A DNA stretch of 64,000 bases from Cornus controversa (lineage: Eukaryota > Streptophyta > Magnoliopsida > Cornales > Cornaceae): positions 82,425,033 through 82,489,032 of the forward strand of contig CM048845.1 of the NCBI GenBank assembly GCA_026545225.1, given 5' to 3'. Position 1 is the stretch's first letter. Each line of letters starts with the position of its first letter. This document shows, piece by piece, positions 1 through 64,000 of this stretch. The position numbers were made by a program, and so were the translations under genes. Below the pieces are notes generated by a model that did no database searches, was not told the origin of the DNA, and saw only the letters and a list, made by a program, of their open reading frames with translations.

Positions 1-31
1 AAACCTCAGGAGAGGTCAGTGTAATTTACCC
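1..31. repeat. Inner-facing end of a Mutator-like TIR element cut by the window edge
   Basis: The first 31 bases, read as reverse complement, begin GGGTAAATTACACTGACCTC and continue with a CTCCTGAGG-type run. This is the same terminal sequence type as the TIRs at 39,801 and 54,182. The body of the element would lie to the left of the window, so this is the right terminus only. The family resemblance is visible directly; the superfamily (Mutator-like MITE) is inferred from the terminal motif. Confidence 0.55.
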
Positions 32-74
32 TAATAAAAAAAGAAATAAATGTTTGTTCCATCGTCAACAATAT

Positions 75-105
<31 letters not shown>

Positions 106-733
106 CACTCTCTCTCCACCATGCTGCCTCCACTTTCTCTCTATTTACACTTCACTACCCCCAAACTCTTATGTACCATGAAAGCAATGAATTTTCCGTT
201 CCTCTCCCTCTTAAAGCATCAGCATTAAAGATATATCCATCAGAGGGGACACTCTTCCCACTGTTCCTTCCATATGTAGTAAAAGTTGAATCCCATACTC
301 GGGACATAAACTTTTAAAAATATATATGAAAATAACTGTTTGTTTCCTGAGAAAACTGACGGTAGTAACAAAGAATACATTTTGAATCTCTTTAAAAACT
401 AATCGCTAGTGTCAATTAAGAGCAATAATTGTATAATGATTGAGTGAAGTTCATTGTTTTCTGGGTCACAGTCGATGAGAGCAATAAAGATCCAAAATTT
501 TAATTTATTCTCTTTAGCTTACATTCTTAGCATTTAGCAACCAAAGAAAAAATATGTGCGCGTGTGACAACGACTTTATAAACAAGATAATTATCGGGAA
601 AAAACCTTTATAAACAAGTATTTATGAAATATATATATAAACAAGACATAAAAAAGGAACAACCTTTCGGAACAATTGCAGATCACAAATCGGAATAATC
701 AAACTCACGAAAATCAAACAATCATACACGTAC
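32..733 (-). other. Intron 1 (5' part) of the LPLAT1-like gene, no exon seen
   Basis: Everything left of the splice donor at 733-732 should be intron of the minus-strand acyltransferase gene. I searched the minus-strand frames for the next expected MBOAT exon (the segment following the first four membrane spans) and did not find it. The interval is AT-rich with an (AT)n run near 72-92. A MITE terminus occupies bases 1-31, so the intron has taken up at least one repeat. Confidence 0.45.
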
Positions 734-1038
734 CATCCAATAAGATAACCGAATCCCAAGAAGAACGTGAGGAGGCCGCATCGCTGGCGAAAGAGGACCA
801 TCGAGGCGTACCCTAGCAACATGGGCACCAAGAAGTGGAGGTTAGAGGAGAAGCCGAAGGAGAGATAGGAGAGTAAAGCGCCGGTCACGGCGGAGTAGAT
901 GTGTTTGGAGGTTGCTCCGCCGGGAATGATGCGCCAGAGGAAGCTCACAGGCAAGGTGGCCGCGAAACAGAGCAGAAATCGGAGGACCGGGACGGAGACC
1001 CCGATCCCCGACGCCATAGCTGCCATGTCCAGCTCCAT
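734..1038 (-). CDS. LPLAT1: Lysophospholipid acyltransferase 1-like (MBOAT), first coding exon only
   Basis: This is the N-terminal 101 residues of a plant lysophosphatidylcholine acyltransferase of the MBOAT family. These are ER membrane enzymes that re-acylate lyso-phospholipids in the Lands cycle. The start MELDMAAMASGIGVSVPVLR and the later stretches LSYLSFGFSSNLHFLVPM, GYASM and FFLGFGYLIG match what I remember of Arabidopsis LPLAT1 closely. Several hydrophobic spans are present at roughly residues 14-32, 48-66 and 68-100. The first Met is preferred because the two following ones (residues 5 and 8) would shorten a conserved N-terminus. A donor consistent with the family is at 733-732 (GTACGT after a TG); reading on past it gives a non-homologous tail. 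The catalytic Asn/His of MBOAT enzymes lie in exons outside this window, so activity cannot be judged. No lesion is seen in the visible part. The family call is strong; LPLAT1 versus a close paralogue is less so. Confidence 0.9.
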
Positions 1039-1385
1039 TGCGGCGTGTCTGACTCAACCTCTGTTCGAACTACTTCTAAGTCCTGACCCTGTGACTCCTG
1101 CTCTGGAAAAAAATATATATATAGACACACGCATATATGTATGTATGTATATGTGTGCAGTGTGCACTATGCCACAATTGCACACGTAAGAGAGAGAGTC
1201 TCGTATAAGTCTCTATGTACAAGATTAATTGCAAAAAAAGGCTCCAACTATGACAAAGTTGCAAATAACCCTACAGTTTCAAATAAATCCCCCAACTATG
1301 AGCTTTCCAAAAAAGGTAATGCTATTCAGTATTCATATTTCATCGTCCCACCATCACGGGCGGACCACGATTGCATAGTGGGAAA
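1039..1385 (-). promoter_or_regulatory. 5' leader and promoter side of the LPLAT1-like gene
   Basis: This is the sequence immediately upstream of the acyltransferase start codon on the minus strand. It holds a short leader, then an (AT)n/(GTAT)n-rich tract near 1,110-1,160, with no coding potential. No precise TATA box or transcription start can be fixed by eye. The interval ends where hAT relic sequence begins. Confidence 0.3.
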
Positions 1386-1389
1386 GATT

Positions 1390-4260
1390 AAAATTCAGAA
1401 AAATTAAAAATGAACATAATTTTAGACAAAAAAAATAGAACGTTGTCATATAAATAAATCAAGTACATTTCAAATAGATACAAAAAAAGATATAGTGTTT
1501 TATTGAGTAAGTTATTGAAGATGAGCGAAATCCTTAAGAGAGTCAAATTATTAACTACTGAATTGATTTCAATATCTTCGGCAAGTTTTCTTTCAATGTT
1601 GATAATCATGCAATCTTCAAGAAATTCATCACCAACATTGTTGCGAAATTTTATTTTGACACGCTTTATTGTTAAAAAAAAAACTCATTATTTTGTTACC
1701 GTAAAAATAGGTAGAGTCAATATAAAACAGATTAATCTATCAATCAGATAATATATTTCTCCATTTCCTGTTTCTACTAACATTTTGCATAAATCATAAA
1801 TGGTAGACAAATTCTAAAAACTCGAATGATGGAGGTCATCAATCTTATAATGTTACAATTAGCTTCTCAAAGCACGCATCTCATTCTGAAAATCTTTAAG
1901 ATAAAATTTTCATGCAATATCGCAAGTATCATCTTTAAATGATTTATAAGCATCTTTAGGATCCAAACTAAACCAAAAATAAGGAGTTTCACTATACTTT
2001 CAGATAATTTATTATATAACTCCATCAACTGAAAATCTATAACAACATTGAATATATCAACTTAATAGTAATGTTTAAATGTGATATTATCATTTTATTG
2101 ACAAGAACGACATGTGCCCACCATATAGAAGCACTCATATCAGGTATTACAATTTCATGCTCTTTACAAAATGATTCCACATTTTGAAAGAAACTATGCT
2201 ACTCATTTTCTCTCAATTCTTGAAGGAGTATATTCGTACTTGAAACAAAATTTGTAACATTTACAATGTCTTGACTTTTTGTTGTAATGTTTGACAAAGT
2301 AAATCAGTAATTCTCATCATATCTCACACAACAATTACAAGATAAATACAAATTCAAATAACAGCATTGCAAGATAATCATCCTTTGCTTCCCCACATAT
2401 AGAATTAGTAAGTCCATTCTTTGAAATATTTTTAAGAATTACACGAAATGGACCAAATAAATCTATCAAACTACTAACATAACCAAAACGAGAGCTCCAT
2501 CGAGTGGCACCTACTTGTTGCAAATTCTTAATTTGATTAGCCTCTTTACCACTCTTAAGTTCACCAGTAGCTAACTTATTAGAAGATAAAATCACTTAAA
2601 CTGATTGTAACTCACTATTATGCTTAAGAGAAACAGTGATAAAATTGACAATGGAATTAAACTTTTAAAAGAATAGTCATATATCTTGCACATCTTTGAA
2701 TGTCGCAACTAATGCTAATTGTAGTTGCTGAGCAAAACAATGCATGTAATATACATATGGACATTCTTTAAGAAACAACGCTTATAATTTATTCCATACC
2801 CTATGCATATTGCTCATTCCATCATATCCTTAGCCTCACATGTTATCAACTTAGAGATCATAAAGAGTAAGGACATCTGATATTTCCTTTTTAAGAGTTA
2901 AGACAGTGGTGTCCTTAACGCCTATAATTTTAAAAAAATGTTCTTTAAGAAAATCACTCTTATCAACAAATCTTAAGACAATAGCCATTTGCTATGTATC
3001 AGACACATTTTGTGCTTCATCAACCAAAATACAAAAAATTTCATTCCCAATTTCTTCATGAATCTTATGTCTCACCCTATTGCCAAAAGTATGCAAAATT
3101 TCTTTTTGAAACATTGGTGAGATGTACTTTGCATTTTTTGGAGCATTATCTAAGATAACTTTAGCAACTTTGTTATTTAACATTGTTGAATGTTTTATGA
3201 ATTCAATAAAGTTGCCACGATTCAAAGATTCAACGGATTCACCGTGACCTCCAAATGCACATGCTTGGAATGCAAGCAACCAAACACTCTCAATTGTTGT
3301 CTTGAGGCGTAGTTGATTTTTCTCCACCACATATTTAGATTGTACATTCAACACTTTGTAGATATGTTGCAAAGGATTCATTAAAGCATATGAAGCTTTT
3401 ACAACACACAAGTGTAATGAATTAGGACCTCCCACATGTTGCAAAAGAGCGCACCTAGCTCCATCATTTGCCATCTTCCAACTATTAAACCCCTCGACAG
3501 TAAAAGCAGGATGGGATGGTGGATTAGTTTCAAAAAGAAAGTATGAAAAACAAAATGCATTATTTTTCTTATGAGAATACTTAAGCCAAGTAAATTTTTT
3601 ATACTAACTACTTAGAAATCGATGAGATTGAGTCCTATCTTGGGTGGAAAGAAACACTGAAAAATTTTGATTGATAAGGTTTCCTTTTGATATAATTTTA
3701 TCGAAACTCATCACGTTCATTAACGGAGTGTTGCCATATTTGAAGATGCAAGTCAGGATCTCATATAAAAGACATATTATCAACCTTTGTTTGTTTAACT
3801 TTTTGAACTTTTGAAGGAGGTTGTTGCCGCTGCTTATTAGATGTTGCCCCACTTTTTGATTTATCATTTTTCAATTTATAGAATGTAAAAAATAATTCAT
3901 CTTGCAATGAAAGTACCTTGATAGTCTGAAACAATAGAGGCCCAAATAGTGATAAATGACATAATATTTGCAATAACATATATGCTCCACACGACCAAAC
4001 AAATAAATATGTCTCACATGGCCAAACAAATAAATATGCAATAACAAATAAGTCTCACTTGACAAAACACATAAATATGTCCCACACAGCCAAACAAATA
4101 AATATGAATAATAACATATATGCCCTACACGGCTAAACAAATAAATAATTATATATAACAAAATAAATGTGTGCATCTGCTCTTGTGCATGTATTTGTAA
4201 AGGTAAAACTGTAGAAAGGGTCTTATGACTTTTATTCCAATTGATCCAAACTTTCAAAGA
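1390..4260 (-). mobile_element. Decayed hAT-type (ZMYM1/TTF-domain) transposase relic
   Basis: Minus-strand fragments in collinear order match the plant 'zinc finger MYM-type 1-like' hAT transposase family. Around 3,980-3,610 lies the Lys-rich N-terminus and the start of the TTF zinc-finger region. From about 3,600 to 2,992 runs one long open stretch with the TTF-to-DUF4371 segment (residues such as HPAFTVEGFNSWK, ALLQHVGGPNSLH, CAFGGHGESVESLNRGNF and EIGNEIFCILVDEAQ). About 2,595-2,335 carries the RNase H-like core hallmark TRWSSRFGYVSSLIDLF. Near 1,609-1,500 is the C-terminal dimerisation tail IINIERKLAEDIEINSVVNN. Many stops and frame changes separate these parts, so the gene is dead. I could not fix terminal inverted repeats or the 8-bp target duplication; the limits given are those of recognisable protein similarity. 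It is a DNA transposon relic rather than a host gene. Confidence 0.8.
3978..4145. repeat. Short tandem repeat with core CCAAACAAATAAATATG
   Basis: About five copies of a core reading approximately GGCCAAACAAATAAATATG, separated by variable spacers (CTCACA or CCACAC boxes), lie just upstream of the transposase N-terminus on its own strand. They may be a subterminal repeat array of the hAT relic or an expanded leader. Unit spacing varies between roughly 27 and 57 bp. Confidence 0.6.
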
Positions 4261-4504
4261 AGTAGATAAAGAAATAGAGAGAAGATAGCAACACGTCTAG
4301 CTTACCTGAAGATCGTTGACCTTGTGAAGAGAGAAGTTCCAACTTTCCAATCGTTTGGCTCTTTCTTGAGTTTGCCTTCCTCTCTTGCGAGCCTTAATTT
4401 TGCCTAAATTATTTTTCCTCTTATGTTTTTGTAGTTCTGCTCTTTTTTTTTCTTTTTGTAATAACAAGTTACTAACAGGAAATACAAAACACAGTAGTGG
4501 ACTA

Positions 4505-4750
4505 ATGTTAGAGGGGCTAACTTGTCTAGCATCGAATTCGGATGTAGAAAGACTTGGACATATAAAGGTGGGTATGTATCACTACCTAATAACTTAGACT
4601 TTTGGGTTAGAGGGTAAGCACCCGACCCGTTACATTTGGACTATTTGGTATTAGAGCCAAATACAGTTTTTAGTCCGATGTTATGCTAAGCGTCTAGCCT
4701 GAAAGTGTTTGGGTGTGCCCACTCGGGTAGGCAGGGTGGCCCAACGGCAA
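4505..4750 (+). mobile_element. Short LTR remnant followed by an initiator-Met primer-binding site
   Basis: A TGTTAGAGG start, a CGGATGTAGAAAGACTTGG box and a CCCGACCCGTTACA end are followed by TGGTATTAGAGCC at 4,639-4,651. That matches the primer-binding site complementary to initiator tRNA-Met that many plant Copia and TRIM elements use. The following 100 bp (GCCCACTCGGGTAGGCAGG type) resembles the internal leader of short non-autonomous LTR elements. No coding region and no second LTR are seen, so this is a 5' fragment of an old LTR element. Its limits are approximate. Confidence 0.5.
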
Positions 4751-5159
4751 CGAGGACGTTCTAAGTTTGGGTGGAAGATAATATTAAAATAAAATTATAA
4801 GAGTTAGTCAAATATGACAATTCAATGCGGTCAAAATCGGTCAAAGAAAAAATAATATAAATTAAGATTAAAGCTATGTAAATGTATTTTGATTTAAAAT
4901 TTTGATTGTATAATTGTCTATTATTTTCTTTCAGAGAGTCAAATTGTTTTCTCAAAATTTATAAAAAGCAAAGAGTTCGTGAATGTCATACTCTCAGATG
5001 CACATGATCGTAACTTTTCTCAATTAATTACATAGATATAAAAATTGCAAATCACCTATACGTTAGTGATAAGTAATGAATATTGCATATTCAATGCCAT
5101 TAAAATTATATGAATTAGTGTCTTAGTAATATTTATTTCATGTTTTTATTAATAATTTT
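4751..5159. other. AT-rich spacer without recognisable feature
   Basis: No gene, repeat family or RNA was recognised here. The sequence is AT-rich with scattered stops in all frames. Confidence 0.3.
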
Positions 5160-6450
5160 AATATTTTCAGGATTTCAGGTGGTTAAGGGTAATTCTAATT
5201 AATAATGGTGCAATCAGGCTACAGATGGTGTTAGGCCTATTCACATTGAAGATTGGGCCAATTTAGGCCTAAAAAGTCTTGGATCCATTTTGGTATTCAG
5301 ATCATATCTCCGTACACGATTGTCAAAACGACCCAAACTTCTCATGAGTTGAAGGAAATTCAATTCTGCACAATTTCATATTTCACGAAAATTTTCTAAA
5401 ACGGACGTTTTCATCAACTTTCTGCCCTATTTGCGCAGCTGCCACTTTTTGGGCGCAAATGCCACTTTGTGAGGAGCAAGTGCCATTTTCTTATGCGCAC
5501 TTGCCACTTTGGGAATGCCAGGTGTCCCATAGGTTTGTTTTCGCAAAGTAAAAATGATGAAAGGAGGAAAAACTAGGGTATGCTGGAAGGGGAAGCAGAG
5601 AGAGATATATAGAGGCGATTCGTGACGATACGGGCAAGACGATGGCGACTTCATCATCGTTCAAACCTGGACCTCGATCATGAGCGGCTAAACACCATTT
5701 TGGGAAAGTGATGTAACCCTAACCTATCTTTCAATGTTTTAGTTTGTATATTAATTTGTGAATTATTTATTTTGTGCATTAATTGTATAACTAAGACATA
5801 AACAATAGCTGTGCTGTTAGTTTTAATTTGAATGAATTTATTGCATATTTAATTTTGTTCTTGTAGAATGAATGCAAGTTTGCAGTGATTAGGGTTTAGT
5901 CTTTTCAACTTCTGTGATTTTATTAAGACAGGTTATACAATAGTTTTCACATATCATTCAATTTAGAGTTTTTATAATTCGTACTAAGCGAAGATGGGTT
6001 ATCATATCATTAGTTAATCAGATGTATAGGTCATGCTAAGCGAAGACGAGTTATGCTTAATTATATGTTGAATGAATTCTCTTGATAGAACTGAATTTGG
6101 CTTGTAGCCATTCTTTTCTGAATGCATAAATTAAACGTCCCAAATTAGTACAATTGTCATTGTCAGAAGGTTAGTGGTGAAGTCAATTCCCAGGACCCTC
6201 TATCTCCAGTATCCACCATTTATTTATGTTATTTAATTTCATCAACTTAATTTAAAAATAAAACAAATTCTCTTTCAATTAAATTAGACAAGATCTTGAT
6301 AGCTTAACAATGAAACCAATGCAGTTTCTGTGGATTCGACCCCTACTCACCACTTTACTAATTTTAGTAGAGTATTTGTAGAGTTTTATAAATTCTTTTT
6401 TGTCGAGGTGTAAAACAACGGCGACACTATTACATATTATTTTATCACGT
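5160..6450 (+). mobile_element. LTR-like fragment, probably Ty3/gypsy
   Basis: The stretch has the texture of a plant gypsy LTR: a GC-richer left part with repeated GCCACTTT/GCGCAAATG motifs (5,430-5,520), an AT-rich centre, and a right part near 6,328-6,425 containing CTGTGGATTCGACCCC and a GTCGAGGTGTAAAAC tail. I recall these from the 3' ends of several plant gypsy LTRs. Two near-copies of an AAGCGAAGA box occur around 5,988 and 6,038. Neither clear TG...CA termini nor a target-site duplication could be fixed, so the boundaries and the family are tentative. Confidence 0.35.
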
Positions 6451-6691
6451 TTTGCACATCGAACAGTTAGTAAGAGTTTTGAAATTTGCAGTGCACCCTT
6501 ATATATGTCAAATTATAGTTTAGATATTGATAGCGAAACCTTTTTTTTTCAATAAATTATATGAGCTAACTTTATTACTTAAAGTTGGAACTTTTGAGAA
6601 CTCTAATTTACTCTTTTGAGTTAATTGCTAAAAATAACGTTTGAACTATAAAAAGTTGCATCATCTCTTGTACATGAAGTAAGAACTAATA

Positions 6692-8032
6692 GGATAAATA
6701 TCATTGATAACTCTTGAGATTTGGACTTATTTCACATAGAAAGAAATTTTATTTATAACTATCATATAAACCCAAATGATATTTTCATCCCTAACGGTGT
6801 TAAAAAATGTGTGAAATGTCATATATGCCCTCCACTTATTTAATGCAATTTAATAAAAAAAATTAAAAAAATGTCAAAAGACAAAACTATCCCTAAATTC
6901 TCTCTCTCCAACCATTAACTCCATTGATTTTCTCTCTCATCACCCTCTCGCTCAATCATCTTTTCCCAACCCACCTTGTATATAACAAATCAACCACACC
7001 ACTCACATTCCATAGCTCAGACCCTAATAACAAACTAGAGAGCTAGATTTTCGACGGAGAACCAAATTTTTGACAAAAATGTTGGATTGATTGCGAGTGT
7101 TCCATCCACGGTGGTTTTGGTAGTGGCGGTGTTAACAATGGGCGGGATAACAAACCAGAGAGCCAAAGGGGCTAAGACAGTGGTGATATTGATGATTAGC
7201 GTTAATAGATCAGTAATAGAGGATTGATTGATGTACATTTGAATTTTGATTGGGGCTTGTGGTGGCTTGCAGTGGTTTTGTTTGATTAGAGGAGTTGTGT
7301 ACGGTGGTTGTTGGTTTGGGATTTGGGTTGCAAATGGGCCTTCGAGGTTTGTCGTGATGTTGGCAGCAACGATGGTGGTTTTGGCACCGATGGGTGTTCG
7401 GATTTTGTAATTTGGGTTTTGAGATTGGTTGTGTGGTGGCAGTTGGCTTGGATTAGGTTATGATTAGAGTTCGACAATGGTGGTGGTGGTGGTTTTGCCG
7501 CCTGTGGTGGTAGTGGTGGTGGTGGTTATGTGGACAGTGGTGGTGGTGGTGGTTTTGCCATTTGTGGTGGTGGTGGTTCTGTGGAATTGTGCGTGAAAAG
7601 AGATGAGCAATAAGTATGTATGTATGTATGTATGTATATAATATCTATAATAATACAAATATAAAAATTTATGGATATAAATATATACGCTAAGAAAATA
7701 CAAACATAACAAGAATAAAATATAGAGTACATATATATGAAAATATATATAAAAAACTAACAATAATATAAATATATATAATAATATATAAATATACATT
7801 AAAACGTTTAAGGGTATCATTTGTAAAGAGTAAGTAAAAGGATAGTTAGATAATTTACTACTTAATGTAAAAAGTCAAATGGTATCAATGTTTTTTTATA
7901 GTGTTAGACTTGCCTTTTTGGGGTCATTTTAACATACAGTGCAAAACGTTTAGATTTCTACTATCACTTTAAGTAAAATTCTCTCCGTGTGAAATAATTT
8001 CAAACCACAGGGAGTATCAGTGATATTTACCC
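6692..8032. mobile_element. Mutator-like TIR element with 9-bp target duplication
   Basis: The left end GGATAAATATCATTGATAAC is mirrored by the right end, whose reverse complement begins GGGTAAATATCACTGATACT. The match continues, with gaps, for about 45 bp through a TTTCACA box. Flanking 9-mers GAACTAATA (6,683-6,691) and TAACTAATA (8,033-8,041) match at 8 of 9 positions, the length expected for Mutator-like insertions. The 1.34-kb interior has no transposase. It holds a CT-rich part (6,900-6,950), a GGT/GTGGTG expansion (7,470-7,580), a GTAT run near 7,620 and AT-rich sequence. Open frames here are artefacts of the simple repeats. Confidence 0.65.
7470..7636. repeat. GGT-rich and GTAT simple repeats inside the TIR element
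   Basis: Degenerate (GGT)n runs, broken up by TTTTGCC, lie at 7,478-7,580, and a (GTAT)n run follows at about 7,617-7,636. They generate long but meaningless His/Pro/Thr-rich open frames on both strands. Confidence 0.7.
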
Positions 8033-8299
8033 TAACTAATAAGTAATTTTTTATTATTTATAATTTCTGAATTTTTGTGTAATTAATTTTAAAAGCAATT
8101 TAGTAATTTCAAGATATATTTAATGGTCAGGTAACATATTGTTCTTTTTTTGTAAACATTTTTTTTAATTTTATTTTTACAGAGCACTCGAAGTCAACAT
8201 TCCATCTCAAAGGAGGTAACAGTACTAAGAGGTAACAGTACTTGCCCTAATCTATAAAATTTTAATAGTTTAGGAATAAAATTTTACTATAGGTAATTT

Positions 8300-8470
8300 C
8301 AGTGAATACTTGCACTAGTTAAAGGTTTTTGTCTCACATAGAGATTGAAAGGGACTTTTACGACAGTAGTCGGAGTATGCATTACAAAATAACAATCTAA
8401 ACTTTTGAATAAAGGAACAAGCATCTAACAAGTTATTAATTGGTATTAGAGCCATACCGGATCTAAAATT
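8300..8470 (+). mobile_element. Second primer-binding-site remnant of a short LTR element
   Basis: A TTGTCTCACATAGAGATTG box, typical of the left part of small plant LTRs, lies at about 8,328. It is followed by TGGTATTAGAGCC at 8,442-8,454, again resembling the initiator tRNA-Met primer-binding site. No partner LTR or coding sequence is visible. It differs from the 4.5-kb remnant in its LTR sequence, so the two look like separate elements. The call rests mainly on the PBS motif. Confidence 0.4.
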
Positions 8471-9365
8471 TTAGATTTTTTTTTTTTTTTAGTAATTGTT
8501 TAATAAATGATTATTACAGGCGAATATGTAAATTTTTATAATTCAGAGGAGTTTTATGCAATTGATTAAAAGTGGATAAGTGTGTGTCAGTATGCGTGTG
8601 TGTGTGGTCGTGGTGTGGGGTCACGTGGAAGAGGGCATGTGATGTGAGGATAGGGCTTCAGGCTTGGCATTGTCGAGTGGTCAGAGATCGGAATGGTGAG
8701 ATTCACTCTGATTGACTGCGCGTGGGAATGCCGTTTGGGGATGATGTACTGGTGGTTGATCTTAATGTACCTAGAAAATAACGAACCGATCATAAATTAA
8801 TGAGCTTTGAAAAAATCGAATGCTCTGTCACTTGCCGTAACTTATAGGTTGTGTCCTTGTGAGCAAATAGGACTCTCAGTACATGTAGATGAATCCAAAT
8901 AAATACAATACAATAGAAATATTAAATGTATGAATAGTAAAATAAAATAAAATATATATATATATATATATATCTTTATTTCTGTAAGGTAAAATTAAAA
9001 TGATATTATTCCGAGAGTTAACAAATTTAGGAAAAGTCGAATTTGGGTGTTTGAATTTGTCACGATCCCACAAATGAGAGTTAAACTTGAATAATTCTGA
9101 TAACATGAACCAAACTGCCAAAAAAATTTCATCACGAAAGCATTTAAATCTTCTTTTTCTTTACAATAATAGCCTTCATTTGGTTTCTCCTCTAACTACC
9201 TCTGTAGATAGAGTTGGTAATCTGTTGCCAACCAAAAAAGAAAAAAAAAAATTTAAAGTGTGTATCATGAATGCATCACTTTGATCCGTTCCCTCCTTTC
9301 TCTAATTGAATAATTTTTAAGTGTGAAATTGAAAATGAGAGTCATATCTACCCAAGAATAAAAAA
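8471..9365. other. Non-coding spacer with (TA)n
   Basis: The spacer contains a (GT)-rich segment near 8,580-8,620 and a (TA)n run at about 8,950-8,972. I recognise no gene, RNA or repeat family. Confidence 0.3.
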
Positions 9366-10473
9366 GGAAAAATTAGATTTTGGTGACCAATCCTAAACAA
9401 AATTACTCTAAAGTGGCCATAAAGTTTGAAAAAGATAAATAGTCACCAAAATTAAAACTTAATTGCTGATTAGTGACCCTTGGAGCACTTATTATATAAA
9501 TATCCTTCATCTACAAATTGACCCTTTACATTAATCTCAATTAAACATTTTACTTCAAGAGTTGCTTAATAAGCAACCACTCTTTCAAGTTGCCAAATAA
9601 ATATTTAGAAATAACTTTTAACTAATAATTATTTATTTTTATTTTCAAATATTGTATTATTTATTGTAAAATTGGATTCAAATAATGTGTAAAAGTGGAG
9701 AACTTTTTTTATTTTTATTATTTATTTGTAAGTGATGCTAGAAATTGTTATCTAGTGATGACAACTAAAATACTGAAGTAACAATTAGAATAAGAAACAA
9801 TAATTTAGAGTGGCAATAATTAAAATCTTTTTCTCATTTAGTTGGATCTCGTAGTGATTTTGTTTTTTTTTTATAGTGGTCTTGTTTTGTACAGAGCTTC
9901 CTATACAATTTATATCCATAAGAATAAAATTCTGCAAAAAAAAAAAAAATAATAATAATGTTAATAGAATGAAATCTCCAACATAAAGTACCAAAAATCT
10001 TTTAATGATTTATCCAATCCAATCAACTGAATCTTGTGAGTTCTATGCGGAAGTAGAGTGAATACCTAAAGAGAAGTTGAATAGATGTAGTTAGCATAGT
10101 TGATTTATTTTAAAGTAATCTGATAGATATATTATTAATCAAGAATCAAAATATTAGCTGTTTACATGTATCTCAATACTATCTTTTTAATTAGTAGACT
10201 GACAAATTAAAAAGAAAAAATAGAGATTGATGAATGAGAAAGAGAGAGGAGAATGAATTCAAGGAGTTTATCTTTATATTGAATGGTAATTTCATCCTCT
10301 AACAATTATTTTTAATTTTTTTAATAAATATGAAGTGTTTTTTACCAAATTAACTTCAAATGGTCACTCATTAGCAATTAAGTTTCAATTTTGGTAACTA
10401 TTTATCTTTTTAGGACTTTATGGCCACTTTAGAATAATTTTGTTTAGAATTGGTCACCAAAATCTAATTTTCC
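9366..10473. mobile_element. Non-autonomous DNA element with ~125-bp terminal inverted repeats
   Basis: The left 125 bp, with boxes TAGATTTTGGTGACCAA, AGTGGCCATAAAGT, AAGATAAATAGT and AAACTTAATTGCT, reappears at 10,345-10,473 in inverted orientation with the same box order and only scattered differences. The interior is about 850 bp of AT-rich sequence without a transposase frame. The flanks on both sides are runs of A, so the target duplication cannot be read with certainty. Long TIRs and an A-rich target suggest a Mutator-like MITE; that assignment is inference. Confidence 0.65.
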
Positions 10474-10937
10474 CAAAAAAAAAAGGGAAAGAAAATGAGA
10501 ATCAAAACATATGGCTTCAAAAAAATATCATATTAGCATTCCCAAGCAATGATGTACAATCATTTTTTATTATCAAATAAAATAATGATCGATAATTGGT
10601 ATCTCTTAAATAGAAGACGTGATAAAGAGTTTGAATTAAAAAAATTTTGAATAAATTTACGTTACGAAAATATTTAACGGCAAAGAGAGATTCCTTTTAC
10701 GATGTTTTCAAATTATTGCAAGAGATGATGCCTCTTACATACTCAAAAGAAGGGGAAATGATTTTTTATTATGCATAAAAATGTCTTGTGTATAGGTTAA
10801 TGACTTAACAACATGAACTCTATCTTATGTAGAAGTAATCTCAATCATTTTTGTTTACAGTAAGAGAATTTGAATTTCAAAAAGAGCGAGTTGGATCATT
10901 TTCCGTATACAAGATTTTGAATACGACACTTTATATG
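10474..10937. other. AT-rich spacer, no feature recognised
   Basis: No coding or repeat signal was recognised. All frames are short and interrupted. Confidence 0.25.
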
Positions 10938-11147
10938 GTTCTGTTTGGATTGACTTTTGAAAATCGACTTTCGACTTTTCAAGTTCAAAAGTCGTTTTAG
11001 AGAGTGTTTGAATTGATAAGGCGGAAGAGGTTCGGAATTCAAAAAGAACGTTTAAAGAAAGTTGGAGGTACCGGTTTCCTGATTTAGTTTCTGTTTCTCT
11101 TTTTCTTTTACGTAAAAGCTGAAACAAAAACTCTACTAAACAGGACA
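10938..11147. mobile_element. Candidate short MITE
   Basis: A ~210-bp segment starts with GGTTCTGTTTGGATTGAC and ends with CTCTACTAAACAGGACAT. The reverse complement of the end (ATGTCCTGTTTAGTAGAG) pairs imperfectly with the start, a common layout for hAT-like MITEs (CTGTTTGG termini). Direct copies of a CGTATACAAGAT box lie on both sides (about 10,904 and 11,185). They are too far apart for a simple target duplication but worth noting. Confidence 0.35.
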
Positions 11148-11589
11148 TAGAAGGTGATCTTCACATTTGACATGTCCGTTTTTCGTATACAAGATGGCCT
11201 TGTATTTTGATTGCCACACCTCATGTAGGAGGTCATCTCCACCTTCCACCTGTCTTAGAAGGAGAGACGTTTTTGAATTCACGACTTTGGTAATGCAATG
11301 TCTGCCCACAAAAATATCTTTTTTTTGGTCAGTGACGTAAGTAACTTTTACAAATACTCGCTGAAGTGAATCTTTTAAGTTGATTCTTCCTTTTTATTAT
11401 CATACATTGACAGTATATTTTAAATTAAAGACACAGTGTGTGTCACGTAATTCATAAAAGTTCATCTTCGAATAGTCCAAATTATTTTGCTAAATTGCAT
11501 TTGAACCACTATCATAATTTTTTTTTATAAAAACAAAATCACATGATTATCTTCTAGTAGGCTAGTATTTGAACGTAGGATAAGTTATA

Positions 11590-11903
11590 TAAATTGAACC
11601 GAGGGAATACCGGTCCCGTCGCGTCAAGGTTAGCAGATTTCGTCTTCGGTTTACTGGAATTTATTTTGCACATTTTGATTAGAATACGACGCCGTTTGTA
11701 TTTAGAGGTAATTAGGACGCCCTATTCCCTCGTCGATCTCCCTCCAGAATTCTCAAGGATCTCTCTCTGATATATCCACACTAACCACCACCACCACCAC
11801 CACCACCAAAATCTCTGACGACTAACCCCACCACTAACAGTCACTGACGAACTAGCCCTAGCGTACGTTACCTAGCCAAAGGCGGCAAAACTGGTTGATC
11901 TGG
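11590..11903 (+). promoter_or_regulatory. Promoter and leader exon-like segment of an unidentified gene
   Basis: Base composition changes abruptly here. There is an ACGACGCCGTTTG box of the kind found upstream of plant housekeeping genes, CT-rich leader sequence with CTCTCTCTGA, a (CCA)n run (11,788-11,808) and a TAGCCCTAGCG stretch. A good splice donor follows (GATCTG|GTAAGTCT, 11,903/11,904), then a T-rich intron-like run. No downstream coding exon could be matched on this strand before the repeats at 12.4 kb. The next plus-strand gene begins at 15,539, so this could be a distant leader exon for it or an orphaned promoter. Confidence 0.3.
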
Positions 11904-12525
<622 letters not shown>

Positions 12526-12544
12526 ATATATATATGTGGATATA

Positions 12545-12672
12545 GTGCACGAAGTAAAATAAAAGAAAAGAAAAAGAGAGAGATGTCTACGAGAGAGAGT
12601 TGCTGAGAGACTTTTACGAGAGAGACCAAGAAAAAAAAAAAGGTGCACGAAGTAAAAAAGAAAAAGAAAAAC
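12545..12672. repeat. Purine-rich repeat unit, copy A (GTGCACGAAGTAAAA)
   Basis: Two GTGCACGAAGTAAAA boxes bracket a GA-rich unit with GAGAGAGTTGCTGAGAGAC and ACGAGAGAGACCAAGAAAA. The same unit recurs at 14.77-15.13 kb, so it is a dispersed repeat and not only simple sequence. Confidence 0.7.
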
Positions 12673-13858
12673 TTACTGAGGGCTTGGAATATGACTCCTT
12701 GGTAGAGAAGCACTATCTTCTTCACATATAAATATTATTGGAGTATTAGGTAAGAACTCATTTTGGTCCATTGTAGTGTCTTTTCTAAGGTGCTGCCTTT
12801 TGACAATGTTAGAGAAACTCTTCAACAGTTGAGGATCACTTAAAGGCTCAGTTATCTCCTTTGGTATAAATAAATAGGCCATGTCAGAAGCTTCACCAGT
12901 TATGTTGTTTAGAATGAAGGAGGCAGGACCAAAGAGAAAGAAGGAATAGTTTAAAATTGTTTTGGCTTTTATACCTTGAGGCATATTTACTTTTCTCTGA
13001 TACAAGTTGAATAACCACAGGGAGAGAGAAGGATTAAACACGATTAATTTTACTTGATGTAGAGATATCATATGATGGTGTGCTTGTGAAATTCAAATAG
13101 AAGTAAGTTGAAGTGTAGAACATTGCCTTCCTGTAGAGATATCTGTATCTTGTGCAGTGTCATCATTTCTTATGAAACTGAGATTTAAGTTGAAGTGTAG
13201 AACATTGCCTTCCCCTTTTAGTCACACACACACACATGTATAAATATGATCGAGACTCCTTGGAATTACACTTATTTTAGTAATTAGAGCTACTTTCCAC
13301 AATGCTTACTTGTACTATGTGGAGCTAGCAACATGAATCCCTTTCCAGCACTTTAAACGCCACTTGTATTATTGAAGAGTGGATGTCATATTTGTTCTTG
13401 TTAATTCTATTATTTTGTTTCAGCCTCTGTCTTCTTAGTATAATTAATTTAGCTCATTTTCCTCATGAAGATCGTCGTTGACTTTCTTCGAACTTGAGCA
13501 ATTTCTTAAGTGGTCCTTAATGTATCACTCAATGGGCGTCTCTAAGTCCACATTCTAAGCATCTTTGATTAACAGAGACCAAACTGGAATAATAGCCTTT
13601 TTTAGTGGGTATCTCCAAGGGTTTGTCAAATGTTTTGTTCATAACTTCATTTACCTTCTTTTTCAATATTTTATCCATTGCTTGATCCATTGGTAAAAGC
13701 ATAGGGTCCCCAAAAGAAAAAGTACAAGTCTACGAACAATTGCTTTTTGAACTTAAATGTCAAATATTATAATTGTACTTAGTTTAGCTACTTGATGCCT
13801 GTGTTGGTGGAACCATAATTGGACGATTGCCTCTGTATTCTCATTTTTGAATTTGCTT
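12673..13858. other. Unassigned interval between purine-rich repeats
   Basis: A 132-codon frame on the minus strand (13,071-12,673) has no family I recognise and no typical start context. A 30-bp box (AAGTTGAAGTGTAGAACAT and following bases) is present twice, near 13,104 and 13,190. Both flanks of the 12.5-15.1 kb segment carry the same GTGCACGAAGT purine unit, so this interval may be part of one composite element. Confidence 0.25.
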
Positions 13859-14200
13859 AGATTTGCTACTCTCTTCTGGCCATTAATTAGTGTTGGTCTA
13901 CATTAATTGAGGTTGTTGGGAGGGGGCAACAAGTACATGCTCAATGCATTATTTGCTTAAAAGTGACCGCCTTCAGACTTGAACTTGCTATCTCTTAGTT
14001 AACAACCCAAAAATTTACCACTATATAAGCTGAGTTTTTACAGTTGTGCTAACGCCCCCTAAAATAGACTCATAAGGAATAATATTATTCAAAGAAATAA
14101 GAAGTTGTGTTAAGCAAAGTACTCTAACTAACCAATTCTCTTAAACATATTAATATTTATATCCATATTAATATAAATATCTATAGTTCTATATATATAT
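13859..14200. repeat. 342-bp tandem repeat, copy 1
   Basis: This copy starts AGATTTGCTACTCTCTTCTG and includes the boxes GGCAACAAGTACATGCT, AACAACCCAAAAATTTACC and GTGCTAACGCCCCC. An almost identical unit follows head to tail. On the minus strand the box GCAAGTTCAAGTCT resembles a pol III B box, so the unit may derive from a tRNA-type SINE; that is only a suggestion. Confidence 0.85.
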
Positions 14201-14545
14201 AGATTTGCTACTCTCTTCTGGCCATTAATTAGTGTTGGTCTACATTAATTGAGGTTGTTGGGAAGGGGCAACAAGTACATGCTTAATGCATTATTTGCTT
14301 AAAAGTGACCACCTTCAGACTTGAACTTGCTTTCTCTTAGTTAACAACCCAAAAATTTACCACTATACAAGCTGAGTTTTTACAGTTGTGCTAACGCCCC
14401 CTAAAATAGACTCATAAGGACTAATATTATTTAAAGAAATAAGAAGTTGTGTTAAGCAAAGTACTCTAACTAACCAATTCTCTTAAACATATTAATATTT
14501 ATATCCATATTAATATATATATCTATAATTCTATATATCTATATA
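14201..14545. repeat. 342-bp tandem repeat, copy 2
   Basis: This is the second head-to-tail copy, with the same box order and only a handful of base differences from copy 1. It ends in a longer (TA)n run (about 14,540-14,560). High identity means a recent local duplication. Confidence 0.85.
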
Positions 14546-14763
14546 TATATATATATATACTGCTATATAATGTAGGCAGATTTTGTATACATTTTTTAAA
14601 ATTACTTTATTATAATTATATTATATTATAACTAATAAAATAGATAAGTAAAATATCCTCTTAAGATTTAAAAAAAAAAATTAAGCTTGGTTATTGAGTT
14701 ATATTATAACATAATAGGATAAGATGAGTAATAAGCATTTCAATCTTATTATCTGATTTACAT

Positions 14764-15130
14764 GACATAAAAAAAAAGTGGGAGAGATGTCTGTGAGAGA
14801 GAGAGACCAAAAGCCAAAAAATGAAACAATATAAAAAAGGTTGGGGGGTGCACGAAGTGAAAAGAAAAAAGAAAAAAGAGAGATACAGATCTATATGAGA
14901 GAGAGTTACTGAATTTGAAACCAAAAGAAAAGAAGGGGTTGCAAGACATTAGAGAGAGAGAGAGAGTTGCTGAGAGACGTTTGTGAGAGAGACCAAAAAA
15001 AAAAAGGTGCACAAAGTAATAAAAGAAAATAGAAAAAGAAAAAGAAAAAGAAAAAGAAAAAGAGAGACAGAGTCCTCTAAGAGAGAAATAAGAGAAAGAA
15101 AAAGAGGAGAAGAAAACAAGAAGCTCTCAA
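14764..15130. repeat. Purine-rich repeat units, copies B and C
   Basis: Two further copies of the GTGCACGAAGT...GAGAGAGTTGCTGAGAGACG unit seen at 12.55 kb lie here, followed by an (AAAAAG)n run at about 15,030-15,062. Almost the entire strand is purine, so Ser/Leu/Phe-rich frames on the opposite strand are artefacts. Confidence 0.7.
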
Positions 15131-15538
15131 CTAAATTCATTGCTTTCTTTGGGGTATCACTAAATATGAGGTAAGGGTTTCGTTAAGCTCATATTTTTTT
15201 TTTTACAAAATATATAAGTATATATATTAATAAATCATAGTTGATTAAAATTTTTTTCCATGCCTACACAACATACTGTAACAGATCATTTACCAGGAAA
15301 AAAAATGTTGTTACAGACTTTTGTTAGATGTTGTTATCATTGAAGAATTCAAAATTATTTGTATAAAGATTTTAATTAAGATTATAAGTTAACTTCTGAG
15401 TTCTGACCTCGTCAATCGCACGGCTTTTACTAGTAGCAAAAAATGTATATAGGCATATATATGTATATATATATATATATATATTAATTGAATTGAAACT
15501 ATTTATAGCAAAAGCCTGCGACAGAAGTGTAAACGATA
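15131..15538 (+). promoter_or_regulatory. Upstream region of the DnaJ-type cysteine-rich gene
   Basis: About 400 bp of AT-rich sequence with a (TA)n run at 15,462-15,484 precedes a short leader. No motif can be assigned with confidence beyond its position directly upstream of the start codon at 15,539. Confidence 0.3.
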
Positions 15539-16076
15539 ATGGCAGACAGTGGTAGGGGTGGTGTTCCACAGCCGCTGCGCAAGTTAGCAACGGCCGCTGT
15601 TATAGTCCTTGGTGGAATGTTCACCCTCTCTTCTCTTTCCTCCATCACCATTCGAGCGCTTCGAGGTTTTGCCGAGGGTAAACGGGTTAGCTTCTGAAAC
15701 CTTCTCTCTCATCATACACATACCATATTTATATGTATGTATACTTGTTGCTGCTATGATTATGCTGAGATTGAGTTTTGTCCAGAAAAAAATTGCATTG
15801 CCATGTGGGATTTGTAGGGGAAAAGGGTTTTATATGTGCAAACTATGCAAAGGAAATTCTACCATACAGTGGTCACCGTTATATGATCCTTTCATTATCA
15901 ACCCATGTCTTTGCCCTACTTGTGATGGAAACAGGTCAGTGGTTTCTCATTATTTTTCCTCGAGTTGCTCTTTGCATATGAAGTTATCACTGTAATATGT
16001 ATAGTTTACAGATTATGTGATTTTTAATTATAGGGTCCAACGCTGTCTCAATTGTTTGGGGAAGGGCTATGATTAA
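15539..16076 (+). CDS. Small membrane-anchored DnaJ-type cysteine-rich (zinc-finger) protein
   Basis: Three exons, 15,539-15,685, 15,786-15,934 and 16,034-16,076, join in frame to give 112 residues. The N-terminus MADSGRGGVPQPLRKLATAA leads into one hydrophobic segment (about residues 17-37) that could be a membrane anchor or an organelle-targeting region. Residues 56-110 hold four CxxC motifs in the DnaJ/Hsp40 cysteine-rich arrangement: CGICRGKG, CKLCKGN, CPTCDGN and CLNCLGKG. In this family these bind two zinc ions and assist thiol or chaperone functions. There is no J domain, so it is a BSD2-like stand-alone cysteine-rich protein rather than a co-chaperone. The donor at 15,686 (GTTAGC) is chosen over 15,678 because only it keeps the cysteine motifs in frame. 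No lesion is visible. Arabidopsis has short proteins of this layout; the precise orthologue and organelle are not certain. Confidence 0.88.
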
Positions 16077-18127
16077 CAAGAGCGAGCTGGAAAATAAATT
16101 TGCAGTTATTTGTATTCAATTTTATCAATCTCTTCTTTTTAGCTGTTTTGATTTTATCATTTTTGTTACTTACCATTTTATGTGAATGTGTTTATGTCTT
16201 AGAATCAATCATTACTAGTTACAGAAAAAAAAATCAACTTTTATTGCAGATGTTATGCAATGACTCGGTTTTACTAATTGTGAAATAATTGTGTAGCCTA
16301 TGTTTAACGTCATTGCCACTAACTAGAGAATTGAGTCAGACTCGTACATTTTTAATAGTTGTTGTCTTACCAATTCGAACCCTTTTGGTATCTTGATTGC
16401 ATTGATGGTGGAAGATTAAGTGATATTAGAGGTTAATTGTTTTTTGTTTGAGTATGAGGTGTTGAATGAAATATTTGTTTTGATGATTGGATTACATATA
16501 AGTTTGACACCTAGTTGTTTGATAAATTTCCCCTGAAGGCCTGCTCTAGGAAAAAAATGATAGGCACGGCATTTGAAGTGGAACATTCTTTGACTGAACA
16601 AGAAGTTCAAGATGCTGGCCTAACAAGGTTGACATAACACGGTGACATGTAAACTTGTAGTTGTGATAAATATACACATATATATATATATGAGAAGAGC
16701 TTGTCATTAAAGCCCCTGCTGCCTCTCAACTGTGCTGAATAACATGATGTATTATATAAAATAGCTTGTGGTCGTGTTAGAGTGTGTTCTTTTAGCAAAA
16801 TCTTTAACAAATTAAACTGCCTTCTATAGAAAGTCATATTGTTGAGAATGGCCGATTAGTTAAAAAGTTGAAGGCTTTCAGATATGAAAGCCAGAAGTAT
16901 TGGTTTGAATATAAGGTGAAGCAGATAAAATTATCATATTGTTTCATATGAGCGTCAAGGTTTTGTCAGCGCTGTATAACTTCATCATGTCTAGTGTTGC
17001 TTTATCTCTCCTCTCTCTAAATATTTGAATATATTTGTTTAATTTATAAAAACGTTTTGGTCAATACACTATAACCTTGTACATTTAAACAATGGTAAAT
17101 ACCTTTGCACTTTGTTTGAACTAGAGTTGCCTAAATTTCTAAAATATGATTTGCGAGTGTACATAAAATGAGATTAGGTTTTTATTTTTTATTTTTTGGG
17201 CAATTTTTTAGACTGTAACCTTAAGAAACTTTTGTAGTTCTTTTCTACCTTTCCTCTTTCTTTTTTGGTTTTCTGTTCGCAGGTTCAACCTAAGAAGTTA
17301 GAAAAATTTATAAATATATTTATATATATATTTCTCTTTCAAAGCAAATTTTATTGAAAACCAAATTTTTACTGCTAATATTTAAGTTTTAAACAATGAT
17401 TTTCAAATCCATCCCACTGCATCATTTTTCTTCATTCTTTTCTGTTTTTTTATCCTTTTTTATTTTATTTTTACGATCCACGTCACTTCGGCCAAGAAAT
17501 TCACTAAATAATCGAGAAATTTTCAATTATGACTAGCTTGGACATGTTGGATGAAAATGGAGGTCATTGATTCTGATCAAGATAACTTCCTACGGATCAT
17601 GTAATCACAATAAAGAAATGAAGTAATTTACGTGCCTTCTTGTATTCGTGTTGTTCAATCACACTTCACACACGACCATCACGAGTCATGAAATATGCAA
17701 TCGCTGTACTAGTGTCGTTTTTGTTCGGCTTGCGGGTAGTTTGTAACGTGGAAGTGCGGGGTGTGCCAGGAATTACAAGAATTCCAATGAGAAGCAGCCT
17801 CATAATTTTTCAGAATGAAAAAAAAGTCTACCAAGGTCTTCGGAGTATGTTCTATGGCTAGGAAGGAAATAGAAGTGCAGGACTGAAATCTAAAGGAACT
17901 AGAAAATAATTGCATTAATTAAAGAAATTGAAATGCATTACAGAAAAATAAGGGATTGTTTGGTAACGCTGTCAGATTTTATTTTCTGATTTCTGAAAAA
18001 TAAAGTATGAAAATTTATTGTGCTGCATTTTTGTGAAAAATAGAATACGTTTAATAACTCTTGAAAATTTGAAAGCACAAATTTGAAAATATGTTTGGTA
18101 ATTCAAAATTAATTTTTGAAAAAACAA
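16077..18127. other. Intergenic, no gene recognised
   Basis: This is the 3' flank of the cysteine-rich gene followed by AT-rich sequence with short (TA)n runs near 16,677 and 17,313. A small frame near 16,558 (MIGTAFEVEHSLTEQEVQDA) is too short and unsupported to call. Confidence 0.3.
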
Positions 18128-18410
18128 AAAAAAAATCCAAAATTTTTATTATTGTGCAAATTTAGGGTTTTTTTTTTTTGGAAAAAAAACTCCTTTTTTT
18201 TTTTATTAAGGTAAAGAAAAACTAAATATAAAAAAATCCCTCTCTTTTTAATGGAAATTTTTTCAAAAAATAAAAATAAAAATTCAAAATTTTTTATTAT
18301 GTAATTGTACATTTTTAGTTTTTTTTTTCAAAATTTTTTTCTCAGATAAAAACTCTTTTTATTTTTTATTTATTAAGGTAAAAAAAACTTAATATAAAAA
18401 AATCCCTCTT
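18128..18410. repeat. Diverged tandem duplication, about 150-bp unit, A/T homopolymer rich
   Basis: The box order CAAAATTTTTATTAT, TTTAG, T-run, ACTC, TTATTAAGGTAAA and ATAAAAAAATCCCTCT appears twice (about 18,135-18,245 and 18,284-18,409). The order is conserved while the homopolymer lengths differ. Confidence 0.6.
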
Positions 18411-19090
18411 CTCTTCATTTTTTATAATATTGGAAAGGGTAAAATGCTCGTAGAAAAAGAGAATATGTGTAAAAAAGGGTACTTTGCTCACTTTTGCAAA
18501 TGTGGGAATGTGAATGGTTCAAAATATAGCATCATAAGGGGGATTGTTGCACATTTCTAAAATTCACGAGAAGGTTTTGGACCCTTCCCTCCCATATAAT
18601 TTATAAATCACAACCTTACACAATTATTATGTTATTAGATGAGACATGAGTGAAATAACAATTTCCTCTTTCTAATTGTTGAGGGTCTACTATCCTTTCC
18701 CATAGAAGCCATCTCTTCAAATCTCTTACAATCCTTTTATTTTTCTCTATTTAAACTATCCAAACACAAAACCCACTATCCCTTCTTTTTTTTTTTACTT
18801 ATCCTACCAAATCATTCACCGCAAACAAAGTCTTACACTTTTGTAGTAGGCTTTATTACATATAGTTTCAATTTAAGTAAAACAAATAGATGAATGTTTA
18901 TCTCCTTACACTGATGTGACATAATAATAACAAATTTTTATTTTGAATTAAAAATATATAAAAAAATAAGTTTTAATTTTTTACCTCTTATATTTTAAAT
19001 TCAAAATAAACACCTTTTTCGTAAATTGAAAAAGCAACACTAATTTTGCATGGGAAGAGTAATAAATTACTCCGTATGAAATTAGGCTTT
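18411..19090. other. Intergenic AT-rich sequence upstream of the RRP36 locus
   Basis: No gene or repeat was recognised. The upstream promoter of the RRP36 locus probably lies in the right part, but no box can be named with confidence. Confidence 0.25.
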
Positions 19091-19671
19091 GTTTTGTGGG
19101 ACTAGTTCGGAGTTTTCCGGATTCTAGACTAAATCCAAGACCCGAACTTCAAACTCATTACTCAATACTCATTAGATCAGGATCCATGGGTCGACCGACC
19201 ACGGGTTCGGTTTATATTGTCGTGAGTCGTGCTTTTGGTTTTGGTTCTCGCTTTTCTGTTCGGAATCAGCTCTCGTTCTTTTCTTTCATCGCAACTGCGA
19301 TTAGCTCTCGCTCTCGATTTCGATTTCGTAGCATCGATTCTTTCCCCCTCTCTGTTCGTCACAGCACTTCGTTTATATTCGAACTCAGAAAACCCTAATC
19401 GATACCAATTGCAACAGTTGCATCGCAGCAATTCCAGTCGCGTTGCGTTCAACTCTGTTCGAATCCCATTGCAAATATAACTTCTCTCTTGTGCATCGAA
19501 GATCAAAGTTTGAATCTCAGCTATCAAAATTTATTCCCATAGCTTCGGTAATGACGATTCCTCAGCTTATGACCATACAATCGAATTTAATTGCAATCCT
19601 AATATAAGTTTCACTAATATGTATTTCACAAACCTTTTTTTGTAGGCTAAGCATAATTTTCGAAATTTGGA
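19091..19671 (+). promoter_or_regulatory. Leader (5' UTR exon and intron) of the RRP36-like locus
   Basis: GC-richer, TC-rich sequence with AACCCTAATCG near 19,391 looks like a plant leader exon. A donor at 19,548 (TTCG|GTAATG) and an acceptor at 19,644-19,645 (TTTTTTTGTAG) define a probable leader intron just before the start codon at 19,672. Open frames across this leader on both strands are not supported by any homology. Confidence 0.4.
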
Positions 19672-20359
19672 ATGAAGAAATCCGACAATTCAATTGCTAC
19701 TTCAAGTAAAATTAAGTTCGACGAGAGCAGAGAGCATGAATCATCTTCAGAAGATGTGGGTAACTTGAACAATTAGATTCTATGATACATGTGTGTGTGT
19801 CTGTGTGTATTTGCAGTTCATTATAAAGTTTGTGATTGGTATGGGTAGGAAGGGGAGATAGAGCGCGAGCTTGCGGATGTTACATTTGAAGAACTGCTAA
19901 AGGCACGATCTAAGGGGTCACATTCGATTTACCGAAAACCCAATTCGGAGAAGAAGGCTGGCCGAGCCAATAAGAACAGGTACTCAAAAATGGTGTAGTT
20001 TGTTATATATACATATATATGTGTTGTATACGTTGAAATTATATTTTTATATTACATTTTAAAAGCTGATTATGGAATGTGTGAAGGCCAATGGAAATTA
20101 GTAGCAAAAAGCCAGTGAGTAGATTCAGAGAAGTCATTCAAGTTCCTAAAAGGGTGAGTTTTCTACTGTATTTCTGTGCGATAACATTTTATAGAAATGT
20201 TTACTTAAATACTTTTGGTTTTGATTTAGTTTCTTTCTCTACTCCTTTACGCTCCATTTTATTTACTATGAAGTTGTGGAGAAATGAAGAAATTAATATC
20301 CTAAAATAGCAGTTTGTCTTCTTAGGCATTAGGCATACAACACCAGTAGCTATTTAGAC

Positions 20360-20659
20360 CTATGTTACATGGACTCGGGCATGGGTGTCGGGTATGGGTA
20401 TGTATCCGCATGTCAGACATGTCGAATCGCAAATAGGACACATGGACATGGCTAAATATTCATTTTAGTTAATATTTTTATTTTATTCTTTAGAGTAAAA
20501 TAATGTTTTTATGTAATATAGTGACCGTAATAGACATTTTACTCATTTGAAGTAATAATATAATAAAATGAAATTAATAGATATATTTTTTTTAAGTGTA
20601 TGTCCAACCAAAAGTGTTGAACACATATCCCATTCTTTGGAAGAGTCGATGTAACATAG
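20360..20659. mobile_element. hAT-like MITE in RRP36 intron 3
   Basis: The left end CTATGTTACATGGACTC is matched by the right end, whose reverse complement is CTATGTTACATCGACTC (16 of 17). The flanks ATTTAGAC (20,352-20,359) and GATTAGAC (20,659-20,666) agree at 7 of 8 positions, giving a probable 8-bp target duplication. That length suits hAT. The ~300-bp interior is non-coding and includes GGGTGTCGGGTATGGG repeats. Confidence 0.7.
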
Positions 20660-22839
20660 ATTAGACTCAAGTTGCTTTTCTGTTATTTCACCCTGTGTTT
20701 GATGTATCTAGGTGACCACTTTTCACCATTTAGCCAGCCACATTTGGGGTGTAGATGCTTATTATTAGTATTTTGTTTATACAGGTAATAGTTTAAAAGA
20801 TCATCTAGACATGGTTCAAAACGTCAGAATATCATATTGTTTCTGGGCAACATGCAATTGTATGCTGTATATAAGGCTTCTAAAATTTTACAAAGATCAT
20901 GAAAATTTATAAATAATTCAATTTTAATGAATCCATAAAATAAATGAAATAAACCATTTGATACATATAGCACTATGTAAAAGGTTAATGTAGTAATCTA
21001 AGATCATATTTTTGTCTTCTCTCTACCAGTCTTGAAAGTCAAAACCTTGACCTAGGACTTGGGAACTAAGACCCAAAGCCACTAAGATAGAGGTAGGCAG
21101 GTAATCTACGATCATATTATACAATGGTTGTATAATAAAAGTGGTTTTTGATGTCTCTTGGTGTATTTGACAGGGAAGATATAAATTTGAAGAACAGCAT
21201 ATCTGCTTTTGTTTTGTGAATATAGCAATCGATAAAGTAATGCCTACAACCTGCAGGTTTCTCACAGTTTGCAAGACAACTTATGCTCACGTCAGTTCAA
21301 TGGAGTTGAGACGATTCATGAATTGCATATCATTTGTACTTTTGTTGTAACATGTCGCGGTGTCAGATTGGCCCCGCTAATCTGGCTTAGTTGAGCCAAC
21401 TCAGACTTGGCCGGTTCTTCAATCATTGTATGTAGACATGGTGAAATGTATGTCATTTGGTGTTTTTCCCATTCGCTGATGCTATTAGTTTCTTACGTGT
21501 TTGTGGAATTTATATTTTAAAATGCCAGTTTCACAATGGTTTAGACTCTGTGTTAATGAAATATGAGATGATAATCTTGATTAAAATTTTCTTTTTGACA
21601 TAGAATTAACTATAAGAATCCTAATGCTTACGGACTTCATTATCAATCCATTTCATATGATTGCTGAAATGATATAATTTGTTTATATTGATATTTTGTT
21701 CCATTCAGGTGGTACGTGACCCTCGTTTTGAATCATTATGCAGCAAACTCGATGTATAAGGGTGAGTCTCTCTCTCTCTCTCTCTCTATGCATGCTTTCA
21801 CCCATGTGCAGTGTGTGATCAAGTTTAGTAATTTTCTTTTATTAATTAAAGTTTGACAGTTTCCTCTGTTTCAATTCACTGTTGCATAGTTGTTGCACTT
21901 TTTTATCTGCCAATAAAGGTAGTTGCAGATCTCATGTCCTTTTGAATCTCTAAATTTTTTGTAATTAATTGTGTAAATGCAAGCAAGCAAGAAGAGTAGG
22001 AATTTTGATGAACTTGAAAATACAATTATTTCTATGATATATATTGTGCCGTTCGCTTTTTTAATTAAAATTTTTTATGGCATAGGAGTAAATAAGTCAG
22101 TCTCTTGCGCAATTTCAACGAGAATGCTGACAAGATCGCAGTCTGGCTATCTCTATATTTCTTTTTACCTCAAGGCTTGATTTTTATAGTAACTTTTTCT
22201 TAGTTTTTATTTCGTTATTTATGGTCATTGTTGTTGCATTTATTTTTGTTCACTACTTTAGTGGAGAGGACATCCGTGGCAACACCAATTTCAGAATGTA
22301 GTTTAGTCATTTCATACATGTGGTTACATAAGTGAGATTAGTTCAAAATTTTCTTAAGACATATATGTTATGAAATAAAGGGGCTTAGAACAGATTTCAC
22401 TACAAGTGCGTGAGAAACCATGTCGGAAGTAGATTTGAGCTTCCACTGCAATGATTGCTGCGTGAGAGCCATTGGCTTGTTTAAAAGGAGAAGAATGAAG
22501 ATACCCCCACACTTCAATTTATACTGGTGGATGGACGTGAGCCCTGGATGGCTGAGAGTGAAATTCATTTGTAAATGGAGGCCTTTTAGAAAAGATGGGA
22601 TTTGGGTTGGTAGAAATATGGTTGGTCCGATGCTGATTTGGAAGGATTTGAAGTATAGAGAGTTTAGGATGTGAAAATCAATGAAGATGTTGTCCAAGTG
22701 TTAAAAAAGACCAAGTATTTGTTGTCTTTCTTCAATGTTGATGGGAATTCCATGTCATTGTTTGACCTCAAAACATCTTCCACTTTGGAAATTGTACCAA
22801 GGATACCAAACCTTTGAGAAGATCTTGCTTCTTTTTTTC

Positions 22840-22842
22840 CTC

Positions 22843-22876
<34 letters not shown>
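22840..22876. repeat. (TA)n microsatellite in RRP36 intron 4
   Basis: About 16 perfect TA units. The remainder of this intron (21,762-23,110) shows frames on both strands near 22,370-22,700 that match no family I recognise. Confidence 0.95.
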
Positions 22877-22879
<3 letters not shown>

Positions 22880-23156
22880 GAACTGATGAATGAATATGTC
22901 TACTTGCATGAATGTTGATCCCCTGATGAATTCCTTGTTTGGAACTGGTCTTTTGGCAATCTGTTTTCCTAACAGCAAGAGTTTTTATATTTTTAAACAA
23001 ACTTTACATTATTTTCCATGAAGTCACTTCCCCCCACCCCACCCCATATTTTGGGTCTTAGAAAGCATTTTTCTTTGTGTGATATATTGATATGTATTCT
23101 AGATCTTGTAGGTTCGAGAAGAGATACAACTTTCTATACGAGAACAAACTTTCTAC

Positions 23157-23744
23157 TAAATAGCTCAACCCTAATTCGGTTCATTTAATAATCGTGTTAG
23201 AGACTCTCAACACTAATCCAACCCGTTTATTAAACGTGTTACATGTGTCAGACCTGTGTAACCCATTTAATAAACATATCCTATAATGACATGACTCGTT
23301 TAATAACTGTTTTAATCCGTTTAACTTATATGATATAAGTTTCTCCACCCCTAAAAATCTCTCTGAAGATTATATAAAAAATAAAATACATATTTATACA
23401 TAAACCCTAAAATCAAACTATATTATAATTTTTGTATCTATATATAAATCCCAAAACATATTAATGTCATTCAACAACTGAGAAGACACGATAGTAATTT
23501 CATCCTTACATCAGTCCTGTAAACAAATAAATAGATTACAAACAATTGCGATATATATAAGTTTGAATAAAACCAGAATATATGAATAACTCATGTCGTA
23601 ATCGTGTCGCGGGTTAGACAGCTTAGACTCAAACCCACCACAATTTTTGCATGTAGTGTTTGTGTCGACTCATTTATCAAACGTGTCGGTTTACTTTAAA
23701 CCCAAACTCGCTTAACTTGTGTCGTGTCCAATTTTTTCACCCTT
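23157..23744. mobile_element. Dispersed non-autonomous repeat inserted in RRP36 exon 5
   Basis: A ~585-bp block begins TAGCTCAACCC right after exon sequence ending ACTAAA. It ends CAATTTTTTCACCC just before TTAAAGAGAG and a GTATGT splice donor. Characteristic boxes are CCCGTTTATTAAACGTGTTA, TAACTCATGTCGTAATCGTG and TTGTGTCGTGTCCAATTTT. The same boxes in the same order occur at 61.71-62.94 kb. TAAA on both sides is a possible short target duplication. It has no coding capacity. Plants carry several families with CGTGTCGTGTC motifs and AGGGGTG-type ends; I cannot name the superfamily. Confidence 0.7.
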
Positions 23745-24384
23745 AAAGAGAGGTATGTTCCAAGAATAATAAAATAAATCTTTTTTTTCTCTCTTTATTT
23801 TACTACTATTATTGATATTGTTTTTCTGTTTCTTGGTTAATACATGCATCTTTGCTTTGCTAGGAACTCAAGAAATTGATGAAGAAATCAAATGACCGAG
23901 ACGTCATTAATGATCTAAAGAATCGCATAGCTTGGATTGTAAGTGCTTGGGTCATTGGTAGGCAATTGCTATGCTTATCTGACCATTTATAATTTCTTTA
24001 TAGCCATTTTCTCCATCTAGAAATTTTCGGTGTATTTGCCTATGTTTCACTATTAAATTCCTCTTTGTTACATGCAAGAATAAACAACTGAAGTCTGTGT
24101 CAACAAAGCGTACTGATAATGAGATTCTGGCTGAGCACAAGAAGAAAGAGAGAGAAGCAGCCAAAAAAAAAGGGAAACAACCTTTTTATCTGTAGATAAC
24201 ACAAAAAAATTAAGAATTTAATGCAAATTTCTAAAAATTTATGAACAAATTTTTAAGAAATTAATTATCCAAAGTGTTAACATACAATAAATTAAGATTT
24301 AAATAAAGACAGTTGAAAAGAAAAAGATTATTATAATTTGAATATTATATATAATATATTTAAAATAAAAAGGTGTATAAAAAT

Positions 24385-24575
24385 AATATTACAATTCGGG
24401 TTGGGCTCGGGTTGTTGGCACCTTAACCCAAGCCCAATTCTAATTAAGTTCGGATTAAAGCTTTTCAACCCAAGCTCAACCCTAATTGTAAAAATAGTTA
24501 CTCAAGCACGTAAAAAATTGGACTGGACTCGGATTAGGTTCGGATTGTCCAACCCAAGTTGCACCCCTAGAGTGT
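24385..24575. repeat. Second small dispersed repeat in RRP36 intron 7
   Basis: A ~190-bp block rich in GGGTTGGGCTCGGG and AACCCAAGC motifs ends CCAACCCAAGTTGCACCCC. The CACCCC terminus resembles the end of the repeat at 23.7 kb, but the body differs. Its left end cannot be fixed. Confidence 0.45.
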
Positions 24576-25100
24576 GGTAGTGTTATTGAATAAAAAAATT
24601 CTATCTTTTCTCTCTCTCTATGTGCGTGGGTGGGGGTGGTTGCAACTCCTTTATCTTTATGAAGGCACTATAATATCAAGTCTTGAATTGCTACTTGTGT
24701 TTTTTACCTCATCCTTATTTATGGGTTCCCAAAAGCAATAAAGAGTAGTATTTAGGTTGAACTGAGTGGTTTTATATGAAATAAATATAACAGGGTTTGT
24801 ATATGACTAAATTGATTCCAGTTGGGTTATTTAATTTTTATGCAGCTGAAATCTGTAAGCAGAGGCTAGTTGAGAAATACAAGGATCTCAAGGTATATAT
24901 AACCCTCATTATAACGTTGGTAATTAGTTTCTATAACTAAATTTGAGTTATGCAATAATGAATTTGCTTATGTTGATGTATCAGGCATCTAGTAAGCTTG
25001 AGTCCTTTGTTGAGAAACGAAGAAGGAAGAATGCTGCAAAGGACCACCGATACATGCCGTGCCGTATCGACGTTCCAACAACAATGAACAAGACCAATAA

Positions 25101-25862
25101 CTTAACTGGTTTCTTCGTACTTGGCAGATGTATTTCCATTAATTTCAGATATCAGTTATCTGGCTAACAACATGCCCTCTTTGAGTCTCTCACTCTCTCT
25201 TGATTACTTTTGTAATAACTTGCTGGTTAATTTTTGATTAGTTTTGTAAAAACTTAATCGTTTCGTTTATCATGAAGTACATACAATACTTATATACACC
25301 ATATATATTCAAGCCCGTCGTCAGACTTGGCCATCTGTATGTTTTCTACTATATCAAGTCATATTTATTAACCCGAACTTTTACTATTACATTATGTAAT
25401 AGTAAATAAACTTATTCTGTCTTTTATATTTCGTTATAAACCAAAAGATAGAAATGTTTCATTGTTAGCGAAATATTGAGGGCTTCCTATATCAAGCTTC
25501 CTTCAACAGCAAGTGTTTGTTGTAGTGCTGATAAGAAGCAACAAGATAAGACTATGAATCTAGTTGTTTATACACAATTGATAAATTATTGACAAAGAGT
25601 CCTACAATCTAACACATTCTTTGAGCCTCATTGCCTTCAAATTTAAAACAATTCTTTGACTATTATTGTCTTGTCCAGAGGAAAATCACTGCAATTATAG
25701 AACACTAATCAAGCAATAATGATACAAATATACACACATTGCCTTGCCTAAATAGAAATGAGGCTACGCCTAAAACTAACTAATACATGATTCAATTGTT
25801 CTGGACAAGTCCTATCTCTTCATAACATATAATCCTGATGTAGAAAGGTTATTAAGTGCAAA
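25101..25862. other. Convergent intergenic region between the RRP36 locus and the F-box gene
   Basis: About 760 bp separate the two tail-to-tail loci. They should hold both 3' ends; several AATAAA-like runs are present but none can be singled out. No further gene is seen. Confidence 0.35.
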
Positions 25863-28817
25863 TCAAAAACGCTTTAACCTCTCTCTAAGCTCACCAGGGT
25901 AAATTAATACAGAATCTACACATAGACCACCTTTGGTGTGGGTACAATCTATCTGGGTCATAGAAAATTTAACTTTTGTTGATGCACTGGAATCCTCGAC
26001 AACAAAATCCCCGACATGATAGTGAATCCATTGTCCAGGTTCATCCAAGAAACACTGAGAAATGGCATGCTGACCATCTGAAGTTGAAAGCTGGAATCGC
26101 ACTGGTTTTATATTCCAACCATGAACATGCTCGGAGTTACAGACGCGGCGACCAAACCTCTTAGAGGCCCGTCCTAATTGCAGCCTGAAGAATAGGCTAT
26201 AGGTCCCTGCTGGGAATGGGAACTCGACCTCTCCGTCAACTTCAAGCCACCAGATTTGCCGGAGATAAGCAACTGTGCAGAATCTACACGCAATAGAAGT
26301 CCAGATCAATTCAGTTTATCACACTACGTTTCAAGAAATAAAGTATCTTGTTACAGTAATACCATGCCAACTAAAGAACCGAACAAGATAGTGCAAGTCA
26401 ATCGATTTTGAAATACTTGAACACCATGAAGAGCAGATTTTCAAGACAACCAAGAACCTTTTGAGTTTCTTCCAATACATTCTCATTGGAAACAATCATT
26501 TTCAAGACAACCTAGAACCTTGTGGTTAAATACAGGCTCATGCATCTAAATTCAGGAAAAGGACTTTAAAACTAGCATATTATAGCTTTTGCACAGATCG
26601 AGTGAAAGATGCCTTGACTCAGGACAATCGATTCTAGCAGGGGCTTAATGTTTCACCTAAAATAAAGAAAAACTAATAAACAATTCATCCTTTTCCAATA
26701 TTTTCCGACCTTCTGAGGCAGCATCCACCATATACCCATTTGGGTACTGCCCTGGATAGTGTCTAAGAATGGATTTGATGTGCAAATAAAGGAGTTGCTA
26801 GTCTTCCATAGTGTTCAACTCTGAATAATTCATTGAGTTATGAATTAAATCACAATATAAAAAGAAAATACCAAAAAGAAAAGAAGAGAATTTAGTCAGC
26901 TTAATTTAGCTTCAACCATCCAATTTAAGCACTTTTTCCCTACCCTCAATCTCATGGAATTTGCCATCATCCATAAATTCAACTGAAAGCAAAAGTTGAA
27001 ATCCTCAACTCGAGCTGAGCCTCCAAATAGGATCTAATGCATGGTGGGTCCCAGTGGTTTTTCTTTATGCTAACATGACTGGTCTTATGAAAAACTCAAC
27101 AAAGACTGCAAGTTGACTGTGTGTACTAACAGGGGATTCTACTTATTGAGTCATTGAACACACCCATAACTTGTCTGATTCAAGTTTCCCAAGAAATCTC
27201 TATCGAAAGGCCCATGGTAATTTCCTTGCATTTTTTCCCCATAACTACCAAGGATACCAGATACCACTAAATGTTTACTGAGTTCCCTCTCTCTCTAACA
27301 TAATAACAAGAAGCAATATTAATAACACAACATAACAATAATGATGATGATTTACTCTAGCTTTTATATATGCACAAAACAAATTTTGAAAGAGAAGGGA
27401 TGGTTTGCTTTAATGAATAGCAAAGCTCAGTTTCTTAAGCCGCACCTAGTAGCCTGGTATTGTGCCCGAAAACAGAATGTAATTCCTGATATATAGATTC
27501 AAGTATATTTGATATGCACAGCGAGCTAGGAATCAAGGTACGGCTTCCAACTCCCAACACAATAAAAAATATCTAAAACAGAAGGGTTTGCTCAAAACCA
27601 AATTTGACATACAAAAAACAGCGAAAATAATCAAGATTGCCCTTAATCTAATAGGTAGTACTTTCATGGGAAAAATTAATAGATTGTTATACATGAAAAA
27701 TAACTACATATCTAGTAAGTTGTTCATAGAGAAGTTAATACAGTTGACAGTAATTGGGTAAACACAACTACAGAATCACAAATCAGATAAAATTGACAAA
27801 ATAAAAGGCAAAGAACCTACTTTTGGAGGATTTCAACGAGGAAATGCTCCGAACAGTTGGATTTTATCAGCCAATCTAAAAACACAACTCTCTGTTCTCA
27901 AGTAATCCAATAAGAAAAACAAGAGAACAATATTTCCAAATCCTCACCTCGATTCCGCGGTTGGAATCCGATTCCAGTATCTCCGATCGTCGATGCCCGT
28001 GATCCTCAACCCTTCTGAGGAAATTGACAAACAAGCCTTTCCGGTTATTTTATCCAGCCAAGCTTTCTGCACAAAACCCACATCAACAACAATCCTATCA
28101 ACAAAGCTGAATAATCCAAATCACAAGGCCTTGCCCATTTCAACACAAAACAGAAACTATTTTTCAAGATATATTTTTCAGAAGCTATACATTTAAAAAC
28201 AATCTTTCCTGTACTCTTATCCAACCGAACTTTCTGCACAAAACCCAAATCAACAACATTCCTACTAAAAAGCCTTAACAATTTAAATCACAAGGCCTTT
28301 TCCATTTCACACAAAACAGAATCTACCTATGTGTTCAAAAACTATTTTTCAAACCCATTTTCAATTACATTGCTAAACGTGTTTTTTCACAAAAGTTTCG
28401 TTCTTTTTCGTTTTATATATATTTTTTCTACAGAAACAAACAGACCCTTGTATGTTTTCTATAGAAACAAACAGATTATATGAGAGAAAACCAAACCTTT
28501 GTGCCTCCATCAAATGAATTGGGCTGACAGAGCCTAGCGTATATGTCTTTCTTACACAATTCCAATGGAAATTCATCAAACACTCTCTCAATAACAGAAC
28601 CATAATTTGGAGGCAATTTGGGTTTCCACACAAAATCTGCTGAAGAAGCGCCACGAAACGCTCGATTAAGCCCCGCAAGTCTACAAATCTCCGGTGCGTC
28701 TAAATACACCAGGACCGAGGCCACACAACCCTCCGGCAAATCGCCGAGAGTCGGCCCCGTTGACGGAGGTGTAGAGATATTGGTGTCTGTCAGAAGTAAA
28801 GAAAAACCAGAACCCAT
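25863..28817 (-). CDS. PP2-A13: F-box protein PP2-A13-like
   Basis: Three minus-strand exons, 28,817-28,497, 28,066-27,948 and 26,283-25,863, total 861 nt and encode 286 residues in one frame. This is close to the ~290 of the Arabidopsis PP2-A13 family. Residues about 25-72 form the F-box (GDLPEGCVASVLVYLDAPEI, then GLNRAF and ADFVW), which in this family binds SKP1/ASK in SCF ubiquitin ligases. The rest is the phloem-protein-2 lectin-like domain: KAWLDKITGKACLSISSEGL, ITGIDDRRYWNRIPT, IWWLEVDGEVEFPFPAGTYS, HVHGWNIKPVRFQLSTSDGQ, FSMTQIDCTHTKGGLCVDSV. Splice phases (0, then 2) are consistent and all borders are GT-AG. No stop or frameshift is seen, so the gene looks functional. Substrate specificity cannot be read from sequence. 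Intron 1 carries a diverged duplicate of the exon 2 acceptor region, and intron 2 is 1.66 kb. Confidence 0.95.
26284..27947 (-). other. Intron 2 of the PP2-A13-like gene
   Basis: 1.66 kb of ordinary AT-rich intron, with donor GTGAGG at 27,947-27,942 and acceptor TGTAG ending at 26,284. A CATTTTCAAGACAACC-like box occurs twice near 26,437 and 26,498. No gene on either strand was recognised. Confidence 0.6.
28031..28168 (-). repeat. Functional copy of a ~140-bp tandem duplication spanning the exon 2 acceptor
   Basis: This copy holds the true exon 2 start (AG ending at 28,067, exon from 28,066). It shares box order with the copy at 28,198-28,352: CTTTCTGCACAAAACCC, ATCAACAACA, CAAATCACAAGGCCTT, CACAAAACAGAA and ACTATTTTTCAA. 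Confidence 0.8.
28198..28352 (-). repeat. Diverged upstream copy with a decoy splice acceptor and partial exon 2
   Basis: On the minus strand this copy reads TTTTGTGCAG followed by codons KVRLDKSTGKIVF, which parallels the true exon 2 start KAWLDKITGKACL. The duplicate soon runs into intron-like sequence without the DDRRYW part, so splicing to it would not give a PP2 domain. It lies within intron 1 between exon 1 and the real exon 2. Confidence 0.8.
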
Positions 28818-29080
28818 GAAGGTGTTGATTCGATTGAACCAAGAAAGCCCTAAAATCCAGAATCTGATGGGTTCAGACTTGAGAGGGAAAAGGTAGATGG
28901 GGGTGGGTAGAGAGAGAGAGAGTGGAGGAGGAAACGAGATGGTGATTGGTGAGACCCCTCCAGCTGGTTTTTGTACACGGACGCATACACATTCGACTGT
29001 CCTTGTTTTTATTCTGAGAGAGAGAGAGAGGGAGAGAGTCTGAGAAGAGTTGTTGGATTTGTGTGGAAATCAAAGATTAT
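28818..29080 (-). promoter_or_regulatory. Leader and promoter-proximal region of the PP2-A13-like gene
   Basis: CT-rich sequence on the minus strand (GA runs at about 28,909-28,922 and 29,017-29,038 as read on plus), typical of plant leaders, lies directly upstream of the start codon at 28,817. No TATA box can be assigned with confidence. Confidence 0.4.
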
Positions 29081-32000
29081 AAAATATTAGTTATATAAGA
29101 TTTTGTTAAAGTGGATCTAGTTAGGTTTGATGTCATTGATATTAATGTGTGGGATATATGGATAATTGTTGGATTTTAGGGGTCTGCTGAAATGACTGTT
29201 ATACCCTTGTGCTTGGTGCTTTGAGAAAGATTTTTATTTTTTATTTTTATCTTTGAATTCCTTTTTTTTTTAGTAAATGAGTAGTTTGTGTTACATCATG
29301 TACAAGACTAGTCAAGCTATAATACTGTTTTGACTTGACCCATTGTTTTCTGATTAGTTTGCAAACAAAAACATATTTATTTAAAATTTTTCATTCTATC
29401 TTTTTTAAAATTTCATTTTATTTATTACTTTCTTTGTAAAAAATGGATATAAAACTATTCAAAAAAAATTATAAAAACTATTAATATGTAATTACAGTCC
29501 ACATAAATTGTTATGAACATTTTGATTCATTTGGAGCTTAATTATAAAATGTGAAATAATTCTTACCTTTATTGGATAAGTGAGAGACAAAACTCTATTG
29601 CCATGCCGAAAAGGAAAAAAATTTATGAGAAAAACTATTTTAAAATTTTAATTCATATTCATATTTTTATATTTCATTATAATTATTACTTTATCAATAA
29701 CCTGATACGAAACTATTCAAAATTATTAAGAAAAAAAATTCATTAGACATAAATTATAATATGCATTCGATCTAACACAAGTTGAACCTACTAATTTTTA
29801 AGCTCGACTTGCTTAATAAACAAGTTATTGATTTGAGTTTATACTTAATTAACAAATACCAGTCAAGTCTTTAGAGCCAAGAACATTTCAATTCATTTGG
29901 AACTTCTTATAGAATTTACATAGAACACGTTTGGAATTAAATGTAGCGTTTATTGGATAAGTGGGAGACCAACTCTAGCCGCCATACCCAAAAAGATAGA
30001 AAAATGAAAAGACTACGTGGATTATGTGATTAAATTAAAAATAATATATATATATATATATATAATGAAAATGATTTAATAAGATTTAAAAAAATATGTT
30101 TTAGTTTTTTTCGTAAAACCCATTCTAGTCCACTTGATTTTTTCGTTTAAATAACACACACATATATGATAGGTATATATATGTATCCTTCTCTCTGTAT
30201 ATAAAATTATCAACTCAACCCTGGGCCAAAATATTATATTTGGTCCTTTACTAAAATGGCCTTGTAGGAGAACTGGAGAAGGATGGATTGTTAAGGTGGA
30301 GCTAAAAATAACAAATACTTTTACAAGTGTAACTTAATTATCTGTATCCTGCTCTTATTGATTACAAATATAAATATTCTTGAGATTTTCATGAATATGT
30401 GTTTGATATTTTCAAAATGTATCCATAATTTTAGAAAATATATTTTTATTTTTAACACGTATTCAATTCTTCTTAGATACTTTAATCATGTTTGAAATAC
30501 TTCAGAACACAATTTTAATCAGTTTTGTACATTAAAATATAACTTTTTCAACAATAATGTCATGATATAATTGTTAAGAAAAATTTAAAATTTATTTAAA
30601 AAAGAAGTATTGAAATATATATCATGATTCAATACAAAATTTATCCAGGTATCATCTTATCCAGATATAAATCTTATTTTGTTTGTTAATTATAATTTTT
30701 TTTAAAGAAATGTTAATAACAACAATTTTTTTTTTGTATATATAAAAATATAATTTATTATTTTTATATTGTAGTATCCTATCGTACTTATATTCTATTT
30801 TTTAAAATTTTTTTATCATATGATCTTATCTTATTCCTATCTCTAATTTGTAATCATCTTTTGTGAGATGTCTAGATTGTGTGTATAACACTCGCGATTA
30901 ATTTTATTATGCGTATATAACACGTACAATTTATATTCCCCCGATATATTTACATTAAGTGTATCTATAGTAGATATTCTATGTGAGAGTGAAGTTATTA
31001 CTTCGCAGTTTATGTGAAGGAAACATTTTGCGTTAAAAAAGTCAAAATGTTAGGTATGACAGTTTTTTCGTGAATAATGTTAAATGTTAGACGATATATA
31101 TATATATAGCTTGTCGAATCTCTCTCTGGCTTTCCAATATTTCCACGGACATCCATTTTTTTGTTATTTGACATAGACAGTGACCAGGCCTAACCATACC
31201 AATCCTTACCATTATGGCCTAACCTTACCAATCCTTGAAGGGAACTATAAACACTAATCAGTTTATGTTTGGTTCTGGTTTTATCAAGATCTTAATTTTG
31301 ACCTATTTATAACTCAACTTTTTTGCTAAAAATGGCAAATGTCCTCCAATTTTCGTTACACCAAACAATGAAATCAATTAACAAGGGAACTCAAATATTC
31401 TAAGGATAAGAATCGAGTTGCTTAGTCTTTCATCGTTGGTCTAATTTATACTTATGTGTACGTCAAAGATCAAGTTAATGGGAGATTTAAAGTTATCAAT
31501 TAAAATTATACTTTATATTGGAGTTTTATTATAAAAATTTATCTAAGAAAACTATGAGTTCATTGATTGGATTTTCTTGTATCCAATAACTTTTTTTATT
31601 TTTATTTTAAATATTTGTAATAAATAACAAATACAATAAATATATATAATGGAAGAAATCATTTACTGACAAAAAAATAATAAAAAGTTGTACGTAAAGT
31701 TATAAGGATAACTAATCTATATAAGAAATCAACTTATATACAAGACCTTTGCCGAAAGGCCACATAGGGTATAGGTTTTGGCTTCTTATTAAAGAAAGTA
31801 GAAAGCAAAAGCATTAAAAAAACATAAGACTATACAATAATGATATATATCATCAATTAATTGAATTGAATCATACACATTCCTTATACATACTATATTA
31901 GATTGTTAGTACTATAATAATAATAATAATAATAATAAGATACAAGGTTTAGGTTGAATGGTCTGGTGGTTCAAATAAAACGAGTGGATTGGGGAAGTCT

Positions 32001-35000
32001 TGCTGTTGAATTCAAGCACGTGGAATGAGAAAGTGTGAAACAAAGGAAAGGCAAGACCAAAAGTAATCCAATTAATTAAATAGTGAGAATAACAAATAAT
32101 CAAAGGCATGCTGGGAAGGAACATGTTTAGCACAAGTTCAGACACTTGAACGTGTGTCTGAGTCAGCAGGAACATGTTAACCATATTCTGTGGTTGGGCT
32201 GTAATGTTAGTATGGTATTCGTGTCGTGTCACATGACTCACATATTCATCATCATCACCTGCCTAGCTAGCTAGCTTTCTCAGTGGATAAGTTCATGAGG
32301 TAGGTTCTCTTTTATAATTATTTCATTAATCATGTTCAAGTTGCACTTTAAATTAAGATTAAGGAAAATGATTTGGAGTCATACTCTCTCCATTTTTATG
32401 TGAGTGAGAGTTTAGGCCTCCATCGTGGCGGGGAAGAGAAGAATGGATGTATGAGATATTCCTAAAAAAAAGTTTGTTTGTTAGAATAATGTTGTAATTT
32501 AAAGTATTTTCAATAGCCTCGCGTTTCTTCCTTCATATCTTTGATTCAAAATTGGAGAGATGAAATTTTTTGAAAGAAGATTGATGAGCCATCCACCATA
32601 TTTTCTCTTCTCATCTCTCTCTGTCTTTTTTCTTTTAAAAGAAGAAAATTTGTTCATTCCATTCTATCTCTCTCCATTCCCTCTTCTTTCCTTCTTGCCA
32701 AATGAAGCATAAATATGAGCGGAAGACAAAAATGAAGAAAGACAAGGCTATTATAAAAAATTTAAATTAGAAAACTATTCTTATAATTTTATTTGATAAA
32801 CCCAAACTATCCTTTATAATTATAACATAATAAATGTTTAAATAAGTACTATAAATAGTGATAGGTATAATGGTAAAAATAAATTAAAGCTCTCTCTTTC
32901 TTCTCTCTCCTAACAAATAAAGTAATGTATTATCTCATTTTCTTTTCTTCCATCCTAGCAAATAAAAAAAGAAAAAAACACAATCACTTCTTTAGGAATG
33001 TCTTATTTATCTTTTCTTCTCTCCCTTTCATCAAATTTTCTTCATTTGTATCAAACAGAACATAAGATGAATTATTTGATAAATGTGTTGTATGATCTTT
33101 ATAACAAAAATAGTCATGGTAATGGTGGAGTTTGAAAAAAATAAGATATATTTAATTAGTTGGATTTGATTTTTTTTTCTTTCAAAGTTCAAGCGAATAG
33201 ACGTTTATAATATTGTTACTAACATGACTCAAACACTCAACTTTCTTTTGGAGAAGAGAGATCATATAATCACCAATGGTGATTTGAAATATTATTGTTC
33301 TTTGTGGAAAAATTATGGGGGTAAGAAAGACAAAAAAAAAAAAAAAAATTTGAAAATCGTAAATTTTTTGCTTTTCAATCAGTAATTTCATTTATTTGTC
33401 ACTAAAAGAAATTATATTTGAAATTTACATATGTTTAAAAGAGGGTTTTAGTCAAATTTTATTTGAATATGAAATTTTAATTTAAGAAAAATTCAGTCAA
33501 AACAAAACAGATTGATCTAACGAGATAATTATAATATTCATGATAGGTCACCATTTTTCTCATACAAGATGAACGAACATGTATAATATTTTTCTTATGA
33601 GACCGGTGATATATCAGAAACTGTGTCCGATAATTTTATATAGGATATAATCCTTATTTTATTCTTTCTGACCGTTATGTTTTCCATAATATTGGGACAT
33701 ATTTTTTTCGGGTAAATTTAGATATTAATTTTGTTGTCTTATAGCAAGATAGACGTATCCATAATATTCAAATCAAAACCATATAATGTAGGCGGCATTG
33801 TGTTACGGTCTTTTAGGGTAGTACATGAATTGGTTGATTATGCTTCATGACTATTCTGGTTTTGGGTCCTATAATGGGAATGTTTTTAACACATTGAGAA
33901 TTAGATCAATTTTTGGTCCTAAACAAATCAATCAATTAATTCCAAATCGTGTTGTCAAACAAGTGCTGATTCAAAGTTGATTTTAAAGTTTGAAGAGTGG
34001 GATACTGTATTCACTTGAAGTTTTTTTTGAACAAATTGCATGAAACTCTTCTCCACTTATAATTTTTGGCACGAAGATGGAATTGATACGTTTTGTGGTG
34101 CAAGTTTGTTGAGCTCGTTTTGACTCGTAGAGACTCATTCTCAATCGAAAATAGTCCAATAATTTATACTAGCGAGCTAGTCAAAGCTAGCCTTTGACTG
34201 TTGGTGGTGCATGCTCTTTTATAGCTAATTTCAATCATTTAGGACTCATTAAGAATGTCAAGTTTTTTGGAATTTTTTTTAGAGGTGAAAATGAAAGTTT
34301 ATCTCTCTCTCTATATATATATTTGGTGATCTTTAGAGAGTGTTAAATTGGAATGTTTTTCGGATTTCATTACCTATATATAAGTAGTAGTTGTAGAATT
34401 AACCCTTGACAAAACTTCATACATGCCAAGAGAGGTAGGTAAATTACATTAAGATACTACATGCCATGTTTCTTAGGCGAGGTTGGTCGGTTATAGCAAA
34501 CTTTATTACATTCATTCATATTCATATTCAATATTACTCATGTATGTATACAAAAAGAGTTATGCTTAACAGAGTCAATTGACAAAATCTAAGGAAAGGG
34601 TTGCACTCTAGGTGGAATAAGGAATTTCCGGTCGAGTGTCTCAGAAATTACTGTCAAATTTGTAATTATGAATCCACAAGTTTGCTTTTCGAACCTAGGA
34701 ATTTATTTGCTTACCAGGAAAAATGTTCTCTAGTCGTGTACTAGGATCCACACGCTCACTAATAATCGGGGCCTTGCATAATTCTACATAGGCTTTTCAA
34801 TATATTGGATTTTGATTCTGAGCTAATAATTAAAATATAAATTGAACATTTAATTCGATAATCCGTTAGCAATTCGAATTCGATATTCCGTTAACTAAAC
34901 AAATCAGATGTAAATTATGACCGATCTAATCCGTTAATAATCCGATTGCAAGATAATATAATATATAGTTTGTTATAAATATATTATCTAATGTTATAAC

Positions 35001-35309
35001 ATATAATATTTACATACTATTAAAATATTTTTTATTATTATTTTCTTCTTATTCTTCCTTATCTCTATTTTATCTTTTGGATTATCGAATCTATTATAAT
35101 TTTTATCGGATTTGAATTAGATCAGACCTGATTCGATTCGAATTCAATCCGTTTACGAGCCTAACCCTATGCAATGAGCCACTAGGATAAGTACATTAGT
35201 TTGGCAAATATTTGACCACTGTGATGACATTGGATGTTAGGATTTCAACTTCAATGCATGGGAAAAATATGGAGATGACACTCAATCATAGTGCAAGCAA
35301 CCCTTATTC

Positions 35310-35344
<35 letters not shown>

Positions 35345-37400
35345 AATTTTAAGAAACTTATATTTTTCCACCATAACAAATATCAATGTGGTGATCCAAT
35401 TTCACTGTAATATTAAGTTTAGTGTTGTTTTTCTTGCACAAACCAGTCAATGGCCTTTGGTGATTAAAACAACATGAGAATATCAGTATCCATCAAAATA
35501 ATATTTGAAAGAGATATGACAATACCACCCTCCACTGTTTTTATTCATTGTGAAATATCTAAATAATCCCAACGCAAAATTCATAGCCAACCATTAGGAG
35601 GGAATTTCTAAAATTCATCTTCTTCTATCCCCTTCCTTTCAAAAGTAAGCACATTGCTTTCTTCTACATTGCCGTTTAATTTTCAAAAGGATGTGACCAT
35701 GAATGATTAAGACCACAATCAATTAAATATCTATCAAAATTCATAAGACAAAAGGGATTTCAATTACTCACAACTTCTTAAATTCAAATTTACAAACATC
35801 ATGTTAAAGTAGCAGTTACTCAAACCCAACTTGTCCTTTCATTGACTAATTATCAGAATGTATCACTAAATACCATACAATTTATCACATTATTTGTCAG
35901 AAAAATGTGGTCTTCATGAGATGAAATTTCAATGAAATGATAGCCTAATTGAAGACTACACAAGATAAAATATGTTCTTTCTGCTTTCATTGGTGTGAAA
36001 CATATAAGCAAATCATTAGTCGATTTCCAACCTGCTTTTATAATCTCGATTGATAAACAAGTCCAGCTTGAAAATTCACGGCTCCATTCATTAAACTTGT
36101 GAACATAACAAAGTGTTCCCGAACAAGTTCCACAAAGATTCATGAACACAATTCATTTATTATGTGTTGTTGATGGTTATAGTTATTTTTTCTCCTTAAC
36201 AATCTAGATCTCAAGTTCGAGCTCTAGTGAGTTCCGGATTAATATTTTAAGCGAACAAACAAATCAAGTTCGAGCTCAACGAGTAATGTTTGAATCAAGC
36301 TCAAAACTCTTGTATGCACTCACTTTTGTTCAAGTTTAAACAACAGAAAGTTCGATTGGTTTGCCGCCCTAATGAAAAGAAAACAACTTTCATCAAACTA
36401 ATATTTATATAAAACATAATGATATAAGTAATTTAGATGGGCAAGAAGTCCGAAGATAAAAGATAAGCTACAACAAAGAAGATAAAGGTAACCACAATTT
36501 CCTTCTACTATCTCTCCTAATTATGTGTTTGAGAAGGTAAAAACTCCAAACATGTGCCATTCAACTTAAAAAGATACCCAGAATCTAATTCGGTACCACA
36601 TCAATGCCCTTTTCAATTATCACTTAATGTTTAATCGTGCATCAACACAAGTTTTTATCATGACCATGTGATTGCAAGTGAACAATCCATTCCTCTTTGA
36701 TATTTATTGGGAGCTTATTCACTATGAATTGCCTCTTTCCAGCATTGGGCCCAATTTCAGGCCACCCCTGTTGATATTTGTTAAAGATATTTAAGAAAAA
36801 ATCTACAAGCTACAATATTGGACCACAACATCTTATGATGTCTATTCTTAATTGTCCTTTGGTATTTTCATGGGTAGAGATGTTAACAATGCATTTCTAA
36901 CCACTACTGACGCAACAAGTGCTATTGCGGGAGAAATTATATAATATCATTACGATGATGAAGTGACATCTCCGACAAGTGTAAGTTTTTTATTTTTTTT
37001 AAAAATTACCAATTTTTCTATGATTAAAGAGATATTGAGGGATTATACTTGCCGAAGATACCACATTATCAGTATTCCCGTGATATTGTATACTTTTTTT
37101 TTATGGATAATTATTACTTATATCAGCTGCTTTCAGAGTCGTATGTATGTATATATATATATTCGTACTATTTTGGAAAAAGTTATTGAGTAGTCTCCGT
37201 TCAATACTAACATGTGAACACAAATAAGTGTTGAAATAAAAGAGGACATTTATGCACATTTACTATTAGTCCGAAACCATAATTCCAAAACTACCAAATA
37301 ATTTCTCACTGTTTTGACAATAAAGGTATCTGTTCCCGTTTGTTATAACATTTTATAGTAGTATTTTCTTTTTCATAATTAAAGCAACTCATTCGGCTGG
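29081..37400. other. 8-kb AT-rich intergenic region without a recognised gene
   Basis: I found no coding region with family resemblance on either strand. There are (TA)n runs at about 30,043-30,063 and 35,313-35,341 and an (ATA)n run near 31,912-31,940. A diverged repetitive block near 34,840-35,170 is rich in CCGTTA and GAATTCGA motifs. The longest minus-strand frames (31,912-32,241 and 35,853-36,149) lack any motif I know. Confidence 0.4.
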
Positions 37401-37405
37401 CCAAA

Positions 37406-37961
37406 GGCAGGGGCAGATTCAGGAAGTAATGTTTTGGTGGGGGGGGACATTAAAAATTATAATATATTTTTTCTTCATAATATAAATTATAACATATATT
37501 TTTAATGTAAAAGAAGATTTAGGACAAAATGGCTTATAAATCAAAAGTATTTCAATCTATTAAGTGCATTCAAAAGTACTTTTATTCAATTTTTACATAA
37601 ACGTGTACAAAATGGACAACAAAAAATTAACCCTCGTACACTTTGGTGTAGTGTAGTTTGTAGAGAGGAATACATGTTTGCATTGTGCTTCTGTATATTA
37701 TTACAAATATACAATGGGTTTTTAACTTTTTAGTTTGTGTATATTACTAATATATAATGGGTCTTTACTAACATATAATATGATGGGTCTTTGAATTTTT
37801 GGTTTGTATTTTACCAGTACGTCTTTGAGTGGGCTAAAGCATATGGGTTTTAGATGGGCCAAAGCATGTGGGTTTTGACGGGCCTATAACTGATACATCC
37901 TGTGAGTTTGGGAGTGCAAATGTCAAATATATCCGCTCCGCTTCCCCTATATCGGAGCCAA
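37406..37961. mobile_element. Candidate hAT-type MITE
   Basis: The left end GGCAGGGGCAGATTCAGGAAG followed by a G-run, and the right end CCGCTCCGCTTCCCC, are imperfectly complementary, as in common CAGGGGCGGA-type hAT MITEs. The interior is AT-rich and includes repeated GGGTTTTAGATGGGCC/GGGTTTTGACGGGCC boxes. The target duplication is not clear, so the call is tentative. Confidence 0.35.
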
Positions 37962-39800
37962 GATGGGTTCAAGGCTATGCATACTTATTTTAGAAAATTT
38001 TTAATCTTAAATAAGTTTATGATAACTTTAAAAAAAAAAATTCAAATATAAACAAATACTTAAGAATTTTAATTACGGATTTTATTTTAAATTGTCATGA
38101 GAAAAAAAATTGCTCTAATACAACATATGCTCATATATGTTTATTACTAATGGAGACAAGTTTGGATTTTTACTCACTTTCCAAACCCACCCCTAATGCA
38201 CCCAACCTACCCATAAGACAGGGCTTTGTCAGGATGGATTAAATTGAGATACGTAATTGCAGAAATTGAAAAATGCAGTCACTGATTAGGACTAGAGATT
38301 GAGTTTGGATATGGATAGTACCATGGCTTTCGTGAGTATATTTACAAGCACATAAAAAGATCTTGAGAGCCCAGTTTCTATCTCAATTTTATGCGCATAC
38401 ACACACGTGTGTGTGTATATATATATATATATAGAAAATGATTTATGTGGCTTTCATCCTATCGTTTTAATTTATAAATGTACATTTTTCAAAAATAAAA
38501 TAAAAGAAGCGGTCTTTCTATTGAAGAACTTGCTACGAGTATTGATTAAGATCACCTCTAACCGATCATTTGGATTTCTTTAATCCTTTTGAAGTTATTA
38601 AAAGTTCTCTTAAAAATAAACATCCAAATTTAACAGAATCAGAGATTCTTGTTCATTGTATGAATTTCATGAAAAATCAATTCATGTCTTCCTTTCCAAA
38701 GAAGATGATGACGTTTGATATTGTGTTCTCTACTTTCATCTTTTCTTAATATAAAGTCACAAAATAGTCTATTTATTATATAATATTTGATTCTTATATT
38801 TACAATACCACTATTGCCCTTCCAAGTCCCGACTCAATGTCAATTTTTTTTTCTTTTCTTAAAATTAACATTCATTCACTTTTTTCTCACAATCTGTCCC
38901 TCTCCTAGGACTCTTAGAATTCAAATTCCTTTTTTACCCTTATTGCCTTTCTTACTTATATTCACCATAATTCTTCTACATATTGCATACATAATTTAAT
39001 CTCATCTTTCATTGGTAGCTTATTATTATTGTTATTTTTATCCCTTTACAGTAACAACAACGCCAAAAAGCAATTACTGCCCGTATAATAAGTCTTTTGA
39101 TTGAGTGGGGGAGAGAGAAAAGAAATATTATAAGAGATTATTTATGTTTAGTTCAAAAACGAGGAGGAAAAAATAGTTTTGTTAATTTTTCTACTCTCAA
39201 ATATAAATTTATAAGTGATAGGAAAAAGATGAAAGAGTTAGTAATTATTCATTTTATTTCTATTAATAAATTTTCACATATGTAAAAAAAAGACTTATTT
39301 TTTTTTAATTATTTCACTACCGTTTTTACCCTTCTTACTTTTTTTAAGAAGTCCAGAAAGAGAAAAAGTTTGTGAGACAAAACTTGAATGAATGAGAATT
39401 CTAAAAAAGTAAAAGAATAAAAAAAAATTGAAATTGAGTCCTCACTTAGAATGACAATTATGGTATTAAAAATATAAAAATCAAATATCGTAGAGCATAG
39501 GGACTCTTTGTAATTTTATTTTAGAAAAAGATGGAAGTGGAGCGTCTAATGATTATAGTGAAGTGCCAATATCAGTTCCAATAAAAGAAATATAAAACTT
39601 CATAATTCTCAAATGTGGAATCAAATTTAACCTTTAAATTTTTATATTTAGAGTTAAGTGAATATTTGAATATCCGAGCATGCAAGATTTTCAGTCTAAA
39701 TTTATTTCAATGTGCGAGTCACGGGTGAGACCATTTAAATTCAATACTGAAACAAGGAGGAACCCAAAGTTATTTGTTATTGTTGATGTTATTATTTTTT
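37962..39800. other. Intergenic AT-rich sequence
   Basis: No gene was recognised. A compound (CA)(TG)(TA) microsatellite is at about 38,400-38,435. A box CAGTTTCTATCTCAATTTT near 38,370 recurs near 63,500, suggesting a shared repeat. Confidence 0.3.
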
Positions 39801-40719
39801 AGGTTAAATTATATTGACCTCCCCTAAGGTTCAATTAATATGCACTGACCTCTCCTCTTGTTTGTCATATTACACTAACCTCCCTTGAGATTTGAATATG
39901 AGATACTACAAACCTTCCTTCCGTTAGTGGTCAACACAGTCAATGACAAAAAATTATGATGTCAGCAATTTGTATATTTTAAATTCCAGTTCTACCCTTG
40001 AATGTCACGACCCGATTTCTGATGCCTAGAGACCGGGGGTGATTAAGTAATTACCCACATTCCGAATTGAATTTATCCCTTGTAATATCATGTTTTGATA
40101 TCCTAGCTTATCTCGTAATCATCTCACATTATCATCGCGGAATACTCATCATATACACACCATCATATATGCACAACTCCCAAATGTTCAACAGTGCATA
40201 ATAAGCCTGCATTCAGGTTTCGGTCAGCTGATGGGTGTCCCACTAGTCGGCTGAAACCTGGGCAATCCATCGACTGGCTATCCTTTAGCTTCGGTCGGTT
40301 GGAAAGTTGTTTCAGCCGATCGAAACAGGTACCTGCAGAGCCTACAGATGCAAATGTTCGGTATCTCACCATTTCGATCGGTTGAAAGATGTTTTAGCTG
40401 GCTAAAACTCTCCAGACCCTGTTTCGTACTGTTTTCAAGCTTCAACATACCATCCACAAGGTTCATAACTCAAATAAATCATTCTATGTATGAAAAATCA
40501 TGGAGAGAGGACTCCTCACATATACAACACTTAGCACACTGCATGCTTTCTATACTCAACCATTCTTCATTCACCAACATGTATAATTTGAACATTAATA
40601 ACAATATGAATCATCATTTGAAACATTAAGCATTTGCCATGTTCAAAACTTACATAAAGAGTGTGAAATCATCACACACAACTATAACATGTTCTTGGAA
40701 TGTCACTACAAAAAAAAAG

Positions 40720-41095
40720 ACTTTCTATGGTGGGCAAAAAGGACTTTTATCACGGGTTTGGCCCGTCGTGGTATCTGGTGTCATAGTTGCCAATAGACTT
40801 TTCTACCACGGGCTTAGCTCGTGGTAAAATACAGAATTTCTACCACGGGTTTATCCCATGGTTAAAAGTCCATATCCTACCACGGGCTAAGCCCATGGTA
40901 GAAAGTTACTATTCTACCACGGGTAAAAAGGGCTTTTACCACGGGTTTGACCCGTCGTGGTATCCCGTGTCGTAGTTGCCAATAAACTTTCTGCCACGGA
41001 TTTGGCCTATGGTTGAAATTCTATATTCTACCACAGGCTGAGCCCGTGCTGGAAAGTCTATATTTTACCATGGGCTTAGGCCGTGGTAGAAAGTT
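40720..41095. repeat. Left subterminal repeat array of the CACTA element
   Basis: About a dozen half-sites of the type CACGGGYTTRGCCCGTGGTA, in both orientations, alternate with TCTACC/AGAAAGT spacers. Many adjacent half-sites are palindromic and could fold into hairpins. Confidence 0.9.
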
Positions 41096-41099
41096 TATT

Positions 41100-42933
41100 A
41101 ATTTTTTTAAAAAATTATATGCCTGGATGGTTCCTTAACACAAAAACCTGTGTACAACAAAGATCACCCATCTTTAATTCCACCAATACACAACTAGACA
41201 ATACCCAAAGTCATATATATTCATACCAAGCCTTGCTAACATCATTAAGATGTCCATAATAGTTTCAAAGCACTTGACAGCAGATTTTTATCAAAGTACG
41301 ATAGATATGTGTTGAAATAAATAAGCCTTTGAACAAAAACTTGAACATAGTGACAGCTAACTTAAGAGTGACAGCAGTTATAACGTGGTTATATATAAAA
41401 TATAAAAAACATAATCTCAACATGATCTAATATGCATGCTAAAAAATATATATATTTAAAATAATTCTGAAATGAAGTCAACAAAATCTGAACATAACTT
41501 TATCCTTATATGATATTAAACATGGCAGAACAGTCATTTGAATCACTTAAGTACTACAGGCAGCCCAATCAAATTCTAAAACTAGTAACAAGTGACAAAG
41601 TCAGATTTAAAGACTCAAAATTAATTCAATTTGCATTGTTGCTTAACCAGAGTATATGCATACATGAGGGTATTAAACAATTCTGCTTAATCTAATTTAA
41701 AGAACCAAATTCAATTAAAACTAAAGGTTGACGGACCATATGAGCAGTGAGGAACAGACCAAAAATGGGAATCAATGAGGGGAAAATAACTTGTGGAATA
41801 TCAAGAATAACAACCAATGTTGAACAGCTGCAAACAACAAATACAATTTACACGAATAGATCTTCAAAGAGAACAGAAAAAGAAAAATAGACTTGAATTT
41901 CTACATCCAACATGTACAAACCTGAAAAGCAACAATAATTGCATGTACAATATAATAGATCCACCATATACTTCAAGAACAGTATATAGTACTTCACTAA
42001 AATTAACTCCTAAGCCTATTCAAATTAACTGCATTTGCTAAATATACATAATATGAAGTTACCAAAAAAAATAGCCATAATGTCCAAAAGTTAGTCACTA
42101 TCCAGTGTGTCACTGTCTAAAATATCTGATCAGTCTTCAAAAAGATATATGTCCAAAAGTTGGCTAAAATAAACCTGCATTATAAAACATTCTCAATCAA
42201 AATCAATACTCCATATTTAAACAAATGGTTTAAGAGTAGTTCATGTCATGTAATATATGTATATTATATTTAATTTCAATTTAGTAAAAAAAATTAGTTT
42301 AGAAATATTAAGTTGAAAGCCCAAATTTGTTATATATTTTGATCTTCAAATGGGTGTACATTGCTTGTCCAAGTCCAACTTGGATCTGTTATGCAGGCCT
42401 ATGAACAAAACCCAATGCTTCAGCTGGCCATTATTGCTCATAGACCCTTACAGAGAGAGTGAGAGATGGAAAAATAAGAACAAAGATGTAGAAGATTGGT
42501 GCTAGTCCCATGTCCATTCCAAGACCACATAAACTCAATGCTTCAACTGGCCTCAATCCTTCACTCCAGAGGTTTCTCTATAACAAAAGCTCACACCCAA
42601 TTCAACCTGTTCTAATTTTGTCAATCTTACATCAAAAGTCAGCTCACATTATAGAATAAAAATAGCTCATATAGCATGGTACAACACCTCTTTAACCATT
42701 TGGATCAAAGGACCTTTCCATGGTTTTGGATAACTATAAATATCAGTTATTTGAGCACAGAATGGTCCAAGTTAAGAGATAATTTTTGCAAGGTCAATTA
42801 GCAACTCAAAAGCTCACTTCTAATCAACAAAGCTTCAGTATTTCATAATTTGTTATCAAACTTTTGTGGTCTAAAAAATCACGTTATAATTCAGTACTCA
42901 CTTTAGGTCAAACACAAGTTACAATACAAACCA

Positions 42934-42984
<51 letters not shown>

Positions 42985-44340
42985 AGTTACATTCCTCATC
43001 ATATCAGATTTTTTTTTTCTTTCTTAAACATTCAGACCTTCCAAACTTAGCCTCCAACATAGTCCAATACGAAGAAAACCACTACTAGAGAAAAGTTATG
43101 TAAGCACTTTGACCCAATGACACTCCTAAACATTCCATCTTATGTCCTCTTCAGTCCAACTCTACCCACAGGCCCCAAACCCATGTGTCTCAGTCATTAT
43201 CTTAGGATTTAAAAATGTTGATGAATAGCATAAAATCAACACAACACAAACCATAACTTACAAGATGGATCATTAAGGCATACACTTCAAAACAGATTTT
43301 CTAGGTTCATCAATTTCTATATATGTTCCTCACACATGCACACACAATTTTAGCCAAGATAAATTTATTTTATGCAAACTAATATAAAACACTCAGAAGA
43401 CGAAAATGCAAACAGTAACAAAATCTCTAAAAATTTTAGGCTAGCAAACACTACATTATATGCATTAGTTTGAAAGACAGTACTTTTGTAAAACAATGAA
43501 GAGTTAAAATCTATTAGGGTAATTTGATAGATAAAAGAAATGGAATATAGTTTACAACAATTCAACCTAACGACAAAAATTTTAAAAGATAACTTCAAAA
43601 TTTGAGGTTGAATAGCAAATATAACCCCATAATTTGAAAAGATACCAAATGGGAGGACAAGGGGATGGGATTTATCCTCAATTGAGTCACAATCCTACTT
43701 TAATCTAACAACTTGAATATCAATCTAACACAAAATAAAAAGAAGAATTAGAGAAGTCACCATGAAACTTTATTAGTTTGAACATGACTAGATGACATTA
43801 TAGACTTTGAAGATATCAAGCAATATAGAAATGAAGGCAACCAAAGGAATTTGCTTGTAAAACTAGATATTCGTGTAGGGTATTGAATGTTTGCCAAGAG
43901 TAAATCAGTGATAAAGTTTTATAGGAGATATTAAAAGAATTCATCATATTCTACATGGCACTTGTCAAGAACCTCCTAAACATTAGTGTGTTTGGACCTA
44001 GTGGATTGAAAAGTAAGCCCAGGAGACAACTGAAAGATGTGAACCCAAAGGAAAAATACCCAACAATAAATTAACAATGAAAAATATAATTCAAGGAAAA
44101 ACTGGGGCTAAACTAGTAGAAGGTTATGTTGGAAATTTGGAATGCCCAGTGCCACTATGGCTTCCCATCAACGCATGCGAAACAAACAGGAACATTGTGA
44201 CATCTAGGATGTTTCTATCTCTTGTTACATGTTGATTGGCATGTAGGACACATGATAGCTTGTCATACGAATCAAACATAATTTGGATACTTAAAAAAAA
44301 ATTATACCAGGTCCAACTTTAGCTCCTTCAAGATTCATCA
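41100..44340. other. CACTA interior, left part, no transposase recognised
   Basis: AT-rich, with a (TA)n run at about 42,938-42,980. A phrase CAATGCTTCARCTGGCC occurs twice (about 42,413 and 42,537). No CACTA transposase motifs or other gene family were recognised in any frame. Confidence 0.45.
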
Positions 44341-44342
44341 AA

Positions 44343-44625
44343 ATGACATGCATAAAGTGTCCAACTTCAAAAATTAGAGCGACTTCACTTGCCAACTCAA
44401 CATCATTAACCAGGCTCTTTATGTTGGAGATTAGACTAGAAGGCAGCATACCCCTAAGCATTGAAAATTGCAAAAGTTTTCTGGTACTAAACCTTAATAG
44501 TATTAATCTTAGTGGCACCATACCCAAAAAGGTCATCAGTCTCTCTTCTCTTTCAATTTCTTTGGCAATGGGTCATAATTATTTAACTTGTTCATTACCT
44601 ACGTACATTCTCTTTCAATTTCTTT
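44343..44625 (+). pseudogene. Captured fragment of an LRR receptor-like kinase ectodomain
   Basis: The plus-strand frame contains three consecutive leucine-rich repeats: SLANSTSLTRLFMLEIRLEG, SIPLSIENCKSFLVLNLNSI and NLSGTIPKKVISLSSLSISL, followed by HNYLTCSLP. The spacing and the wording 'GSIP..IENCKSL.VLNL..NNLSGTIPK.V..LSSLSISL..SHNYLTGSLP' are those of EFR/Xa21-type (LRR-XII) receptor kinases. Only about 90 codons are present, with no signal peptide and no kinase domain. The piece sits in the interior of the CACTA element, so it is a transduplicated gene fragment. Some consensus Leu and Asn positions are substituted, suggesting no selection on the protein. Confidence 0.85.
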
Positions 44626-45065
44626 TGTGGTGCTCGGTCAAGGCAAAAACTCACCAAGTAGTAATTTTCTATAGTAACATTAAGCTAGAAAATAAACTTA
44701 TAAAGACATATGAGCAAAAAAAAAGAGGTGTGATCTCATATTCTTCTTTGACTTATGCACTAAACTATTCATTGCCAATATAGGCTCAAGTACTATTACA
44801 TTACTTTAACTTGATTCAGGATTCATTATGACCATTCTAGCAAGTGTATTTTAACAAGTATAATATGTTATTGCTATGTTGAAGCTACTGTAATCACTGC
44901 ATAAGTTTTTGACTACCTAAAGCCTAATTTCCAGTTCATTCTTGCTGTAATTTTTCTGTCAAAATACATATATAGCTGCTGAGTAAATTCTAAGTGGTTG
45001 AGTGGATTGAATACATTATTTTATGTGATTAATTGAGGGTTTTTGAGACATTCAAGTGTTTAGTT

Positions 45066-45348
45066 AGAAGCACATACACCTCTGCATGATTCTGAGCTAT
45101 TGAAGAAGTATTGTGAAGCACTAACAGATGAGAACAGAAGGCTAAAGAAGGAGCTGCATGAGCTCAAAGCATTGAAACTGACAACTCCATTTTATATGCA
45201 ACTTTCGGCTGCCACCTTTACCATGTGCCCTTCCTGTGTGAGAATTGGTGGTAGTGCCCAAACCACATCTAAAACTCCTCATTTCCTAATCATCAGAACA
45301 AGGACTAAGTTTTACAGTCCCTTTGGCCATCCATCAGTAGCTTGCTAG
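45066..45348 (+). pseudogene. Captured last-exon fragment of an HD-Zip class II transcription factor
   Basis: The plus-strand frame reads [20 protein letters not shown], a leucine zipper. It continues HELKALKL and [16 protein letters not shown], the CPSCE-type redox motif region of HD-Zip II proteins (here CPSCV), and ends with [11 protein letters not shown] and a stop at 45,346-45,348. The ending is typical of HAT22/HAT9-like factors. The homeodomain is absent, consistent with capture of the final exon and perhaps part of the preceding intron. It lies 440 bp downstream of the LRR fragment on the same strand inside the CACTA element. A chimeric transcript is possible but not shown by the sequence. 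Confidence 0.88.
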
Positions 45349-48200
45349 CCAAATTACCATGCTAGAGAACAATTTTTTTAGTTCAAGGCTTTGGTTTCCC
45401 TCTAGATTAATATTAAATTTGTAATCATAACTTCCTTTCTCTAGATCTATCTGTGTTATATATATATATATATATATGTTTGTAAATCTTTAACAATGAT
45501 CTATGAAGGGACTTATCTTTTTTTTTTTCTCTCTTTAATTTTGTAATAGTGTAAATATTATAGAAAGAAAACTATACAAGATCACTGATTGACACACCCC
45601 TTAAACATGTGTATATATGAAGCTACAAGAATCAGTCAGGAAATGGAGGAAAGGCATAGGCAAATTAGCCACCTACAATTGATGAAGGAGCTTGGAAGGT
45701 TCCATGTGGAGCCTATAGATGTAGCTGCTTAATTAGATGGAGCCTATTGAAGGAGCTTGAACTCTAATAGAGAGAAACCTAATTATGATATATAGTAGAT
45801 AACACTGAAAAGAGAGGAAGCTTTAGATTGAAGACGCTTTCCATATGCCACAAACACACAATTAGTCATTAGAAACTTCAAGTGAGGATCCTTAGAGTTG
45901 TTCAGTTGAGAGAAAAGTGAGATATAATGAAAGAGAGACAACAGTTCCATTAGAAGGTTTAGGTGAGCTTTGAGTGAGGTTTTTAGGCAGCTTAAGGTGT
46001 GCTTTTAAGACCTGAAATGACTCCAAGCATAAAGGATTGAAACATAACAATTGAGGATGCTCTACAACTCATAAAGTTGCATTTCAGACTGATATAGCCA
46101 CTTATATGAGTTTCTAAGTACTATGAATATATCATGAGTTCCTCTGAGAAAAATACATGTATGAACTTGGTTAGCATCTCAGTCCTAAGTTCTTTCACTA
46201 TTCACTCCTGATCTATTCTATATTGTTGTCAAAACTTTCAAAAATAGGTCAATCTATTCTTGTTTAATTTCTAGGTTGTTCTTTGTGTTTTATTAAATGT
46301 ATTTAAACATATTGAATATGATTGTGAAGCATTGGAATTATTGTTATAGCTACCCCTAATTCTAAATTTTTAATGTTGGTTACTGTTCAAAATATGTTGT
46401 CAAGAAGTTTAGAATATGCTATTCTGTGCTAAGAACATCTGTGATGATACTTATAGTTACAGCAAACCACATACACTTGAATACAAATGTTGTTATCTTA
46501 TTTTGGCTTAATTAAAGCTTGCACCAGCTTTTGAATAATTGAAGCTCAAATATTTTTACAGCATTTCATATTAAAAGGACTGCTCTGTTATAGTGTCTAC
46601 TGTTGGGTGATATTTTTTTTTATATAGATATTCATATTGAGAAATCTTTATTTTTTGTGTTTGGGGGAATGAGGAGCTCATGCTCATATGCTACCACAAA
46701 TTCCTTAGTTGACAATGCTGAAATTTTTTTCAAAAACTGCCAACATGTTTATAGGTGCAGTAACAAAATCAGACACAACTAAGAACAATAACATGTACAA
46801 AGCTAAGAACAAAGGCGATGTGATAAAATAGTACATGTGAGAAAATATGAAGAAATTCTTAAAAAGAATGCATTGGATGTGTGAATTCTACAAGAACCTA
46901 ATAACGAGCAATCAAAAAGCCCTTTTTGTCATTAATCTGAGACAAGGGGCATGGGTGCAATTACTAGCTTGCATCTTTACATATAAAATCAGAATTCCAA
47001 ACCCTATTTCTAAACAAACTCAAAATGTGAATGAAATGTGGGGAAAACAAATTGTACTAATAAAATATTAGACTAATTACTTGGATGCATTATTGATGAC
47101 CTAATCATGTACTAATTTTTGTATCCACAACCAATAAGCACTCAAGAAATGGCTTCATAGCATTGAGAAAAGAGGGAAGAGCAATGATGCAACATGCTTC
47201 AGCTTGTTTTCTCCCTTATTGAAATATGTATATGGATGTGTTTTAGTATCAGCACACAAACATCAAAACCAACCCAAGCTGAATCCTCGAACCTAATATA
47301 CTGTCAATATTAATGGGGAATTTGGACACTGCACTGTGATGAAACTGTTAAATAATTTATATCATTAAAAATTAAATTATTTTTTCTTACAATTGGGGGG
47401 GAAATGCTAAGATAAACCATTACATGACTTTGCAGTAAGAGAAAAAAAATTAGGAGTGCAAACAAATAAATGTAATTAAATCTAAAAATAAATGTCAATT
47501 AATTTCATGAAATATAATTACTTATACCCAAAAACTTGAATAAAAAAAAACACCCAATTTTAATAGTTATACTACCCTGTGAACCAATTTCATCTCTTAT
47601 TCTATCGACTACATTTGCTTAACCAGATGTGAAAAACTCAGTATTGCAAAAAGAAAATAAAAACCGATTCAATGAACCTTTGCTATTTAACTAAAAAAAT
47701 TTACAATCGAAAAGATTTCAAAATCCATGAAGAAGAGCAAAAACCCTAATAGCAGAGCTTTGTTAGTGACATAAATTAATCAATAGGATGAATTTGAGCA
47801 AAAACACGAATAGAGGAATCATACCAGATGAAGGAGATGAGTCAGAGACTGAGGAGGCTCAAAGCTTGCTTTGAGGTGGAGAAATTGGGGCTTCTATTGC
47901 TTCCATGGACAGAAATTTGGGATTCGGTTGACAGAGACTTTGCCTCAATCAAGCTTGTTTAGTGGTGTTTAATAGAGCTAGAGAATGACGCCAATCAAGT
48001 TAGGGTTCGGTTAAGCTTTGGTCTAGAGAGGGGTACAATGAATATGTTTGGGTTAAGGCTTCTGTATCAGACTAGGGTTATAGTCATTTTTTAGTGGAGG
48101 AAGGGGGAGAGAGAGATAGAATTAGGGTGTAATACCGTGTTTGGGTCACCGCATGAAATTTAATTTATTAAAAATAATACCGCGCAAAATTAAATTAATT
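45349..48200. other. CACTA interior, right part, no transposase recognised
   Basis: The stretch contains a (TA)n run near 45,456-45,477. A short plus frame near 45,640 (QEMEERHRQISHLQLMKELG) has no assigned family. A leader-like segment on the minus strand at about 48,130-47,820 (CT-rich, then ATGGAAGCAATAGAAGCC) could mark the 5' end of an element transcript. No transposase was found. Confidence 0.4.
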
Positions 48201-48204
48201 TTCT

Positions 48205-48470
48205 AAAAAAAATAAGACTTTCTATCATAGGCTTTGCCCGTGATAGTTATAAAAATTTTCACCACGGCCCTAGCCCATTGTAGAAAGTCACTTTCTACGG
48301 CGGCCTCGCGTAGCCCGTGCTAAAAAGTATTTTCTACGACGGGCTATCTGGGCCCGCCGTAGAAAGTTACTTTCTACCACGGGTTATGCGAGCCCACCGT
48401 AGAAAGTGAATTTCCACCACGAGCTATGCGAGCCCGCCATAAAAAGCCTGTCGTTAAAAGCTAAATTTCT
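48205..48470. repeat. Right subterminal repeat array of the CACTA element
   Basis: Copies of TTTCTACCACGGGCTATG and GCCCGCCGTAGAAAGT type repeats reach to within about 10 bp of the right terminus. The motif is related to but not identical with the left array (GCGAGCCC and CCGCCGTAG variants). Confidence 0.9.
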
Positions 48471-50194
48471 TGTAGTGTGTGAAAACAACATATCAAGGTC
48501 TATGTTTTTATACATATCAAAATGCAGTATGTCCATATCCCTAACGTGCTTAATAGTAAAAATAACTAAAAAGAGAGTTCTTGTGACTCCAAGTCCATCT
48601 CATGGTTGATCACCATCAACCACTTTCTTGCCATGTCCTGAAAATGTTAATGCAATAGGATGAGCAAGTTCAACGGCTCAAAGTAATATGTTATGCAATT
48701 CGTTCAAGTTCACATTTCATATTTTCACATAAAGGCAATTCAATATGCATAGTCTAGTTATGTGTCATGCTTCCTAGCATTCTAGTTAAAGCTATAACGT
48801 TCATTCCTATGACATATTCATCAAATACATTTGACAACCACAATAATCACAGCATGCTTCATTGCCTAATCTATCATATCTATAATATATGACATAACTG
48901 GATTCGTACACAATTCCACTCAATTCACACAGGTCACATTATTTCACATAAAACTTAACACAAAGTCACATTGCTCTTGGAATTGTATTCACACTCACAC
49001 ACACTGTCAAGATATGTACAGAAGTCCCACATCTCAAGCTCTTGGTTATTTCGAGCTATTAACCCATCCGGTTACCATCCAACTTGCACAAGGTTGAGGT
49101 CTTTCAACCCCAAGGGGATATGTTCCCCCTCTCTTTCCCATGAGTCATTTATGAGAATTCATCCCACACACACAAAATATATCACATTTTGCACATAAAT
49201 TCACACATTTTGATGCATTGCACTCAATACATGTCCTATGATCATTCTAGCATGTCATACAATAATTCATAATGACACAGTATACATTTTAATTCTAAAT
49301 TAGGATTTTCAATAATTTCATTAAAATCTTATATATGCAATACATGTCCCAATTTGCACATTCAAGCAATTCATGCATTCTACAACATCTACCAACTACT
49401 TCCAATTCAATTAAAAATACCTCATCAATTTAATCAACAATTCATCCACAAAATCTCATATCATCATATATATCTTAAATACATCAATTTTATACTAAAA
49501 ACATGAAATTCAACTTGAAATGTAAGACACAACACACACCCCTACCTCAATAACTATAGTTTCAAGTTATTCCTTACTTTCACTCAAAAATCAACTTTCT
49601 CCGAAATCGATTCTAAATGGATTAATCTCGAGCCCTTAGTGCATAGACCGTTTCTCTCTTTGGCGAACTCCAATTATGAACCTATGTCTCTCAAAATTAA
49701 TGAAGAAGGGAAGAAGAAGATGTTGCTATATATAGATATATGTATATGCTCTTCACGGATGAATAAGAATGCGAATGAGGGCTAGGTATTCTCTCTTGCT
49801 ATTTATAGAATTTTGACCTACCCTTATTTCCAAGAATGCCACTACCTTTTCACTAAATTTTCTGGGACTTAATTTTTGAGTTTTGTAACTACGATTGATA
49901 CAAAATCGACTTCGTAGAGCGTAAAATATTTTATTTAAGGTACCCTCCAAATTTGGAGTCATTTCAACACCTTCGGATTTTTTGAGCCCACGGGGCCCGC
50001 GTCCCTAGGTCAACTGGACCCGAAAAAGTCAACTTTTGTCAAACACTCCGTAAACTTTTTTTCAAACACATATACAAGTACCAAAACATGTATTTTATAT
50101 TTAAAACACATAAATAATCATTTAAAGCATTAATATGGTAATAAATGAAAATAACCGAAAACCAGACAAAAGTGGTCACAGTTCTTACATTGAA

Positions 50195-50977
50195 AAACAT
50201 GTAAAGATGTAATTATTCTTATGAAATCACATGAAATATTTAAATACCTTTTTAACTGAATAAAATTGATAAAATTATCCCTTTCTTCTTATCATTTCAA
50301 AAAACTAAAAATTGATCTTCAGCGAAGGTTACCAACGATAATTTCTGGTGGCAAGAGAGAGAAGTGATAAGATATTTTTTTTTCTTATTTTTTCTTTTCA
50401 CTATCACTTTCTCCTTATTTTCACTCTTTTGGTTTCAGAATTAGGTTTAGAAGAAGGAAAAATACTTGCCTCAGGCCATATAAGAAGGAACTTTCTTCTG
50501 CAAGGTGATGTGGTCCAACCAAAATACAACACATGTCCTAAAATTAAAAAATTGCTAAAATCTATTTCAACGTGATTCTCCATATCCTCTCTCTATCTCT
50601 CCAAAGATATGATAACTTCTCAAGTATCATTCTATCATACAGTTTTGTAAAAGTAGACACCGTAAAGAAATAAAGAGATTTAAATAAATGGATTCTTCAG
50701 ACCCAATTCATCCATTAAAGATTGATGTGCTCATGTGTGTATATATACATAAAAGAGATTTAAAAAGAGATGTATATATATATTTATATGTATACATGTA
50801 TAGGAGATGGAGATTTGCTGGTATATATATATGTATATATGTATAGGAGATGGAGATGTAGATTTGCAGGTGTATATATACGTGTATATATCTGAAACCT
50901 AATTCATCCTTGAAAATTGATTTATATTTTTATTTATATATTTGAGATATGTGTTAACATTTAGTTGAGCCACATCA
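50195..50977. other. Middle piece of the split Mutator-like element
   Basis: This lies between the two solo LTRs. It contains locally repeated boxes TATAGGAGATGGAGAT...GATTTGC with (TA)-rich spacers (50,770-50,890). A 75-codon frame from 50,348 matches nothing I recognise. Confidence 0.5.
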
Positions 50978-52671
50978 TGTCACGCCCCGATTTCCGTTCC
51001 CCAGAAACCAAGGGTGACTTGATTCTCATCCCGCCACATCATCTCATCAATCACTAATGAACTCTCCATAATCTTAATTACTGTGGAAGCTTAACTCTTT
51101 CTTGCACAAGAAGGTGCTAACTCAACCTCAACCACAACCAACCCCAAAGAGCTTCATACCAAGCTATAATAGCATAACTCCAAAGTTTCCAGAACTTGGC
51201 TCCCCGTGTGACTGGAAATTGGTGTTGAATCCCTCACCATTGGATAGAGAATTTCAAAATACTCAATTTCAAAAAAAGAATCACATGATTCGGATTTGAA
51301 ACGACCAAGTTATGCCTATTTCAATATTTTAAAAATCTGCATTAGTCGACTTATCAGTCGACTTATAGGGCATCAGTCGATTTATGAAGTGCATTAGTTG
51401 ACTAATTTGCTGCTCTAGAAAGCTCTAAAACATACTGCCAATGTTAGTCCACTTATAGAAAGCAACCAGTCGACTAATTCAACCTGAAAATCCATTTTTA
51501 CACCTTTTTGTCCAAAATTCACCCCAAGACTCACACATAACCACTTCTACAATACAAAACTAATCCAACCACATTCTAATCATCATTTAAAAGACTTTTC
51601 AACCTAATAAAAACAGAACTTCATTCAATCACATCCATAAACATATGCAATGGAATTCAACCCAACATTCTTCCATTCAAAACCCACAAATCACATATGA
51701 TCCATATATGAACATTACATTTGAAACTAAAGTACACCAACATGAATCAAATGTAAATACAAAGTTTTCAATCTTGTCCACACGCCACAAGCCGGCGTGG
51801 ACATCTATTTACATATCAAAAGGTCAACAGTCCAAAAATAGAACTCAACAAGGTTCATTGAGCTATTTATATTTCATCCTCCATTGGGGCCTTATCTGAA
51901 AAAATTATATAAATAGGGGGGTAAATATCACTGCGGCTCAGTAGGAATGATCCACTCAACTCCTCTCTAACTTAGGCGGCCATGTATGGATGCATATGAA
52001 ATCATTACAATCTATATGACAAATATCTAATTTTTTTTTTACCCTCAAAACAAACAAGTTTTGAAATCATGCGTGATGTTTTACATTTCAAGGTATACAT
52101 ATATATAAACATCAACTTAAATAAGTCACATTTCATATATATAACTCACGCCACATAAGTCCGAAAATCAATTCAACTGAGGACTTCGCTTATCACAATC
52201 CGTAGTAAGGGTCGTTTTGGGACCACATACTCTACTCACGCTTTTTGGGCTACTAACCCGACGGAAACGACACCCGCTTGGCCAAGTTTTTGGTCTTGCA
52301 CCATAGAGTTTAATACCCTTATTAATTCTCACACATGCCCCAAAAATTTCGCTTTTCACATAATGCACACTTATCAAATAAATGCACAAAATCCACACAA
52401 TGCAATGCTTTTATCAAAATAATGCATTTTTTCTTCTCATCCCAAGCTTGTCACCATGCCAATACACTCATATCATGAAAATCACCATGCTTATGCATTT
52501 TTCAAGAAAATTATATCTTTCATGCACAATTCTAAATAGAAACTCAGAATTTCCATGATTTCACCAAATGAACACAATTTTATTAAAAAACATTCCTAGT
52601 CTCAACTTCACATATGCAACATACATAAGTCCTAACTAACATTTTAGACATATCCATGTGCATAAATTCAC

Positions 52672-52710
<39 letters not shown>

Positions 52711-53430
52711 CACCAAACCCTAAACTCAAGAAATCTCAACCTATCTTTCATGTCACAATTATGTGACCTATAGAATCAAAGTAAAGATGAGTTTAGCAAC
52801 CCTACCTCAAATCCTATGCTTTGAATCCAACTTTGAGAAATCTCAGCTTTCTCAACTTCACGAAATGGAAACTTTGATCGATTCAAACCGAAGCCCTTGA
52901 TGTCCCCTACACACTTTCCTTCTTCGGGATCTTACAAATCACACCTTAAGTGACCTAAAATCTAGAGAGAAGGGAGAGAGATGAAGTAAGATAGGTAGAG
53001 AGAGAAAGAGATCTGTAAAATGAAATATTCTAGACCCCTTTTTGATATTTATCTCAACCCTAGGGGCGCAAAATGACTATTTTACCCCCGGGCCACTTAA
53101 TGTACCTCCTCGACCTCAATATTTTATCGAAAACTCCGTTGGTCTCGAAATCACTCCCTCAATACTCTAAATATTTCGTTTAATCCATTCCCCAAAATAA
53201 ATATTTTTGAGAATTTTTCGGATTCCCGGACCCACTTAAGTCGCATCCCGGGCCTCGGTTGACCAAAAAGTCAAACTTTTCCAAATCTTTTGAAAACTTA
53301 CCAAAACCTTTAAAATACTTCCCAATCATGTTCCCCGCATTCAAAACATGTTAAATATCATTTAGAATGCGTTTAAAGTAATAAATGACAAAAATTGAAA
53401 AATCGACCAAAATTGGGCACGGTCTCTACA
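50978..53430. mobile_element. Ty3/gypsy-type solo LTR 2
   Basis: The LTR begins TGTCACGCCCCGATTTCC and ends GGCACGGTCTCTACA, a length of 2,453 bp. It is flanked by perfect 5-bp direct repeats CATCA (50,973-50,977 and 53,431-53,435). Its start, overall length and end region (GGTTGACCAAAAAGTCAA, then AGTAATAAATGACAAAAA) resemble solo LTR 1, so both belong to one family or sister families. A cluster of AGTCGACT boxes lies at about 51,345-51,480, comparable to the GGTCGGTTG/CAGCCGAT cluster of LTR 1. There is a (TA)n run at about 52,677-52,704. No internal domain is present. Confidence 0.85.
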
Positions 53431-54372
53431 CATCACCTTGGAGAATGAACTCCTTTTTATATGGTTTGAGATAATCATTGTCCTAGAAGAATTAGGATTA
53501 AATTATTTGAATTACAGATTCTGGGTTGAGTTTATGTAATAAAATTTTCTTTTTTCTTTTTTTAAGTTTTTAAATGTTACAGTACAAAAGTTTGTTATTT
53601 TGATTACATACATAAATATATATACACACACAGTAGTATACAAAATTACAGAGCCAAGTAGTCTATATATAAAAGCTAGTAACCAGGCAACCCATTTATG
53701 CTTTTCAATTCATGACCACATCTTTAAAAAATTACTGTTGTTCCTTGGTTACATACATAAATACAAACCCATTTAAATTCATAGATTTATTTGTTAAATT
53801 TGTGAATAGCAGACTCTTCACTTATTTATTTAAACTACAATTGGGTTTAAGTTGTAAAAAAACTTTTTATTTTTCATCAATTTTAGATTTTGTTTTCTAA
53901 ATGAACTGTTGACCTCACCGATATTGTTAATGGCGGTGGAGCGAAAGGAGAAGATGGCGAGTAGATGTTGAAATACAATTGGGTAATTTTATATTTTTGC
54001 TTTGCTTTGTTTATGAACTAAACCAATATTAAAAAAATGAGGACAAAAAGGTAATTTTATTACTTCCGTTAACGACATCTGCCTAATAACTCTAACAAGT
54101 GAGGTCAGTGTAATTTGACAAATAAGAGAGGAGATCAGTATTTATTGACTAAATCTCAGAAAATATCAGTGTAATTTATCTCATTTTTTATTGTGTAAAG
54201 AAAGATCATAGAGATTTTTTTTTTCATATTTGTAAAGAAAAGGATAATTTTATGAATTTAAGTATAATGGGTCATTTTCAAATAAACTTATATACTCGAA
54301 AATTTAAGTTATTACTCGAGTCTTCGAAAATTTAAACTTAAATCTTCGACCTTCTATTTTAAAAATTGAGAA

Positions 54373-54557
54373 AGTACTGCAACCTTTTAGTGGTAAAATA
54401 TCATTTTTATAAATAGAAGTCAATTTTCACAATAAAAATAATTCATTTTTTATTAGACTCGAAATATGAATATTTTATTTTCAAGTTACTAAAGTTCAAT
54501 TATATATACAAATAAGATATGTCCAAAATGAACTCGTAGAACAGAGAAGAGAAAAGT
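54373..54557. repeat. Long direct repeat, copy 1 (partner at 63.65 kb)
   Basis: About 185 bp, including the boxes ATCATTTTTATAAATAGAAG, TATGAATATTTTATTTTCAA and TGTCCAAAATGAACTCGTAG, recur in the same order and orientation at 63,651-63,815. The two copies bracket the TR-GAG-like element and the Cassandra element. Confidence 0.85.
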
Positions 54558-55250
54558 AAGGAAAAAAAAATTAAAACCCAAAAATACCCCTCACTTTAAA
54601 TGGCTATCCACCCTACTTTTGCTCTATTACATCTACTCACCAGTCAGCACCCATTTCATTGTAGTTGGGTATATATATACTTATTTTTACTGTATTCATT
54701 AAAAAAAATAGTAAGAGACTTCAATCTTCTTGGACAAACAATGGCAGGAATCCCTTTTGTCTTGATGTTGCATTTGGTAATCGGCATTTGGTTGATTATC
54801 ATCAATACATAGAAAGAGATTACGAGAGACCAAACCTTTTTTATACAGTACTGTTTATTAATTTTCTCCTTGTGTTCTCTTCCAGATGAATTTCTTCGTG
54901 CTACATTCATTCATGGAGGCTATAAAACCACATAGATTGGCTCTCCCTACAAGCCCATATGTGAAGATAGTCCCTTTTTGCCATTATTTTATAAGAAATA
55001 AGTTATTTTTATTTTACAAGAAATAATGGTTAGTGCTTCTTCGAGAAATAGAGTGACTTTGATAAAAATGATTGATATTGAAGAAGCTCTAAGTATTCTC
55101 TATCATTATTTCTTGTAAAAACTAATGAGTGATTTATTTTACAAGCTAAGATTGTTGTTGTTTTTTTTTTTTTTTGGACAAAAATGACACTAATTTTGAT
55201 ATTAAGATGAGAACACTGGAGTAACAACAGAGACTAATATATAAGATGAA
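54558..55250. other. Spacer with one unexplained frame
   Basis: A plus-strand frame at 54,665-54,889 contains the unusually protein-like phrase DVAFGNRHLVDYHQYIERDY. I cannot assign it to a family. A second phrase (ATTATTTCTTGTAAAA and its inverse) gives local inverted repeats at about 54,990-55,140. Confidence 0.25.
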
Positions 55251-55253
55251 GAC

Positions 55254-55336
<83 letters not shown>
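55254..55336. repeat. Compound microsatellite (TA)n(GA)n
   Basis: (TA) runs from about 55,254 to 55,299 and (GA) from about 55,300 to 55,336. Open frames across it are artefacts. Confidence 0.95.
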
Positions 55337-55340
<4 letters not shown>

Positions 55341-56343
55341 TCACTTGCAGCGTAAATATGGATGGTGTTGAGAGCAGTGTTCAATTGGCAAACCAAAAGG
55401 TTCTTCTGACTGCACAGTAATTTGTAGACATTAAAAAATTATATGATGGATCTAAAATATAATTTAAGCTTATCTTCAGTTAAATTCAGTTTGGAATATG
55501 GCCCAATGAGTAAGATAATTTAAAGTCCAAACTCACCACTAATAAATGAGTCATGGCCTGATCCAAATTGTCTGAAAAATCCAAACCCACCTGAAAATGA
55601 GTCAGATGAATAATTAAATATATATGTGTATATATATATATATATATCATCAAAGATAATTATTCTGTATATATTGGATAATTATCACAATTATCATAAA
55701 AGATAATTATAGGAAAATTATCAAAAGAAAAGAAAGTTATAAATCTGCCCCTCCAAAAAGTCTATAAATAGAGGTAGAGGGTGAAGAGAAAGGGGAGAAG
55801 ACTCTGGTAGAATACTGAAGCTTTGCCAGACTTTGCCTTCAATTAACACTTGAAACTCTAAAGACATACGTCATCCAACCTTCAAAGTTTTGAAGAAGAA
55901 GAACAACAAGCACATTCAAAGTCGTGCCGTTCTTCTTTCACGATTCAACAAATTCAAATAATCATCAACAAGACTATTCGAGATGAAGCTTCTTCAGCCC
56001 TCGATCAGAAATTCTCACCGACTTTCTTCAACAAGAAACACTTGAAGATGACTCTCAACAACTCGATTTAAAATCAAGCTCCAGTAGCCTTTGAATCCAG
56101 ATCACCAACACAAGACTCCCAAAGAGCTGAGACTCTGCGAGATTCTTCACTCTAAATCCAAAGCTCCAAATCATCTAAACCCTGAAGGAGAAAAACAATA
56201 AGCACATCATCCACGTGCCATTTTTCACCAAATTTTCAATCCAATTCAAGATCAAGCTCCAGCAACCCTTGAATTCTGACACGCCCGGTGGGACCATATC
56301 TGTCTCCTACATCATACATCCAAAACTCTGTTCATCAGAATCT

Positions 56344-57936
56344 ATGGCTCCTCCCAAGGTTCAGACGACAAACAAGAAAAACTCAAAAGACACCGCTGCT
56401 GCAATGGCTAACACCAAAGATTTCGCAAGCAGTGACAAAAACAGTAGAAACCCGTCAAGTGCTAGTAGCACCTCAGCAGGTCCTATGACACGTAGCAAGA
56501 CCAAAATAATTGCTTCGCTCAATAATCAGCAAGATCTGGTGAAAACCAATGGATATGAAAACTCAACATGTTAACGCCATTGGTCCTTAGGGGGCAAAGA
56601 ATTTTGACGTTATTTCAGAAAAGTCGGTGCCACCACATTCACCCCACTCTGTCTCTGATGCCAACTCTAGCGTTGGTTCGCTCTCGAAGTCGTTACTTGA
56701 GATTTTAAAACAATCGGTCATTTCAAAGAATGTTGGCCCTAAAGAACTTTCCTACTCGAATGTTATCGTAACTATGATAATTGGAACAATCTCGGTGGAA
56801 GATCAATTGGCAGTGATAGCACGTGCAATCGAAAACCTCACAAAAACTGTTGAAGAGAAGGACTTGCAGATCATCGCACTAATGAGTAAGCTTGAAACCC
56901 AAAATCCTGACGAGTTAACACAGGTACCTGCGAATACTTTAAATTCAGCCTTGCAAGGTGTCCAATCAAAAGATTGTCATCACACATCTGCGTCAGGACA
57001 TGTGGTTGACGAAGCTAACTGTGTTTTGCCAGTCGCTTTGCTATCTTTCCAACAATTACAGGATATAATAACGAACACAATCCAGGCATAGTATGGTGGC
57101 ACCCCTCAAATCACTCTTATGTACTTAAAACCCTACACCGAAAGAATTGACAGTTTAAAAATGCCAGTGGGGTATCAATCGCAAAAGTTTTAATAATTTG
57201 ATGGAAGTGGCAATCCCAAACAACATGTTGCACACTTTGTGGAAACCTGCAATAACGTTAGCACCCAAGGAGACCTCTTAGTCAAGCAAGTTGTTTGTTC
57301 TCTCAAAGGGAATGCATTTGATTGGTACACAAACCTCAAAGCTGGGAGTATTGATTATTGGGAATAGATGGAGCGAGAGTTTCTCAACCGCTTCTAGATT
57401 ATTCACAGAATAGTAAGCATGCTAGAACTCACTTACACTAAACAAATGAAGGAAAACTTGTGGTCGACTATATCAACCGCTGGCAAGCTCTAAGTCTTGA
57501 TTGTAAAGATCGTCTTTCTGAAATCTCAGTAATCAAAATGTATATGCAAGACATGCACTGGGAGCTTCTGTATATTCTACAAGGAATCATGCCTCGTAGA
57601 TTTGAAGAACTGGTTACTTGTGCCCATGATATGAAACTTATCATAATAAGTTGTGATGCAAAGGCTCTTGCCTTTCCCAATATGTCTGACAACTATCTTA
57701 AAGATGAGGGAGTTGAGCCCGAAGAGGAAGACAAAATACTTCTTAACTCAGATAATGAAATAGATACATCTTATGTTACAAGCGTCATCTATAAAGACTT
57801 ATATCAAGAAACACATCATGTTACTTTCGCGACTTCATCTGAACATTTTCAGTTACATAAGACATTGAGTCAAGAAAATCTTGGTAGAAGACTGGACAGA
57901 CAAGGGGCAAACCCTCCATACAAAGCTCATTCCTAA
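56344..57936 (+). pseudogene. Gag-like region of the TR-GAG-like element (fossil)
   Basis: Similarity to plant Ty3/gypsy gag is clear from phrases such as AVIARAIENLTKTVEEKDLQ near 56,815-56,880, FDGSGNPKQHVAHFVETCNN near 57,200 and VDYINRWQALSLDCKDRLSE near 57,460. A Lys/Ser-rich N-terminal segment precedes these. The region is interrupted a few times and cannot be functional. No pol follows. Confidence 0.75.
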
Positions 57937-58709
57937 CTCTCTCATATGAAATACCCTTGGCAAGTGGGCAAGATTCGCGCATGTCCTTTAAAAAGGCCTA
58001 CACATTTTCTCAAACCTTAAAATAAGAAAGAAGTCTCCAAAAAGGAACAAGAAAAAAACAAAGGCATAACCAAGTGATAAGTCGTAAGGATTTGCATCAA
58101 AGAAGCATTATAAAGGTAATTATTCAAGTTCTCCTCAAACAACTTCAAGTATAAAGGATCATAAAATTGTGCTTACATAGAGGTCAAAAAAGAAAGTTCA
58201 AGATGAGAATAGTCTTGCAAGGATCTCGCAAAAATCATTACCCAAAAATACACGAGTGATATCTCAATAGTCACTTTCTCGAATTGTCTCTAACAAACAG
58301 CAAAACGAAAGTTGAAAACAAGAAAGTGAATAACAAAGTCATCTCCAATTCCAAATAGAATAAGAAGCTTTGAAAATTGAAAGAGTGAAAGACGGAAAAA
58401 TGTCGGGACCAAAGCTCGAAGATGCTATCTGTATCGAATCTCAGAGCAGAATGAAAACATACTGGGTGAGGTTCAATCCTCCTGCATGGACCATAAGGAA
58501 TAAAATACCTCTTCCTTCTGGGTGGGGAGACGAGTTCAAAGGAGATATTTCTTCTCAAGTACAAGAAGAGTATAATGAAGAAACAAAGTAAGAAGGAAAT
58601 CTCTAAATTGACACTGAGTTGGTTCACACTTTTTAACACAAGCTTGGATTATCTTCTAAGTTTTGTAAAGTTGAAAAATAATTAAAACTAAAGTGCTCCC
58701 CTATACGAG

Positions 58710-58935
58710 CCTAAACTGTCGATGATACTCTATGACATGGGTATAAACTATCTACAAAAAAAAAAAAAAAACTCCTTGACACGAGTATAAATTGTCTACC
58801 AAAAAAAAAAAACCTCAATGACATGAGTATAAACTGTTTACCAAAAAAAAAAGCACTCATTGGTACGAGTATAAAATGTTTTTATGGAAAAAAAATACTC
58901 CTTGATATGAGTATAAACTATCTTTATAAAAAAAA
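58710..58935. repeat. Tandem array 1 in the TR-GAG-like element
   Basis: About five units of roughly 40-48 bp with core GACATGAGTATAAACTGTCT, separated by poly-A runs of variable length. Confidence 0.85.
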
Positions 58936-59044
58936 TAAAATAAAAAATTGAACCACGTAATGACTTGATCCCTTTTCAGGGTACGTAGGCATCTTGGAGG
59001 ATTTTTCCAAGTTCAGTCAACCCAACAAAAAAATAAATTCTTTT

Positions 59045-59270
59045 GGCATGCCGCCAATTCAGATGTTGACGATATTTGTCGTACCGTGGTGACTTGGCTT
59101 GCCGCCAAAACATTGATGATGTTTGCTGCATCGTGGTGACTTGGCTTACCGCCAAGATGTTGACAATGTCTGTCGCACTGTGGTGACGACTTGGCTCACC
59201 GCCAAAATATGTTAAAAGGGCTTTGTCGCACTGCGGTAAATTGACTTGCCACCAAGATGTTGAAAGCACC
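59045..59270. repeat. Tandem array 2 in the TR-GAG-like element
   Basis: Four to five units of about 55 bp with the boxes GTGGTGACTTGGCTTGCCGC, CCAAGATGTTGA and TTTGTCGCA. Confidence 0.85.
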
Positions 59271-59504
59271 CGTCGCGCCGTGTTAATTTGGCCCGTGGAG
59301 TAAAATGACCAACCAGTGGGGTTCTTACATTCAGTGTAGTTCTTTTCTCCATGACATCATTCTCTCGTTCTAAAATCGTTACTGTATTTGCATTGAAACT
59401 TTTAAAGAAAACCATGATTGTCAGAAATCAAAGGTTGTTTACTTGAAAGTAAAAAAAGTGTGAGAGAAATTTAACCAAAAAAAATAGTGTTCGAAAAGGA
59501 CTTA

Positions 59505-59965
59505 CATAAAGTGTTCCAAAGGAACTAAGTGATCCCGAAGGGCACTAAGGGAACCCGAAGGGACAATAAAGTGACCCCGAAGGGCATTAAGGGACCCCAA
59601 AGGGGCAATAAAGTGACCTTAAAGGGCATTAAGGGACCCTGAAGGGACGATAAAGTGTTTCAAAGGAACCAAGTGACCCCGAAGCACACTAAAGGACCTC
59701 GAAGGGACAATAAACTGACCCCAAAGGGCACTAAGGGACCCCAAATGGACGATAAAGTGTTCCAAAGGAACCAAATTATGTTCCAAAAGAATTAAGTGAC
59801 CTCGATGGGCACTAAGGGACTCCGAAGGGATGATAAAATTAAGTGACCCCAAAGGACACTAAGGGACCTTGAAGGGACAATAAAGTGACCCCGAAAGACA
59901 TTAAGGGACCCCGAAAGGACGATAACTTGTTCCAACAGAACTAAGGGACCCCGAAGGGACTAATG
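59505..59965. repeat. Tandem array 3 in the TR-GAG-like element
   Basis: A ~450-bp minisatellite of about 43-bp units, each made of two similar ~21-bp halves (AAGTGACCCCGAAGGGCATT and AAGGGACCCCGAAGGGACAA). Higher-order variants with GTGTTCCAAAGGAAC occur roughly every 110-120 bp. Confidence 0.9.
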
Positions 59966-60369
59966 AATGACGTTCTGAACTCCATATTCTGAGAGAAGCA
60001 ATTTGACCTGCAAGAATTGACAAAAAAATTGAAACTTGTAAGAAAATAGTTGGGTGACTTACGTAAAGTTGTCTTCCTTGATGAGTTCAATAGATCTGTA
60101 CGTTGTTCTAGAGGTAACACAAAACTCGAGCAGAGCCCACAAGTAGAAGCTGATCTGGAAAAAAAAAAGAAATTTTTTTTTTGTTACTAGCGATCATGAA
60201 AGACAAAGTTGCTACTGAAAAAAAAGTGTTCTTTTCGAAGTTTAGCCGCATGTATACTTTGTTTCAAGGGTTTGCAATACATGGATCAGTGCAGAAGAGA
60301 TGGTGTTGTGTTGTAATAATTTTTCATGAGATCTTAGGTTTGAAACCAGCAAGTAGCATGAATATTCTT

Positions 60370-60715
60370 ATATATTGTTTTTTAGAAAAAAAAAGAAGGT
60401 AGCACTGTTTGTGTGACAAGAAGGAAAAAAAAAAGAACAGAAGGAATGTGTAAAAAAAAAGAGAAGAGAAAGAAAGAAAAAATAAGTAAGAAGGAAAGAA
60501 AAAGAAAAAAAGAAAGAAGGCAGTAGAAGAAAAAAAAAGGATGTGACGGACGAAAGAAATAAGAGAAAAAAAAAAGAAAAGAGAAAGAAGGCATGAAGAA
60601 AACAAAACAAAAAAAAAAAGAGAAAAGAAAAAAAGAAAGAAAAGAGGGCAAAAAAGAAGAGAAAGAAAGTGTAAAAAAAAAGAGAAGAGGAAGAAAGCTA
60701 GAGTTTGTGTGATTT
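60370..60715. repeat. Polypurine tract of ~340 bp
   Basis: The plus strand is almost entirely A and G (AAGAAGGAAAAAAAAAAG-type runs). Long Phe/Ser/Leu-rich frames on the minus strand are artefacts of this composition. A tract of this kind can adopt triplex structures. Confidence 0.9.
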
Positions 60716-60744
60716 TTTTCAATTATTCTCTAATGTTGCCATTG

Positions 60745-61060
60745 GATTTTCAAGACTTCAATTCGGTTTGAACATGGAAAACCAAATCCTATTTCAGATT
60801 GCACAAGAAAAAAAATCCTATTTGCAATAAGATCCTCAAGTCTTCAATTTTGCTTGAATAAGGAAAAAAAATCTTATTTGTAATAGGATCTTCAAGTCTT
60901 CAATTCAAAAATTCTGTTTGCATAAGGATCCTCAAGTCTTCAATTCTGCTTGGACAAGGAAAAAAAGTCCTATTTGCAATAGAATCCTCAAGTCTTCAAT
61001 TCTGATTGGACAAGGAAAAAAGTCTTATTTGCAATAAGGTTTTCAAGACTCTAATTCAAC
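60745..61060. repeat. Tandem array 4 in the TR-GAG-like element
   Basis: About five units of 50-65 bp with the boxes CTCAAGTCTTCAATTCTGCT, TGGACAAGGAAAAAA and TCCTATTTGCAATAAGATC, next to the remaining piece of the right LTR. Confidence 0.85.
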
Positions 61061-61705
61061 TTGACAAAGAAGACATCCACTTTGCAATTGGATTTTCGTA
61101 AGAATTTTTTTTTTTTTTGCGAAAATTAAATACTTCAAGTCATATTTTAGATACGTGAGAAGCTCGATATAGTGCGAGACTTGAAGTGGGAGTAATTTGT
61201 AGATATTAAAAAATTACATGATGGACCCAAATTGAACTCCGTCTAGGGGTTGCAATTTGTGTTCCTGTGTCGTGTCGATCTATGAGTATTCTACTAAAAT
61301 CAACTGTAGTTATAGAAAATTGTCCAATTGATAATTGCCAAACAACTCAATGCACACACCCAAAAATAATGGACATAACACTTTCAGAAAGAGAGAAAAG
61401 ATATTGCGAGAGGTGGATTTGAGGATCCCTTTCATTGATAGTTTCATGAATATTTATACAAGTAGGAATTCGAATCCTTTTAGGACTTGAATTTTCTTGT
61501 TGACAGCTAACTTTTCTCTGAAGGAATTTTGATTCCTTTTTGAGTTATAAGTCTGTTTTTGATTTGGGCTTTTTAGCCTCGGGAAGGGGCGACTAGGCCC
61601 TTAACAATTAACGACCTAATCCGTTTGGGCTTTTTGCTGATATATGGGCTCAAGCCAACGTGAGACTGGTTCATTTTCTGTACCAGATCAGCCCATTGGA
61701 CTAGG

Positions 61706-62940
61706 TGATAATTTAGCCCCTACACCGACCCATTTAATAATTGTGTTAGAGGCCATCTATGGTGACCCTTATGGGGCGGGTGTGTTGTGGGCGGGTGCGA
61801 GACACTAGGCGAGTTACCACAGTAGTAGGCTATAAGGTGCTCAATCTCACATCGCTTGGGTGTGGAATGAGAACGTATTATATGTATGTTTATCACGCTT
61901 CTATGACGCAACGCGTTTTAAAGCCGTGATAGTTGTGAACCCACCAGAACTGTATCGTTAAGAGCGTGCTTAGCTGTGAGTAGTTCTAGGATGGGTGACC
62001 CCCTAGGAAGTTTCTGGTACGGGGGAACCAAAAGCGAACAATATTGTGTCAGGATAGGGTGGGGCGTTACAAATGGTATCAAAACCTGACATAGTCAGAA
62101 GTGTGCTGACGGGGACGTCGGGCCTCATAGGGGGGTGGATTGTGGTGACCCTTGTGGGCAGGTGTGATATGGGCGGGTGCGAGACACTGGGCGAGTTACC
62201 ATACTGGCAAGTTACAGGGTGCTCAATCCCATATCGCTTGGGTGTGGAATGAGAAAGTATTATATGTATGTTTATCACTCTTCTATGACATAACACGTTT
62301 TAAAGTCGTAATGGTTGTGAACCCACCAGAACTCCACTTTTAAGCATGCTTAACTAGGAGTAGTACCAAGATGGATGACCCCCTGGGAAGTCTCTGGTTC
62401 GGGGGAACCAAAAGCGGACAATATTGTGTCGGGATAGGGTGGGGAGTTACACCCTCAACATTAACCCAACTCGTTTATTAAACGTGTTATCTGTGTAAAC
62501 TTGTGTAACCCGTTTAATAAACATGTTCTATAATGGCATGACTTGTTTAATAATCTTTTTAATCCGTTTAACTTATATCATATGAGTTTCTTCACCTCTA
62601 AAAACCTCTCTGAAGATCATATAAAAAATAAAGTGCATTTAATATATAAATCATAAAATCAAACTATATTATAAATTTTGTATTTATATATAAACTCAAA
62701 AACATACTAAGATAATTTAACAACTTGGAAGACAGCATAACAATTTATCCTTGCATTTTATACAGAATATATGAATAACTCATGTCGTAATCGTGTTACG
62801 GGTTAGACAGCATAAACCCGAACCTAACCCAATTTTTGCGTGTCGTGTTCGTGTTGACCCGTTTATTAAATGTGTCAAATTTTTTTAAATCCAAACCCAC
62901 TTAACTCGTGTCGTGTCCAATTTTGTCACCCCTATCTCCG
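61706..62940. mobile_element. Second copy of the 23.2-kb dispersed repeat, split by Cassandra
   Basis: The left part (about 61,706-61,757) reads TAGCCCCTACACCGACCC, ATTTAATAATTGTGTTAGAG. The right part (62,452-62,940) has CCCGTTTAATAAACATGTTC, ATAACTCATGTCGTAATCGT, GTGTCGTGTCCAATTTT and GTCACCCCTA. Box order equals that of the RRP36-exon insertion at 23,157-23,744. Without the Cassandra insertion the copy would be about 535 bp. Confidence 0.75.
61758..62451 (+). mobile_element. Cassandra TRIM retrotransposon with 5S-like LTRs
   Basis: Two direct repeats of about 312 bp (61,758-62,071 and 62,141-62,451) flank a 69-bp interior. The interior starts with a TGGTATCAAAACC primer-binding-site-like sequence and ends with a GGGGGGTGGA polypurine tract. 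Each LTR ends GTTACA. Inside each LTR is a 5S-rRNA-like segment (about 61,936-62,015 and 62,318-62,396): CCACCAGAACTCC, TTAAGCATGCTTA, GAGTAGTACCAAGATGGATG and ACCCCCTGGGAAGTC. These correspond to the A box, intermediate element and C box of the 5S promoter. This is the hallmark of Cassandra, a small non-coding element family. Near-identical 5-bp flanks (CCATC and CCCTC) mark the target site. The element looks structurally whole. Confidence 0.9.
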
Positions 62941-63650
62941 TCCTTGCAAAGGTCCATATTAGCAATGGCAGTCTACACTTATGGTTTTTTTTCTTTTTTT
63001 CCTTCTATTTCCTTACTATGGGAGTTTATATAATTTTTCATGTCCATAAGTGCAGGTAATCCTCTATCAGCCAAATAGGGTAGATTGGAAGGTTGTTTGC
63101 AAAAAAACAAAAAAAAAAACGAAATTTTTTTTTAGTAGAGGGTAGTATTTTGCAAATTCTTGAAACTTCAGATGATTTAGTGCAATTTGACTTATAATTA
63201 TATTGCTTTCAAAACTTCAATTACAGTTCTTTTTTGTGCTTGTAAATGTATACACGAGAGCCATGGTCTTAACTGTCACCGATTTTCTAATAGTAGGCGG
63301 AAGACATAGTTCATGACATATATATTCACAACTTTATTTTTTTTTGGAGTTATTTGGGGGTTCCTTGACTTTTTTCGACGTAATGGAAAACTTCAAAGAA
63401 AATACCAGAAAATGTAAAAACATTGACTAAGATGGCGTGAAAGATAAGCTACGAATAAGAAAAATGACAAACAAAGCTTTGGTACCATGTTAAGAGCTCA
63501 GTTTCTGTCTCAATTTTGCATATATATATATATATATATATATTGCGAAGGATAATTGAAATCTCATTCAATATAAAGCCTAAATTGACCGGGAGTAAAT
63601 TGAAGAAGAAACTATTATGTTTTGAGATTTTATAAAAGGTGAGAAAGTAC
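62941..63650. other. AT-rich spacer
   Basis: A 40-bp phrase (TTATAATTATATTGCTTTCA, then AAACTTCAATTA) at about 63,192 recurs at about 63,948. A (TA)n run is at 63,520-63,542. No gene was recognised. Confidence 0.35.
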
Positions 63651-63815
63651 TAACATTTGGTGGTAAAAGATCATTTTTATAAATAGAAGTCAATTTCCAC
63701 ATTAAAAATAATTCAATTTTTATTTGACTTGAAATATGAATATTTTATTTTCAAGTTACTAAAGTTCAATTATATAAATAAGTTATGTCCAAAATGAACT
63801 CGTAGAACAGAGCAG
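63651..63815. repeat. Long direct repeat, copy 2 (partner at 54.37 kb)
   Basis: Same box order and orientation as 54,373-54,557, with small length differences near the (TA)-rich part. It ends at AACTCGTAGAACAGAG in both copies. Confidence 0.85.
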
Positions 63816-64000
63816 AAAGGTACTGGACAACAATTTAGCAGATAAAAATTGACCAACAGAATTGACCAACAGATGGAGATGGTAGGTGGTGCTGAACATG
63901 AATTTGGAAATGTAAGTTCCTAACACATGTAAATAGTAAGTTACATATAATTATATTGCTTTCAAAACTTCAATTATTGAGCTTGCTAGAAGCCCATGGG

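Follow-up and report, generated by a model that had tools for sequence, protein, structure and literature searches.

A non-autonomous CACTA element with HD-Zip II and LRR receptor-kinase-family cargo in a solo LTR of Cornus controversa

CACTA transposons that carry pieces of host genes have been described in several plants. Pack-CACTA or Pack-TYPE elements are found in Arabidopsis, rice and maize (PMC8903248), and CACTA elements with gene pieces also occur in Chenopodium (PMC8978399). In soybean, Tgm-Express1 is a 5.7 kb CACTA element carrying exon and intron sequence from several unrelated genes; it lies in a gene intron and leads to chimeric transcripts (PMC1947982). Cactavine-5 of grapevine holds a partial coding sequence and 3' untranslated region, placed opposite to its transposase, with this PPR piece downstream of the transposase ORF (PMC2528002). 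Captures are common in wheat, with 140 events on chromosome 3B alone, 46% of which were judged likely functional in structure (PMC4290129).

Here we analyzed a window of 64,000 nucleotides from Cornus controversa and searched the genome of the same plant (771.7 Mb, 61 contigs; loci outside the window are given as contig:position under our own labels). The window holds an element with pieces of unrelated genes, as in Tgm-Express1, and with partial coding sequence plus 3' untranslated region, as in Cactavine-5. It differs from Tgm-Express1 in sitting in a solo LTR and not in a gene intron, and from Cactavine-5 in having no transposase. Compared with Pack-CACTA elements, it differs in that the cargo includes the 3' UTR and downstream DNA, and again in its solo-LTR site. 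Against the wheat figure, two of four copies of one capture have stops here. CACTA gene capture, antisense cargo included, is already published, and the window element is another case of it. General knowledge of CACTA elements is unchanged; the process is an ordinary and documented one. What the locus offers is a bordered capture: the source gene is known to the base, at least four loci share the capture, and the orientation can be argued. Thus, the idea of antisense regulation by CACTA cargo becomes testable in this plant. Among the titles and abstract openings listed for HD-Zip, homeobox or LRR cargo in CACTA elements, none describes this pair.

The explanation that we favor, with a probability of roughly 0.8, is a non-autonomous (Pack-type) CACTA element with ends of one family, inserted in a solo LTR, with a mosaic middle and passively decaying cargo.

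The element, its ends and its insertion site

The element and the parts that define it are as follows.

40704..48477, minus strand: non-autonomous CACTA element, 7,774 bp, 5' (promoter) end taken as 48477
40701..40703, no strand: target site duplication TGT, left copy
48478..48480, no strand: target site duplication TGT, right copy
40704..41098, no strand: left terminus with its subterminal array, 13 matches to the core motif
48215..48477, no strand: right terminus and subterminal array, 11 core-motif matches
40704..43129, no strand: left-side sequence common to other CACTA-family loci, in pieces
47299..48477, minus strand: right-side sequence common to other CACTA-family loci, leader-like stretch included

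The termini are CACTACAA at 40704 and TTGTAGTG ending at 48477, with TGT on both flanks. Three CACTACAA...TTGTAGTG pairings are possible in the window, and only the pair at 40704/48477 has equal 3-bp flanks. The first eight bases of the terminal inverted repeats are identical, and 20 of the first 32 positions match without gaps. With up to three mismatches allowed, the core motif TTTCTACCACGGGC has 27 matches in the window, where 2.30 would be expected; 24 of these fall within the two subterminal arrays. CACTA terminal inverted repeats, a 3-bp target site duplication and subterminal motif repeats at both ends are features of the CACTA superfamily (DTC), and the ends and arrays reported in the first-pass annotation are real. 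It had also seen no transposase, and the same result was obtained by a six-frame Pfam search of the whole element (40704-48477, E up to 1), which returned no transposase domain and, as its sole match, the HD-Zip zipper. CACTA-like 8-mers at 12771, 22398 and 25520 show no pairing with matching flanks and were discounted as chance occurrences. A search for inverted repeats bounding a nested element between 43000 and 47000 gave 16 weak or AT-rich pairs, none of which was accepted.

A search of the genome with the whole element gave at least 115 matches; such counts are lower bounds, because 40 of the 1,092 candidates were scored. A complete relative, L048 (C1:56332743-56338128), is 5,386 bp long and is flanked by ATA/ATA. 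It matches the window element on the left over 1-634 at 82% and on the right over 6596-7774 (1,179 bp) at 89%, with a different interior that has a single stop-to-stop frame of at least 90 aa (96 aa). Family loci with gene fragments and family loci without them were both found in the genome. The tnp2 transposase (Transposase_21) of autonomous CACTA members was not found in the window element; it is present in a related locus, L037, and in many other places, with at least 150 genome matches above the cut-off when 150 of 492 candidates were scored. Movement of the window element may depend on tnp2 transposases supplied in trans from other loci.

The CACTA element sits in a solo LTR and not in a gene. 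Two LTRs are relevant here.

40003..50189, minus strand (strand weakly supported): solo LTR split by the CACTA element, 2,410 bp after removal of the element, target site duplication TTGAA
50978..53430, minus strand: related undisturbed solo LTR, 2,453 bp, target site duplication CATCA

The closed flanks (2,410 bp) align end to end with the second LTR at a global score of +43; 60 control stretches taken from the window's first 40 kb averaged -205 (sd 27) and reached at most -126. The two LTRs are identical at 1,461 of 2,152 aligned positions (68%). Because the closed flanks align with the second LTR, the element entered the solo LTR as one unit. The TTGAA duplication was rejected as a proof of the LTR in its own right; nine TGT...ACA pairs that span the element, the LTR's own pair included, have equal 5-bp flanks. 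The proof comes from the alignment with the second LTR. The LTR may read along the minus strand, as weakly suggested by its end motif and by a TATA-like box at 49807 that reads minus and is partly conserved in the second LTR. Papers listed for this end motif were, judged by their titles, on other subjects. The second LTR has TATA-like sites on both strands.

A different origin for the locus would be that the ends come from two elements that trapped ordinary host DNA between them, a case that the first-pass annotation had itself set against its reading. Composite capture through neighbouring insertions is the published tandem-insertion model for Pack-CACTA (PMC8903248, PMC13317346). In addition, at two further loci with the HD-Zip capture (C6a and C2a, described below), the HD-Zip block begins 2 bp past a CACTA right terminus; this would fit capture beside a CACTA copy and is not proof of it. 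However, the window element has a TGT/TGT duplication, its flanks close to one LTR, and L048 pairs the same two ends within its own target site duplication. A two-element origin of the ends therefore fails, and we regard it as extremely improbable. Both window ends belong to one CACTA family. The two-element model could describe the first acquisition of the cargo, not the present locus.

The captured pieces and their sources

The middle of this single element is a mosaic, with a decayed LRR receptor-kinase-family piece and a host HD-Zip II piece.

43349..44367, plus strand: Block U, part of which also adjoins the LRR piece at C2:32815580-32816613, and part of which is also present at C6:65930147-65931612
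44383..44757, plus strand: LRR piece taken from the receptor-kinase family, antisense to the element; it is LRR-like as far as 44601 and ends in a non-LRR tail
44754..45087, plus strand: Block X, joined to the HD-Zip piece at several loci
45088..45348, plus strand: captured HD-Zip II last-exon piece, 86 codons and stop; antisense to the element
45349..45865, plus strand: 3' UTR and further downstream DNA captured from that HD-Zip II gene

Host-gene DNA inside the ends with its source elsewhere is a Pack-CACTA feature, and it is found here for the HD-Zip piece (source locus L024) and for the LRR piece (kinase-family loci L031-L033). Our results thus support a non-autonomous transduplicating CACTA element.

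The HD-Zip frame matches Pfam HALZ with an E value of 3e-5 at 24.5 bits, under the curated cut-off of 28.1. Of its 261 coding positions, 240 are identical in an HD-Zip II gene of the host. This source, L024 (C7:29614500-29619500; source gene at C7:29617695-29618490), is on a different contig from the window and is apparently intact. It has an N-terminal exon, a homeodomain exon, and a last exon with the zipper and CPSCE; the three exons were inferred from frames and splice sites, and the Homeodomain and HALZ were assigned by Pfam. The captured stretch (45088-45865) starts 25 bp inside the last exon of L024, continues past the stop codon through the 3' UTR and further downstream, and is identical to L024 at 703 of 760 aligned positions. 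The CPSCE motif is a described feature of class II HD-Zip proteins (PMC3281058). Homeodomain, zipper and CPSCE are all present in L024, and the window piece has a partial zipper and CPSCV only. A 43-aa frame near 45.6 kb was considered as a further gene piece, but it has no Pfam match and is the 3' flank of the HD-Zip gene. Relatives of the HD-Zip piece were also sought in the sets viral_contigs and genome_contigs, where 9 and 35 pattern matches, respectively, yielded none that could be confirmed.

Compared with the PDB, the LRR frame resembles LRR receptor kinases, the best single stretch having an E value of 3e-6 (the control, one shuffled peptide, gave 0 matches), and Pfam on this frame alone gave no match. 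Over ~217 bp, the DNA at 44383-44601 is 87.5-88.9% identical to L031, L032 and L033 (two places), and weaker LRR similarity at the protein level reaches back to 44304. L031 has an open frame of 938 aa that encodes LRRs and the beginning of a kinase domain; we take LRR-XII to be the class name of this LRR receptor-kinase family. The tail at 44624-44757 matches L032 (C2:8188500-8195000), in which the LRR stretch is truncated. Since shorter pieces of the tail match eight other places, it may itself be a repeat. Tail-like sequence is also present in a copy at C2:32816387, and ~290 bp of L032 are missing from both the window and this copy. Because the tail matches the truncated L032 and the ~290-bp lack is common to the window and C2:32816387, the source of the LRR piece was probably an already truncated copy and not an intact receptor-kinase gene. 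Among the loci examined, the LRR piece and the HD-Zip coding piece occur together in the window only.

The first-pass annotation had placed an LRR receptor-kinase fragment at 44343-44625 and an HD-Zip II last-exon fragment at 45066-45348. The former is real and its limits are close, with DNA similarity over 44383-44601 and a tail to 44757. The latter is confirmed, its coding part being 45088-45348, with 3' DNA in addition to 45865. The search for parent genes that it proposed led to the source and borders of the HD-Zip piece, but not to an intact parent of the LRR piece.

Inferred direction of transcription

A putative leader lies near the right end of the element.

47824..48128, minus strand: leader-like stretch and putative first exon, containing ACCCTA motifs, with 47824 as a candidate splice donor

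Three ACCCTA motifs lie within 300 bp on the minus strand of the leader, and this is the densest cluster on either strand. The candidate donor at 47824 scores 8.26; across the window, donors of at least 8 turn up ~0.65 times per kb on each strand. The leader did not stand out by its pyrimidine content, which was dropped as evidence.

The part of the leader at 47824-48035 is conserved in L037 (C10:34936000-34945900), the one transposase-bearing locus on which the orientation is based. In L037 the family right terminus is at 2993 and the leader-region match at 3243-3668. A frame at 6776-7423, which reads inwards from this right terminus, is Transposase_21 (E 2e-59), and a frame at 6132-6608 resembles the part preceding the transposase, with no Pfam match. 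Positions 12380-12478 match the family at 1507-1416 with 81% identity over 99 bp, as expected for a collinear order, and the far terminus was not found within 15.4 kb. No match to the transposase frames of L037 turned up in the window or among the other loci examined. We take the right end of the window element as its 5' end. If so, transcription from this end would run along the minus strand, and both fragments would be read antisense.

This orientation bears on a possible chimeric product of the plus strand, be it the transcript joining LRR and leucine zipper that the first-pass annotation had suggested or a protein. Both fragments are on this strand with open frames, and of the GT-AG pairs formed by 9 GT x 19 AG, 22 could join them in frame. 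The donor at 44728 scores 8.15, which is near the 8.26 of the minus-strand leader donor. Chimeric transcripts from CACTA cargo are also known, as extra exons of the interrupted gene in the case of soybean Tgm-Express1 (PMC1947982). However, GT-AG pairs that keep the frame arise this often in the absence of selection, the pyrimidine tracts of the AGs near 45064 are poor (8-12 of 17), and the zipper is truncated and without the homeodomain. The promoter end is on the opposite side in the one informative relative, L037, and the host site is a solo LTR of uncertain direction whose TATA-like box at 49807 reads minus. Because the fragments are antisense to the inferred promoter end, the site is a solo LTR, and the LRR and HD-Zip frames are in different phases, such a chimera is disfavored and we consider it very unlikely. 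Thus, of the earlier proposal, the non-autonomous, transduplicating CACTA element is supported and the chimeric transcript is not.

Copies of the HD-Zip capture and their decay

In our preferred reading, the captured pieces are passive cargo. The same HD-Zip capture is present at no fewer than three further loci, C6:6368402 (C6a), C7:23492147 (C7a) and C2:61208780 (C2a), so that, with the window counted, the coding piece is found at four loci or more. Since these four loci have identical junctions and a common 16-nt insertion, we suggest that the HD-Zip II last exon, 3' UTR and downstream DNA were captured once and then multiplied. At C7a a CACTA left end lies upstream of the capture.

The HD-Zip frame is open in the window and in C2a, which speaks against a reading as decaying cargo. 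There is one in-frame stop in C6a and there are three in C7a (counted on source-gene columns), and the C7a copy also has an 8-nt insertion. Because two of the further loci have premature stops, the HD-Zip piece looks like decaying cargo. Between the window and the other copies, dN/dS is 0.73 (C2a), 1.08 (C6a) and 0.90 (C7a). Against the source gene the values are 0.57 for the window, 0.38 for C2a, 0.56 for C6a and 0.49 for C7a, each from fewer than 60 synonymous sites, and these comparisons take in the source's own constrained branch and cannot show constraint on the copies. Since that branch is itself constrained, the values fit neutral decay after capture, and they leave room for weak constraint on an HD-Zip copy.

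LTR and CACTA regions are usually silenced. This counts against a further possibility, that a minus-strand transcript antisense to the HD-Zip II source gene acts through small RNAs. In its favor, transcription from the inferred 5' end would read the fragments in antisense, the capture retains 703 of 760 positions of the source gene, and the amplification of the coding piece to four or more loci would suit such a role. A like proposal was made for the PPR piece of grapevine Cactavine-5 (PMC2528002). However, the 7.5% divergence from the source lowers small-RNA targeting. The stops in two of the four copies are neutral for an RNA role, yet they indicate no protein role. We therefore consider antisense action through small RNAs unlikely. 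It is likewise a doubtful suggestion that the 3' end of the HD-Zip II gene, multiplied in antisense, serves as a small-RNA source that tunes the source gene, in which case the open frame in the window would be incidental.

Partial forms of the capture are also present in the genome. The upstream block together with ~40 bp of exon sequence is found at two loci, C9:23343285 and C7:19803378, and the 3' UTR part is found without the exon at C8:18571894, C2:80513036, C7:15102821, C4:3869897 and C4:2682327.

HD-Zip and LRR sequences at related loci

At two related loci in the same genome (L025, 4468-4603; L027, 4281-4416), a CACTA right terminus is followed, 2 bp on, by a block that bears HD-Zip sequence. 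This block looks like the former flanking DNA of another CACTA copy.

The intervals L046, L030 and L047 form a single locus, C2:32805500-32827000, where the LRR piece lies together with block U, the segment to the left of it inside the window's CACTA element. Downstream DNA of the HD-Zip gene is found about 7 kb beyond this pair, and it reaches past the limit of the stretch that was captured in the window.

Recurring sequence in and beside the captured pieces

Because short matches to the tail after the LRR piece (44624-44757) recur at eight places besides L032, a locus with a truncated LRR stretch, this tail may be a repeat in its own right. A 1.46-kb block (45457-46915), which starts within the HD-Zip 3' UTR, has copies in five further places, and the one at L039 lies close to a CACTA right end.

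Further places with the 1.46-kb block
L013, L015, L016, L017, L039: 93-95% identity

Second solo LTR and other features of the window

A second solo LTR (50978-53430; target site duplication CATCA) is of the same kind as the LTR split by the CACTA element, with 68% identity between the two. Three other features were recorded, including a DUF4371 piece that is probably a transposase relative.

Other features of the window
2995-3603, minus strand: DUF4371 coding piece
13858-14543: a 342-bp unit duplicated in tandem, copies 97% identical
25866-29069, minus strand: F-box-like and PP2 (phloem protein 2) gene pieces
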